Shown: one piece after another, positions 1 through 64,000 of the stretch
How positions within the stretch are numbered: position 1 is the first letter of the stretch
Layout of the letters: each line of letters opens with the position of its first letter
NCBI GenBank assembly: GCA_027922465.2
Contig: BQMF02000497.1
Location: forward strand, 1-64,000
From: Turritopsis dohrnii
Lineage: Eukaryota > Cnidaria > Hydrozoa > Anthoathecata > Oceaniidae
DNA: 64,000 bases
Direction: 5' to 3'
Program-made: the position numbers and the translations under genes
Notes under the pieces: generated by a model
The model's database searches: none
What the model was told of the DNA's origin: nothing
What the model saw: only the letters and a program-made list of their open reading frames with translations

Positions 1-1317
1 TGAACTCATTCATGTGATATTTCATCTTTAGGATACGAAAGACGACACGGAGAAGGAGAGAAAGATTTGACCACGTGATGTACATAAACCAATGAAATCA
101 TAGCAAATCATAGAACGCAAAACTGATTGGTTTTTAATTTTCGAATTTATTCCGCGTTACGTCATCATAATATTTTATATGTATATAGCACGAAAATTGC
201 ACCTTCAGCAGAATTTCTTATTGATCCTATTGGGTCACGTGACAATTCATTGCATTGCTTGATAGCTTCAAGGGTGATAAAGATCAGTTTCCATTCAGTA
301 GTGAATTCCGAACGGATGAAAAATGAGCATTCCGTTTTTTTCCTGTTCACTGACCGATAGAAAAAGGAGACTAGTACTTCTTTTCCGTTTCCCTTTTATC
401 AGCCAATCACAGTGTACAGTGTATAGTACATTCCAGCGCGGAATTTTATATTGAATGGGAAATGACCACGTGCGCCCGCCCTTCCGTTTAGGGCGCAGAT
501 TTGTAAATTAAAAAGAAAGTATTAAGTTTGATTTTTTCGTATATCCATGAAAATGCTTGAAGAGGCAGAGCAACTTCACCGAAAATATTGTTGGAATTTT
601 CTGTGGTTATCTTCGAACAATGCACTCCAGCCACGTGACACATTTCACTGGATTTGGAATCATGTGGTTGATGCTGTTGAGTATGTTTCATATCTTTTGG
701 AAAATTCAAAATAATCTCAAGAACCAAGGCCACTTGTGGATTTAGTTGATCTATAGACGTTGTTAGCTTATCGATATGTCTATGCTGTATCACATTATTT
801 CGCTATGACATTGTTTAGTTGGTTCGGAAGTCTGATCAAGCTCGGACCCAAGGCTTTTTATCGCAAGAAACTCCAGGGCAGCTTTATGAACCTGCAAATA
901 TTCAGTATGTTTAAACAATTTCTCACATTTATCTTTGAGATGTTTAACGTTGAACCTGTAATTTTATACTTTCCAGTGATCCTTTTCAAATGGCTAATGT
1001 AAATGAAAGCGAGGCTAAGCGAATAGCATATGAGCTTTTAGGCATAACTCTGATTTATAAACTCAACTTGGTGCCCTCACAAAATACTTCTACCTATCAG
1101 ATGGAATATGACTTCTCATAAAATTCGTTTCGAAAATCACATCCACTTCGCTTCACTAGTTCAATCTTATATCAACAAAATCTTCTTTAGTATACGGTAA
1201 TATAATTTTATTGATATGTACATTTTTATTGTCAAATTTGATTTTTATATAAAATGGGAGTGAACGATTAAAATCATAATGTAATCTCAATGTACCCAGT
1301 GGAAAAATTTATTAAGA

Positions 1318-1390
1318 GTCACTGCGAAGGAGCACTTTTCTATAGGACCTTCCACACAAAATTAGCGAAAGTGCTCTTCGTCGCAGTGAT
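1318..1390. repeat. Small imperfect inverted repeat
   Basis: The arms read TCACTGCGAAGGAGCACTTT on the left and, reversed, TCACTGCGACGAAGAGCACTTT on the right, with a loop of about 20 nt. It is either a very small foldback element or a transcribed hairpin; no clear target duplication was found. Confidence 0.55.
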
Positions 1391-1619
1391 TTTTGACGAT
1401 TTTTCTTACTAGGTAAGTATTCTGTACACAAGTTCCTTTATATCAAAGAAACTCTTTTCTGATGGTCTTCATCCAACCTCGACACATCGTTCAAATTTGA
1501 ATAACTTAACTATGTTTTGTCTAGAACTACACTCTCAAACTTAAGTGAGTCATGGGATAACACTTGTCGTGTTCCATCCACAACCCCGACCATACTGACC
1601 ACCCCTCGCCGATAACTTT

Positions 1620-1805
1620 CTATTATTCCACTTGTTCTCCTTTCGCTTGTGGAGCTTATATTCCATTTCAATCAGCGGAGTCACGGCTGATCTCGTTTAC
1701 TCATACAAAAATAACAAAGTTTCAGGAAAAGATATTTTCTACTAAAAGCCAATTTTTTACAAATTGGTGTGTATGAAATAAGACTGGTAAATACACTTCA
1801 TTCAA
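1620..1805 (+). repeat. Dispersed repeat copy (partner near 56.46-56.62 kb)
   Basis: Shares a long stretch with 56460-56622 in the same orientation, including TTTACTCATACAAAAATAAC and AATACACTTCATTCAACC. Family unknown; no coding potential in common. Confidence 0.6.
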
Positions 1806-3569
1806 CCCAGCTAGCTATCAAACCAAGACCTAGATGACATTTGATGACACTAGCTATTTTGTAAATAAGTGATTTACCTGCGTTTTAATAATACTTAATA
1901 AAAATAAACTTGTTTTTAATATGGCGGTATGTTACAAAGAACTAATTGTAAATAGTAGGTTAATACATAAAAAATAATATAAATATAATGGATATATGCT
2001 TAAAAATTTGATTGAAAATTTTAAGGCGTTACAAGCACGGGTGCAAAGAATACAGTAACAGACTTGCGTGGTGATCAACAAGGACAATTATTTCAAACCG
2101 CCCTACCGCCTCTCCCCACCAGTTCTTTTGCATAAAAAATCTTCAAAAATAATGGTTAAAACATGGTACCTCCTATACTTCAATCCACCAATCACAACAG
2201 CTTTCTGTTCGTAATCTGGTTGAATGACAATGACTTGTATCATTCACAAAGTGACCATCCCCAGGCAAAACCTTATTTACGAAGCTCTTCAATCATAATA
2301 AGCAATCAACATCGGAAACGAGGCGAGAACTGTAATGATGTAATGCGTGGACAGGAGGCAACATTGTAAATATTTACATTGGTAATCAGACGAGGAAATT
2401 TCCCGGTGACTTGGTGATTGACATCAATCGATACGAGAATGACGTCACATGATGTCATCACTTGCATAGAAACGAGGTCATAGTTGTTGCCATAACAACC
2501 TTAATCTGAAAGTTTTCAAGAGTCTATTCAAAAGAATCATAAAAACATTATATCAAAGTGAACATAAGAGCTTACAATCTACGTCATCCGTTTCAAAACA
2601 AGGCTAGATAGGTGAAGAATTCTTTAAGACTTTCATTTAAATTAACGGTTGACGAGTAATCACAACACAAAAGAAATGATACTTCTAGACCAAATTCTAA
2701 GGTCCAACAATAAACAACTACAGTCTATGTTCGCAGTTGAAAAATATCATCAGGCAAAAACGACTTGAATAAATAGGCATAATGACTTGAATGAATAGGC
2801 ACTAAATGTAGCAAAGGAGTTCTCACAACAACGATGAATTGCAAACAACTTCTTTTAAACTTCTACATGTTTGAAAACGAAACATCAACAGTAGTAGCGA
2901 CTCTGCGGGGGTCCTTCTTTAACGTGATAGTCGAATCAAATATATTCGTAGTCTGAGCACGAAATTGACGAGTTTACTTATAAAATTAATCCCAAAACAA
3001 ATAAGAATTTCATTAACAAATAAGTAAATATCATATATGCATTTTGATAATTCGTCACGGTTGCTTCCTAAAACAAATAAAATCAAGAAATTTCTGAAGG
3101 ATCTGTTCTGAGGATACTCTTGAAGGAAGACACATCGTTTACTTCGACAAGATCTTGAAGTTCTAAAGTAAATGAATGAAGTATAATCGACGTTTTATGA
3201 TATGCAGCTCCTTAATTCATGTTAAGTTATGCAAATTGAGTGTGGTTGGTAGTGGAATGCCGTGGATTGCTATGACGTCATAGCATAGCTTGATGACGCG
3301 TATCTCTTGAACTGTTCATCACAGACATACGATAAATAAATGTCTCCATTGAACTCTCCAATCGGTTCAAACCAAATGATTGTAAAGTTTGTATGTGTTT
3401 GCCAAACGAATCTGCATCAAACCCATGCAAGATATTTCTACTTTTTTCAAATATGATACATGATGCAAAAATTCAGAGCACTTCACTTTTCAAACTTTGA
3501 GATGACAAATGAAATAGAACTTGACTTGGCGGAAAGAAAAAGAACTTTGAACACAAGATATATTGGTTA

Positions 3570-3606
3570 CCGTATTCTCTCTAATAAGCGCCCGGGCGCT
3601 TATAAT
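3570..3606. repeat. MITE end of the ACCGTATT..CTCTAATAA family with GCGCCCGGGCGC palindrome
   Basis: Contains TTACCGTATTCTCTCTAAT followed by the perfect palindrome AAGCGCCCGGGCGCTT. The same terminal signature appears near 31.19, 32.52 and 56.63 kb, so this is a copy or solo end of a dispersed element family. Confidence 0.5.
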
Positions 3607-4405
3607 TTTTTAAAGAAAAAATGTAGATGATTTTCATAGGAAAAATCTAAAATTTCCAGGAATTCCAGAAAATTTCAAGGAAAAATGAGAAATTTGAGTC
3701 TGTTTCAAGAACTTTTCCAGGACCAAAAAATCCATGTCTTTTTCAGGAATTCAAGGAATCGTAATAGACACTTGTAATAGACACTTCACTTTCACGGCGA
3801 TTTATGATTCAGTTTGAAGCTGTTAAATTTTAAGAATTGTGGATAGGGCACAGATAATGATTATGGTGATAAACGTCCAAACGCGGACAAACACAGCAAT
3901 ATTAGCGAACATTACAAAAAGTGAATATTTTTAAAAACGTCGTCCAAGTACTTATATTAACTATATTATCGAAAGTAGCTCCTTAGAAAATGTATGTAAA
4001 CTATTTGTACATTTCTGAGAAATTCGGAAAACATTTTATGCTAGGGTTTTCATTGGATACAACTAAACTTGATATCACGAGGCGAAACATGTTAAAACAA
4101 CAGAAATACGTTTAACGTCTTTATCATTTCAACATCGCTTTAGAAAGAATTTCTCGACTAGTCTCTGTAATGAGAGAACATCCTGATAAGTAGAACTTTT
4201 TCGTGTCGTTCGTTAACTAGGTTGTTCGCTCTTACTGGTAATATTCGCAATAGCATTATTTTAAGTTTCACCAGAAGACAGAATAGTTTACAGAGCCTCA
4301 TTTGCAACGAAAATCTTAAGTCTTAAATTGACTTTATCAACTTGCTTAATAATCATTCGGATAGGGACATGATTAATAAATCATACATACCCAGAAGGTG
4401 CATTT

Positions 4406-4445
4406 TTAAGATACAGATGACGTAGTTTCCGTGTTTGATGGTTGA
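4406..4445 (-). CDS. Gene B exon 7: terminal exon
   Basis: After acceptor CGTTATAG|TC the frame reads SQPSNTETTSSVS and stops at TAA (4408-4406). The QP.., Ser/Thr-rich opening and phase match gene A exon 7, which is why this short exon is accepted. No clear AATAAA was located just downstream on the minus strand, so the mRNA end is not placed. Confidence 0.55.
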
Positions 4446-7400
4446 CTATAACGAAAACAATGAAACTAGTAAACATCAGTATGTAACCAAACTACTGTTA
4501 AACACCATCACAATGAGAACTTTATGTGGATTGTCTTTATAAAAAAGACAGGTATACCTTTTAACATTACTCGACGGGTAATATATCTCCGCTGGCGCAG
4601 ACAATATGCCTCCATATTTACTGATGGCCTGTATTACAAATTTATATCTTAGGTTGTTTTCTATGGTTACTTCTACTCTGTTGCCATGGAAAAGTGGATG
4701 TAAGACATCGTATTCTTCACTAGTTTCGAATGTATTCGCCGACATTTTCGTTTGTGCCACTTGAAACGAATTCTCAGGATGAACCCAGGTGAGTTCTATT
4801 GAATTATCTGATAACATCTGTCCTTGAAGATCTTGTACAGGTTCTGGCTGCATGAACCTAAAGATACAAATGACAACACTGACATGCAATGTATACGCAT
4901 ACTTGGAGCAACAGAAAGTGTTCAGAAACAAAACCTGAAAACGTCAAATACTGTTCCTACATCATAACCGAAACAAAATATCTCAGGAAATATTTCTATT
5001 TCAAAGTTTCAAAGAGGATAATGAAAATTGTTTTGCAACAAGTAAAAGAACAACTGAATACCATAATGCAGCATTTTCATCTGGCTTAGGCTTACTTGGC
5101 ACCTCAGCTGGTTCGGTAACATTGCAATATTTCTTGTGTTGGGGATGGTTTTTGTTGATTTTGACGGTAGTTATATTTGACTCACTGCAGAGAGAGGAAG
5201 CGGCGTGTGGAAACTCTCTGTCCTGATTTTTAGTCAGTATGTATGAATAAATATCCAGGATGTCACTGTCATGGCATAACTTCTTCACAACATTACCCAT
5301 CGATTCTCTTTCATTTCCACTATATAATGCTTCATCATAAGGATAAGGAACAATAAGGACTAAATGATCAGTACACCTGGAAATCTTCTCAATAAAAAAC
5401 TGCCTTTTAAAATGTTCCTTTGGGTCAATAAGGACAACAAGTTCTGAACATTCCAAGCCTCTGCATCCAGTATAATCAGTCAGTATTGTTTTTCCATAAA
5501 ATGACATTTCTTTGACAGATTGGTCATCCGAAGCGCCAGGTATGTAAAGAGTCCATTTCTTTCCTAAACTAGTCAACACAGAGGAACACATTCGGTATTC
5601 ATTTTCATCATTACATATGATCATTCGTTTCTCGTTTCCCTTACTTCCACGGTAGACGTGACGTTGCAAAACCAGAGACAGCAAAACTGATTTTTCCATA
5701 GCCGATAACTCTCCTTGTTGATTTAGAAATACCAAAACTGGTTTACGACCATTGATATTATGTCCACAGTCCACAGACTGTTGGAAGATGAAATTGGTTT
5801 CGACTACTGCATTTGAGCCTTTATACTTCTCCTCATTTTCATAAGCGACTGAATCAATGTCGTCTGGATTTGAATGCTGAACCTGCAGGTCATTCCGCAC
5901 TGAAGGTAAACGTGGTAGGTCTAAGGAAGGTTCTGATTCTGTTTCAGTTCTTGTGCTAACATTAACAGGACCGGATATTTCATTTGATCGATTGTGGATA
6001 TTTCTTTGACAGGAATCCGATATTTGTGGTGGCTGCAAGACTCTATTTGGAAGAGAGATTCCTTCTGCTGATAATTCAATGATTTTAGATACTTGTTTAG
6101 TGGTACGCATTGATAATGTTAACGACATTACTTCCATTCCACAGTCTTTATAACACTGGAAAGACTCATGTTCAATTCGTTCTTCTCCAATAACATTAGC
6201 ACGCCTTTTCTCCATTGAACGCATCGAAAATAAAATATGGGATTTGTTCAGGGATACTTCATTTTCTTTGAATATGTTTTTCAGATGAAGTGCTTCTACT
6301 GCATTGATGATTTCAGCATCTAGCTCATCAACAATCAGATGAAACCTTCTGCCTGAAGATTTCATCTTCTCTATCATGGCCAGCAACATGTTTGAAATAG
6401 TGAAAGGAATCTTTTTACTTTGGTTTCCACAAATTTTTTCAAATTCTTGTGATAGCCACAGTTCTACATCTTTGCAATTTCCAAAAAGGACATTTGCGTT
6501 TCCAGCACGGCCAGCATCTTTTATTTTCTTGAAAACATCTCCAAAGCCTTTCAGGTACAAGCTGTCATTATCAAATAAGACAAAGTATATGTCTACAGGC
6601 TCTGTTGCATACTTCACTAAATGTTCAAGAAGATACCGTGCCACTACGGACTTGCCTGTACCATATCCACCTGTCACTATTTTCCACAGTTTCTCATGGA
6701 ACACAACATTTACCTGTTCTTTACTTAGCCACATTAGTAATACTTTTTCTGACTCTGTCCCAAAAACGATCCTTGGTCCGATGTTTTTGATAGCAAGGAA
6801 ACTGAAGACATAACTGACTGCAAGCATAATGGGTTCGGGACTTTGGTCTGCAATATCAAATACATTTGGTGAGATATCGTCAATACAGGAATGTAAATCA
6901 AGAAGTCTGTCTGCCAAATCTGTTTCAAAAATGTCAAACTTGTTTAATATAAGAATGTTTTCACAGTCATGTCCAATATTTGGTGCAGCTGCTACATTGA
7001 CAAATGAGAGATCTTCTCCAAGAAGTGGACCGAATACGTAGAAAAACAATCGGTAAAAGTTATCACCAGCCTTCAAGTCTTTCAGGGCTCCTTCTTCACT
7101 GCCAGCTTCACTGTAATGCACGATGAAGATGCATTGCTTTACATAATCAAACACTAGAAATTGTTTTTCTTCAGCAATTGATGAATGTTCAATTCGCAGT
7201 TTATCACAAATGTCATTAAGATCAAGATGAAGCATCTTACAATGTTCGATAAGATTATAGTCTGTTATCAAAACTGTATTGGGTAATTCAAATTTTGCAG
7301 TGACATCATAAAGTTTCTTTCTACACATATATGCTGGTGGAAACCTAATATTCTGATTAAGCAAGTCAGTAACATCAATGCTGAAGTAATCTGCAAAAAA

Positions 7401-10400
7401 ATTTCTGCATTTCTTAGTATAGTCATCAAACGATAATTTTGTGGTGGACAGTTTACCACTAGTGACAATGCTGACTTGCTCTGGCCTTTCTATCTTTGAT
7501 AAATCCAACTTCTCATAAAAATCTCTGAATGCCGAATGGGTTAAGACTCCAGGCTTTGTGCGAAAAACAGATGTTTCTTCTTGGCCATCAGTAACTAAAA
7601 TTATGAAAATAATTGAAAAACAAAATTATAGACAATTATCGCAAAATAATCACTAAAGATGAAAAGGAAATGAGCCATGTTGCCAGTTTGTTTTTCTTAA
7701 ATATTGATGTCGTAACTACTGGAAAAATTCAAGTGTGATTTGCCATATAATAAATACAAAAGAATTTCGAATGTTATTCCTATACTTTTGACTATTTCAA
7801 ACCTTATGTGGTTCTATCTGGGTTTTAGAAACAACAAAATCAAAAATTAAAATATTTCAAACTGCAGCTTTCAAATTCACTTCAAACTGCTGTTAGACAG
7901 CTAAGTTATTTAAGTATCATAATGACTTATCACAAGGTCATACGTTCATGTAGTAACAGAATAATTGGAAAATGTCATCTTACCAGAAACACAAGATTCT
8001 AGACTGTACGGCTTGGTCTGGCTATAATTATAAAATTAACAAGATGTCATTTCTCAAGATAATTGACATAAATGCAACTCATGAGGTGAATAAACATTTA
8101 ATAAGAACATATGAGTTGAACGATAGATGACAAAAAATGCAAGTCAAAAGCAGATAACATGTCTCAACATCAGTAGCTTTATGGCTCAATATTCGGTAGT
8201 GTTATTATGTTGTAATCGCTAATAAAAAAGATCAGTTGTTCAGATATTACTGTATTAACCACTGTAGTATCCAAGCTTCAATTCTTAATTAAATATAATT
8301 ATGTTATGTTTGGGAAGGGTTCGCCTTTTAGTTTATAATAAAACTGTAAAGTGAACACTACATTGGTGATGAGATAAAATTCAGTGAAGCAACTATGGCT
8401 GTAGCAACGTTTGGAAGGATGCCACCAAAATTAGACCCAAGAAGAAGAAGAAGCATTTATAGAGTGGGCAGAACAACTTGACGATTACATCCTAGCCTCA
8501 GCAATCACTGATGAAGGACAAAACAGGTGCTGCTGAGATCCATTGGAGGAGGAAAGATCAGAAAAGTTACTGACATATGATTGGTGTAAAATCACAACGT
8601 ATCAGTCAGAAACCAATGAAACAAGCATTAGATGAGAATATCAAAGAATTCGAAGACTCTGACATTCAAAGAATTCGAAGAATATCGAAGAATTCAAAAA
8701 CAGACTCTGAATTGAAAGTAACATTGTGACAGAGACGAACAAAGAAGAGATCAAATTATATTCAAATGCAAGTATAACAAACTCAGCAGAGGAGCCTTGA
8801 AACACGGTTGGGACCTTAAAGAATTCATGAAAGAAGACAGCAACCTAAAGATGACTGCAAGTGTGTCATAAATGTGGCAGACAAAACCACTTCAGAAAAG
8901 CCTGTATTGCACCTGCCCCAACATCAAACGAACATCTAAAAGCACCCTTAATAAAAACACTGCAGAAAGACTCAGAAAGTGAGGAAGAATACAGCTATTA
9001 CATGTACCCCACAACTGCAGAAGAAGAGGAGATAACAACCATGTCAACACAATAGACCAACTAACCAGCGATAGTACCATGCCGTGAAGTCCCAATCCAT
9101 CTCTGAGAGAAATTTGATCAATTACTCACAAAAATTTAACAACATGATATTATTGAGTATGTCGACGGGCCAGTGGAATGAAAGAAAAACCGGTAGAGTT
9201 TTTAAAATAAAGCAAAATGTGTTTTCTTTTAAGTCGAATGATGAAACACGAGTAACAACAATGATCCATGTTCACAATACAGTTTGGAAATTAGTTTCTT
9301 ATAGCTATATTTGAACTCAAACTCCATCAGCTATAAACGCACTCCATACAGAAAAATTCATACACAAGCATTGTTCAAATTTATTTTAAGAAGTTCTGAC
9401 AGAATGCTGAGAATTATTAGTGAGCTTGATTGAGGATTAGATTTTGATTGTTTTAGAAACTTTTAGATTTAGTATTCTTGTTTACAGTCTAACCCTGAGA
9501 ACAATGTGTCAAGCCATCTTTCGTGTGTATGAATATAGCCAAAAACATCACAGAATAGCGAATTGTAGAACTTGTTGAACTGATTCAAGATAAGTTTGTT
9601 AAATAAATAATTATGTAAATCATACCTTTTAGAATTTACACCAAACAGAGCTAGAATTAAGAAAGACATGGATTTAGTAAATGAAGACTATCAGTTGTTT
9701 ATAAAAGATAAAAGACAATACAGATATAATTCAAAAGTAAAAACCTTCACTATACCTTGGTCAATATCTGCCACAACTTGACCTGAATCTAAATACGTTA
9801 ATACCTTCTTCAGATAGGCCCACGTAGTTTGAGATTGATCGTTTGATTCACGCCATTTGCATAGCACTTGGTATAGTCTCTCTTTCACATCATCAGGGTA
9901 GTCCATTCTTATGGTTTCTACTTGATGGTATTCAACAAGCAAGTGACCAATGACTCTCTGAAGAGAAGGAAGTCGTGTTGAAATTTGATCGAAAATTTCC
10001 GTAAATTTCCTTGATTTTTCTTCTTCACTTTGAAAACAGTCATCTTCCAATGTGTCTATCAAATAAAAATATCAGTCAAGCGTAGCACAATACATTTCAT
10101 ACAGTCACATTTGGAACTTGTACCATCTTACTATGATAAAGAGACTCACTTTCCATTAGGTCTATAACACTGAGAACTGATAATAACCATAATTCTTTAT
10201 TAGGGGAAGATGACAATGTCATGAAAATATTCACACTTCCTTAGAGAATCATTTTTAATATGCGTAGTAAAATTTATAACAGGTTTTCTTCAGGACAGGA
10301 ACTTGCTCTTTGGAAAAAAGTAAATAAATATTTCCCTAACTATTTCCCCCAATCTTTTGGTAACATTTTTTAAAAAGTTTTCCCTGCTCATATCAACAAA

Positions 10401-13360
10401 CATATTTGTAAACATTAAATCTTGCAATAAACATTACTTCTTACATAGGCTCAAAAACAGGTTACACAGAAGTACGAAACATGCAAGATTGTGCTGAAGG
10501 GTTTATTGTAAATTCCGCTCTGCAATCCAATGAACCCTTGAGTATGTATTTAGAATGGCCGTTATTTATAGGGACGCTATTCTTGAAAACATAAGTGTAG
10601 TAAAACAATCTTTCGACCCTCCGTCTTGTTTCTTATTATAACAATGTTGAAATATTGAAATATTTTCATACCTCCTAGAACTGGTAGCTTTTCCAGTTGT
10701 TCCGTAGTGATGATGTGAGCCTGGAGACCACAATTCCTCAGAGTTTCGTTAACAAATACTAAAAAGTTTTCATCTTCCCAGTTCGATACGCGATGTGACA
10801 ACATGTAAGCAAAACATTCAAGAACTGGTCTCTCCTGTTTATATTGGTCAAACAGCTCCTCCACCTTTAGGTTATCACCATATAATAAAGCTTTGCAAAA
10901 TTTCTTTTTGTCCACAGATGTTTGTGCACGCAGTCGTTGATCAATAAGGTATGCAATCCAGAGCTCTGTATGAAAAAAAGCATTTTGTCAAGGGCCTAAA
11001 ATATGATATTAAGATGAAGTTCAAAATATCAAATACGCCACTCAAAAGTCCACATACTAGTGGAGAAATTCTGAAGTGGAATTATTTGTGAGTGATGTTT
11101 CCAAGTGATGTGAATTTTACTTTTGTGGAACAAAGATTATCAGGATATTTCTGTGCAACTAATTTTAAAAAAACCCCCGAAAAACCTGACAAACAACAAC
11201 CTGACTCGTAGTTATTTGAATATTGAATACACGATTTTTTTTTTATAAGCAACTTAGAATTTTGGTCAGAACTCGAGTTGCTTATTTTTCAGCCAATTTC
11301 TATATCTCGAGTTGCTTAATGGTTGCTTAAGTTTCTTAGCCTAAATTTCAGTGTTTTTACGAATAAGAGACAAAATACGGTTTAATATCAAGTCTTTAAC
11401 AGAAGAGTGCTCTTTACAACTAAAACTAATGGCAATTTTTTAAACTACGTAAAGCTATGTTTGATATCTAACATAAAAATAGTATTTGATAGTAAATAAA
11501 GGAACTTTTTGAGTGCTTTGATTTTTATGTGAAATTTATGAGTTGCTTATGTTAACATTTGTTCAGAACTGAAGTTGCTTAATATTTTTTCAAATCGAGT
11601 TCAGTTGCTTATAAACGAGTTGCTTATAAAAAAAAAATCGTGTAGTTATTTAAAGAGTTGTTATGTTTGTTTTTATTATTATCACTCGATAATAATAAGG
11701 ATGTAAACAGCCACTAATTTTTGAGGAGTTACAAAAGAAAAAAAAATGAAGAAGATAAGATGGCAGCAATAGGAAAACAATGGAAGCTGTTCTAGTGGAG
11801 AAATTCTGATGTTTTCCTTTTGTGGAACAAAGATTTTCAGGATATTTCTGTGCAATTCATTTTGAGAATTTTCATTTAAAAAAGAAAAAAACACCTGACT
11901 CACAGTTATTTGAATATTGAATAGTTATTTGAAGAGTTGTTATGTTTGTTTTTATTATTATCACTCATTGCAAGGATGTAAACAGCCACTAATTTGTATG
12001 GAGTTATAAAAGAAGAAAAAATGAAGAAGAAGAAAATGTTGATAGCAGCAATAGGAAAACAATGGATGCTCTTCTTGAAAGTGAAAACCATCATGAAATG
12101 TGATCGTCCATGGGAAAAAAAAGTACACTTTGTTTTACCGGGAAAAAATATACCGGTATTTTACCGATAAATAATGTAGTGTCGATATTAATTATAAACT
12201 AGTTATATTATCTGTAATTACCGGTAAGCAAATTGAACAATACTTTTATTGGTAAATGTACCGGTAAATCTAAATCGATCCAATTTTATTGGTAAAGTGT
12301 GAATTAATTAAAACAAGAAAAGAGCTAGTTAAAGAGCTATTATACCTAAGTTATCATTTATGGTGTTACGTTACCGTAGCCTAATAATTTGAAAATCACC
12401 ATTACGTTAGATATAACTGGTCATTGTTTTGCTATTACCTTATCGGACAAAACTTAGGCGGACAAAATTTTAGTCGGACAAAACTTAGGCGGACAAAATT
12501 TTAGTCGGACAAAACTTAGGCAGACAAAATTTTAGGCAGACAAAATTTTAGTCAGACAAAACTTAGGCGGACAAAATTCTAGTCGGACAAAAATATTAGT
12601 CGGACATAATTTTAGTCACTTCCAAAAAAATTTAGTCACTTTTGTCCGACTAATTATTTTGTCCGACTAATATTTTGGTCCTTTTTTTTGTCCGACCTGA
12701 AGCCACTTCATGCAGGCTGGATTGTAAATCTGTTTAACCACATGCAGGAAGAAGCCGAACTCATCAAAAAAGGATTCAGTGAAGCAGGAGTAAGTGAGGC
12801 TATCAATAATGCGCAATCCGTTTACGAAAGGGTCGAGAATCCCTTCAGGGAGTGAGGAAATAACATCATGAACAAAACCGTTTATGTTATTTCATCAAGA
12901 CTTACTTTAGCCACTTTGTTAAAATTGTTTATTAGTTCATTAGTTTATCCAAAAATATTTGTATTCGTTTGTGAGCAAGAAGAAAAAGATTTTTACAAAA
13001 TCATTAATATTTAAAATTCCGCACTGAAAGTGTTTAGAAAAATAATTTTGAAAAACTTGGTTTGGACAAAATATTTAGTCGGACATAATAATTAGTCGGA
13101 TAAAATTTTAGTCGGACAAAAATATTAGTCGGACAAAATTTTAGTCATCTCCAAAAAATTTAATCATTTTTGTCTGGTACAACAGTAACAATAAGAAGTT
13201 AATGAGATGTTCTATAATATACTTTTTAGCTGTTCCATATTCAAGGCTTTGTTTCTGTTGATGAGAATTCATTACACAGTAGGAAATAAAATACTACTAT
13301 TGATATATGTTCCTTACTTTGTTGGCAGCCGGCGACATCTTCCTCTTGATTTAGTGCCAT
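4406..13360 (-). CDS. Gene B: death-fold / Death / SF1-helicase-like ATPase / FN3 protein (7 exons)
   Basis: Exons in transcription order: 13360-13318, 10965-10672, 10055-9756, 7594-5096, 4956-4935, 4857-4558, 4445-4406. All introns are GT-AG and the total is 3498 nt, giving 1165 aa. Layout: short N-terminus (MALNQEEDVAGCQQK), death-fold-like domain (about 15-112), Death domain (113-212), P-loop helicase-like region (213-1045), FN3 (1053-1152), short S/T tail. The order and phases match gene A except that the ATPase exon is inserted and the HEPN-like exon is absent. Death domain plus P-loop NTPase recalls NLR-type receptors, but the ATPase is SF1-like rather than NACHT or NB-ARC. I infer an innate-immunity or cell-death role. 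The first exon has a good ATG context but also an acceptor-like AG 16 nt upstream of the ATG, so a fusion with gene A is possible. Confidence 0.7.
4558..4857 (-). CDS. Gene B exon 6: fibronectin type III domain
   Basis: 300 nt, acceptor TCTTTAG|G and donor AAAAG|GTATACC, phase 2 to phase 2. FN3 features: PEPVQDLQG, IELTWVHPE, EEYDVLHP, YKFVIQAISKYGG, APAEIYY. The length and splice phases equal those of gene A exon 6. FN3 domains are usually ligand or partner-binding modules; here it sits C-terminal to the ATPase, probably in the same cytoplasmic protein unless a membrane segment has been missed. Confidence 0.85.
4935..4956 (-). CDS. Gene B exon 5: 22-nt micro-exon
   Basis: Between GATGTAG|GA and TTCAG|GTTTTG, encoding TVFDVF with phase 1 entry and phase 2 exit. 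Without it the ATPase exon (phase 1 out) cannot join the FN3 exon (phase 2 in). It matches the VFGV micro-exon of gene A by place, phase and partial sequence. An alternative acceptor 6 nt further on also keeps frame. Confidence 0.42.
5096..7594 (-). CDS. Gene B exon 4: superfamily-1 helicase-like P-loop ATPase
   Basis: A single 2499-nt exon, phase 1 to phase 1 (TTTTAG|TT to CCAA|GTAAG). It carries a Walker A motif, GGYGTGKS (protein residues about 521-528), a Walker B, LIVDELDAE (about 632-640), and downstream SF1-type blocks: LTLSMRTTKQVSKII (motif IV-like), ILTDYTGCRGLECSELVVL (motif V-like, compare T..KGLEF) and ISRCTDHLVLIVP (motif VI-like, with the Arg). The 280 residues before Walker A are not recognised; they contain FDYVKQCIFIVHY, which could be a nuclease- or sensor-type beta core. 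The arrangement is reminiscent of helicase regions in Schlafen-like and DUF2075-like proteins. This is a family-level impression only. The part between Walker B and motif V includes a low-complexity acidic/Ser linker. Neighbouring Death and FN3 exons place it in a signalling protein and not in DNA repair. Confidence 0.85.
8215..9056 (+). pseudogene. Decayed LTR-retrotransposon gag with CCHC zinc knuckle
   Basis: From 8395 the frame starts MAVATFGRMPPKLDP, then a GAA-rich microsatellite has shifted it; the next frame continues EEEAFIEWAEQLDDYI. At 8861 a zinc knuckle CHKCGRQNHFRKAC is intact. Upstream, AATAAAACTG followed by a CATTGGTGATGAG run (8338-8378) looks like an LTR end and primer-binding region. 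No protease, RT or second LTR was found. It lies in the gene B intron between the Death and ATPase exons. Gag start and knuckle resemble Gypsy-type elements; the element is dead. Confidence 0.65.
9756..10055 (-). CDS. Gene B exon 3: Death domain
   Basis: 300 nt, phase 1 to phase 1, acceptor TGATAG|AC and donor CAAG|GTATAG. The Death-domain pattern reads FTEIFDQISTRLPSLQRVIG, IRMDYPDD, LYQVLCKWRES, TTWAYLKKVLTYL, VVADIDQ. It is clearly paralogous to gene A exon 4; the usual Trp of helix 2 is present in A (YLWRV) but replaced here (SLQRV). The next intron contains a decayed LTR retrotransposon gag. Confidence 0.85.
10672..10965 (-). CDS. Gene B exon 2: death-fold-like helical domain
   Basis: 294 nt, phase 1 to phase 1, acceptor CATACAG|AG and donor GGAG|GTATGA. 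It begins LWIAYLIDQRLR, then DKKKFCKALLYG, PVLECFAYMLSHRVS, FLVFVNETLRNC, and ends KLPVLG. The blocks line up with gene A exon 3 throughout, including both exon edges. The family is not recognised beyond an all-helical, death-fold-like character. Confidence 0.75.
11053..12075. repeat. Tandem duplication of a roughly 285-bp unit, first copy interrupted by a MITE
   Basis: Unit part 1 at 11053-11229 (TAGTGGAGAAATTCTGA ... TTTGAATATTGAATA) recurs at 11790-11929, and part 2 at 11643-11788 (TAGTTATTT.AAGAGTTGTT ...) recurs at 11928-12075. In the second copy the two parts are directly joined; in the first the element at 11230-11642 separates them. All of this is inside a gene B intron. Confidence 0.75.
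11230..11642. mobile_element. TA-flanked MITE (413 bp), Tc1/mariner-like target
   Basis: Terminal inverted repeats start CACGATTTTTTTTTTATAAG and are flanked by TA on both sides. The uninterrupted sister copy at 11928 shows a single TA at the joint, so TA is the target duplication. There is no transposase. The interior contains repeated GAGTTGCTTA or AGTTGCTTAA motifs that also occur in the terminal repeat. A related element lies at 49206-49661 and a fragment at about 29053-29135. Confidence 0.8.
12128..12300. repeat. ACCGGTA-motif cluster
   Basis: Repeated ACCGGTA, TACCGATA and TTGGTAAA motifs in both orientations over about 170 bp. Probably a small element or degenerate satellite; no boundaries found. 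Confidence 0.35.
12443..13180 (+). mobile_element. Iteron-rich element with a captured transposase C-terminus
   Basis: The left block (12443-12690) is made of tandem units of about 31 bp, TCGGACAAAACTTAG plus GCGGACAAAATTTTAG, ending in inverted copies. The right block (13060-13180) carries the same TCGGACAAAATTTTAG motif and closes with the same CCAAAAAA-TTTA-TCA sequence as the left block. Between them lies a coding remnant (12700-12855). The structure is that of a non-autonomous DNA element with subterminal repeats; the superfamily is not settled. Confidence 0.55.
12700..12855 (+). pseudogene. C-terminal fragment of a DDE_1 (pogo/Tigger/jerky-like) transposase
   Basis: A 51-codon frame ends in a stop and reads KPLHAGWIVNLFNHMQ, then IKKGFSEAGVSEAI. 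The LKPLHA.WI....HM and later GF..AG...AI pattern is what I know from the C-terminus of CENP-B/pogo-type DDE_1 transposases. The frame extends one or two codons upstream and then meets repeat sequence. Too short for certainty. Confidence 0.45.
13318..13360 (-). CDS. Gene B exon 1 (start exon, or internal exon of an A-B fusion)
   Basis: Reads MALNQEEDVAGCQQ and ends at a good donor (CAAA|GTAAGG) in phase 1, which joins the LWIAYLID exon at 10965 with a Lys at the junction. The ATG has A at -3 and G at +4. Upstream, TTATCTTAG|CTTCTGC (exon start 13374) forms a possible acceptor, and the frame stays open back to it. This could be a 5'UTR splice site, or an internal junction fed by the tail exon of gene A. 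Confidence 0.5.
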
Positions 13361-15206
13361 GATGAAAGCAGAAGCTAAGATAAAAGTTAACCAAATCAGT
13401 TTTCCATTATTTTAAAAATCAAGTAGGTATAAGGGGTTACATAAAAAAACTTGCTTTTTTATTGAATTTCTTGCAAACTTACTTTATATCCAACTATTTA
13501 TACCAGATTTACTATGCACATAATTCTGTTATTTCTAATTCTAATATGCATCCTCACCTTCATCCGCTTTCAAATTATCAATGATTTTGTCCAATGTTTA
13601 CATGCACTTGTATAGTTCAAAATTTCATAAAAATTTGGGTAAAGATCAATTGATTGGTGACTATTCTTCAAATAAGAAACTGTTGGCAAAGGTCAATTTT
13701 TAACCTACTTAAAATTGTTGATTAATTATGTAATTCAGGCAGTTTGCGAAAAAATATACCTTTGCAATATAGGTGAACGTAGGGCTTGACATAAAGGAAT
13801 CCCTACCGCGCAACTAATCGCGTGCCTAAATTGACAACAACAAATTGGCCTGCACGATTCCAAGTTTCGTTACAAATGATGGAATTTTATTTATTGAAGT
13901 CGGGGGACAAGTTAACCAGTGAACCCCAAACACTGGAGGCATTGCAGCCCTTATCTTCGACTTCAGTGCATATTAATGCTTTCTTTTTTTTAACTATGAG
14001 TTCTTTGTGTTTTATTGATGTAAAACGTGAAAATTCAATTAACAAAATACATCTTTGTTAGTTAACACAAAACAACTATATAAACTATATAATAACAACC
14101 ACTCAGCATAATTTCATCTTCATATAACTAGAATGAATTAACAAATTTCCTGAATTGATCTGTGTACAGACATTGTTTGCAAAAATATTTTGAACTAACA
14201 AAACCCTTTGTTTGAAAGACTTTTGAAAGTTACTATGATTTTTGAACATTATTTCCTATTTATTAAAATGAAGTAAGAATATTTTTTTTTCTATTATATT
14301 TTTCTATAATCCAATTGTTATAATTTCAATAATGTAAAATCTTGCGCAATGTCTTTTCGAACTTGATCATCAAAAGATCTGGTAATAAAGCTGCTTTTAA
14401 GTTTTCGTTTCGAGGGTGTTATGAAATTAACAAAGCTATTCATGACATCTTTGTTATGTATGTTTTCTGAGAAAGAAGTCTGGTAAGAGAAAACCACTCT
14501 AAAATATATAATCATTCCTTTTGATAGATATTAACTATAAATCGCTCAGATAAATCGTTGTTTATCAAAGCTGGGCGAATGAATCATCTCTTGGATTGAA
14601 CTTGGACGTGTGTTTGCGTGCGCGCGAGTGATCACACGCCTTTTATGACAAGGCCTGTGTATACCGGGTGAGTCAAAAAAATGGACCAATGTTTCACAAA
14701 AAATATTTTTCGATTGAATAATTATGAAAGATAGTTATTTTTATTTCTGAATAGAGGAATCCTTTACCTATATTTTGGTGTATCACTTTTCTTATTTGAT
14801 TGAGTAGAAACAAAAATTATAGACAAAAAGCTGGAAGCGGTCCTGGTAAAAATCTTTGAAAAATGGACAAAAAAGCCAAACAAAATATTCCTGCGAAACT
14901 CTTTGATTAAATTTGATAATTTAATTGAAAAGGCTATGGAGATTGAAAGAAAGGACACAGTTTGTCTAATCACCTCTTTACCAATATTTACCCTAGCAAA
15001 CTGGATGCATACGCAAACGCTTTGTTGTACGGAGTTGCGGCATTTCTCAGTGAATAAAGTTTTAAGAAAATGTTGAAAAAAGTTTGATCTTTTCTGAACT
15101 TAATTATTGGGAATAAATGATTTAACTGTTCCTGCATTGAGCACAAGTCGACCTTTCGTCTCTATGCAGGAGCACATGGTTCTCCTCTTCGTGTTTATAC
15201 GCACTA

Positions 15207-16070
15207 CAGTGTGTTTCAAAACTTTGGCTTCAAAAATTTTCATGGCATTCTTGAAGAAAATATTCACTTAATTTTTATAAATTTTATATCGATTGGAATC
15301 CTTATTTTTGGTCTTTCTCGTGATGTAACTTTTGTAGGAAATGGAAAAGTACTGTGTGTATCAAAATGTCTTATCCACCAACTTTCAAGGCGTATATTTC
15401 ATTACATGTCTGAAAAAATATAGTGAATTTTATATCACAAGAAAGAGCTTTTCATGCTCCATCCGTTAATGTAAAATGTTTGCCAAAATATTTGTTCTTC
15501 GAAAAGATATTGAAGAAAAACTCAACGATTTGGCTCATTAAATTCTTAAAAGTCAATTAACTGACATGCTAATGACTTTTTAGTGGTGTAATTTTCTTTT
15601 GTTGTGCTGATGAAACTTTTAGAAAATTTTAAGTATAACTTTGCAAATCAATTTCCCATAACAACTAATCTCAAAAATTTCAAATAAATTTTTTTTACTG
15701 TGTGATGATTTTTAATGTTTTTATTGTGTTTACAAATGACCTTCATTGTCTTCATTGGTTCATTAAATTCTTAAAAGTCAATTAAGTCATTAATTGACTT
15801 TTAAGAATTTAATGAACCAAATCGTTGAGTTTTTCTTCAATATCTTTTCGAAGAACAAATATTTTGGCAAACATTTGATATTAACGGATAGAGCGTGAAA
15901 AGCTCTTTCTTGTGATATAAAATTCACAATATTTTATCAGACATGTAAGGAGATATACGCCTTGAAAGTTGGTGGATAAGACATTTTGATACACACTGTA
16001 GAAGAAGAAAATCGAAAAAATTAAGTTTGGAAAAATTCATTAATTTCTTAACGATCAATTAAGATGTTTA
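15207..16070. mobile_element. Mariner-like MITE copy (TACAGTGTGTTTCAAAA family), interrupted
   Basis: Starts at TA|CAGTGTGTTTCAAAA and its interior (GTGATGTAACTTTTGTAGGAA ... ATTTCTTAACGATCAA) is shared with 52667-52820. The copy is split at 15351 by the element 15352-15998. The right end was not fixed. Located between the last exon of gene A and the first exon of gene B. Confidence 0.55.
15352..15998. mobile_element. TA-flanked foldback MITE (647 bp) with about 200-bp inverted arms
   Basis: The ends are CTGTGTGTATCAAAATGTC and its near-exact inverse, flanked by TA (15350-15351 and 15999-16000). The arms run about 15352-15560 and 15790-15998 and stay similar over their whole length, including the block AACGATTTGG.TCATTAAATTC. 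The interrupted flanks appear uninterrupted at 52746-52747 (GGAAATGGAAAAGTAGAAG). No transposase. Confidence 0.8.
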
Positions 16071-16417
16071 ACAATAACAGCAATTTCTGAAAACAAAAAC
16101 AGTTATGAAACAATTTTTGATCACCTTCACTTTAACAAAGCCAATGTTACGCACGCTTGAAAAAATTGTACGTCAGCAATTACTTTAATTGAGAGTCTCA
16201 GATGTCACATAACGGCATAAAAGATTTTGCACCTTCAAACAATAAAGATACGATTGAAACTAATGATTTTTTCCGAACGATTTCATCTTTCCATTCTTGA
16301 CATTATTACTTTGTAATAGGTCAATTCTGACTGAACAAAAACTTAGAAAGTTTTAGAGAATTACCTGATTTCATACCGTTATCAATTATCATACCTCATT
16401 TAATCAATAATTTGAAG

Positions 16418-16565
16418 CTAAATATTAAACAGCTCGTCGGAATGAACATTTAAAAAAACAAAAACGTATAAAAAAGAGACGAACAAAGTCATACTGTGGT
16501 ATTTCTTAGAAGGAACAGATATGGTTGATGGAGCTGATGTTGGCGTAGACGAGTGTGGTGGTTGG
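16418..16565 (-). CDS. Gene A exon 7: Ser/Thr/Pro tail with hydrophobic end
   Basis: After acceptor TATAG|CCAACC the frame reads NQPPHSSTPTSAPST and continues through VPSKKYHS into MTLFVSFLYVFVFLNV, ending at a stop at 16420-16418. The gene B counterpart (4445-4406) starts SQPSNTETTSSVS and stops at once, so this is probably the terminal exon. The hydrophobic stretch could be a membrane segment, or it could be intron read in frame: a possible donor CACA|GTATGA at 16495 would remove it and connect in frame to the exon at 13374-13318. Confidence 0.5.
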
Positions 16566-19500
16566 CTATAAAGGAAAAGATCCAATTGTAAGGGTTTTGA
16601 ATAATTTCCAAGAAAGATACTTCAACACTGGAAAAAGAAAGAATGTGCTCTTACTTTGAAATGGTACTACAGGAGTAATATGTCTCAGCTGGTTCAGAGA
16701 GTAAACCTCCGTAAACACTGATGGCTTGTACTTTAAATTTGTATGAGAATTCTTTTTCGACAGGTAACTGTATTTTGTTGTCATAAAAATTTGGATGAAT
16801 GACTTCATATTCTTCCTCCGCTTGTAATGTACTTCTTGACAATTTTGTTCTTGCCACTTGAAACTTATTGCCTCGATGATTCCAGGAGAGTTCTATTAAT
16901 CCTTCTGATATTGCTTCCACCTGGAGATCTTTCACAGATTCTGGCTGTATGAAGCTAATAAAAATAATATAAATCAAAAAAATCTACAGTTTCAACTTAA
17001 ATTTCAACTACATCTAGATAGTAAAATAAATCACAGGAAGTTTCAAAAAAGCTTATCAATGGGAACATATAAGTACTTTCATTGTTAGTCCAAACTCAAT
17101 AGACTCTCTAGTGCTGAAGAAAGTGACTCTGAGACAAAATTATTGTTGGAAGACCCTATAACTGACCTGAGACAGTAATGTACCAGCTTAATGATTACCC
17201 AGTATCAATTGGGAAAATATCAAGAAGGGTTGCAAGTTCATCAAAACGTCAAAAAGATTTCGACATTTGGTACAGAGTATCACTTGCATATCTGGGGCTG
17301 AGCACATACCCTACTGACTGCCAAGATCACAGTCTGCATTTACAATCCCACACTGAATCCTAGAAACCATTCTCCAGATTAACTGTACCAAAATGCATGA
17401 CACACTAGCTATGAACACGGTATTGGAAAGCCAAGGAGGAAAAAGAAACTGCCATGAAACAAACAAATAGTAATTTTTTTGTCTTCTGTTCTCCTTTAAT
17501 AAATTTAAATGAAGTTCAAACATCAAATACATTGAAGCATATGAATATACCTGACAACAGGGACACCAAACACATCTGAAATACAAAAGAATTGAATTGC
17601 ATGCATATGTGCAATAAGGGCAATTTTTGTTCATAGAGAATTAAAGACATTTTAAATAAACAAATACCTTGCTCGATATCTGCTACAAGATTATTTTCAC
17701 CAAAATATATCAACAGCTCCTTTAGATATGCCCATGTGACGTTTGAAGATCCATTTGATTCATACCAAGCAGTCAACACTTGAAACATCCTTTCTCTCTC
17801 ATCGCCACTATGATTAATTCTGATGACCTGCGTCTTAGCATATTCTATTAAGAAGTGAGCAAGAACTCTCCATAAATAGGGCACTCTTGATGAAATCATT
17901 GTGAACATTCTTTGTAGTACTTCAAACTGCTTGTCTCCATTTCCCAAGTTGTCCTCAGCCATAGTGCCTATCCAAAGAAAACATTGAAAAAACATTATCA
18001 GCTTTCTCAATAATTTGTCTCAAATTAACCTTTTTTTGTTTTGAGAAAAATAAAGAAAGAATGCACATTAATAAAACAATGTTATTCTTTGGCTTCGTTG
18101 ATCAAATTAATTTATTGAAATTATTGGAAGATGTACCTTGTAAAACTGGCAGCTTGAGTAGCTGATCTTCAGTGATTTGATGAGCCTGAAGATTGCATTT
18201 CTTCAGAGTGTTGTTAACAAAGTCTAAAAACACTTCATCATCACCGTTTGATACCTGCTGTGCTAACATGTAAGATATACATTCAAGAACTGGTCTGTCT
18301 TCCTGCCCACTGTATCTGCTAAAGATTTCCTTTACTCTGTCGTTATCGGCAAGCATCAAGGCTTTGCAAAATTTCTTTTTGTCGAGCAATTTTTCATCCA
18401 AAAGTTTATGATCAACTAAATACGCAATCCATAGCACTATAACACAAACAAAATTATCAAATAAGTTTGATAACAGCTTTAAAGATGAAAATAATAATAA
18501 GTCTGAGCATGCCACTGGTCCGATATATGTTTCCCAAAGATCAACTAGAATCATTTAGATGACGAAAAAAACAAGGCATACAAATCATTAACTTTGTGAA
18601 GGTTTCCTCTTAGAAAACCTGCTTACTTAGGTCATTAGACAAAATAGTAGCTACATTATGTGCATACATGTGCATGGATGATGCAAATGTGACGAAAAGT
18701 AATAGGTTGACACCATGGCCTGGGAAAATCTGGACCCTGAACTCGTCTAATGCCCTGAAGTGTATAGAAAAGTCTCAAAAATACTGACAGTTGGCAAGGA
18801 TAACCAGATGTAACTGAACGAAACTGAATATCGATCAAATAGGTACAAATAGCGATGGTTGACAACCGAGTGCCCAGAGATGATAGGAAAAGGATCAGTA
18901 CATCCTCTTGCACTGGGAATAGTGAAAAACCATTGTTAAAGCAGAAACGCTTAGATAGGTAAAGCTGTGTTTCAAGTGGTTTAGTTGATGAAGCCAAAGC
19001 GTGCAACTGATAAAAAGCTACTGCAGCGGTAGGATCGACCATACCAGAGGATTGACTTTGGTAGGCAGAGGATTCGCCATGGTGCACACTGTGCAAATAC
19101 GCCTCACCTGGAAACGAGAAAGAAAGTCAGCGGCAGCATCAAAACGACCTGGCACGTGCCGTAATAATTTTGCTGTGATAATTCTGCCACTGGAAACGCC
19201 AATTTACTACTGCTGTGACGATGGTAAAGAGTTTCTTGGCCATGGTAATGAGATGAGATGGCCAAGTCTCACTGAACCAATGGGGACCCCAAAAACAGCC
19301 ACGAAACCACAACCAGAAGCATCAGTGTACAAGGACATGACCACTGAAGTGATAGGCTCCAACTGAAAGAGGCAGACTCCATCCCAATTGATCCACCACT
19401 GGATATCGGCCCAAGCTTCAGCATTCAAATAAATATGGTGATTGAGAGGTGAAATCAAAGTAGATAAATCAATCAACCTTCGTAACAAAATTCGTCCTGG

Positions 19501-22500
19501 CTTAACCACTTTTGCTGCAAAAGACAATGAACTTATTAACGAAAGTAATGGATGTTTAGTACACTAGCGACGGCTACTCCACCCACGTTACATGGTGTTA
19601 AGGTCATCAAACTTATCACCAGGTAATCAAATGGTACAACCAAGTATGTAAGTCCTTAAGTTGGGCCCACTGTTTTCTCTGTAGATAGAGAGACACCCAA
19701 TTCAGAGCATATTGACTACATAACAGCTATGTCATCAGCCACTTGACGTTCCGTCAAGCTGCAAATTAAAAAATCATCAAGATAATTCAACCAACAAAAT
19801 TAAAAATCCAACATAGTAACACTGTAAATTGATGAAAAATGAAAGGAGAAGGATGACTCCCAAATGGCAAACAAGGGTCAACAAAATAATGGCCCTCCCA
19901 ACAGCAACCTAACAGGCCCCACTGAGCAGTACAAAGAGGACACAAGTGAAATTCGTGTTTAATACCCAATTTAGCCAAATAATACCCCAAACCCAGTTGA
20001 TCATGAGTATAGAGTCATCAAAACTAGAGTACTTAACCAAAAAATCTGACTTATTGATACCTTCATTGACCGAACCCCCTTAGGTGACAATAGATCCAGA
20101 ATAATCTTAAAAGTCCTGTCTTCTTTAGGGACAGCACCAAGTGGGAAGCAATGCAATGGCTCAAGTGGTGGATACAAGAAGGGGCCTGTAGTATGACCTC
20201 TACTGACCTCTCTCGCAATTGCCTCTCAAACCAGTAAATGATTATTACAAGCTGACAATAGATTCCTAGGTCTAGTTGTTAAAATAGGGCCAGAAAACCC
20301 AATAATAAAACCATAATGAAAACCATCCAATACAAAGCATACAACTGCTTGGTCCAGATGGTCAATTTTAAATCTGAAAACATATTAGGACGAAAATCTA
20401 TACTTGTTGGTGCATCACCAGCCCGGATGGGGACCTGCACAGATCCGACACCGATGCGTAAAGTGACACTAGGTACTACTGCAGTGACCATTTGCGTTAT
20501 AATATTGACAGGATCTAGACTGCGAGGAGGATTCGGTCACTGAAGCTTGGACTGACTGTGACTGCTGGGGGCACCAAAGGGTTGATTGCCACTAGGAAAG
20601 ATGGAGCCTGAATTGATACCTGTCATTTGAGACAACTGTATCGGACAGCCAGATGCAAGGTGCCCCACACCCCTACAGGAAAAACAGACAACGTAGCATA
20701 GGAGCACCCCTCAAATGACCATTATACAAATCACCATTGTGATTCCATGTCAACGCAGCATTGTAAGCCATCTGGAAACATAAGCACCCCAAGCCTGCAA
20801 ATTAAATTGGGTGGCGAAATCACAGATGATGATACTGATACTGTAACAACTCACACACACGATCAGGGAAAAAGTGACCATAGCAACTTATAAAATTGGT
20901 CCAAGCCACCATCCACAAAAAAAATCACAAACCCTTGGTCAACCTGACTGGCATGACACAAGTGACACAAAAGGTGAAGAATCCCCAGAAATCCTCAAGA
21001 TTGCTGCACACCTGCTAACCGCATGCAATCGCTCATCGACGGGGCTGACCCCGTTCAATAGAGCTAAGCAGGTTAAGGGACTAACATTCCCCATTTTTCA
21101 AAGTTGAAGATTTTATCACTTTTCGAAAAAGATCACCACCATATACTTTGAGAAATCTGAAAACAATGTGAACTACTCCCAAAAAAAACAACAATAACAA
21201 CAACACCAAAAAGGTACAGAAAGAAAATGCAACATGATACAACAAAGGTGAATGGATGATCACGAGCTTACAAGGTAAACAAATAAATGTTTAAGTGATA
21301 TAACCTTGAGGTACTCATAATCCTAAGAGTAATGCTTAGAAAATTGCCGAGTGAGACCCCCGTAACAATGTTAATGACTATACAAATAATTTAAACTGAA
21401 ATAAGTACCTAGAAGAAATTCACTTCATTAAAACATTAACTGCCATGAGATCAAATAAAGATTGATTAATCCAAAACAAGGAAACAAATTAACATAGAAA
21501 AACGGTATTTTGAGCTATTCGGGTGACTTTCTAATTTCTAAGTACACAACATAGTTGCCTTTCTTCTTCAAGCCAAGAAAATGAACCATTTGATCTAAGA
21601 GGATCACATGTATTTTTGTTTGTGAGAGATTACTGAAAAAATTTCCGAATATCCACAAATGAGGGCAGCAGAATCAAAATAAATTCAAAAACATTGCTAT
21701 CTTAATTTGAAGCGGTCTAATAACTTGCTAGTAACTAGCTAGGTTATTTCCTAAAAAATTAAAATATGATATAAATTGACTAAACAATATAAAGGGTTGA
21801 AAAGATGAAGTTTTCCATGTGAAACACATCTCTATATATTTGTTTGATCTTTTTTGGTGAGTAATCAGACATCGAAAAATAAAGTAAGCAGGGAATAGAA
21901 ACACTTACACTTACTATTAGTCCTTTCTTCCTGCTCTTCTTGAACATCCTTTACGAAATCATGAATAATATTCTGAAAAAGAAACATAAAGAAAGCAAAA
22001 GTACAGAAATATTTAGTATAGTAATGATAGTGAAAAAACAACAACAAACATTATTTCAACTAGTTCTAATAATGATATAGTTGATCCTTTTACAACGGTG
22101 TTAAAACACTTGGCACACTCTGTCATATCTGTATCAAAAGGTTTTATGATAACCGCTTGAACATCCAATTGGTTGGTTTCAGCCAATAATCTTTTTTATT
22201 ATTTTCAAATGCAGTTACATTGAAGAACGTCATACCCTTAAGTTTGAGATTGTTTTTTTTTGTTTTTTTTTGTTTGTTTTTTTGAAAAAGCACCTCACCT
22301 TACAATGCCCTTCTAACTTCCCTCTTATTAACTGATGGTTTTGATCTATCAATTTATCAGTGGTTTTTGTGTAAGAGGTGACTTCAAAAACAGTTTTTAG
22401 TGTCTTCCGGCAACCACCAGGTGGAAAAGTAAGCTTGATGTCACATTTCTCGAGTTTGAATTTCTTCAGAACATCAACAAAACAATTCTTCTTAGCAAAG

Positions 22501-23765
22501 GCATCGACTTGTGCTTTTATAATATCTCTTTCGCTGTCTGTCTTTGCACCAGAAATGGAAATAATAATAATAATTGAGGAAATTTTGTACCCAGTGCATA
22601 TAACTTTCACATTCTCTATGCCCGGAATTGGATTTAATTCGATTGCTAACATTTCTTTAAATTTATTCATGATAGATACCGCTTCAGGCGATGCTGTTTC
22701 ATGATATTCTTTAGGAATATTATATCCTTCACACTTGATTTGAATGGTGGCGATAACAACATGGCTTTCATTTGAGTAATCAGTGCTGAATCCATTTAAT
22801 GTTATATCAACAAATTCTCCATTCAATACAAGGCAATTGCTCAGTATTTTCCCCGATTCAAGTTGTATTGTTTTGCGAAATGTTATCGAAGCCTGACTTG
22901 TAAGATCTTTGAGTTCATTAATTTTATCCCAATCTTCCGTGGACATATCAAATTTTAGTTCAAATGTTCTAATGAACACTTCTCGAACTGTGTATTGTTG
23001 AATATTTTCTCCTGGAAAGCAATGGTGTAGGTACACTTCTTTTTCAGTCAGTACGATATTTCTTAGTTTCAGTTCATCATTTTCGTATTCTGGGTCTGTC
23101 AAGTACTTTTCCTTCCAAAGTAACTTCAATACTTCAGCAATGACGTTTTTCCATAGTGTCAGTTTTTGTTTCCAATCAACTGCCATGGGACATGTTGGTT
23201 GTTTCTTCATTGCATCACTAATTGTTTTATATGCCTGTGGACTATTATGAGCATTAACGTTGCGTAAACTTTTAATTTCCTTAACATTTATTTTTGAGAA
23301 ATCACATGGATTCTTCCAGCACCGGGAACATTTTTTGCAACAGGAACAACATGTTGCAGTGTTGGTACATACTGCATCCTTTAGATGTAGAATTTCGTGT
23401 ACTGGTTTCCATTTCGTAGTACAAGTTGGATACGCAGGTATCTTTTTTAATATCTCAAATAAAAGTCCTGCATCAATGACATCAACATCTATATCAGTTT
23501 TGAAATTGTTATCAGATGAATAAAATAGCTTCTTGTTATCATCATGTCGCATTGCTTTTAACTTGATACGTGGATATTGTTGTAAGCTGTGCTGCAAAAT
23601 GTCAGAGAAAGCCTCACCAGGTGATTTTGCTTGATAGTGTATTGCTATTTCACTCTTCTCTGATAAAAACTTTACAAGTTGCTGTATATAAAACTGAGAT
23701 ATTCGCTGTAGACAAAAAATTTTACACTCAATTTCCGAACGTTCCAAGACGCGAACAGCTGCCAT
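16418..23765 (-). CDS. Gene A: HEPN-like / death-fold / Death / FN3 protein (7 exons)
   Basis: Proposed exons in transcription order: 23765-22299, 21972-21915, 18436-18137, 17967-17668, 17575-17551, 16954-16655, 16565-16418. All introns are GT-AG; the exons sum to 2598 nt, a multiple of three, giving 865 aa. The start ATG has A at -3 and G at +4. Layout: N-terminal Cys-rich/HEPN-like region (about 1-489), short acidic linker (490-508), death-fold-like domain (509-608), Death domain (609-708), FN3 domain (717-817), Ser/Thr/Pro-rich tail with a hydrophobic stretch (MTLFVSFLYVFVF) near the C-terminus. Intron 2 holds a DIRS-like element. Exons 3-7 have counterparts with the same phases in gene B. 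Known of the families: Death domains assemble signalling oligomers; HEPN domains are often RNases or RNA binders. The immune role is inferred. The last exon could instead splice at 16495 into the exon at 13374, fusing A with B. Confidence 0.68.
16655..16954 (-). CDS. Gene A exon 6: fibronectin type III domain
   Basis: Exactly 300 nt, acceptor TTATTAG|C, donor TCAAA|GTAAGAG, phase 2 to phase 2. The FN3 pattern is clear: PESVKDLQ at the first strand, IELSWNH with the conserved Trp of strand B, EEYEVIHP, the YKFKVQAIS block with the strand F Tyr, and GGLLSEPAETYY at the end. The length is about 95 aa, normal for FN3. The closest relative visible is the FN3 exon at 4857-4558. Confidence 0.85.
17551..17575 (-). 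CDS. Gene A exon 5: 25-nt micro-exon
   Basis: Bounded by TTTCAG|AT and TCAG|GTATAT, and encoding DVFGVPVV with phase 1 entry and phase 2 exit. It is needed because the Death exon leaves phase 1 while the FN3 exon enters at phase 2. A comparable micro-exon (VFDVF) occupies the same place in gene B at 4956-4935. The assignment rests on splice signals, phase and the VF[GD]V similarity. Confidence 0.5.
17668..17967 (-). CDS. Gene A exon 4: Death domain
   Basis: Exactly 300 nt, phase 1 to phase 1, acceptor GGATAG|GC and donor CAAG|GTATTT. The protein shows the Death-domain pattern: F..M...ISSRVPYLWRVLAHFL, then a helix reaching IRINHSG, then MFQVLTAWYES, TWAYLKELLIYF and a final NLVADIEQ. Death domains are about 85-95 residues, as here. 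They bind other Death domains in apoptosis and innate signalling. A methionine sits near the exon start, but the exon has a proper acceptor and continues from the preceding exon, so it is not taken as a start codon. Confidence 0.85.
18137..18436 (-). CDS. Gene A exon 3: death-fold-like helical domain
   Basis: Exactly 300 nt, phase 1 to phase 1, acceptor TTATAG|TG and donor CAAG|GTACAT. It starts LWIAYLVDHKLL, carries LDKKKFCKAL, PVLECISYML and FLDFVNNTLKKC, and ends KLPVLQ. Its counterpart at 10965-10672 keeps these blocks, so it is under protein-level constraint. It is all-helical by composition and sits directly before a Death domain. That makes a CARD- or DED-type fold plausible, but I cannot assign a named family. 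Confidence 0.75.
18656..21080 (-). pseudogene. DIRS-like retrotransposon remnant (RT, RNase H, tyrosine recombinase N-terminus)
   Basis: Reading on the minus strand, the RT blocks near 20.2-19.7 kb include VDPCLPFGSHPSPFIFHQF and the catalytic YLDDFLICSLTERQ. An RNase H block follows at 19527-19210 with LRRLIDLS, ADIQWWINW and LYTDASGCGF. Then 19020-18660 carries AFYQLHALASSTK, LSKRFC, LILFLSSLGTRLS, LQGIRRVQGP and PITFRHICIIH. This last block matches the N-terminal half of the tyrosine recombinase of DIRS-like elements. The frames are broken by stops and shifts, and the catalytic R-H-R-Y half is missing. It sits in intron 2 of gene A in the same orientation as the gene. A second copy of the same type is at 29372-30445 on the plus strand. 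Confidence 0.75.
21915..21972 (-). CDS. Gene A exon 2: acidic linker
   Basis: A 58-nt exon between a good acceptor (TTCTTTTTCAG|AAT) and a strong donor (AATA|GTAAGTG). It encodes NIIHDFVKDVQEEQEERTN and leaves one base, giving phase 1. It joins exon 1 in phase 0 and the LWIAYLVD exon at 18436 in phase 1. The QEE...LWIAY arrangement recurs in gene B (exon 13360-13318), which supports it as a real exon. The following 3.5-kb intron contains the DIRS-like remnant. Confidence 0.6.
22299..23765 (-). CDS. Gene A exon 1: Cys-rich, HEPN-like N-terminal domain
   Basis: This single 489-codon exon ends in phase 0 at AAG|GTGAGG; the open frame runs on into the intron to 22230, where it turns into a Lys-rich low-complexity tail. 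Residues 133-154 hold a dense cysteine cluster (CCSCCKKCSRCW and more) that could bind zinc. RNVNAH at residues 168-173 matches the R-x(4-6)-H pattern of HEPN domains, and a predicted helical stretch with LTLWKNVIAEVLKLL follows. The Cys cluster followed by an R-N-x3-H motif resembles the vertebrate CXorf38/DUF4559 type and, less closely, the DZIP3-type HEPN region. That resemblance is from memory and not from a search. Residues 200-489 are mixed alpha/beta and I do not recognise them. An early alternative donor (CATT|GTAAGG) would break the frame of the next exon, so it was not chosen. Confidence 0.75.
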
Positions 23766-25665
23766 TGTTAAGAAGCAGTTTTTGACAAATAGTCTTCAAT
23801 TTTCTTAATCTATGGAAAAAAATAGTTAAATAAAACACTACAAACGTGTATATCACAATCACACTTCAATTGCCCCCACAACGAGTGAAAGCGAGCGAAA
23901 TGGCATAGTTTTTTCACAAGATAGGCGAATGTCAGTTTTAGATTTTGTTCATCATCATCATCATCATTATCATCCAGCTTTTTTCCACTCAAAATGAAAC
24001 ATGTTTATAGAATGATGGAGATAACTTTTTATCTCCATAGTTCCATGGAAAATATCATTTTATTACACGAAATGTTTAAAACTTCTAATGTGCACGCTAT
24101 GAATGCAGCCAGTTCAATTTATCCATGCACAAATTTATCACAATAAGGTAGTCCTTTTTTGACTTGTTTTTCGCCAATTCACAAGATTGCAGATTGCCAG
24201 TGCAATAATCGAAAGATTTTTTAATAACTGTTCTGTCTGGATAAAGAGCATGAAAACTCAAAATGGGCATGAAAATTCAATGAATTTTCAATGATTTTTT
24301 AAGTAGTGTGCTTAGGAAACATGTTTCATCGTCCCAATTATGCAGAAATAAAAATTGCTCCTACACTTATTTTACCCGACAGCATTTTGCTTTAGTAAAA
24401 ATGGACGGGGCAGAGGTTAAATCAAATAGTAGAGAAGTGGAAACAAAATGCCTCAATTTTCCATCTAATTCCCATGAAAATCCTAAAAAAATTTGATGTC
24501 GATTTCGATGGTGAAAACCTTGCTTTAAATCAAGCTGCAATATGAAGCTACCCCTTTACAAATATTTTCCCATGAACTTCCAGTTGTCAAATATAATTTT
24601 ATATTTGTGCACATGCTTATTTACATGCCCAAAATCAAAAACGAAGTGCTTTTACCATTACTTTGTGTCGAAACAGATGATAGGTTTAGAACTTGAGGGA
24701 TCTTTTATTGCAGTACAAACTAATTACCTTTTAATTATCGTTGATCTATTATTTTCGAAAAGTCCTTTTGTGTGGTGTTGAGATGAATGGACATTTATAG
24801 CCATTTTATGATATCGGTCATTGTTTTGCTTGCTTTTATGGATTCCCAAAAAGAAATATTCAAATTTCAAAGAACCCTTCACACATACAAAGCTTTTGTT
24901 AAGTTGAGAGGATGTTTCACCTATTTAGATTTGAGAATAGCCAGAAGAAATTGAAGAAATATTTAACTATCTTGAGATGTTATTGTCACTTAGATTTTTG
25001 ACGGATCTTTCCTTAAAAAGATTTTAGAAGACTCGTAATTGGATTTCTATATTACAAATGTTTATTCTTCTTAAACCTGTAAAACCTTTTAATAGTTTTT
25101 TCTTATTTTCTTATGTAAACTTTTTGGCTATTTTTTTGTTTTGAATCAAAGTTTGAAACGCAGATTTCTAATGGAATTTTTGTTTTAATTTTTTGAAAAA
25201 GTTTTGTTTTTCTTTTGGCTCTTAAATAATTTCTTTAACAAATGTTATTTTGATTACAAAATACATATCCAAGGATGCAGTTCACACATTTCTTTTGTTT
25301 GTAGCAAATCCATTCTGATATTACTTGTCAAGCCTTATTTACACTTTTTTAAAGGTATATAAACATATATATAGATATAGGTATATAGACTTAGGCCTAA
25401 GAGATAATAAAAGTAACAAATTTTTGTGCAGTTTGTATATTTTGTTAGTTAGTTTCGAAATACCACCATTGCTACACTATCTCACATGGTTACACTACTC
25501 ATTAAACTATTCATTGTATTCTACATTGTAGAACATGTCCAACCATGGGTTTAGTTATTTTCAGTCTATGGCAGGGACATTCATAATTGTGAGAAATATA
25601 GCTCTATTGAATTATTTAACAGGCAAATACATAAAAGGACATCGTTTTGACAGCTAAATGTTGTA

Positions 25666-25940
25666 CAGTGTGTATCAAAAAGGTTTATCCAAGATCATCA
25701 AACCCATTTTTTTTTCTAAATAATTATTAATATTTTGCGGTTCTTCTATGAGGAAAAAGCTTTTTTGGAGATCTATCCAAATATATGTTTTTTATTCTGA
25801 AAATATTTTTTCCAGATAATTTATAGAGCAAAACGTTTTTATTACTCTCGTTAATTTCTTAAATATCAATTAACACATAAAGATTTTTGAACAATTTTTG
25901 TTTTAACCAGGTGTTTTCAAAAAGTCAAGTTTCACATCAT
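25666..25940 (+). repeat. Mariner-like repeat copy (TACAGTGTGTATCAAAA start)
   Basis: Starts TA|CAGTGTGTATCAAAA, and the following 150 bp (TTTATCCAAGA ... AAGCTTTTTTGGAGATCTATCCAAATAT) matches the reverse strand of about 51897-52040. It shares the terminal signature with 15207, 15998 (inverted) and 52667. Confidence 0.6.
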
Positions 25941-27784
25941 CAACTCATTTATTATTCATGACCAAAATTATTATTATTCAAATCCATTTGATTTTTTCGC
26001 CAACTTTTCTATTCAAATTACAACAGGTGGGAATGTGAGTTTGTTTTTTTGAAGAGAAGCGTATGTCAAACACCAGCTTAAAAGAAAATTTTTCAAGAAT
26101 CTTTACGTGTAAATCCCTCTTAAGAAGACAAAATTTTCCATTTTCTCCACACCATAGTTGATAAATTAGAAATGCTATATGTGTTTTAAGTTTAATATCA
26201 TTCAGCGAAGACAATTTGAGAAATTTGAGACTACTGCCACGACACCACATTGTTTTTCAGTTGTCTATAAGTTCTACAAAATCACATACCTGTGTATGAC
26301 AGAAGAAAATCCACTTTTACACTGGATAAAATTTGTTTGACTGATATCGATTTACGACTGATAAAAATAAAGGATTCAACTCCCTTTTTTAAACAATAGA
26401 TAATTAACGCATCACATATTCATTGGTTGCTAGTTTGTTTGTATAGAATTTTTCCTTTGTTATGATAATATAGTTGTTTTGAGCAATATCAAAAATCCCA
26501 ACATAATGTCATCAAACTTAAAATAAATTGTAAGATTAGTAATCTGTATTCCTTCACCTTTATCACAGCAATTAGTGTGTCTTATTTATCCATAGATACT
26601 GACTATAAAAGCTTATTTTTTCATACAAAATGCTATCGGATTAACCCTCAATCTTTTTCTTAATGCACATAATACCTATCTTTAAATTCGGATCATACTA
26701 GCATACTTTCCCACGACTTTTTGAGTTCTATTAAAAATTACTGATTAGAATTGTTCTCTCCTCCATAAAAGGATACACAAAGTATCCCCTTCATCTATAT
26801 CCTAATATTAGTTCTTGGTGATCAGTCAGTTCGGCTAAATAATAGTTTTTTATATTCGATTGACGATGAAAAATAATACTTTTAAAGTAATGTGACTAAG
26901 TATTACCAATTGCTAATCACTGATGAAGCACTGATGAATGTTCACACCTGGGGATTGGCAATTGAGACGATTAATTTTCTTAACCCAAACCTTACCTTAA
27001 GAACTTTTAACCTTAGCATTTTTTAATGATTTTTTTGTCGTTGAATTACAATAGGTAAAGTATGTGTTATGTAGAAAACTGAATTATGGGAACAATCAAT
27101 TCGAATACCACGCTTTCTAATTACATGTTTAAAGATTAAGTTGAAAAAACATAATAAGCGTCGGAAAAATCTGGCTTATTTCATGATTCCAATGCCAAGA
27201 TTATCTCTATAATATTCCATACAAATATCATCATGAAATGCTATGAATTAGTTGTGGGATTTGCATAAGCGTTTCCCATTGTGTCATTAGTTTTATCAAT
27301 TTCAATCACTAAACGCTTTTATTTTCCAATACAATATTTTAGTAATCACATCTTTTTGCATTCTTGTGAGTTAGGTATATGGATGTATTTTATTAATCAT
27401 GTATTTAAATGTTTGTCTACAACATGATTTCATTAAGCTGGTAAAGAAGTTAAATAAAGATGAAATGTAAATGGTATAAACAATTAAAAATAACACTTGT
27501 CTCGCCATGTTGGCAACTTACGAAAATCTGGTTACTAACGCGATCTAATCCTGAGAAAGTATGAAATTGAAATTGATGACCTTGTATAACAATATTTGCC
27601 GACCCTCAGATGCACGCAAAACGGCTTTGCCGACCTAGATTTAAGTGAAGATCGACAAAACTTCGCGGCCTATGGCCGGTTAAGGACAGGACTAACGTGC
27701 CGTTCTCAGCTACGTTGAAAATCGAGGGCTTTGGATGCTTTTCGAATAATCTAAGGCATAATCTTAATTATATCTAATTCTGCA

Positions 27785-27860
27785 TTTAAATTAAGAACTA
27801 AATCAGCAATCAAACATCTTTATAAAGATGTTTGATTGCTGATTTAGTTCTTAATTTAAA
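27785..27860. repeat. 76-bp perfect palindrome without spacer
   Basis: The left arm 27785-27822 is the exact reverse complement of 27823-27860, with the centre at CTTTA|TAAAG. The next base pair outward mismatches, so the length is exact. There is no coding content and no obvious target duplication. Confidence 0.9.
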
Positions 27861-29052
27861 AGTAATTCTTATTCTAGACTGTTTCATTAGAATGGTCTAT
27901 GCTTTAGTTGGCATGCATTTACCTGGCATATCAACATATATAGTATTGATTTTTCACAATTTTTCTCAATGACCACCTATATTCCAGAAGATGTACTGGT
28001 GTTACTTTACTGTTATTGTAATCATTAATGTTTCTGAAACTGACTTTGAACTTCTGTAATTGCAAAAACAATATATCAAAAATGTAGAAGCAAGAAATAG
28101 CAAATAACAAACCTGTCAAAGACTTTACTGCGACCAAACTTTAACCGATGGATACTTTCAGCAAATTTTTTGTTATACTTTCAGCACATTTCACAGCGAT
28201 TAATAAAACACTGAATGTTATAAATAAAGTCACAAGATCTGATGATGTATTTTTTCCACCACTTTATGATATTAGCCTCAAAATTCTTTAAACATCATTT
28301 GTTTTGTGTCAGTGTATTTGTTGGTTGATTGATTATCAATGTCTTTTGCTATAATCGTGACCTAAGGACAAATGTTGTTGTTTTACAACAAAATATCTAG
28401 TTTAGCATAAGAGACGTGATATATGCACCATATTTTGCTTCAAAAATTTAGTTTGAGTATGAATGCAGCATAATCACCACCAGAAAAACACACTTAACAA
28501 ATGAAACTGACAAACCTTTCAATGTACATAGTTATCATTTCGGTTCATCAAAAATTCTTGTATAAAATCAATAAATGAACAGCTGCCTGTTTCCTAAGAA
28601 ATGATGAAAAAAAATCATATGACAACTCTACAATTTTGAAAGAGGGAAATCATATGACAATAGGTTTCTACAACTCCCTGTTTCAAACAATAGATAATTC
28701 AATGACGCACAATGATTGGATGTTGTTTACAATAGGTATTCTTTTAGAAGAAGTTACTGTCAATCACAATGCGAAAATTAAGCTTTGCATCTAATACAAA
28801 ATATATATAACGAAAATAGACTTATTAATTCTACTCGAACAATACAAAAGGATCGACTCATTACAGATTAAAATTATGGCCTTGTACTTTTGTAAAAAAG
28901 ATAACATTCCATCATCTACAAAGCCTACACCTTTAAATAGTTGTTGCTTTGAATGTAATTACATTTTGTCATGACTACCAAAATACCTATTAAAATACCT
29001 ATCACACAGTATAGTAGACTATCTGAGTGATGTATATACATGATATTTGTTT

Positions 29053-29135
29053 TTTTATTAGATTTTGATCAGAACTCAAGTTGCTTAATTTTAAAGCCAA
29101 AATCCCTACTCAAGTTGCTTAACTTTCCTAACTTA
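29053..29135. repeat. Fragment of the GTTGCTTA MITE family
   Basis: Contains GATCAGAACTCAAGTTGCTT and a second CTCAAGTTGCTTAA, closely matching the beginning of the MITE interior at 11230-11642. No intact ends. Confidence 0.55.
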
Positions 29136-29371
29136 TGAAATCGAAAGGATGTATATACAACAACTTTATATGTTCAATAGTACTATTGAAAATATAAGAA
29201 CTAAATACAACAAGAATAATAAAATTTTTAAATCGTAAACAATATACATATGATTATAAAGTTTTCGTATTTACTTATTTATTTATTGTTGAAACTGAGT
29301 TATTACAATATGTATTTATTTATAGATGGTAATTTGAAGCATAACAGTATTTTTAGTTTTATGGCACAGGG

Positions 29372-30445
29372 TTGATGAAGACTTGTGCTTCATTTTCAAA
29401 AGCCCACAGCATATTTCGTCTTCTTGCCCATCACGGTTTAATCGCAAATCCGTATCAGGTTGTAGTTCCAGGGTGGCAACAGGGGAGACACTTACTTTCT
29501 CAGGGCCTTCCCATACGACCTCAGCTGTGTTGCACTATTGGGGAATGCAGCCAATGTCTGCCATTTTTGTAATGGTGGACGATGTAATATCAGTCAATGT
29601 AGGTTCTCTCATCAATATTGGAGGAGTGCCATTCCAAAAAAGGATGGCACGTTTCAGATAATCCTTGTTTTATCATCTCCACACGGGGTGAAGCTATTAA
29701 TGAAGGTATCTCAAAAAGATAGTTATTATGTTCGTTATACATCCTTTGGTGTTCGTTCTTTGGGCTCTACTGAAAGTATCTCAAAAGGATAGTTATTACA
29801 TCCTTTGATGTTCGTTCTTTGGGCTCTACTGCATTCCTGGGGAAGCTTGACATCAAACATGCTTTCGACTTGTATGACTGGACCAGTGGGGTTTGTTAGG
29901 TTACAGGTTTCATAATCTGTTCTTTATTGATACTGAGTTGCCAGTCTTCTCCATTCAATTGGGTGGCTACTAACAAGACTGTGGGACTTTCCCAAGTTGT
30001 GACGTACCTTGGGATAGAAGTGGATGCTCAGCATCAAGTTATGCAGTTGCCTTATTCTAGACTCACAGAGTTGCAGACGCTTACCTGGGCAGATCGGAAA
30101 AAGTGCACCAAACGAGAGTTGTCGTCTCTCATTGGCTCCCTTTCGTTTACTTGCAAGATAGTTTGCACTGGTTGTATGTTTCTCCGTAGACTGATTGATC
30201 TTATCTTAATCTGATTGAACCATCATACTTTCCTCAGTCAAGAAGCTATGGCCGACTTTCACTGGTGGATAGATTTTCTCCCATCTTGGAATGGCAAGAC
30301 AATGAGTGAGTATGTCCATGTTTACTGATGCATCAGATCTTGGTCCTGGTGCTTGTTATTGAAACAAATGGTTTAGTTAACCTTGGCCTACGGATTATGT
30401 TAAGTTGTACATTAATGTTAGAAAGTTGTTTACTATTGTTGCCGC
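29372..30445 (+). pseudogene. DIRS-like retrotransposon remnant, second copy
   Basis: A gag-end zinc-finger-like block CHFCNGGRCNISQCRFSH lies at about 29550-29605, followed by IPKKDGTFQIIL (RT start) and YVRYTSFG. From 29927 comes SPFNWVATNKTVGLSQVVTY, LGIEVDAQHQVMQL, KRELSSLIGSLSF and LRRLIDLI, then FHWWIDFLPSWNGK near 30270. There are frame breaks throughout and a local duplication of GTATCTCAAAA-GATAGTTATTA around 29705 and 29775. Same family as 18656-21080, opposite strand. Confidence 0.65.
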
Positions 30446-30669
30446 CTCTGGCGGTGGGCCATGCATTGTAAGCATCAAGGAAAACAAGTAAGGGTTAAGG
30501 GAGATGAGTATGATACACAATGTGTAAAAATTGAGTTGAGTCAGCGAGCTTCAATAAACTCAATTCAGAAAACATGGTTCCAATGGAATTATACTATCAA
30601 TTTGATATTTCCAATTCAAGTGAAAATGAATCAGAATTCCAAGCTACTTAATGAAATTGTTAGGAAAAA

Positions 30670-31150
30670 TTATTTCACCATCAATTGACAACTTCAAAAT
30701 CAGGAGGCTTTAAAGGGCATTTATAGATCAAATATTCCTGAATTAAGAGTACTTTTTTGGCATTGAGTCAGTGTCAAAGGAATTTGAGATCTGAAATAAT
30801 TTTATTGTTCATAAAACTGAGTCAAAGTGGAAAACTTAACTTAACTTAATGGCAACATTTTCATCATTATTATAGAAAAGAAACAATTAAGGTCACGGGA
30901 CTGAGCTTTGGAGAACACAATGTCTAACAATAGCCTTACTAGAAGAAACTAAATTTACCACAACAAATTGAGTACAGTTAGTCAGATATGATCAGATAAG
31001 AGACCCAATGGCTTACCTCTCATGCCATAATGAAATAATTTATCGAAAGCTTTGTGGAAGTCAAAAAACTGACACAATCATTATATCTCCTTGTGCAGGA
31101 CATCCACATTTTTCTTTGCAACATTCAAGATGCGGAATATGATGCAGAAT
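30670..31150 (-). pseudogene. LINE reverse-transcriptase fragment
   Basis: Parallels the minus-strand LINE at 46420-49190. On the minus strand around 30960-30840 it reads in the same frame as the other copy's SVLGPLLFLLYINDLNVAIK block, though with more changes, and the following CATAATGAAATAATTT region also matches. Heavily decayed. Confidence 0.5.
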
Positions 31151-31188
31151 ATTTTTTCCTGAAACCAAACAGATGGGATTGTATTTCC

Positions 31189-32523
31189 TCTAATAAACGC
31201 TGCCCTCTGATAAACGCCACCTTCTAACAAATGCAGCATATTGAAATATATAGAAGAGAACCGTGACAGTGATATGATATTTTTTCACATTTTTGCATAA
31301 TACAAACACAACATTATCTTTTGTGCACAACATTGTCACACCAATCTTTTGTAACATTTTTTAGGAAAAGGAAACATCATTGTTTAAAGTCTGTTTTTCT
31401 CACATTTTCATTTTGTAATGAACGCCACCCTCTACCTTATTCGGATTAAATTTGGCGAAATTGGTGATTTTGAAGCAAAATCGCCAAATTTAATCCACGC
31501 CAAATTAAATTTTTTTCTTCCATTGCCAAATTAAAACCTCGCCAAATTAATTTTTTTTGTGTCCTTTACCAAATTAAATCCACTAAATATTAACTTATGT
31601 TCTGTTGCCAAATTAAATCCATCAAAAATCAACTTTTTTATGCATGGTTCTTTTTACAGTATTACAACAAAACACAATAAGCACTAATCAATTATTATAG
31701 TCTTGTCAGGTTTGGCATTCTTCATATATTCTCCTCAAAAATTATTAAGATTAATAAGGGTTTTAAGTATTCACCAAAGCCATTTATTGTTTTATACTTC
31801 AACAAAATACATGGGAAAATATTTTCATTTCATCATTTTTTCGTTCAAACAAAATGGACGCCTCAACAAACAACACAATTTCCTCAGAACTACCCGACTT
31901 TTAAAAATCTGTAGAAACAATAGAAACACAAAACAATTTTCTTGGAAATAAATTCTCGTCTCGTTTCGCTTTAAAAATCTGTTTACATTCCACAACTCAA
32001 TAGAAACACGGGGATAAAATTCTTGTCTCGTTTTGACCGTCCCTTTAAAAAACTTACATTCCACAAGTCAACAGAAACACATAATTACCTATTATTACGA
32101 ATTCATTATAGTTTCGAACAGATTCAAATCGGGTTTTCTTTTGAAATAGATAGAATTCTTCATGCATATTCTCCTGCTGTGTAATAGCGCTTTCATAATT
32201 GCCTTATGATTGTATAAAAAATCAAACAAGATAGGGAAATAGAAAAGATTACGCCCAATTAAATCCACGCTAACTTTGTAAAAAACGGCCGTCGCCAAAT
32301 TAAATCGACATCAAAATTTCTCAAGAATCAACTATCGCCAATTTAAATAAACGCCAAATTTTTCAAAATTTTGTAATCGCCAAATTAAATCCACTTAAAA
32401 AATGTCGATTTGGTCCATCGTCAAATTCAATCCACGCCAAAATTAATCCAAATAATTAAACGCTGCATCCGAAAAAAGTATTTGTAAGAAACACTACAGT
32501 GTTTATAAGAGGAAATACGGTAG
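31189..32523. mobile_element. Nested MITE pair: TATTTCCTCTAATAAACGC outer, GGATTAA.TTTGGCG inner
   Basis: The outer ends are TATTTCCTCTAATAAACGCTG (left) and its inverse ending ..AAGAGGAAATACGG (right). The inner element at about 31438-32453 has inverted ends ATTCGGATTAAATTTGGCG and ATTTGGATTAATTTTGGCG. The inner element is filled, especially near both ends, with repeats of CGCCAAATTAAATCCAC. No transposase in either. Confidence 0.6.
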
Positions 32524-33357
32524 ATTAAAACTCGGCATGTTATCAGATACATAAAATACATAAAAAAGAGTCCCACCTTTTTCTCTCTCAGAAGGGGTAA
32601 GTTCAGTTGGGTAAACAGATAAAGAATAAAAACGGAGTTGTTTTTCCATCAACTTTGTTTGTTTGGTGATTTTGATGTGTCATTAGGTGCAGCTATAACA
32701 CATCATAGTGGTTGAGCAGATAAAGAAGCAATATGGTTATGAGAGAACAAAAGAAATTTTTGGGATTCAACTTAAGTGATTCCAAATGTTATACTTCAAC
32801 GTATTGCATTAAATTCTCATCATCTTCAGTTTCTATAATCTCAGTCAGAAAAACGTAGAACAATATTTCTTTTCGGTATGGGGATAGTATCCCCTATCTT
32901 TTTCACTGGAAACCATTCTACACGGGTCAAGGAACATGTATACAGTGAAAAAGATCGAAGAAAAAGTAAAATAAGATAAATTTATAGGTATCAATATGGT
33001 TAAACTTTGAGCGTTCCACTCAAACAGATTTGCTCCCACAACATTCGGATAAATCTTCAGAAGTCTCTGAGTAAATTTCACACTTATATCAACTTTGCTC
33101 TTCTTCATCCATGTAATTTGTATCAACTTTGCTACTTTATGAGACCGATTCGACTAGAAGTGCAACCTGATTTCATTTTCAAAGAATAAACAAAAATGTT
33201 TTATGGATATTTCAAAGAAGAAAATATGCTTCTATCAGGTAGTAAATAAGTAAAGTAAACTCTCCCGACACTCTGCAAGGACATGTCTCCAGGGGGGAAC
33301 AAAAAACCTTTAAATTTTAATTAGAATTTAATTTAAACTAAAAGCACTTACACTTAT

Positions 33358-35040
33358 AACACGCCATAACAATATTGAAATCGCTAGAATACTAGCGGAC
33401 ATCACTGATGATAATCTAGAAAACAAGGTAATTGAACTCTGTCATAACCTGAATGTTCATATCGCTCCCAGTGACAGAGAAGCGTGTGATAGACTTCCAG
33501 CACCTAAAAAGAACATAAGCTCTTCCTAAATGAACTATCATTCGTTTTGTTAATCGGAAAAACTGTGTGAAGCTCAAAAAAAAAATGCAAAGAACTCAAA
33601 AACAAAAACTTTTCGTCAATCGGCCTTGACCAATTCAATCTCTATATTAATGAGAACAAAAAATCTTGAATGCTTTTGATGAAGGCAACTATGCATGTGG
33701 GGTCTTTGAATACAGTGGATAATGGTATCCTTCTTGAAAAACTATTTCATTATGGAATACATGGGTTAGCGAAATCTCTGATTGCCTCTTATCTTCCAGA
33801 CCAAAAGCAGTTTGTTTACTTGAATGGCGTCAAATCTTCTATTAGGAGTGTTAGACATGGTGTCCCGCAAGGTTCGGTTCTAGGTCTTCTTCTATTTCTA
33901 ATTTACATCCATGATCTATACAGCACATTTCATATTCAGATGTACATCATTTTGCTATTGATACCCACCTTATCAACATCTGCCAAAAAACTTGCTAAAC
34001 GAATGAACTTGGACTTGAGGACCAATAAAATCTCGTTAAATGCTAGTAAATCTGAGGATATCATCTTCAAACATTCTAGAAGACCTCTTACTTATGACAT
34101 CAAACTTTTCATTTACTGGAAAAAAATATAACCTAGCTCTTCCATTAAGTACTTAGGAATTTTACTTGATACGGATCTAAGTTGGAAATCCCAAATCAAC
34201 AGCATTGCAAACAAACTGAAAAAAGCCAATGCAGCCTTATCAAAACTTTGTCATTTTGTACCTCGAAATACTCTTATTCTTGCTTGTTGTGCCATCTTTC
34301 ATTCTCATCTTAATTACTGTGCTCGAATATGGGATCAAATGAACAGCATTAACATAAATCGCATATCTGTTCTTCAAAATCATGCTATGCGAATCATGGC
34401 TTTCAAATCCACAAGACAATCTGCCACTCCTATTTATGCTGATTTAGGTATTCTTAAATTTAATGATTTGGTATATATATACATTTGGGAAATATTCTTT
34501 TTCTGATCAAACTTTGCAATAATAAGCTCCCAACTGTCCTTCAAAACAGCTTCGCACTTGATCACTTGCATAACCAACGTCTCAATCGATCCAATACTTC
34601 TGTACGTACTACTTAATCTTATCCTCACTCGTAAAACTAGTTTTGGGCAAAATTCTATCAAGTATAATGACATTGTTTCCTGGAATGCAGTGCAGCCTTG
34701 GCTGTCAGTGAAAATTACTAGTCTGGTAAATCCAAAAACGTCCATCCAAAACGTTCTCTTATAACCCAATATATAACTCCCATGAACTAATCTGTCATAT
34801 ACAAAAATCATGTGTTTCTGTATGTCTGTGCTGTTCTCCCGTGTCCTGTAATTTGTTTCCTAATATTTTTCCCTCAAGGCAGCCAATACATTTCATTAGC
34901 TTATGGTAAACAATGGTTTCCTGTCAATGATTCATTATACTGGCAATATACTTATTTTATCAATACATACTTTGCTAGTGACGCCCTCATTGTAATGTTT
35001 ATAGTTGACAAATAAATTTATCTTATTTATCTTATCTTTA
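33358..35040 (+). pseudogene. Internally deleted LINE (ORF1 piece plus RT C-terminal half)
   Basis: 33358-33600 reads HNNIEIARILADITDDNLEN, then IELCHNLNVHIAPSDREACD and RLPAPKK, the pattern of LINE ORF1 proteins. The sequence then jumps to RT at 33670: TVDNGILLEKLFHYGI, RHGVPQGSVLG, later KYLGILLDTDLSWKSQI (34150) and HSHLNYCARIW. The endonuclease and the first RT half are missing, and frames shift several times. The 3' end runs into a TTATCTTATTTATC-type tail at 35012-35040, which is typical of Jockey/I-like LINEs. Confidence 0.7.
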
Positions 35041-35907
35041 TAAATTATACTTACCAATTTCCCGTTTATCAACTCAGTGAATTTTTCCAAACTTTTTGCC
35101 AACACTTTCCCTTATTATCATCTAAAATTCTGTCTCTTGAAACGCCCTGTTGAAGTTTTGCAGCTATAGATTCTGTTTGTCTAGAAAGAAGAAAGAAGAG
35201 TTGACATTGCTTATACACACTCACAAAACAGTTTTGTGGCAGAAAGATTCTCTTCTTCTTTATTACCTTTTTGTCGACCATGTTACAATTCTGCAATTCT
35301 GTATCATGCCCATAATGAGTATGACTATATCCACCATCACTGTCCCATTTCGGATGCGCAGTTATTTTCAATTTGCCATGCATATTCTGAAGATGTGGAA
35401 TTAACTCCTATACACATCTAAATCTTGCACCACACTCCAAGCAAACTGTTTTTCCACTTTCAAAATCCTCTAACACTTAAGTATTTTTGTTATGTTTTCT
35501 TCAATATGTCTTAATCAGTTAGCTTTTTTCTGGACAAAGGGGACACTCAAAAGTGTTTTTGATAACCTGATTATTCGATTTTGACTTTTCAATATGGCTT
35601 CTTGATTTTCATGGGGATGTCAGGTTTTGTTGTGTAAATTTCCTCATCCGTGTCTGTGATGGCATTCACATCTGTTTCTTTCTCAACTCGTATACTTACA
35701 AACTGCAAACTCAATGTCAATAAATGATTCCACAAACCAATTCTTCCAAGCACTTTCCAACTACCGTTTACCGGTATATATATACTAGAAACTAAATCTT
35801 GAATTGAGTTTAGAAACTTAATCATTCATTGTCAATTAAACATTTTTTAACTCTTCAATGCGTAGTACTTAAAAATATGAGTAAACAACAATGAAGGATA
35901 TGTCGTG

Positions 35908-36002
35908 TGAAGAATGACTTGTTCAAATATATTATTAGTTATATATTGTGAATCTTGGCCTATGAAATATAAACGAAATAGTAAAATAATGACATCTCTA
36001 CA
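35908..36002 (-). repeat. 3' LTR of the Gypsy element
   Basis: 95 bp and identical to the 5' LTR. On the minus strand it contains a TATATAAC box-like sequence. Unusually short for a Gypsy LTR. Confidence 0.9.
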
Positions 36003-36118
36003 TCCCCCCGTGTTCAAATGATAAAAAAAAAAGACTATAAATGTTAGCTATATGGTAAAATCTTTGAACATAAAGTACTCAAACATCTCATCCATTCCCC
36101 CTCAGTGAAGCACCGTTA

Positions 36119-39100
36119 TCAGTCCCAAGTACCAGTCTCTGGTGCGTAAATACGTGGGGGACGAGTAACGCGTGTCGAACGACGCAGTTGCTTTTCAACT
36201 ACGACAGGTTGCAACTGATCAGTAGCAGAGGGTGGTTGCGGTGGCGAGCTGGAAGAAGGGTGTGGAAGCTCAATGTCTGCAGGCAGTCGGGCCACAGGAA
36301 GGGCAGTGGCGGGTGTATCGTTCCCAGCGTCCACAGGTTTCCCCTCATCGGTGTTTGAGGGACCAGGTAATCCAGCAACCTGCATTGAGACGGCCGTAGG
36401 TCCGGGTGTTGCGGTTGAACATGGTGTCGCGGTTGACTGTGGATAAATTGTGTGGGTTGGCGTGGTGGGTTGATGAATCGAGACAGACGGTCGAGTAAAC
36501 GCCCTCAAAAAACGTCGATTGCGGAGTGTCAATCGCCCGGATCCATCCACTTTCACAATGTACTGGTCGTTTGCACGTGCCTCGACGACAGTGCCCGATT
36601 TATCCCATTTAGTAGCATGACGGCCATTCTGATTCTGGATCAAGACATTGGTGCCCAATTTGAGCGGGGGCAGTTGACGAGCGTGCTGATTCAACTTTTC
36701 GGCTGTGTGTGTGAATCTCGTTCGTAAGGCATCTTCCTTTTTATGCCATGCGTCACGCCAAGTTGGGTGAACATCAGGATTATTGAACTTCGACAGCTTG
36801 GGTGTGAAGGACAAGGAGTCACGAAGTGGACGTCCGAAAACAATCTCCGCCGGTGAGACGTTGCAATCCGGATCAGGTGTGTTTCGGATCTGGAGGAGAG
36901 CGCGTAAGAAGTTATCATTGTTGAGCGAACCATCTGGACCAACATTGTCAATTAGGAGCCGCTTACATTTCTTGACAGCAACTTCCGCCCGTCCGTTCGA
37001 TTGGGGGAAGTAAGCAGAGGAAATGCGATGATGAACCCCCCACCGTTTGAAGAACGATTCAGTTTCACTGGCATCAAATTCTGGGCCACCATCGCTTGAG
37101 AGCTCCATTGGCACACCGAAAGTTGCAAACAATGTACGCAAGGCAGCAATAAGTCCCTTTGCGCCTGCCTGACTCGTTCCGTGTTGCGCTTTGTAGACCT
37201 CAACCCAACCTGACAGACGATCACCTGCAACGAGGTAGTTCCAACCACCATACTTGAAGAAATCAGCAAACACACATTCAAACGGAGTAGATGGGGTCGA
37301 GGCTGGGGTAGCTGGTGTGGCTGGTTGGGATGGTGCGTTACGGTTGCAGGGTGCACAGGTTTCACGAATGCGGCGGATGTCTTTAGTCATGCCAGGCCAG
37401 AAGACGGTAGCACGTGCACGCGATTCCATTGCTGAGACACCTTGATTGGCAGAGTGAAGTATTTGCAGCACCGTTCCTCGAAGCGACGGTGGTATAACAA
37501 CCCGATCCTGGTACATGATTACGTCATCAAGTATGTACAAAGCATCCCGGTATTGCCAGTAGTCACTCTGTCGAACCAGGGGATCTGATTCGACAAGACC
37601 ATTCTCGATCAACTCTCGCAAGGCGGATAACGTTGGGTCTGCTGAAGTTGCCTCACTTAGATGTGCCCATGATACGCTGTAGGAATCTCCGATGTCCTTC
37701 GTTATTGATGCAGACATCGCTTGTTCAGGCTCGTCGGAGATGAGGGACATGCTGGGCTGGACAGGGTGACGCGAAGTTGCATCTGCCGCCACGTTTGTTT
37801 TGCCAGGTAAGTGAGCGATATCGAAAGACCAAGGTAGGGTGCGCTGCTTCAGGCGGAAGATCCTTGTATTGGAAATTTCGTCCAGGGTTCTATCGCCAAG
37901 TATCTTCGTCAGGGGCTTGTGATCGGTCACAACAACCAGGTTTGAGCTTCCTTGTGTAAAGTACTTGGTCTGCTCAAGACCCCAGACAACAGCGAGGCAT
38001 TCTCCCTCGATGGGAGCGTAGCGTTGTTCAGTAGCGGATAGGAAGCGGGAACCAGCAAGTACGATCTTCCAGCCATCAACACAACAATCGGGGACTAGCG
38101 AATCACAGGGGCAGTGTTTCTGTAAAAGGAAGTACCCAATTCCTTGACGGGACCAATCAGGGCGAAGACATGTGCGTCTGGCAGGATCGAAGATTTCTAC
38201 ACCGTGACGGATCGAATTAACAATAGTCTCTTTGGATGCCTCGAATGCAGCATCGAGTTCGGGTGTCCATTGGAAACTACACTTCGGACTCAAGAAAGGT
38301 TTGAACGGAGCCATTGTGTCACGTAATTGAGCGTAGTTGGAGACCTGATTGACTAGACCAAACCAACTACGAATGTCGGTAGTAGACTTCGGAGTCGGGA
38401 AGTTGCGAATAGCCTCAGTGTACTTTGGGAGTGGCTCGATAGACGTTTCTGATATTCGGAAACCTGCAAAATCAACTGATCTTTGTGCAAACTGGAATTT
38501 ATCCGGGTTTAGGATGATACCCTTGAGACCGACATGTCTCACAAACTTCAGTGTCCGCCACCAGTGTTCGGTCAGATCGTAATCGTAATAGCAGGTATCG
38601 TCGGTCGCACGTTCTTTGCGTTCGAAGTCGGACAAGATCTCATCGTACCGTTGGTTATAACCGTCTCCTGCACCTGTGAATCCTTGTGGCGTTGTAAGGT
38701 ATCTCCACCTTCCAAAAGGTGTGATGAACGTCGTCAAGTGACGGTCAGACGGACGGAGTGGGACGCTATGGAAACCGTTCCATGCGTCCATGACCGATTT
38801 CCAAGAGTGTGGTGGTATTCGACGTGCCAGGTGGAATGGAGATTCTTGAGCGAACGTCTCACGATCGCAGTGTTTATTAAGCGGTGATAAGTCAACGGTT
38901 CTGCGTGGCTGGCCATCGTGTTTTCTTGTCACAACCATGCGATGGCACCACGTCACCGGTTCACCGTAAGGTACCCTCTCGATTACTTTGAGGGCTTCGT
39001 CTCTCAACAAATCGTTCTTGACTTGCTCCTGCCAATGTAGAGGTATTGGCGCTGGTGTATGTACTGCACTTGGAGTTGCGTCCGCCTTAAGGTGGATCTC

Positions 39101-40837
39101 AACAGGGGGCCCTGTCATGTGAGGAAGTGGCTGATGCGGGCACGTGTTGAATGTTGAAGACGCGAAGTACTGTAGTATCCATTCCTTCATTTTGTCGTTA
39201 TTCTCTGGTGTACAGTCAAATGGTAAGGCAGTTGGAAGTTCAGGAACTACAGTTCGCGAAGGACAGGAACAGCCTTCTTCTATCCCCGATGGCGGTGCTG
39301 AGCAGCCAGCGTTCAACGAGCGGAGGGATGATCTTGTTGGCGGTGGTGTGTTTGGTGAATGGACTGATGCTTCACGCGGGATTGTTGATCCAACGTCAGG
39401 GAATGTTTCCGGCAGAATTCCTAGATCTATCATGGCCTCCATCGAAAGGAAGAAGCCTTTGGCCTTGCGACTAATATACACCATGGTAGCACACGAATGT
39501 TTAATGCTACCAGGTGTTTCCATTGTAAGTCTGATTAGTGCAGCCCCTTCAATGATGATGGGGGACCTGTTCGCCGCCACGAGATCAAGGTTCACAGGAA
39601 TCAGGTCCTTAGCGGTAAAGCCTGCAGCAAGGAATTCGTCGAACGACCAAAGGCATGATTGAGCCCCTGAGTCAGCAAGTGCAGAGATCAATGTAGGCTT
39701 TACAGCAGGGCATTTGAGCTTGAAGGAGTTGTAGTCTGCTTTTGAGACTGAGAGTTCCAAATCTATTTTAGGGTGATCCCGAAATCGCGCTTTTCTCCAT
39801 TGACCTTTTGAGAAGATGCTATGACCGAGACGATTTGGTTGTAGCACTGCTGAGTGAGTTTCACGAGGCGTCCCGGTGATGGAAAAATGGCCAACCTGGC
39901 TGAAAGTAGCTCCAAGATCAGCGGAAGTGTCACTTTCCGGCTTCTGCTTCCTAGAACCTCGTCGTTTATTTCGGTTAGAACGATGGCAGTCAATGCAGAT
40001 CCGAAAGGGTTTACTGTTCCAGCCGGATTTGCTCTCCCTGAACGGTGCAAATGGCTTACTGCATTCAGGGCAGGGGATGCGATGGTCCTCCGAGCGAGGC
40101 TCAGCAGGTGGTCTGCTTCTCTGGCGACTATACGAGGATGATGACACTGCAGCTGTGGAAGGCAAGGCATTCCTGGCCATTTCCTTGCTCTCGACAAGCG
40201 TGACAATCTCGTTGACAGTTTTCTCAAGGATGTCTGTCGTTCCTAAGATTTCTCTTCTGATATCAGTGTCGTCAATACCAGCGATTAGAACGTCACGAAT
40301 AATGGAGTCTGTGAAGTCAACAGTTCTTGTACAGACACATGTTGTTGTGTATTTGCAGGTCTCTGCTTTGCCCCTGACGCGGGCAGCGAAGGTACGGAAT
40401 TGCTCGTCCCGTTCCTGTTTTAGGCTCAACAGCTCGGCACGAGTGACACCAGTGGCAACAGCTATAACAGCAAGGTCTTTCATCGCTTTCAAGAGATCAG
40501 CTGTGGGCTTTGACACTATTGTTGGGTCGGATTTCAAGAGGCTATCCCCCAGCGTGATACCGGCACATTGAAAAAGCTGTGTAGAGCAGGAAGCTGGGTC
40601 CAACCCAGAGCCAATGACAAAAGCGTCCCACCGGCGCTTAAAGATGTTCCACTCTTCCTCGTTCAAACCCACATCAACTTTCGGACGCTCCAGTTTCGGT
40701 CCATGGGAAGTGGGTGCATGTGACCTCATGTGCACTGTGCTGTGCGCTGCTAGAAGTGTGCAGGCGACATTTTCGGACACATTGAGTGGTGTTGAATATG
40801 TGCAGCCGTCAACGGGACAATTGATTGGATCATCCAT
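36119..40837 (-). CDS. Gypsy gag-pol polyprotein, single frame (1572 aa)
   Basis: The start is the ATG at 40837; the frame is open slightly further upstream but without another ATG. Domains in order: an N-terminal Cys/His finger-like stretch (CPVDGC...H...H), gag core with EEEWNIFKRRWDAF, a second Cys cluster (CPECSKPF ... CIDCH), an aspartic protease (ALADSGAQSCLW), and RT with TRKHDGQPRRTVDLSPLN and RWRYLTTPQGF. The RT catalytic pair is in ATDDTCYYD rather than the usual Y/F-V-DD. RNase H follows (RPDWSRQGIGYFL, EGECLAVVWGL, VVTDHKPL). The integrase has a zinc region whose second His appears to be Asn (LHSANQG; CAPC is kept), a core with ADFF, SSDGGPEF and PQSNGRAEV, and a C-terminal GTNVLIQNQNG region. 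No frameshift separates gag and pol. No envelope gene. Confidence 0.93.
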   Translation of the reverse strand: MDDPINCPVDGCTYSTPLNVSENVACTLLAAHSTVHMRSHAPTSHGPKLERPKVDVGLNEEEWNIFKRRWDAFVIGSGLDPASCSTQLFQCAGITLGDSLLKSDPTIVSKPTADLLKAMKDLAVIAVATGVTRAELLSLKQERDEQFRTFAARVRGKAETCKYTTTCVCTRTVDFTDSIIRDVLIAGIDDTDIRREILGTTDILEKTVNEIVTLVESKEMARNALPSTAAVSSSSYSRQRSRPPAEPRSEDHRIPCPECSKPFAPFRESKSGWNSKPFRICIDCHRSNRNKRRGSRKQKPESDTSADLGATFSQVGHFSITGTPRETHSAVLQPNRLGHSIFSKGQWRKARFRDHPKIDLELSVSKADYNSFKLKCPAVKPTLISALADSGAQSCLWSFDEFLAAGFTAKDLIPVNLDLVAANRSPIIIEGAALIRLTMETPGSIKHSCATMVYISRKAKGFFLSMEAMIDLGILPETFPDVGSTIPREASVHSPNTPPPTRSSLRSLNAGCSAPPSGIEEGCSCPSRTVVPELPTALPFDCTPENNDKMKEWILQYFASSTFNTCPHQPLPHMTGPPVEIHLKADATPSAVHTPAPIPLHWQEQVKNDLLRDEALKVIERVPYGEPVTWCHRMVVTRKHDGQPRRTVDLSPLNKHCDRETFAQESPFHLARRIPPHSWKSVMDAWNGFHSVPLRPSDRHLTTFITPFGRWRYLTTPQGFTGAGDGYNQRYDEILSDFERKERATDDTCYYDYDLTEHWWRTLKFVRHVGLKGIILNPDKFQFAQRSVDFAGFRISETSIEPLPKYTEAIRNFPTPKSTTDIRSWFGLVNQVSNYAQLRDTMAPFKPFLSPKCSFQWTPELDAAFEASKETIVNSIRHGVEIFDPARRTCLRPDWSRQGIGYFLLQKHCPCDSLVPDCCVDGWKIVLAGSRFLSATEQRYAPIEGECLAVVWGLEQTKYFTQGSSNLVVVTDHKPLTKILGDRTLDEISNTRIFRLKQRTLPWSFDIAHLPGKTNVAADATSRHPVQPSMSLISDEPEQAMSASITKDIGDSYSVSWAHLSEATSADPTLSALRELIENGLVESDPLVRQSDYWQYRDALYILDDVIMYQDRVVIPPSLRGTVLQILHSANQGVSAMESRARATVFWPGMTKDIRRIRETCAPCNRNAPSQPATPATPASTPSTPFECVFADFFKYGGWNYLVAGDRLSGWVEVYKAQHGTSQAGAKGLIAALRTLFATFGVPMELSSDGGPEFDASETESFFKRWGVHHRISSAYFPQSNGRAEVAVKKCKRLLIDNVGPDGSLNNDNFLRALLQIRNTPDPDCNVSPAEIVFGRPLRDSLSFTPKLSKFNNPDVHPTWRDAWHKKEDALRTRFTHTAEKLNQHARQLPPLKLGTNVLIQNQNGRHATKWDKSGTVVEARANDQYIVKVDGSGRLTLRNRRFLRAFTRPSVSIHQPTTPTHTIYPQSTATPCSTATPGPTAVSMQVAGLPGPSNTDEGKPVDAGNDTPATALPVARLPADIELPHPSSSSPPQPPSATDQLQPVVVEKQLRRSTRVTRPPRIYAPETGTWD

Positions 40838-40879
40838 TTTCGTCACAAGAAAAGTAAAAGTATCAGTAAAAGGCCAAGA

Positions 40880-40974
40880 TGAAGAATGACTTGTTCAAAT
40901 ATATTATTAGTTATATATTGTGAATCTTGGCCTATGAAATATAAACGAAATAGTAAAATAATGACATCTCTACA
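40880..40974 (-). repeat. 5' LTR of the Gypsy element
   Basis: 95 bp and identical to the 3' LTR. Only 42 nt separate it from the ATG of the gag-pol frame, so the leader including the primer-binding site is minimal; the primer tRNA was not identified. Confidence 0.9.
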
Positions 40975-41182
40975 TCGTGATCTTCTGCAGGTTATGCTAT
41001 AGCTCCCAAGGAGTGCAGAGAATCAATTTAAATAAAGTACAATTATTTTTGCTGGTAAGGGGGAGAGTCGAAAAAATGCTCAACTAATTGCGAAACAAAA
41101 CATGCTCAACTCAGATTATTCAATTGGCAGGAAAACTTAGGCATATTAGGCGATTATTTCCAAATATTCTGTTGCTAGGGAG

Positions 41183-41236
41183 AACGACCACCATTGCTAA
41201 GGAAATGTTAAAATTACCTTAGCAATGGTGGTCGTT
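41183..41236. repeat. Hairpin with 20-bp perfect arms
   Basis: AACGACCACCATTGCTAAGG at 41183-41202 pairs exactly with 41217-41236 around a 14-nt AT-rich loop. It lies between the Gypsy element and an interstitial telomeric tract. It could be a tiny foldback element. Confidence 0.8.
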
Positions 41237-41270
41237 TCTTCACCTAACAAAAGAATATGAAAAGTGCTAC

Positions 41271-41300
41271 CTAACCCTAACCCTAACCCTAACCCTAACT
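41271..41300. repeat. Interstitial telomeric repeat (CCCTAA)n
   Basis: About five tandem CCCTAA units in a perfect run, the metazoan TTAGGG type. Short, internal and flanked by transposons on both sides. Confidence 0.9.
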
Positions 41301-41594
41301 CGTTTGTGTGTTATGCAATGAAATTAAAAAGCCTTTTTAGTTTCCAACTCCCTTTGAAACTTGTTAAAATAACTCAGAAAAGTTTATATTCAATTTCAAA
41401 CGAAACAACCATCTTTGTATTGTAGCATGAGGAACACTCATCATATGAATCCACATGTGCAATTGATCACATGTCTAAAGCCGATGATACACGAGTCGAT
41501 TAGTTGCTTTCGACTGAGTCGTACTTATGTTGCGCATATTTTAAAGTTGCCGATACAAAGGTGATACACACAAGCGATTTTTCCTTTCTACATC

Positions 41595-41858
41595 ATGTAT
41601 TCAGACAGTGAGGAAGAGGTTGCAGCTGCTGCTATTATCATCGTGGCTTGTCAAGTGAAAAAGAAACGGAAAAAAAGAGTATGGACAAAATCTTGGCTGA
41701 AGAAAAGAAAGCAGTTTGGGGTTTACGATACACTTCTGCGTGAATTTCGACTGAAAGAGGAAGCTGACTATTTTAACTTTTTGAGGATGGTCCCTTCTGA
41801 TTTTGATGCTTTGTTGCGTCTCGTTGAAGTGGCACTCACAAAGCAAAATACGGTATTC
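41595..41858 (+). pseudogene. HARBI1-like transposase N-terminal fragment
   Basis: Starts MYSDSEEEVAAAAIIIVAC, then RVWTKSWLKKRKQFGVYDTL, LREFRL, YFNFLRMVPSDFDALLRLV and LTKQNTVF. This is the well-known opening of Harbinger nucleases (acidic start, RxxWxxxWLxxRxxxGxYxxLLxELR, FLRMxPxxFDxLLxLV). The catalytic domain is absent on the far side of the hAT, where the frame runs into unrelated sequence. Confidence 0.8.
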
Positions 41859-44800
41859 CAGGCCTGGGGAGGAAAAAATAGGCCGGCGTGCGGTCCACCA
41901 CTCGCCTCATTTCCACATGGCGTGCGTAGTTTTTCACACGCCTGAAAGTTACTTTGGGGTGCGATTCGCACGTCTGTTGGATTTTGGCGTGCGACCGAAA
42001 TTTCTTCACTGGCTTTGAAAAGTCTACTTTCCTGTTTTTTCTTAATGAAGCATGTACCACTAATAATTATCATGTCAGTTATTTAATGAGCTCTGTTGAT
42101 TATTAAAAATGAAAAACATTACCGCATTTCCGCCTATCATTTCTAATGAGTGTCTTTAGAATTAAGAAAATATATTCGTTATGAATAAAAAAATGAGTTG
42201 TTATTTTTCTATCTTTTGATGTATTTTCTTATGAAATTATCGCTAATGTGAGTAATGCTTACAGGTACCCGCTGTTTAAAATAGAAACTTAAGATTTTAA
42301 ATTCACAAGGAACTGCAATGAGCATGGAAATTAAAAATTTGTTTGGTCCTCATTTTAATAGCGTTTCTAATCCTGGGTACATAAAATTATGTGCCCGGCA
42401 TGAAGTATTTCTTGGAACAAGTTCTCATTTCGCAGCCTCTCGTTCCTAGGGCTTCGACTGCAGCTCTCTTTCACAATAAGGCGAGAAGCTGTGGGTTTGT
42501 AACGGGTTTTTAAGAACTTAACAGAATAGTGGATATATATTTTCACTGTTATTTTGGTTTTCATGGATGAATTATAACATCATGCAGTTACAACCTCTTC
42601 CCTAAGCCGTATCTTCCGTTTTACTTCGCCAGTGGCTTAGGAACGAGGTTGTATTCTTGCTTAGTCTAATATTTAATTTTTTTTTATTCTAGAATTATGG
42701 GAAGGTTTACAATTGGAATAATGTGAAGAAATACAAGTCATGTCAAACAGTTTTTATTTGTTCCTTTTTTTTTAGATTTAATCATGCTCTCGCTATAATA
42801 TGCTCTCGCTATCCATATCACTTTCAAGATTTTCTTCGCGATCTTCTCCACTACTTTCGTCATCTTCACCACTACTATCGTCATCACTTATTTCGATTTT
42901 AGACTTTTTCTTATCATCAGCAAATTGCTTTGTTCTGCGTTTCTTTAAATAATTTGATGTTGCTTCATTCAAGATATCTTGCTTGTCTTCTTGGCTCCAC
43001 TCTCCATCATTCCCAGCAATTAGAAGGCAGTCTTCCATAACTGCATGAGACATGCTCAGACGGCGATCAGATAAAATGGTAGTCAACATGCTGAAAATTC
43101 TTTCAACGGCACTATTTGAAGATGAAAAGCACATCATGAGCTCCACTAAGATCAGTATGTTTTTGAATTCTTGCTTTTTATAAACGAACAATTTTTTCCA
43201 TAACTCACTTGCTGTAAGGTTTGCATAAAACGATTTCACAGTAATGCGAAGAGAACGCCACTCATTTAAAGCAGTTGAAAGATTGAATCCAGCAGCTTCT
43301 AAAGGTACTTCGAATATTTCAGCAAGTTTCTTGATTTTCGTGTGTGCGTATTTGGAATTATCCTCCCAATATTGCGGATCAAGCCATGTCATGGCGGGAA
43401 AAATTTCATTTTCGATGAAACATTTGAATCGATCTTTAATCAAGGGTACAAGAATATCGATTGCCTCAATGCGCATTGATAAAGCGGCCTCTATGGAATC
43501 TTCGTCAACAAAGCTCATGTTTTCAATCTCAATATCGATATAATCTCGATTATGCGACTTTTTCCTTTCATGACCTGCTTTGACATAATTGGCAGATATT
43601 GTGACCAGACCATCCTCATCTTTGATTTTAAACTTATTGAGATAGCTATCGATCAGGTCTTCAACTCCTTCATCTTTCAAATCTTCAAGGTTTGCAATGG
43701 TTTTGTCAACAGCTGGCTGAACATCGTATGCCATCAATAGCTCAGCTTCAAAAACAAGGGACAAAGGGCCAACACCTTCTAAGACATCAAGGTAACCTGC
43801 AACTTGACAGAGAAAACGATACGATTTTAATTTTTTAACGATGCCAGTTACTTTAGCTCGTGTTTCACCGCGGCAGTTGTTATCTGTTGCTAGGGTATTT
43901 TCAAATGCTGTAATTAAAGCTGGCCAATTATGCACGAGTGTTTTAAAGCCACGACACCGATGATTCACAAATCTTGTGCCATGGATTTTAGGCAGAGGAT
44001 AGAACGTTATGTCCATTGCTGCTGCTGCTCGCTGACACTCTGCTTTAAGTTTTCCTGAATTTTTGAACAGGTAAAAAAGTGTGGTATAGAACGAATCACA
44101 TTCTTTAAACTTTATCATATCCGAAACGGCGTCTTTAATAGCAAGTTCCAGTCGATGGTTAACGCAATGTACGAGAACTAGCCATTCTCTCTCGTGTTTT
44201 AATCTGGTAAGTGCACCTGAATATGTTCCAAGATTAACATTGGCACCGTCTGCCGTTGCACTTACAAGTTTCGTGTTGTAATCTGATAAAGGAATGTTGC
44301 CAGCTTGAATATTTTCCTCTTCATTTTTTTCCGCAAACACACTGTCGAGTGCGTTTTTGAGAGAAAGTGAACCAGTGCCACCAAAATCATCCATATTGAG
44401 CAGGGACACCACAAAGTACGTTGGTTTTCCATCTCTCTCACATCGCACTAAAACTAACTCCTTTTCGCTCTTTGTTTTTCGAGCTTGACTTCCGTCTGAT
44501 AACATAGCAATAAAATTACTCTTTGAAATGATCCTTGTAAGTTTCTCACGTACTGCGTCAGCAATGTATTTTACGAATTCTCTTGCTAAAACAGAGAAAA
44601 ATAAAAATAAAATATTGACGTAGGCTAAACCCAAGTGTTTGTTCGTAGTCAGTAAAATGATGTTATGGGCTTTTCTCCAGCGAAATTTATTTGACTTTGA
44701 ACAGGTATTTTCTGATTGAGTACTTTCTCTGTAATTTTAAAATGATAAATGTTTACCTGCTTTATTGTCATTTTTCCCTTCAACTAAACGGATACCATTG

Positions 44801-45911
44801 GCACGTTGGCACCTCACCAACACTTCAAAGTGCTTGTGAGGCATTGAGGGTGTGATGGCCATCTCATAGGCTGTTCGCATTAGCTTCAAATAACTTTCTG
44901 TAGCTGCGTTTTCAATGCTAGTTTTAATGTCTGGTTGAGCTGGACGTTTGCGTGCAGTAAGATTGTGCCCGTCATTGTTGGCAAGCTGCTCAGCAACTTG
45001 GTGGACTACTCCTCTCAGGTGTCGGTCAACCTGTAATAAAACACTGAACTAATTCACTTAGAGGTCTGTATATTGCGTGTCATTATTTTTGATGCACGAT
45101 AAGAAAATAATAAAAAAAAGACAATTGAATTCCAAACCTGAAATTTGGTGACAACATTGGTTCCTTCCGAAAATGCCTGCAGAGAATTAATGGCTGCGCC
45201 TTTGACCGATGGATCCTTCTTTATTTGATCTTTGTATTTGGCACATAGCTTGCACCAGATTTTGGTTATGTATGTCTTCGTGCCGACAACCTCTTCATCG
45301 TAACCGATTACGTTATGTTTTCCCCATGACAAAAATGTCGACAGCTCTTTGCGAATGCTTTTGGTCGCTGCCATGTTGAAAACAAAATGTACTAACTTAA
45401 AATTTGTTCGAAGAGAATGTTGTTTTCAAATTTCGTTCGATAGAATATTAAAGCTGAAACACACGTTATACAGTTTTTGTACAAAAAAACTATACTAATT
45501 TTAGACAAAGAAACTGGGTAATAAAATAGGTTCAAATATTTTAATTTTCCCCTATTACATGAAGGAAGAAAAGCCGTATTAAATTGACGAATTCTAGTAC
45601 AATATTATTACGAAGTGATTATCCGCAGTGTGTATCCACCCTTAATAAATAATATTGTATAACAATGAGAAATCTATTTCTTGACGCGTTCACATGCGCA
45701 TTCTAAAAACAAGTGTGCATATACAGAAAAATAAACCGTGAATAAAATGCAAACAGAAAGGATATTAATACGTAATGTGAAAGTAAAATAACGTTTTTTT
45801 TTTTATATTTTTGTTAAGCAGCTAGGCGTGCGATGAGTCACACGTCTAAAATTGAGATGGCGTGTGCGGAGGCGTGCGAGTGCGATCGCACGCCTTTCCT
45901 CCCCAGGCCTG
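41859..45911 (-). mobile_element. Structurally complete hAT transposon (4053 bp)
   Basis: The ends are CAGGCCTGGGGAGGAAA at 41859 and its inverse TTTCCTCCCCAGGCCTG ending at 45911. Both sides are flanked by TATTC (41854-41858 and 45912-45916), which reads as a 5-bp target duplication rather than the 8 bp usual for hATs. GCGTGCG-type motifs are repeated just inside both ends (subterminal repeats). It contains a three-exon transposase gene without breaks, so it may be autonomous. Confidence 0.85.
42793..45374 (-). CDS. hAT transposase, ZNF862-like type (3 exons, 767 aa)
   Basis: Exons 45374-45138, 45030-44757, 44585-42793 with GT-AG junctions in compatible phases; total 2304 nt. Exon 1 begins MAATKSIRKELSTFL and has WCKLCAKY, which with the DRHLRGVVH at the start of exon 2 makes a BED-like C2HH finger. 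Exon 3 holds the RNase-H-like catalytic region (MLSDGSQARKTKSEKELV, SATADGANVNLG, LVHCVNHRLELAIKD), an insertion domain, and the hAT dimerisation block SSSNSAVERIFSMLT, LSDRRLSMSHAVMEDCLLI. The C-terminus is Asp/Glu/Ser-rich. The SDG, TADGAN and CVNHRLEL blocks resemble the ZNF862/KIAA1586 group of hATs (family knowledge, not a search). Confidence 0.88.
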
Positions 45912-46419
45912 TATTCTGCAATTCCACAACGATTCTTCAGAATACCATTCGGTGGTAAATTGTTCAACAAAATTATCTTTTTTTTGCGCCATGATGTTTG
46001 CAGTTTGATGTTTGTTAAGATTTTTATAAACATATCATTTTAATCTAGAAGTTTTCATGTGCGCATTTTCTGTATAAAAAAGGAAGCTTTTTGATTGGTT
46101 TAATAAGCTGCGATTAATCGCAGAATTCCAACAGGTTCGATTTTTTTTTTGTCGAAAGCAACTTGTAGAATCATGCTCACAACATACGATTTGTGCATGA
46201 TACACGCAGCGATTTGTAAAATTCTACAAATCGAAAGCAACTAATCGACTCGTGTATCATCGGCTTAAGACGTCTTGTGGGTGTGGCAAGGCCTGTTTTT
46301 GGACAATCAATTCACATATTTTTCTATAGATCACCAAAAAATATACAATGTTATTTTGTCAAATTAAGTAATTTTGTCAAGTAAGGGTGAAGGGAGGTTA
46401 GCATTATACAGAGAATGTA

Positions 46420-49190
46420 AAAAAAAGTTACATTATCATATGAATTAAATCAGTAAATTTTATCAAACCCAATTCAGCAAATAAAGGTTCCACTGGGGTA
46501 TTAAAATCAGCAAAACACATCAAACGAACAGCACAATTTTGCAGAGCTATGATCCGTTGCACATACATAGATACAGGCTGGCCCCAAACTTGTGCACAAT
46601 AATTTAAGTGTGAATCAAAAAGAGCAAAGTTGATAGAAACAAGGGTCTCTCTGTGTACCATGTGTCTCAGTTTACATAGAATTCCATTGGCACGCTTGAG
46701 TTTGACCGGGATGCTATCAATCTGAGGTTTCTAATTCAAGTTAATCAAAATTCCAAGGTATTTAATGTGACTACTAGGAAAAATCCTTTCACCAATCCTT
46801 TCACTTTCACCAATTGACAATTTAACTTCGAAATCAACATGCTTAGAAGGGTGTTTAAAGATCAAAGTATTCAGTTTTTTCCAGGATTTAGCAATTTGGT
46901 TGGCATTGAGCCAGTGCCAAAGGAACTTGAGATTTAAGGCTTAATTGCAGTTGAGACCCGTAACGGGAATTGTCCCCGCAAACCCGCAACAAAATTGAGT
47001 CTGCAAAATACTACGAAATAGCACACGATCGTTAAAACACTCTTTTATCATTCATCGAAAATGACGGGAATGTATTTCACTCCCGTCAATGCGATTTTAC
47101 AAGGTGAAAACTAAGAGATTCGGGACTAAACTACAAGTATATATAGAGAGCCTTATAATAAAACAACATGAATACTGTGGTCCCTTTTTTGTTTATCAAG
47201 GTCTTTTAAGATGGATATGGCGGCTGAAATTGAAAAACAGGGAAGTATGGGGCAAGTGGAATATATACGTGCTAAATAAAGGAATTCATCGAAAATGACG
47301 GGAATGTATTTCACTCCCGTCAACGCGATTTTACAAGGTTGAAACTGAGAGATTTGGGACTAAACTGCAAGTATATATAGAGAGCCTTATAATAAAACAA
47401 CATGAATACTGTGGTCCCTTTTTTGTTTATCAAGGTCTTTTAAGATGGATATGGCGGCTGAAATTGAAAAACAGGGAAGTATAAATAAAGGAATTCATCG
47501 AAAATGACGGGAATGTATTTCACTCCCGTAAATGCCATCTTACAAGGTAAAAACTGAGACATTCGGGATTAAACTGCAAGTATATATAGAGAGCGTTATG
47601 AAAAAGGTAATTCATTACTAACTTTAGGAAGATGTTTTTTCTCAAGGTTAAAATGAAGACGTTCGGGATTAAACTGCAAGTATATATAGCGAGCCTTATA
47701 AAAAAGGTAGTTCATTATTTACTTTAATTATCTGTACACTCAGCTTAATAATTAATTCGTTCAATTATGTGCCGTTCTTTAATAAGAAATCACGTCATAC
47801 TTTACATTTTGCATGAGTTTAGAGTCATAAACCAATTAGGGAATTAATCAAAAGATATGATGAACTACATGAATAAAAAAAGACTATTTTATTATAGTCT
47901 ATTTCATTGTAGACAACTTTATTTTAATGGGAACGCAAGAGATTGCAGAACAGATAGATAATGTTCATAATTTTGATATATTACTGGGTTTGTTACTTAC
48001 TTTGCAAGTATTGATGATTTAAAAGAACGACGCATAATTGAATGAATTAGAAGCGCGCTAAAGTTAAGTGACTCTAAACTCATGCAAAATGTAAAGTATG
48101 ATTTGATTTCTTATTAAAGAACGACACATAATTTAATGAATTTTTCAATTTTTGTGTGTATTGATCTAAGAACGACACATAATTGAACGAAGTAAATTAA
48201 AAGCTGAGTGTACAGATAATTAAAGTAAATAATTAATTTTCAATTTCAGCCGCCATATCCATCTTAAAAGACCTTGATAAACAAATAAAGAACGACAGTA
48301 TTCATGTTGTTTTATTATAAAGCTAATCTCCGTTTTAATTTTGATTGAAAGCATATTCGGGAGTGAAATACATTCATCTCATATTTCATAGAATCTGTTA
48401 GCATTCTACTACACTTCCATATTTATAACGCACCCTATATATATACTTGCCGTTTAATCCCCCGAATTAATGTAGGTGGTTTTGCACATTCAATGAACGT
48501 TACAGAACGTGTAATTTACAGACCGCGGGGTAAATATTAAAAAGTCCGTTACGGGTTTAAACTGCAATTAAGCCAGATTTAAATTAACTTTTTTGATAAG
48601 AGACTTGAGAGATTCGCTGAATGAAGGAGATTTGGGTCATCAGCAACGTGGTGTACAACAGAATATTTAATGGCAACATTTAAGTCATTAATATACAAAA
48701 GAAACAATAAAGGTCCAAGGACTGAGCCTTGGGGGACAATGTGTCTCTGACAGATCTAATGGCTTGCCTCCTCTTATTCCGTCATGAAATAATTTTTTCA
48801 ATAGGATTTAATGATCAACTGTATCGAATGCTTTCTGGAGGTCAACACCACAACCATAATTCCCCAGGGCATCCATAATTCTTTGTGCCATCATATTGAG
48901 AATACCATGAGATGTGGAATAATTTTTTTCCTGAATCCAAACTGATGGGGATAAAATTACTTTAGTAGTTTGAATTGAAGAAACTGATAAATTAGTTGAT
49001 AAATCAGTTTCTCATAAATTTTATCCAGATTTGATAATAGTAAAGAAATAGGTCTGTAATTATTGCATAAAAGCTTAAAGTTCTTTTTATAGACAGGTAG
49101 AACTTTAGGATTTTTTAGTCTTTCAGGGTAGACTCCACAAACAAAAGATAAACTAACTAATTCCAGAAATAGGCTGGGCCACAAATACTG
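46420..49190 (-). pseudogene. LINE remnant (Jockey/CR1-like RT), interrupted
   Basis: Minus-strand order from 49190: RT start PKVLPVYKKNF, CNNYRPISLL, then around 48730-48600 SVLGPLLFLLYINDLNV and VADDPNLLHS (a decayed F/YADDTNLL). After the inserted element, 46661-46428 gives FALFDSHLNYCAQVWGQP, RIIALQNCAVRLM and LGLIKF. Stops and shifts are present. It is split by a TIR element at 46938-48574. Confidence 0.75.
46938..48574. mobile_element. TIR element with 8-bp target duplication (1637 bp), non-autonomous
   Basis: The ends are GGCTTAATTGCAGTTGAGAC and an inverse reading GGCTTAATTGCAGTTTAAAC, each followed by CCCGTAACGG. The target duplication is AGATTTAA (46930-46937 and 48575-48582), inside a LINE. 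The interior has two tandem copies of about 235 bp (starting near 47050 and 47284) plus a partial third, and an inverted copy of part of that unit at 48240-48420. The 8-bp duplication fits hAT- or P-type elements. No transposase. Confidence 0.85.
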
Positions 49191-49205
49191 TCACGAGGAG
49201 GTATA

Positions 49206-49661
49206 CACGCTTTTTTTTATAAGAACCAGTAAAATCTGACCTGAGGCTGGCTGTTCTTATTTTTGGAGCCTTTTTCAGCCTGAATTGTTCTTATTTTGTT
49301 CTTTGCTTTAAGAACACAGTTTCAAATTTCAGCCTCATTTTGTTCTTCTTATTTATGGAACTTCCAGTAAAATAGAAATATTTTTTAAAAACAACTGGCA
49401 AAAAGTATGGTTGTTGTTCGGTAATGACCCATTCGCACATTTATTGGAGGTGAAAAAAACCCAATAACCTTCTAAACCATTTACCAATGAGAGAATTCAC
49501 ATCATGAACTGTTCTTATTTTCCAAGAAAATTCAGGCTCAGGCTGTTCTTAATTTTTGGAACAATGATTTGAGCCTCGGGTTGTTCTTATTTTGTTCTTA
49601 TTTTTTGGTCAAATCTGAGGCTCGTGTTCTTATAAAATTGTTCTTATAAAAAAAAAGCGTG
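49206..49661. mobile_element. TA-flanked MITE (456 bp), relative of 11230-11642
   Basis: The ends start CACGCTTTTTTTTATAAGAA and are inverted, with TA on both sides (49204-49205, 49662-49663). The interior is packed with TGTTCTTAT motifs that also occur next to the termini. Same architecture as 11230-11642, where the motif is GTTGCTTA. Confidence 0.75.
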
Positions 49662-49663
49662 TA

Positions 49664-50346
49664 CTGCAAGGTCCAGTTGCCTTAGAACCACTTAGCGAGC
49701 TTATACAATTGAGTACATCTTCCCTTGTAACAGGCGAAAGAGATAAAGAGTTAGGATTAGGGTTCTTTAGAAATGCAGTGAAAGATTATGGAGTGCGTGG
49801 TATTTAGCCCTTAACTTGCCAGCGACAGACAAGCTATTGAAGGGTGTTTACAATAGCTTGGGGGTTGGTTTCCGATTTACCATCAATTAACAGGAATGAT
49901 TTTAAAATAGTAAGGGTTTAAGCAAAATATCGCTGACATAACCAAAGTAGTCTGTAACCAAAGTAACTACACACACATTAGAACAAGTTTGCAACGATTT
50001 TGCATGATTTTCTGGAAATGTATCCGCCATATTTTCTTACTAGTTAGCTCTTCATCACGGAGATTAAAAGTAACACTAGCCGCCAAGGCGGCGTCTCTCG
50101 CCGCCCATGTTCAGCATGCATTTGTGGCACCACCAAAGTGTTCACAAAAAATAAAATGACACGGAAACAGGGGAACCAAGAAAAGAACCGAATAGTTTAT
50201 TTAACGTTTTTATTATTGTCATTCTTCAATTATTTACTAAGAATACATATTATATTATAGTTGGTACGTACACGAGGTTCCTTCAGAAACGGTTCGAGAG
50301 GAGGACCAATAGATGACGTGAACATTGGCTTACTAAAAGAAAAACG
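49664..50346. other. Stretch without a gene
   Basis: No domain-bearing frame. Near 50075-50130 there is a small GC-rich palindromic patch (GCCGCCAAGGCGGC) that resembles a patch near 30440. Confidence 0.4.
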
Positions 50347-50348
50347 TA

Positions 50349-51044
50349 CCGTCTTTGTGTCTAATTACGGACAGCCTTTGTAATTACGGACATCAAAATG
50401 TAAACAAACATTCTTGTCACGAAAATAAACATGCGTTCTTGCCAAGTTCACCACGTATAACTGAATAAAATGTTTTATGAAACAGAGCAATCCAATAGAG
50501 AGCAATTAGCACTAACACTTGAAGAATAATAGACCGTGAAAATCATAATGGCCTATATTTCAATACTCAGTAAAAAGTGTCCTCCCCCACTGTGATTGAC
50601 GTACAAAAACTTTATTTAGTTGACGTGTTTTATGATAATTAACTTTCTAAAAGCATGATCTAAAAACATTTTCATTCCTCAATTCATTTTTAAACATAAA
50701 TTTTCGACCTGTCGATATTTCATGACGGAGGTGGCCATTATTATTTTTTATCCGTAAATATGGCTACCATATAGTACACACGGAGCTCATAAAAATACGC
50801 ATGATTCTCAAGAGGGCGCAGTCTATTTTAAATCTTTAAAGTTTAGAAAAATAAATTCTAAATTGCATATTGGTAATTTTCTCTAGCGTTCAAATAAATT
50901 TAATTATCTCTCTATGAAGTTTGTTTTATTACAGTTTGGTTGACAGTACGTGATGTGCCGTGTTTTTAATTTACAGACGGTTGGAATTATGTTTTGATCA
51001 TGTCCGTAATTACCAAGGCTGTCCGTAATTAGACACGAAGACGG
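50349..51044. mobile_element. TA-flanked element with 45-bp terminal inverted repeats (696 bp)
   Basis: The left end starts CCGTCTTTGTGTCTAATTAC and the right end is its inverse with two differences over about 45 bp. Each terminal repeat itself contains TAATTACGGACA twice. TA flanks both sides (50347-50348 and 51045-51046). No coding content. Confidence 0.8.
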
Positions 51045-52666
51045 TACACATGTTCTCAAGCCCGATTATATGAAACACGTGTGATTATTATACCGACTCC
51101 AGGGTAAAAACATCTGGTTATCTCAAGCCAAAAAGGGATTGACTAAGTCTATTCTTCCAGAAGAAACCGTATAGAGATTGGTATAATAAGCAATGCTCAT
51201 AGGGACTTTTAAGAAATTTAAACTGTTAAAAAGGAGTTAAATTATGTTAAATGTTAAATGTTAAAAATGTCATAAATTTCTAACTGTCAAATATCTCAAT
51301 AAACATAGGCTGATCTTTCAAGTGCAACGAAATGTCATTTTTCTTCACATTAGTTGATATGTATCTTCTGCTCTACTCAACGACACTATGCAGACTCTAA
51401 ACATATGAAAATAAGTTGTGGTCATTACACGAACTCATGAAAATCTGAATCTACTTTCAATTTGTTAACAGAGGTGCAAGTGATGAGGAGAAAAATCTTT
51501 AAAAGGTTTTTTACCCATGCTTAATGGAAAAATCATTTAGCTGAGTATGTGTCTCAATACCACAACGTAAAATCAATAACGTGGAGAGGTTTAAGCTTTG
51601 TCTCTTGCATATCGGTCTCTTGCATATCGCTGAGGTTACAGCTGAAGGAAAGCGAGCACGTGACGTAGAAAGCCCATCACGTGACTCTATTTCACAAAAG
51701 AAATCTCTTTATGACACAAAAGGGTTCATTAACAAAACTTTATAACAGATTAACGTAAATTGTTCAGAGAATTTAATTTCCAAAATGATCACTATTATGA
51801 AAAGGCTGTCAAGTAAAAACAAAAAGTAAAGTTAATCGATCTTTAAGAAATTAAGGAGGGTAATAACTTACATAACTTACTATGTATTATAACTTACCTG
51901 GGAAAAACATTTTCAGAATAAAAATTATATATTTGGATAGATCTCAAAAAAAGCTTTTTTCTGATATAAGAATCGCAAAATGTTAATAACGATTTAGCAA
52001 CAAAAAATGCGTTCGAAATTCTTGGATAAACTATTTTATCTGATCTAGACGTCTGAGTTGCCACCGTCTACCACAATGAACAATGTTTTCGGCCAATAAA
52101 TCATGAGAAGTAAAAGTTAATCATTATTAACTTAATAACCATAGTTGATAAAGTCAGTCCATCACGTGAAGGCTACGAGGAGAAAACTGAGTAGTTCCCA
52201 TTGGAGCGTTCCTTGTAAGTGTGAAAGATTGGTACGTGTGTTGTCATAAAATCCCCTAGACGCGCAATGGGTGCCTTCCAAATTTATTAAAAAGGAAAAC
52301 ATACTATAACATAATTTCTAATTTATATATATTGCATAGAGAACGATCATATTATCGAATGTCAAGACTTTGACATCTTCTTGCTTTGGAAAAATTGCTT
52401 AGGTATATAAGAAAAAGAAATGACTAAAATGTACATGAGTTTATGTAGTCACATAAAGCTGATATTTTGAACGTATTCATTTTTTCTAATAAATTCATCT
52501 TCCACCTTGAGATCCTACCGGTAAAGTAGGATATCGTCAGCTTTGTAGTTTTGTAGGAGTAAGGGAACAGCGTTACCACCACGTGCACTGCATTTTAATT
52601 AATGATTTTAATTACACAATTCAGACGAACTTTCTCTTGCAAAATACCGTTCTTAATGCTTATATA
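51045..52666. other. Stretch without a gene; one repeat copy
   Basis: Short frames only. 51830-52040 on the minus strand is a copy of the mariner-like repeat found at 25666-25850. Several CACGTG boxes occur (51656, 51678, 52580 area) without further support as regulatory sites. Confidence 0.4.
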
Positions 52667-52820
52667 CAGTGTGTTTTCAAAAAATTGGCAACAGAAATTT
52701 TCATCGCATTTCATCGTGATGTAATTTTTGTAGGAAATGGAAAAGTAGAAGAAGAGAAAATCGAAAAATAAAGTTTGGAAAAAATCATTGATTTCTTAAC
52801 GATCAAACGAGCAAAAGCTT
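52667..52820 (+). repeat. Mariner-like repeat copy carrying the empty site for the 15352 element
   Basis: Starts TA|CAGTGTGTTTTCAAAA and contains GTAGGAAATGGAAAAGTAGAA without interruption, where the sister copy near 15.3-16.0 kb has a 647-bp insertion at the TA (52746-52747 here). Confidence 0.7.
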
Positions 52821-53117
52821 TTCGGTTAAAAAATCATCGTCAGTGCTGATGTAAAAAAAAATTGGCGAATAATTTGGGTGCGGCTTTCGGAGGTAGAATA
52901 ACAAGGACATTTCTTACGGAAAAATCCAAGTAAAGAGCAATTTTCCGATTGAGTAAATAAAGGACTACTGTTCTTTCTTTACATTTATTTCGCTGCTGGT
53001 CAATTCTTACATACAGGGCTTGTTCTCTTTTCGATGTATTAATGGCGCCTCCAGAAGTTCACGAATATCATCAACGCATTGTTTTGAGATAGAGCATACC
53101 GAGGTCATTTTCTATAG

Positions 53118-53595
53118 TAATGCATCGATTAAACGCCCCCTTCTTTTAAACGCCCCCCTCGAATAGACGCCCCCCCTTTTCAGGAGATTTTTAAATAAAC
53201 CCCCCTTCTCTATTAGACGTCCCCCTCAAATAGACGCCCCTCTCTAGAGAGGGGCGTTTATTAGAGACACACTAATTAAGGCATGTAGAACTACTACATT
53301 GCATTGTTTCAGCCTCAATGTTTTCATTTTGTATAAAAATATGGAAATTTGCGATAGACGTCTTTCTTTTTAAATTTTAAACTAACAGTTGGAAACTTTG
53401 TCTTTGACGATGATCTTGAAGTTTAATTTTGTATATTTTTTATCGATGTTTATATTTAATTTATATTTACGAAAAAGAAGAGTTTCACAAAAATTCAATA
53501 GACGCCCCCCTCTTTTAAACGCCCCCCTCGAATAGACGCCCCCCTAAAAATTCAAAAAATTTAATAAACGCCCCGGGCGTCTAATCGAAGCATTA
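53118..53595. mobile_element. MITE with TAATGC.TCGATTA.ACGCCC ends
   Basis: The left end is TAATGCATCGATTAAACGCC and the right end inverts to TAATGCTTCGATTAGACGCC. Subterminal copies of AATAGACGCCCCCC occur several times at both ends, in direct and inverted orientation. No coding content. Confidence 0.65.
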
Positions 53596-54607
53596 CGGTA
53601 AATGGTTTTTTCGAAAATTGCTTTGATAACCGCGCCACGTGGAAAGGATTCCAATTCCATAAAGAAACGATTGGTTTTTTGCCAACGTCGTTTAAAACAA
53701 GGTAAAGAAAAGTGACGATTGAGTTACAAAAACTTTATTCTTACATATTTGTTTCTAATTTTTATTATTTATTTATTATAAACATATTTATACAGGTTGA
53801 ATTTTTCAGAAATTAAAATTCTGCTATCAATAAAGGACCTGTTTTATAAATTATATACAATAAAAATCTAGAATATATAAGAAAAAAGATAGAAAAAAAG
53901 ATAAGCCTAATTAGACAGCTGAATAAATTAATCTTTTAAATTTACAGGGGGATTCTTCTCTTCTTAAAATGTTAGACAATTCATTGAAAGTCAGGGCACC
54001 TTGGACAGCAATATGATCGTCTCCAGACTCAGTTCTGGATTTTCGAATAACCAAACGATTCCCATTTCCTCGTGTTGTAATGCTATGTTTTAATCTCTCG
54101 AAATTGAATAAATTTATATGGCGTTGTGTGACAAGGAACTTTTTTTTTTTTTTTTAACATGTATTTGAATTCATTAATTACATCTCTATCGTACGTACGC
54201 CTTAATCGGCGGTAATATTTACACGTACCCATGTTATTTAGCAATCGTCCCTTGTTTAACTACTGCTATTGGTTGTATGCTCCTTCACAGGAAAGACTTG
54301 AGTTGGGTAGTAGGTTAGATTCGGGGCAATTACGGTTTGTTGTTATTTGTCGGATCGAAGTTCTACGCCTCTTCGTTGTGGGGTTTTGGCTGTGTAGGTT
54401 TCGTTCCTTACATTTGGTTTTGTTTTTTGTATTTGATATAGGGTTTCGAATTGACTCCGTCAACGTCATTCTTTGTTTAAAGAGGTGAATTGTTGACATT
54501 TTGGCGGAAGTTTTCAATCCTCTATTTTACATCGGGACTTGCCGTTTCTATGGTTATGTTGGTTTGTTTGGATTGAAACATTTTCCTTCTTTGTCTGCCA
54601 AGTTTCA

Positions 54608-55110
54608 GATCAAAACGGGATTTTTTTTACAAAAATTAATATTTGTGCGTATGTGTCTAAGTTTGATAATGTGACAAACTACAGGGGATTTGTAGTTTTT
54701 TTGCGAAAGAATTATGCTTAATTAAACGGTTTTTGGTTCGTAAGATATCTTAGGTTTAATATATTTCGTTTTTCAAAAATTTGATTTCCTCTGTTCTCAA
54801 AGATGTAATTATCTTATACGAGAACAAAAGAATTCTTCGAATAAACAATAGCTCCCATGTCAAGTTTTGTGCCAAAACGGGATTTTTGACGACTAAATTT
54901 CGTCGTTGGGAGGTAATTTTTGGTTGTGTGAAGCTTTGGCCAATTTGGAAACTTTCTGTGAAGGAATTTTCCAGAAACGTTCTTTTTTTCGCCAGTTATC
55001 TTAGGTTCGTCATATTGTCTTTTTTAAAAAACTTCTAAAACTCACTGTTCAGAAAGATGTAATTATCTTAGCTTAGAACAATAGAATTCTTCGAAAGAAC
55101 AATGGATTTC
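54608..55110. repeat. Diverged tandem duplication, period about 260-270 bp
   Basis: CAAAACGGGATTTTT recurs at 54612 and 54884; AGATGTAATTATCTTA recurs at 54801 and 55061; GAATTCTTCGA recurs at about 54830 and 55088. No coding potential. Confidence 0.6.
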
Positions 55111-55803
55111 CGGATGAGTTTTACATCTCTGTAAAACAGAGCAAATCTCTTGAATTTATTCTTTCTATTACCTAATGCTGGCGTTTTAGACCGTTTTTGG
55201 TTATTTTGGGTATTATTTTATATTATTTTGTTATCGTTTGAGGTTAAGGCACATCATTCCAACATTTTGTGTGAGTTAGTTTTGTGTTTTTTTTTTCTTT
55301 TATTTCATTAATTCATTCAGCAGTTCCCGTGGCGGGAAAATATACTGTTGTCACTTTCACGTCCGGTCAAATTTTTTCTCTTTTCTAATTGGATAAAAAA
55401 AGTTTGATTTCGATCCTTAATTTGATTGGAAGATGAAAGTGACTTTCTATTGGCCGTTGTAATAATTTTGTTTTCTGTTTGAAGAAAAGGATCAAATTCG
55501 ACCCGAAATGCCGTTCTGGAATTTGATTGGTTTCTTAATTCGGCGGGAGTTTTCGATCCTTTTTTTTATGGCTGTTTTTCTGTTGTTTTTAGTTGCCGTT
55601 TTGGATAAAAAATATGACAGTTTTTTTATGTACGTAGAAAATATATAAAGATTTAGAAGATTACGAAGTAACAAAGAAAGCATGCTAGTGGATCCTTTAA
55701 TTGGTATCTTTATCTTTAATTTAACAGCTAATTGTAATGATAATTAAATTACGATGGAAATGATGGAATGATGGAATGATGGATCCTTTAATTTAACAGC
55801 TAA

Positions 55804-56067
55804 TTGAACTTAAACGAACATTTTCAATCTGTCTATAAGACAGCATCTTCCAGACTGAGACTATTACAAAGAATTCGTCCGTACCTGACAAAATTAGCTG
55901 CGTTACGTATTTATGAAGCATTCATCTTATCAAAAATCATGTATTGCTCATTGACCAACTACTTCCATCAGCCCTACCAACGAGACTTACTATCCTCACT
56001 CGAGCGTTGTGCCAAAGAAGTTGTCAATACATTTTTCCGTTGTAATACTTCTATTTTTGGTTTCTAG
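55804..56067 (+). pseudogene. LINE RT C-terminal fragment
   Basis: Reads HFQSVYKTASSRLRLLQRI, PYLTKLAALRIYEAFILSKI, MYCSLTNYF and LSSLERCAKEVVN, the region after the RT palm in CR1/RTE-like LINEs (KASSRLNLL.RIRPYL...AL.IY.....P...YCS). Both sides are truncated. Confidence 0.6.
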
Positions 56068-56459
56068 AGTTACCATATATACTTATTTCTGAGTTTCAGT
56101 GTGTTACGGGATTTTTGAGTTTTTTCAAAAAGTGGGTTTTTTTTGTGTCTTTTTGAGATTGTTAGAATCCTCTATCTAAAGGCTTTCTTCTGGTGGAAAA
56201 AATTTTCGAAAAACCTCTTAAAGTTTTCGAGATATCGTTAATTTAGTTTTGATTGAAAAAAGATTTAACATCTTCCTGATGTGATGAAGTAGGCGGAGAT
56301 TCGAACAATGGAATTCTAGGAATTTTATCGATTTAAGCCAATGAGCGTTGGCCATTTGAAAAAATCTTGCATCCTACATTCATCACTAGGAGATTTTGTA
56401 AAATCTTCGTCAAATCTTTTTGTGAAGTTTTATATTTTAACTTTTTTGAGGTTTTTCGA

Positions 56460-56870
56460 CTTAAGAGTGGTGTTTCCAGCTCTTCAACCTTTGCTTGTGG
56501 TGTTTGTATTTCATTTCAATCATCGGAATCACTCGTTTACTCATACAAAAATAACAAGGTTTCAGAAAGAGATATTTCCTACTATAAAATACGACTGGTG
56601 AATACACTTCATTCAACCGGATACCGGATGTTCTCTCTATTAAGCGCCCCTATCTCCAGTAAGGGCCCGGCGGCTAGAGTGACATTAACTCTGAAATTAA
56701 TCAGCGCCCGGGCGGTATTAAGAACTTTGAACAAAAAGCGAAAACTCTGTAATAGAGAGAAAAGAGGAGAAGGAAAATTCCGGTTTTAACATATATTTCA
56801 CCCTATAGGGAAAAATATATAATAAACGCCCCTATCATCTTACTTTTTAATACACGCCCCTCATTTTATA
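56460..56870. repeat. Dispersed repeat copy followed by AAGCGCC/AACGCCC MITE-type sequence
   Basis: 56460-56622 matches 1620-1805. From 56630, GGATGTTCTCTCTATTAAGC and later CAGCGCCCGGGCGG (about 56702) resemble the element end at 3570-3606. 56820-56875 holds AATAAACGCCCCTAT and ATACACGCCCCTC. Confidence 0.5.
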
Positions 56871-57175
56871 AATGAACGCCCAAACACAGAGTTGTGACAG
56901 AGTTTCATATTTAGCCTCATTTTGATGTGACTCATTGTTTGTTTATAACTTGATAATAGTCTCTATCATTTCCAATTTCCATTCCAATTATTAGAACTTT
57001 TTTAGGCGTATTATTAATCGAATTTTTTTCTTGCCAAAAGAAGATACGATTTCTACGCTAAACAAAGATATTGACATAACATGTCATTTTAATCTTGAAT
57101 AACACTTACTGTGTAATTTGAGAGGTCTATGTCCATATCAGTGTGGTATGATCCAGACCTTTTTAAACACAGCAA

Positions 57176-57231
57176 GGTGGAACCATAGTCTATAGGAAAA
57201 AACGAGTTTTTTCTATAGACTATGGTGGAAC
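57176..57231. repeat. Micro-foldback flanked by GGTGGAAC direct repeats
   Basis: The hairpin CATAGTCTATAG / CTATAGACTATG has A6/T6 inner arms (GAAAAAACGAGTTTTTTC) and lies between two copies of GGTGGAAC (57176-57183 and 57224-57231, the second overlapping the hairpin base by one G). About 40 bp inserted. Confidence 0.75.
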
Positions 57232-57646
57232 TTAACGTGACAAAAGACAATTTTGTTCTTATATAAGTGGTTGTAGCTGCAAACAAGGTGTTTCCATCTT
57301 TTCATCAGTCTATAATAAAACGTTGCATATATTCTCTTCCACCGTTTGCAGAAAATGCCAAGGGCGTAATAGCCAATGCCAAGGGCGCAATGGTCCCATT
57401 TATGACTTGCAAAACCCTTCCCCATATGTCGCTTTTTTTTTTCTTTCTTCTCGAAACACTTCTTGAGTTCTAAACCCCTGTGTCTCATAGCATTTAGGTC
57501 GAAGACCGGCATGTCTAAAAATACTCTTTGACCATCTGGAGTCTAGAACCCAAGTTGCGCTTATATCAAGACGCGTTTCATTATTGCAGGGAATTGTTAA
57601 TGCTTTAACATATCCTTGATTATTGATGCTTGTTCTTGGAAGAAAT

Positions 57647-58282
57647 CAACCTCGTACCCAGGGTTTCTTGCCTTTTCGATATACGGACGGCAACAATTAA
57701 CCCTGGGTGTGAGGTTAGGAAGAAATGATCACATTGAATGCTAGCAGTTGCTCCCTCACGTCTCGACATAGTTGTTGCTCCAATAATAGTGTTTTCACGT
57801 ACTTCGTTGTGTCTCCTCGTTTGCATCAGAGCGCGTGTGTTAAATCAAACTTCTCCCCCTTACACACACAATTTCTCGGAAGCTTCGGCTATCTCAACCA
57901 GTTGGAAGTGCCACTTTGTTTTGTTTGCTTCGTTTTGTCGCTTGTTGCCGTTCTAATAATTGAAAGCAGTTTTGATATCGAAAGTGTGGTATTGGACAAA
58001 CGAGCCAGCCCGCCTTGCCAAGATCTCGCTTGTTTTTACCGAGATCTCGGCTAGGCGGGATTAAAACTGTACATATGAACACTCCATCCCGGTGAAGTGG
58101 GCTGGGATTTTAATATTTTCCAGTTTTTAGAAGTTCTGTTCCTTTCATACCCAATATATACTGTAAAAAAGATAATATTTTGTTGATGTGTGTAACATTT
58201 GTCTCATCACAAATTGGCCGCAGGATCCCTTTAAACCTTTAAACTTTTCGATAAAAGGCAAAAAACCCTGGGTACGGGGTTG
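57647..58282. mobile_element. MITE with CAACC.CGTACCCAGGGTTT ends (636 bp)
   Basis: The left end is CAACCTCGTACCCAGGGTTT followed by CTTGCCTTT; the right end is the inverse of CAACCCCGTACCCAGGGTTT followed by TTTGCCTTT. A further end-like sequence, CAACCTCGAACCCAGGGTC, is at about 59092. No clear target duplication. No coding content. Confidence 0.7.
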
Positions 58283-61200
58283 GGGATTCCTCAAACATAT
58301 GAAGTTATGATGAAAACACATGGCGAAAAAGGCGGTTACGAATAACCTCTCCAAACCAACGAAGCTCGCGGCTTGACATCTTAACCAGTTACTATCTATC
58401 TACAAAGTTGATGTATCACTTTAAATGTTTGAATGGTAGAGAGTGGATCAAATTTGATTGTTAAATTAAAAGTTTCTTAAATCAGAGATATGCAGTTTGT
58501 TTGTTTTTCTTTGTGAGAAACACTATCAGTTTCGTTTCAACGTATTAAATTTCATCTGTCGTCTTGTGGTAAGTCATTATATGTATCGAACAAAATAATA
58601 TATGTCTCAAAACTAACGAAACATACATGAAGGGGATGATATCGAAAGTTTTAACAACTGCTCAAATAAAGGTTATATCCAAAATGCCTTCGTATATGAC
58701 GTTTAAAAGACGTCTGAAAATAATCTGATTTGTCCGCTTTTAAGACGTGAATGAAATGCCTGATCTTTTTAGAAGACGTCATTTAGACGTATAAAACAGA
58801 CGCCTGTTGGACATCTTCAGAAATGAGTTGAAAAAGCTGATATTTCAGAGCATTTTCAGATGTCTTTTAGACGCACGAAAAGACGTCTTTTTGACGTAAA
58901 CGATAACGTCTAAAAGACTTTAAGAGGTCTTTTAATGATGTTGTTATTAGAAAGAAATATATTGAGTTTTGTTTCCAGTGGTTTCGCATAGTGATCTATA
59001 TACGAAAGAATTTTTTTTTGTCATCACTTTGACATTAGCTATAAATCCAAACATTTAATCTGATTGTTTACTAATGGACATATCAAAAATCAACCTCGAA
59101 CCCAGGGTCTTATGTTGGAATGTTTCTCGACACTCAATCGTTGATGTTTTTTACTTTCGAAACTCACTCGTATTGATGTTTTTTACTTTGGGATTGTTCA
59201 CAAAAGACGTCAACCACTTCTTCAAGATTTTTGACTCTCCCTCCCCTCCTCCGTCAACCTGCGTCAACTTTCTTGTACCCCCTCTCCCCCTGAGTTGACG
59301 TCATCTTTTGGGAAGAGACTCTCCCCTCCTTGAAAGAAAGAACCAAATATTCCTTCCTTTACCTCTAGTCTTTCTGGCGTTGACTGAAGGAATCTGGCAG
59401 GGAAGTGTTTTAAGGTTCGTGCAATTGATCGAAAAGATTTTCGAATGGAGAAGCCAACAATAGCAACGTTGCTTTTGTTGGCTTCTCCATTAACACGGAC
59501 TGACTCACACTCACTACGGATTACATCAAGATCATATTCCGTTAGCTTATAATTAGAAAAATCAAGGTTTTGAAAATTGTGAAGGTTGACTTTTCAACAG
59601 TGGTATCACCCCCACTCCCTCCTCCGTCAATAGGCGTCAACTTCAGCATAAAAATTCTCTCCATCACAGTGTTTTTTTGCCGATTTTGCCGACTGGGTTT
59701 GTTTAATCATTAAAATAGGGAATTGCAATTCTTACTAGAATCTTTAAGAGTATGATCATGATGTGACAGGTTTCAAACATTACATTAAAACAGTCAAAAT
59801 ACTTATAAAGGTGTTTTGAACAAAATGAGCCTGAGCCAAAAACATTAGGTTTTTCACCGTAAAGTCTAATGTTTGAATCCAATCCGTTGAGTTGAGCTTC
59901 ACCTATAAAATAATGATGCGAAGGGGCGGTTAAATTATAAAGGGGTGGTGTGAAAAGAGACAGATAAACATGTATAGTACAATAATAGGTTAAAAATATT
60001 CCTCCTTTTAGCCGTTCTGGTACTTATATAGTCTTGTGTTGTATCATAAGAGTTTTCAAAAATGATAAATAACTTTGAAAGAACGACCTTCTTGTTTGTT
60101 TATGGTTAACCACATCAACCTCTGTTGACGTCACAGGACAAGAACTTTTAGATCCATCAAAGTTTAAGGTTTTCATTTCATTCTCTCGTGCCATGCATCT
60201 CATTAGTGCGCAGATTACCCATGGTTAAGCAAACAGAAAACCACGTGCACACAGGTCGTGTTTAGAATGTATAGGCCATAGTAGGTGCCGTGAATATCGA
60301 CACAGGATTTTCCCGACAGACGGTACCGGCACTTTTTTACTTATTTATTTATTGCGCAATTTACGCGCTTCTGCTGGTGTGGAGGATCATAAATGGGATT
60401 GACTATTGCTTCACAAAATAGTAGTTTTAGGAATTCATATAAAAAGATACGACATCATAGTGTTAATCTTCTTTTCTTTTTTTCACACACCAAAATGTTT
60501 CAGATCCAACCGGCAAAAAGATATAGCTTCTTCGAATTTGCCTAGTATTTTGTTTTCATTTTACTGACGTATTACAACAAGATTTTTTCCGCTTTTTGAA
60601 AATCTTATTGTGATTAGGTCTATCAGTGGACAAGAAAGCTAAATTATGACATCACCCAAGCCAATGTTTTCACCACTCAAACACGAAACGTTTCAGATTT
60701 TGCTCGCGATGCTCACGCTCACTGAAAATATTTTTCGAAAAGAAAATCTGAATAAAAACTAAAAATCGTTGGTATCACCGTAATAAGATTATTTTGTAGA
60801 TTCCATGTTCCATGTATGTGACCATCCAAGGGATTTTGATGACAAACGACATAAATAAAATAAAGTAACGGTATTTTGTTAGAATATGAAAAGTAGGATT
60901 CACCTACTCACTACGTTTCGTTTCATTCAACGTCTATGTATGTTTATATTTTTCATATTCCCATGCGCCAGTTTTCGAAGTTGGAACATAACCGGGAGTA
61001 TTATATCTAATTGCTATTTTGCCAAATAAAAATAAAAAGTTCATGAAAAATATTTTTTTATGGATAAAAATGTCTACACTCTCAAAAGATGTTGTTATCG
61101 CGACTACTTCAGCATTATTTTGAAAACTCAATGTGACGGATGTATAATTATAATGAACTGATTACCTGGTTCTTATTCAGTTAGAGATAAAAGAAACAAC

Positions 61201-61607
61201 AGTTTCTTCTCATGTTGCTACAAATAGAAACCGTCTGCTATAATTCTTTTTTTGTTTAAGTTGTTCTACCGTGTTATGTGAAATGAACATGGTTCACATT
61301 CAGTTTAAGAAAAAAGGAAAAAAAAGTTTGTTTTAAAGCTACTACCAATAGGAACCGTCCCTTACAATTCTTTTTGGTCAGCGCCGCAAGGTAGCTGATC
61401 TTTCATTTCCCCGTGTCTGTCAGTCCGTCCGTCCGTCCGTGTGTAAGATCGCAGTTCTTCACGCCCCAGTTGTACGCCCGTTGTTACTAACTTTGAATTT
61501 TTCAGTTCAAAATCAGAAAGTTTAAAGCACAACGATGATTTTTGGAAAATACATCATTTGTATCTGACGAAATAAATATATTTACAGTACGAAAAGAGTT
61601 CTCTTCA
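58283..61607. other. Gene-free stretch
   Basis: Contains the AGACGTC cluster (58680-58930), a solo CAACCTCG end near 59092, a pair of CTCCGTCAAC.TGCGTCAACT blocks near 59250 and 59627, and a (GTCC)n microsatellite at about 61421-61440. No domain-bearing frame. Confidence 0.45.
58680..58930. repeat. AGACGTC(T) motif cluster
   Basis: At least ten copies of AGACGT or ACGTCT, several as the palindrome AAGACGTC or inside TTTTAGACG, over 250 bp. Probably the body of a foldback or MITE-type repeat; ends not resolved. Confidence 0.5.
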
Positions 61608-61612
61608 TTTTT

Positions 61613-61644
<32 letters not shown>

Positions 61645-63839
61645 TTTTTCATAGGCTTTTCCGTACATAAATATACATTACCTAACATACAAAAGATTTG
61701 AAATTCGAAAATGTTTTAATTTCTCTTTATATATTCTTTACATATTCTGTACCATTCATTTAGGTTCTCTTTGGCCAGACTTTCGGCGTCTGACCATGAA
61801 AAGTTCATTCTCTTTAAGTCGTTTATGGTTTTTGACAACCAAGTTGTTTTGGGTTTGCCGGGTGGTCTTTGGTATGGTTGCAGCCCGTATCGTAACGCTT
61901 TTTTGGCTGGAATCTCCTCTGGTTGGATCGCCAGTTTCCCGAACCATTTCAGACGGCGTAGAGTGATTTTACTTTTCCAACTTGTGGTTATTGCTTTTTG
62001 ATATAATTCATCATTGCTGATGGTTTTCGGCCATTTGATGTCGAAAACGTACTTGCGGATGATTTTTCGTTGAAAAGCGTCTATTGAATCTTCTTGGGCT
62101 TTTGTCAGAGACCAAGTTTCGGAATTATACATGAAAATCGGTTCTACATAGGTGTCGATTATTTTCATTTTCGTTGACGTGGTTAGACTTTTGTTTCTGA
62201 AGAAATGTTCTAGGTTATTAGCAGCATTGATTGCTAGTGACTTTCTTCTCTTGATTTCTTCTTCAGTGTCGAGGAGAGATCCTAACAGCTTGCATTTTTT
62301 CCACGCATCATTCTTTTTGTTGATGACGAACCGTTCGGTTTTGCTGTCATTTATTAGCAGACCTTTTTCTGATAACATTTTCGTTTTTTCGCGTTCGTAT
62401 CTGCGGGCGTTGTTGAAATCACTTGTGATCACGCTAATGTCGTCTGCATATTCCATATTTATATTGACATGTCGTACTTGGGTGAACTGCGCGTAGTTGT
62501 GTTCTGTGATCTCGTCTGGTATTTCATTGGAAGTTATGTGTCGTTCACAGTATTGGTGGTCGTGGATGGTTGGTATTGATTCACAAAGTGATTTGGCAAG
62601 ATAGTAGGTGAATTGGTTCGCACTAGCGCAGTCACCCTGAGGAGCTCCGGTGTCTGTGCTAAACGTTTCGGCGATGGTATTGCCACATCTTACAGCAAGT
62701 GTCACTTCAAGCATTTTCTTGACGATATGCAGCTCATCGTTACTAATAGTATCTCGTAGAAATTCAATCAAGGTGTTTCGCTGTATACTGTCGAATGCTT
62801 TGCTCATGTCGAGGAGTGTAAGGTGCACGGTTTCATTTTTTGAGTTGATTGTTCTTTCAATTATCGTTTTAGCTGCAAATACGTGCTCTGTAGTTGACCG
62901 CTCTCTACGGTAGGCAGCTTGTGTTGGTGGTGTTTCTCGATCCATCCTTTCACCAATTCTCATCATCATGACAGCAGCCAGGATTTTTCGAAGTGCCGAT
63001 AACAGGATAACTGGACGCAAACTGGTTACAGGTCCCTTTGGCTTTCCTGGTTTTTGCAAAGGTATCAGGATGCCGTGATTGATCTCGATTGGACATTGGC
63101 CATTTGCTGCGATGTTGTTGAATATTAGCGCAATTTGATGAAAGATAGTTTCTGGGGCATGTTTTATTAGCTCGATAGGGATATCATCACATCCTGGTGA
63201 TTTATTTGATTTCAGTTTGGATACGGCTTTTCGTACTTCGATTGCTGTAAACGGTTTCGTCATCGGTATTGGTTGAATGTTTGGCATAGGCTCAGCATTT
63301 TTCCAAAAGATGTTCTTAAAATATTTCGAAATGATTTCAGATTGTTCTTGGTCGTCAGTTGTTTGACCATTGTCTGATGAAACAATAAGTGGTGTTTTAG
63401 ATTTCATCTTGTTGATCTGTTTTACTGCATCGTACATTTTTTGGTTTTCGTCCTGGTTCCTTTCTAAGGGGTTCATGATAGTTCTTATTTTCATGTTTTC
63501 CTCTTGTTTCTTTTCGCGATGGATTTCTGTCAGTATACGATTACGATGCACCTTTAGTTGAGATTTTAAAACCTCATTTCTGGTGGATTCGATCTGCTTT
63601 TGTACGATTCTCTGCATGTCAGAAAGGATAACAATGTCGGGATTACAGGTTTTTTTCGATCTTTCTTTGTAGCCGATGGTTGTTTTGGCTGATTCTTTCA
63701 GAATGTTAACAATCTTTGTCCACTGTTCCTGGTTATTGAAGTTTTGTTCAAGGTTGTTCGAATGAATAAATAAACGATTTGTTTTAATGCGCCCTCTCCT
63801 TCCACCCTTTATTTTAACGTAGTGCATTCTGGGAGCCAA
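61608..63839 (-). mobile_element. LINE with poly(A) tail, endonuclease region absent
   Basis: The minus-strand coding frame is followed by about 55 bp of 3' UTR and a 42-nt A-rich tail (plus-strand T run at 61608-61649). Upstream of the frame there is an in-frame TAG immediately before the first codons, and the 160 bp left in the window show no endonuclease domain. It is therefore 5'-truncated, or a derivative that expresses only the RT part. Confidence 0.8.
61716..63827 (-). CDS. LINE reverse transcriptase protein (703 aa, open frame)
   Basis: Start taken at the ATG giving MHYVKIKGGRRGRIKTNRL. The connecting region has Lys-rich helices (IVQKQIESTRNEVLK). RT blocks: VRKAVSKLKSNKSPGCDDIP, ILIPLQKPGKPKG, SLRPVILLSALRKILA, LTLLDMSKAFDSIQ, GAPQGDCASANQFTYYL, catalytic MEYADDISVITSD, and LLINDSKTERF. 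After RT: NLEHFFRNKSLTTSTKMKII, VEPIFMYNSETWSL, RLKWFGKLA and RPPGKPKTTW, a C-terminal module frequent in RTE- and L2-like LINEs. All RT catalytic residues (D of LLDMSKAFD and YADD) are intact over 700 codons without a stop. Clade not resolved. Confidence 0.88.
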   Translation of the reverse strand: MHYVKIKGGRRGRIKTNRLFIHSNNLEQNFNNQEQWTKIVNILKESAKTTIGYKERSKKTCNPDIVILSDMQRIVQKQIESTRNEVLKSQLKVHRNRILTEIHREKKQEENMKIRTIMNPLERNQDENQKMYDAVKQINKMKSKTPLIVSSDNGQTTDDQEQSEIISKYFKNIFWKNAEPMPNIQPIPMTKPFTAIEVRKAVSKLKSNKSPGCDDIPIELIKHAPETIFHQIALIFNNIAANGQCPIEINHGILIPLQKPGKPKGPVTSLRPVILLSALRKILAAVMMMRIGERMDRETPPTQAAYRRERSTTEHVFAAKTIIERTINSKNETVHLTLLDMSKAFDSIQRNTLIEFLRDTISNDELHIVKKMLEVTLAVRCGNTIAETFSTDTGAPQGDCASANQFTYYLAKSLCESIPTIHDHQYCERHITSNEIPDEITEHNYAQFTQVRHVNINMEYADDISVITSDFNNARRYEREKTKMLSEKGLLINDSKTERFVINKKNDAWKKCKLLGSLLDTEEEIKRRKSLAINAANNLEHFFRNKSLTTSTKMKIIDTYVEPIFMYNSETWSLTKAQEDSIDAFQRKIIRKYVFDIKWPKTISNDELYQKAITTSWKSKITLRRLKWFGKLAIQPEEIPAKKALRYGLQPYQRPPGKPKTTWLSKTINDLKRMNFSWSDAESLAKENLNEWYRICKEYIKRN

Positions 63840-64000
63840 AGGCTGCTAAAACTTATCAACAAGAACCAAGAATTACATTATGGTTCCTTAACAGTCGAAT
63901 TAGATTCTACAGATGCAAATATATAACAACAGTACTAACCTATATTGAAGTGTATTGAATCAAGACATTAACAACCATGTATCCTGATTGGATGAGATAA

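Follow-up and report, generated by a model that had tools for sequence, protein, structure and literature searches.

Two neighbouring Death-domain genes of Turritopsis dohrnii with a shared exon scaffold, a putative HEPN-like exon and a candidate SF1-like ATPase exon

Exon organization of genes A and B

The window analysed here (the whole 64,000-nucleotide stretch C497:1-64000, from one contig of the 436-Mb assembly) contains two neighbouring exon series on the minus strand, referred to as genes A and B. Gene A opens with a first coding exon of 489 aa (A1; 22299..23765, ending in phase 0), followed by a 58-nt linker exon (A2; 21915..21972, phase 0 to 1), a 100-aa all-helical exon (A3; 18137..18436, phase 1 to 1), a Death exon (A4; 17668..17967, phase 1 to 1), a 25-nt micro-exon (A5; 17551..17575, phase 1 to 2), an FN3-like exon (A6; 16655..16954, phase 2 to 2) and a Ser/Thr/Pro-rich tail exon (A7; 16495..16565), the 3' end of which is provisional and falls in phase 1 as drawn. 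Gene B comprises a helical exon (B3; 10672..10965, phase 1 to 1), a Death exon (B4; 9756..10055, phase 1 to 1), a 25-nt micro-exon (B5; 9626..9650, phase 1 to 2), a P-loop exon of 2,533 nt that carries SF1-like motifs and appears to be an alternative to the micro-exon (B6; 5062..7594, phase 1 to 2, 843 full codons), an FN3-like exon (B7; 4558..4857, phase 2 to 2) and a short Ser/Thr tail exon that ends in TAA (B8; 4406..4445). The introns of both chains as drawn start with GT and end with AG. A preliminary description of the locus had reported two minus-strand exon series with identical phases, and its coordinates, splice sites and phases hold except at the donor end of the P-loop exon.

No first coding exon of gene B was recognized in the 5.4 kb that separate the two chains; a 13-nt candidate exon 5' of B3 was dropped because its acceptor is not conserved among other copies. 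The linker exon A2 is also present after A1 at two other loci, L030 and L031, which are 99-100% identical copies, and was not found at L032-L036. Between the genes lies an inverted repeat with 211-nt arms that are 95% complementary (window 15350-16000), and upstream of gene B a 16-17-nt unit (GGACAAAAT...TTAG) is repeated in two arrays (window 12443-12617 and 13064-13146). The A2-A3 intron contains degenerate fragments resembling a retroelement (window 18650-20900), which we take to be DIRS-like.

The exons shared by the two genes have the same phases in the same order (1-1, 1-1, 1-2 and 2-2). Protein identity between A and B by exon is 60% for the helical, 40% for the Death and 51% for the FN3-like exon, with alignments giving 59% over 100, 41% over 117 and 48% over 107 residues, respectively, and DNA similarity between the genes is confined to three blocks at these same exons. 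Over 295 codons of shared exons dN is 0.39 and dS is 0.95, indicating that the encoded proteins are under purifying selection. The earlier proposal that A and B are paralogues with shared exons is thus borne out. Additional copies of the shared exons were not found elsewhere in the 64-kb window, the only other match in the within-window comparison being a chance-level one between A6 and part of B6 (E 0.04).

Exon B4 matches the Pfam Death family above its curated cut-off (2.7e-6, 27.9 bits; cut-off 22.6) and is assigned as a Death domain, as proposed previously, with A4 as its paralogue. Alone, A4 reaches only 0.055 against the same family, below the cut-off, and it is 40% identical to B4; a profile of A4 and B4 searched against the PDB matched the death domain of PIDD at 0.0076 and 0.0091 and that of FADD from 0.041. 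The 100-aa exon A3/B3 had been described as death-fold-like. Its predicted model does contain six helices (pLDDT 65.5), but a death fold is absent among the structure matches listed for it and no convincing solved relative was seen, so that the exon is not called a death fold here. The FN3 assignment fared less well, with Pfam fn3 scoring 0.046 and 0.13 on A6 and B7, both under the cut-off, and with rival families scoring equally well or better (Big_3_2 at 0.023 and DUF4738 at 0.019). The top PDB match of the FN3-like exon is titin A77-A78 at 0.28, and A6 and B7 look FN3-like by their pattern of residues.

The A1 and P-loop exons

Exon A1 consists of a helical N-terminal part with a Cys/His cluster (C115-C154) followed by R168-N-V-N-A-H173. 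HEPN domains are characterized by R-x4-6-H, usually with Asn after the Arg, and A1 presents this pattern as R168-N169-x-x-A172-H173, part of an LRN-x-x-A-H motif. Arg168, Asn169, Ala172 and His173 are invariant in all six aligned A1 sequences, as are eight Cys and two His residues directly before the RNxxAH motif; the alignment holds the window and five of the seven other fetched loci, out of about 60 in all, with two sequences at 42-43% identity and with L030 and L034 left out as near-duplicates. A Pfam search with the whole exon gave no family matches and the other A1 copies likewise gave no HEPN profile match, while the N-terminal part of A1 produced a HepT-like hit at 0.13. An A1 profile searched against the PDB returned only phosphatases (0.41-0.46), located outside the RNxxAH motif, and the predicted model of A1 has a mean pLDDT of 35.5. 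For the C-terminal third (residues 338-446) the model suggests, with block pLDDT values of only 29-56, the order b-a-b-b-a-b, which might correspond to the RRM-like topology of TRADD-N; no TRADD-N profile matched A1, and this low-confidence resemblance offers at most a lead. The HEPN domain suggested previously therefore stands as a conserved RNxxAH motif and Cys cluster (6/6), but not as a profile match, and it is plausible that gene A encodes a putative HEPN-like RNase.

The P-loop exon contains a Walker A motif, a DELD box, an LSMR block, the sequence T-x-Y-x-G-x-R-G-x-E-C-S and a TDHL motif, all of which are invariant (x excepted) in 21 P-loop copies, namely the window and 20 fetched loci. 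The Arg preceding TDHL is kept in 20 of the 21 copies and is replaced by Gln in L024. We take these blocks to be motifs I, II, IV, V and VI of SF1 helicases. The second block, T(D/N)YxGxRG(L/M)ECS with (S/A)RxTDHL, lies about 280 residues past the DE box, and Walker A, the DE box and the RecA2 motifs V and VI occur in the order expected of SF1 (21/21, or 20/21 for the motif VI Arg). Among 200,000 shuffled sequences, 11 contained the motif V pattern and none the succession of V and VI, the patterns having been written after sight of the sequence; among the 51 open frames of at least 100 aa in the window, motif V occurs only in that of B6.

Profile searches with B6 were less specific. Its core segment scored 26.1 bits against AAA_22 (1.2e-5), below the cut-off of 27, and 25.1 bits against NPHP3_N (2.2e-5), just above the cut-off of 24.8; the latter is not a helicase family, and on the whole exon it falls to 22.5 bits, under the cut-off. 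The order of motifs is comparable to that of the Schlafen group 3 SF1 helicases (PF09848). The Pfam similarity of B6 to this family is weak, covering 31 residues at Walker A (0.15), and does not reach significance; B6 also differs from these helicases in its Death and FN3-like neighbours. A PDB search with a profile of 20 P-loop sequences, from which L015 was left out as a near-duplicate, gave no match and hence no SF1 relative, and no Mov10 or DDX60 family match to the ATPase appeared. The term SF1-like ATPase is thus a motif-level statement, and in this sense gene B plausibly encodes one. Of the SF1-helicase-like character claimed earlier, the motifs are retained throughout the copies, but a relationship by profile to a known SF1 member was not obtained. 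A divergent SF1-like ATPase with no relative detected in the collections searched, which do not include the genomes of other animals as such, would thereby join the modules linked to Death domains.

The marginal NPHP3_N score on the isolated segment, together with the succession of Death domain and P-loop, raises the alternative of a STAND-type switch related to NPHP3 or NACHT, in which case the protein would be a divergent NLR-like receptor and not an SF1-type ATPase. This appears unlikely given the second conserved block about 280 residues past the DE box, with motif V in every copy and the motif VI Arg in all but one. No NACHT or LRR match to B6 was listed at E up to 10, in a search whose filters drop most weak matches.

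Genomic copies and the exon slot

Both exons belong to large families. The P-loop exon gave 64 match rows in the assembly, which merge into at least 55 loci spread over 30 contigs. The number is a minimum, as scoring covered 55 of the 345 first-look candidates; three of the 64 rows contain a stop. The A1 exon gave 62 rows and 60 loci on 32 contigs, with 50 loci longer than 1.2 kb and identities from 100 down to 24%. Part of the copy number may reflect alleles or haplotigs. The only contigs that carry both families are C497 and C325. The latter has A1 copies 100% and 99% identical to that of the window, at two places, as well as four P-loop loci, of which one is interrupted by an internal stop; it represents either a recent duplication or the other haplotype.

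With two contigs common to the 30 and the 32, the A-B neighbourhood is not a recurrent pair, and the idea that A and B form a dedicated pair is not sustained. The same distribution bears on the possibility that A and B form a single gene, in which A7 would be spliced to B3 and the HEPN-like product would carry two Death units as well as an ATPase. The phases would allow such a join (A7 ends in phase 1 as drawn and B3 starts in phase 1), and it would account for the unrecognized first exon of gene B. However, a P-loop exon lies downstream on the same strand at only two of the 60 A1-type loci (at 14.7 and 45 kb), and we regard this arrangement as improbable.

The surroundings of the P-loop exon were compared in 20 of the 54 other loci, chosen across the identity range and fetched together with some 5 kb of upstream and 2.5 kb of downstream sequence. 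An FN3-like exon follows the P-loop exon in 20/20. Upstream, a Death exon is present within 5 kb in 12 copies and not in the remaining eight, and a helical exon within about 5 kb in eight of the 20; in the other copies these exons may be located farther upstream or be missing. At eight A1 loci only A2, in three near-identical copies, was seen in the 1.5 kb beyond A1.

The boundaries of the P-loop exon are uniform. Its acceptor is in phase 1 in all 21 copies, and a donor corresponding to that at 5062, located by a pattern of the shape [CAT]G|GTA, is found at the same place in the alignment and in phase 2, again in 21/21; splicing from this donor keeps the reading frame into the FN3-like exon in every copy. 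A second candidate donor, at 5096, was rejected: it has the wrong phase (1) for B7 and its GT is lost in three of the 21 copies (L019, L025 and L028). The exon is therefore most likely 7594-5062 and not 7594-5096. With the 5062 donor, it runs from phase 1 to phase 2, exactly as the micro-exon does.

A micro-exon with these phases was seen in seven of the 13 copies that have a Death exon (the window, L010, L011, L012, L013, L019 and L021). In all seven, which have both exons, splicing the micro-exon to the P-loop exon makes the third junction codon a stop, so that the two exons exclude each other by frame. The linear chain drawn previously for gene B, in which the micro-exon precedes the P-loop exon, is thus incorrect, the P-loop exon replacing the micro-exon; the simplest reading is that the two would be spliced in a mutually exclusive manner. 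The pattern used, which could miss a micro-exon, found none in the other six Death-exon copies (L017, L022 and L025-L028), in which the Death exon has diverged further. Nine of the 13 copies have their Death donor in phase 1; in L025-L028 this donor was not placed. Candidates for a micro-exon in L025 were rejected, as was an additional one in L013.

The micro-exon could instead be left over from the ancestral chain, which remains in use in gene A, with the P-loop exon as the sole working insert and no switch between isoforms. The six copies in which no micro-exon was found are in keeping with this, and the seven that have it are fairly close to one another, so that its conservation could partly reflect recency. 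Yet these seven, with P-loop exons that share 73-89% identity with that of the window, all preserve the frame of the micro-exon, its length and its two splice sites, and the micro-exon is conserved better than its flanks (identity 0.893, compared with 0.753 in the 70 nt before and 0.684 in the 70 nt after). A relic is on this evidence somewhat unlikely, though a possibility to be taken seriously.

Proposed function and relation to known families

The likeness of A1 to the Cxorf38-type HEPN domains, judged by description, is that its Cys/His cluster adjoins the RNxxAH motif; those domains have an inserted Zn ribbon and are found fused to DEATH, CARD and NACHT modules (PMC3710099). In contrast, A1 has no profile match and has an additional C-terminal alpha-beta part, and the chain of helical, Death, micro-exon, FN3-like and tail exons does not figure in the Cxorf38-type descriptions in the accessible part of that account (PMC3710099). 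Expansions in marine invertebrates combine HEPN, Death-like and TRADD-N domains and, in some lineages, RNA helicases such as Mov10 and DDX60, and in bivalves TRADD-N occurs together with HEPN and DED (PMC8195603). The resemblance lies in large lineage-specific families with HEPN domains, Death-like adaptors and immunoglobulin repeats (PMC8195603), but in T. dohrnii TRADD-N is only a low-confidence prediction and the ATPase lacks a Mov10 or DDX60 match. The DZIP3-type HEPN/NACHT families are similar in having many copies, an Rx4-6H motif typically with Asn after the Arg, and a Death domain in some of the NACHT proteins; neither the DZIP3-type HEPN nor the NACHT family of Pfam was among the matches listed for the A1 and B6 exons.

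The modules and their shuffling within large families are thus already known. The order of Death, SF1-like ATPase and FN3 and the exon-slot switch were not found in the literature searched, a body that leaves most subscription papers outside it.

The arrangement that best accounts for these observations, to which we would give an even chance, is that A and B are built on one Death scaffold and that genes of the B family produce either an ATPase form or a short adaptor through a single exon slot. Both would be animal intracellular proteins composed of a helical exon, a Death domain, a short insert, an FN3-like domain and a Ser/Thr tail. In the gene B family (at least 55 loci) a 2.5-kb SF1-like ATPase exon would be inserted between Death and FN3 and would compete with the 25-nt micro-exon for one phase 1-to-2 slot, so that the output would be either a long form with the ATPase or a short Death-FN3 adaptor. 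Signalling complexes are built through Death domains. In the long form, the ATPase module might bind nucleic acid or another trigger and thereby expose or cluster the Death domain, which could then recruit partners; the short form, having no ATPase, might compete or bridge as a decoy or an adaptor. Gene A would place a zinc-cluster HEPN-like exon in front of the same scaffold and could cut RNA once clustered.

In this scheme we infer the alternative splicing, the ATPase and RNase activities, the Death-domain assembly and the role in immunity or cell death. The last of these is probable by analogy with the combinations in which these modules are known from marine invertebrates (PMC8195603, PMC9646362 and PMC3710099). 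A more specific and more tentative reading is that the frame-locked choice of exon makes a nucleic-acid-driven ATPase sensor out of what would otherwise be a Death adaptor or decoy, with splicing setting the ratio of sensor to adaptor in an innate system; the family to which it would apply comprises at least 55 loci, seven of which have so far shown the two exons of the switch. If it is correct, such a system would coexist with numerous zinc HEPN-like genes, and at least the one in the window uses the same Death scaffold. Expanded Death, HEPN and NTPase families are a poorly understood side of invertebrate immunity. The architecture makes a definite, testable prediction, namely that a single slot takes one of two mutually exclusive exons and that the use of both brings in a stop.

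The many dispersed copies, in a window rich in retroelements, might also suggest a mobile-element protein that was captured or dispersed by transposition. This we consider highly improbable: the FN3-like neighbour, itself separated by an intron, is kept with its phase in all 20 fetched copies, B6 has no transposase or reverse-transcriptase match in Pfam, and the P-loop copies have a median dN/dS of 0.336 (range 0.21-0.65; 150 of 210 pairs with dS <1), indicating purifying selection. A transposon origin, for which the preliminary description had allowed, is accordingly unlikely.

Among nine close P-loop copies dN/dS peaks in the motif V-VI block (alignment columns 676-750) at 0.73, compared with 0.18-0.48 in the other eleven blocks; here dN is 0.070 and dS 0.096, the low dS contributing to the ratio, and the peak may reflect either local diversification or gene conversion.

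Elsewhere in the window there is a Gypsy-type element (35908-40976) with an open frame of 1,591 aa matching reverse transcriptase, RNase H and integrase, flanked by identical 97-nt direct repeats (35908-36004 and 40880-40976), the identity of which suggests a recent insertion. A frame at 42793-44736 has a hAT-type dimerization match below the cut-off (0.0033), and a reverse transcriptase frame is present at 61716-63845 (1.8e-18).
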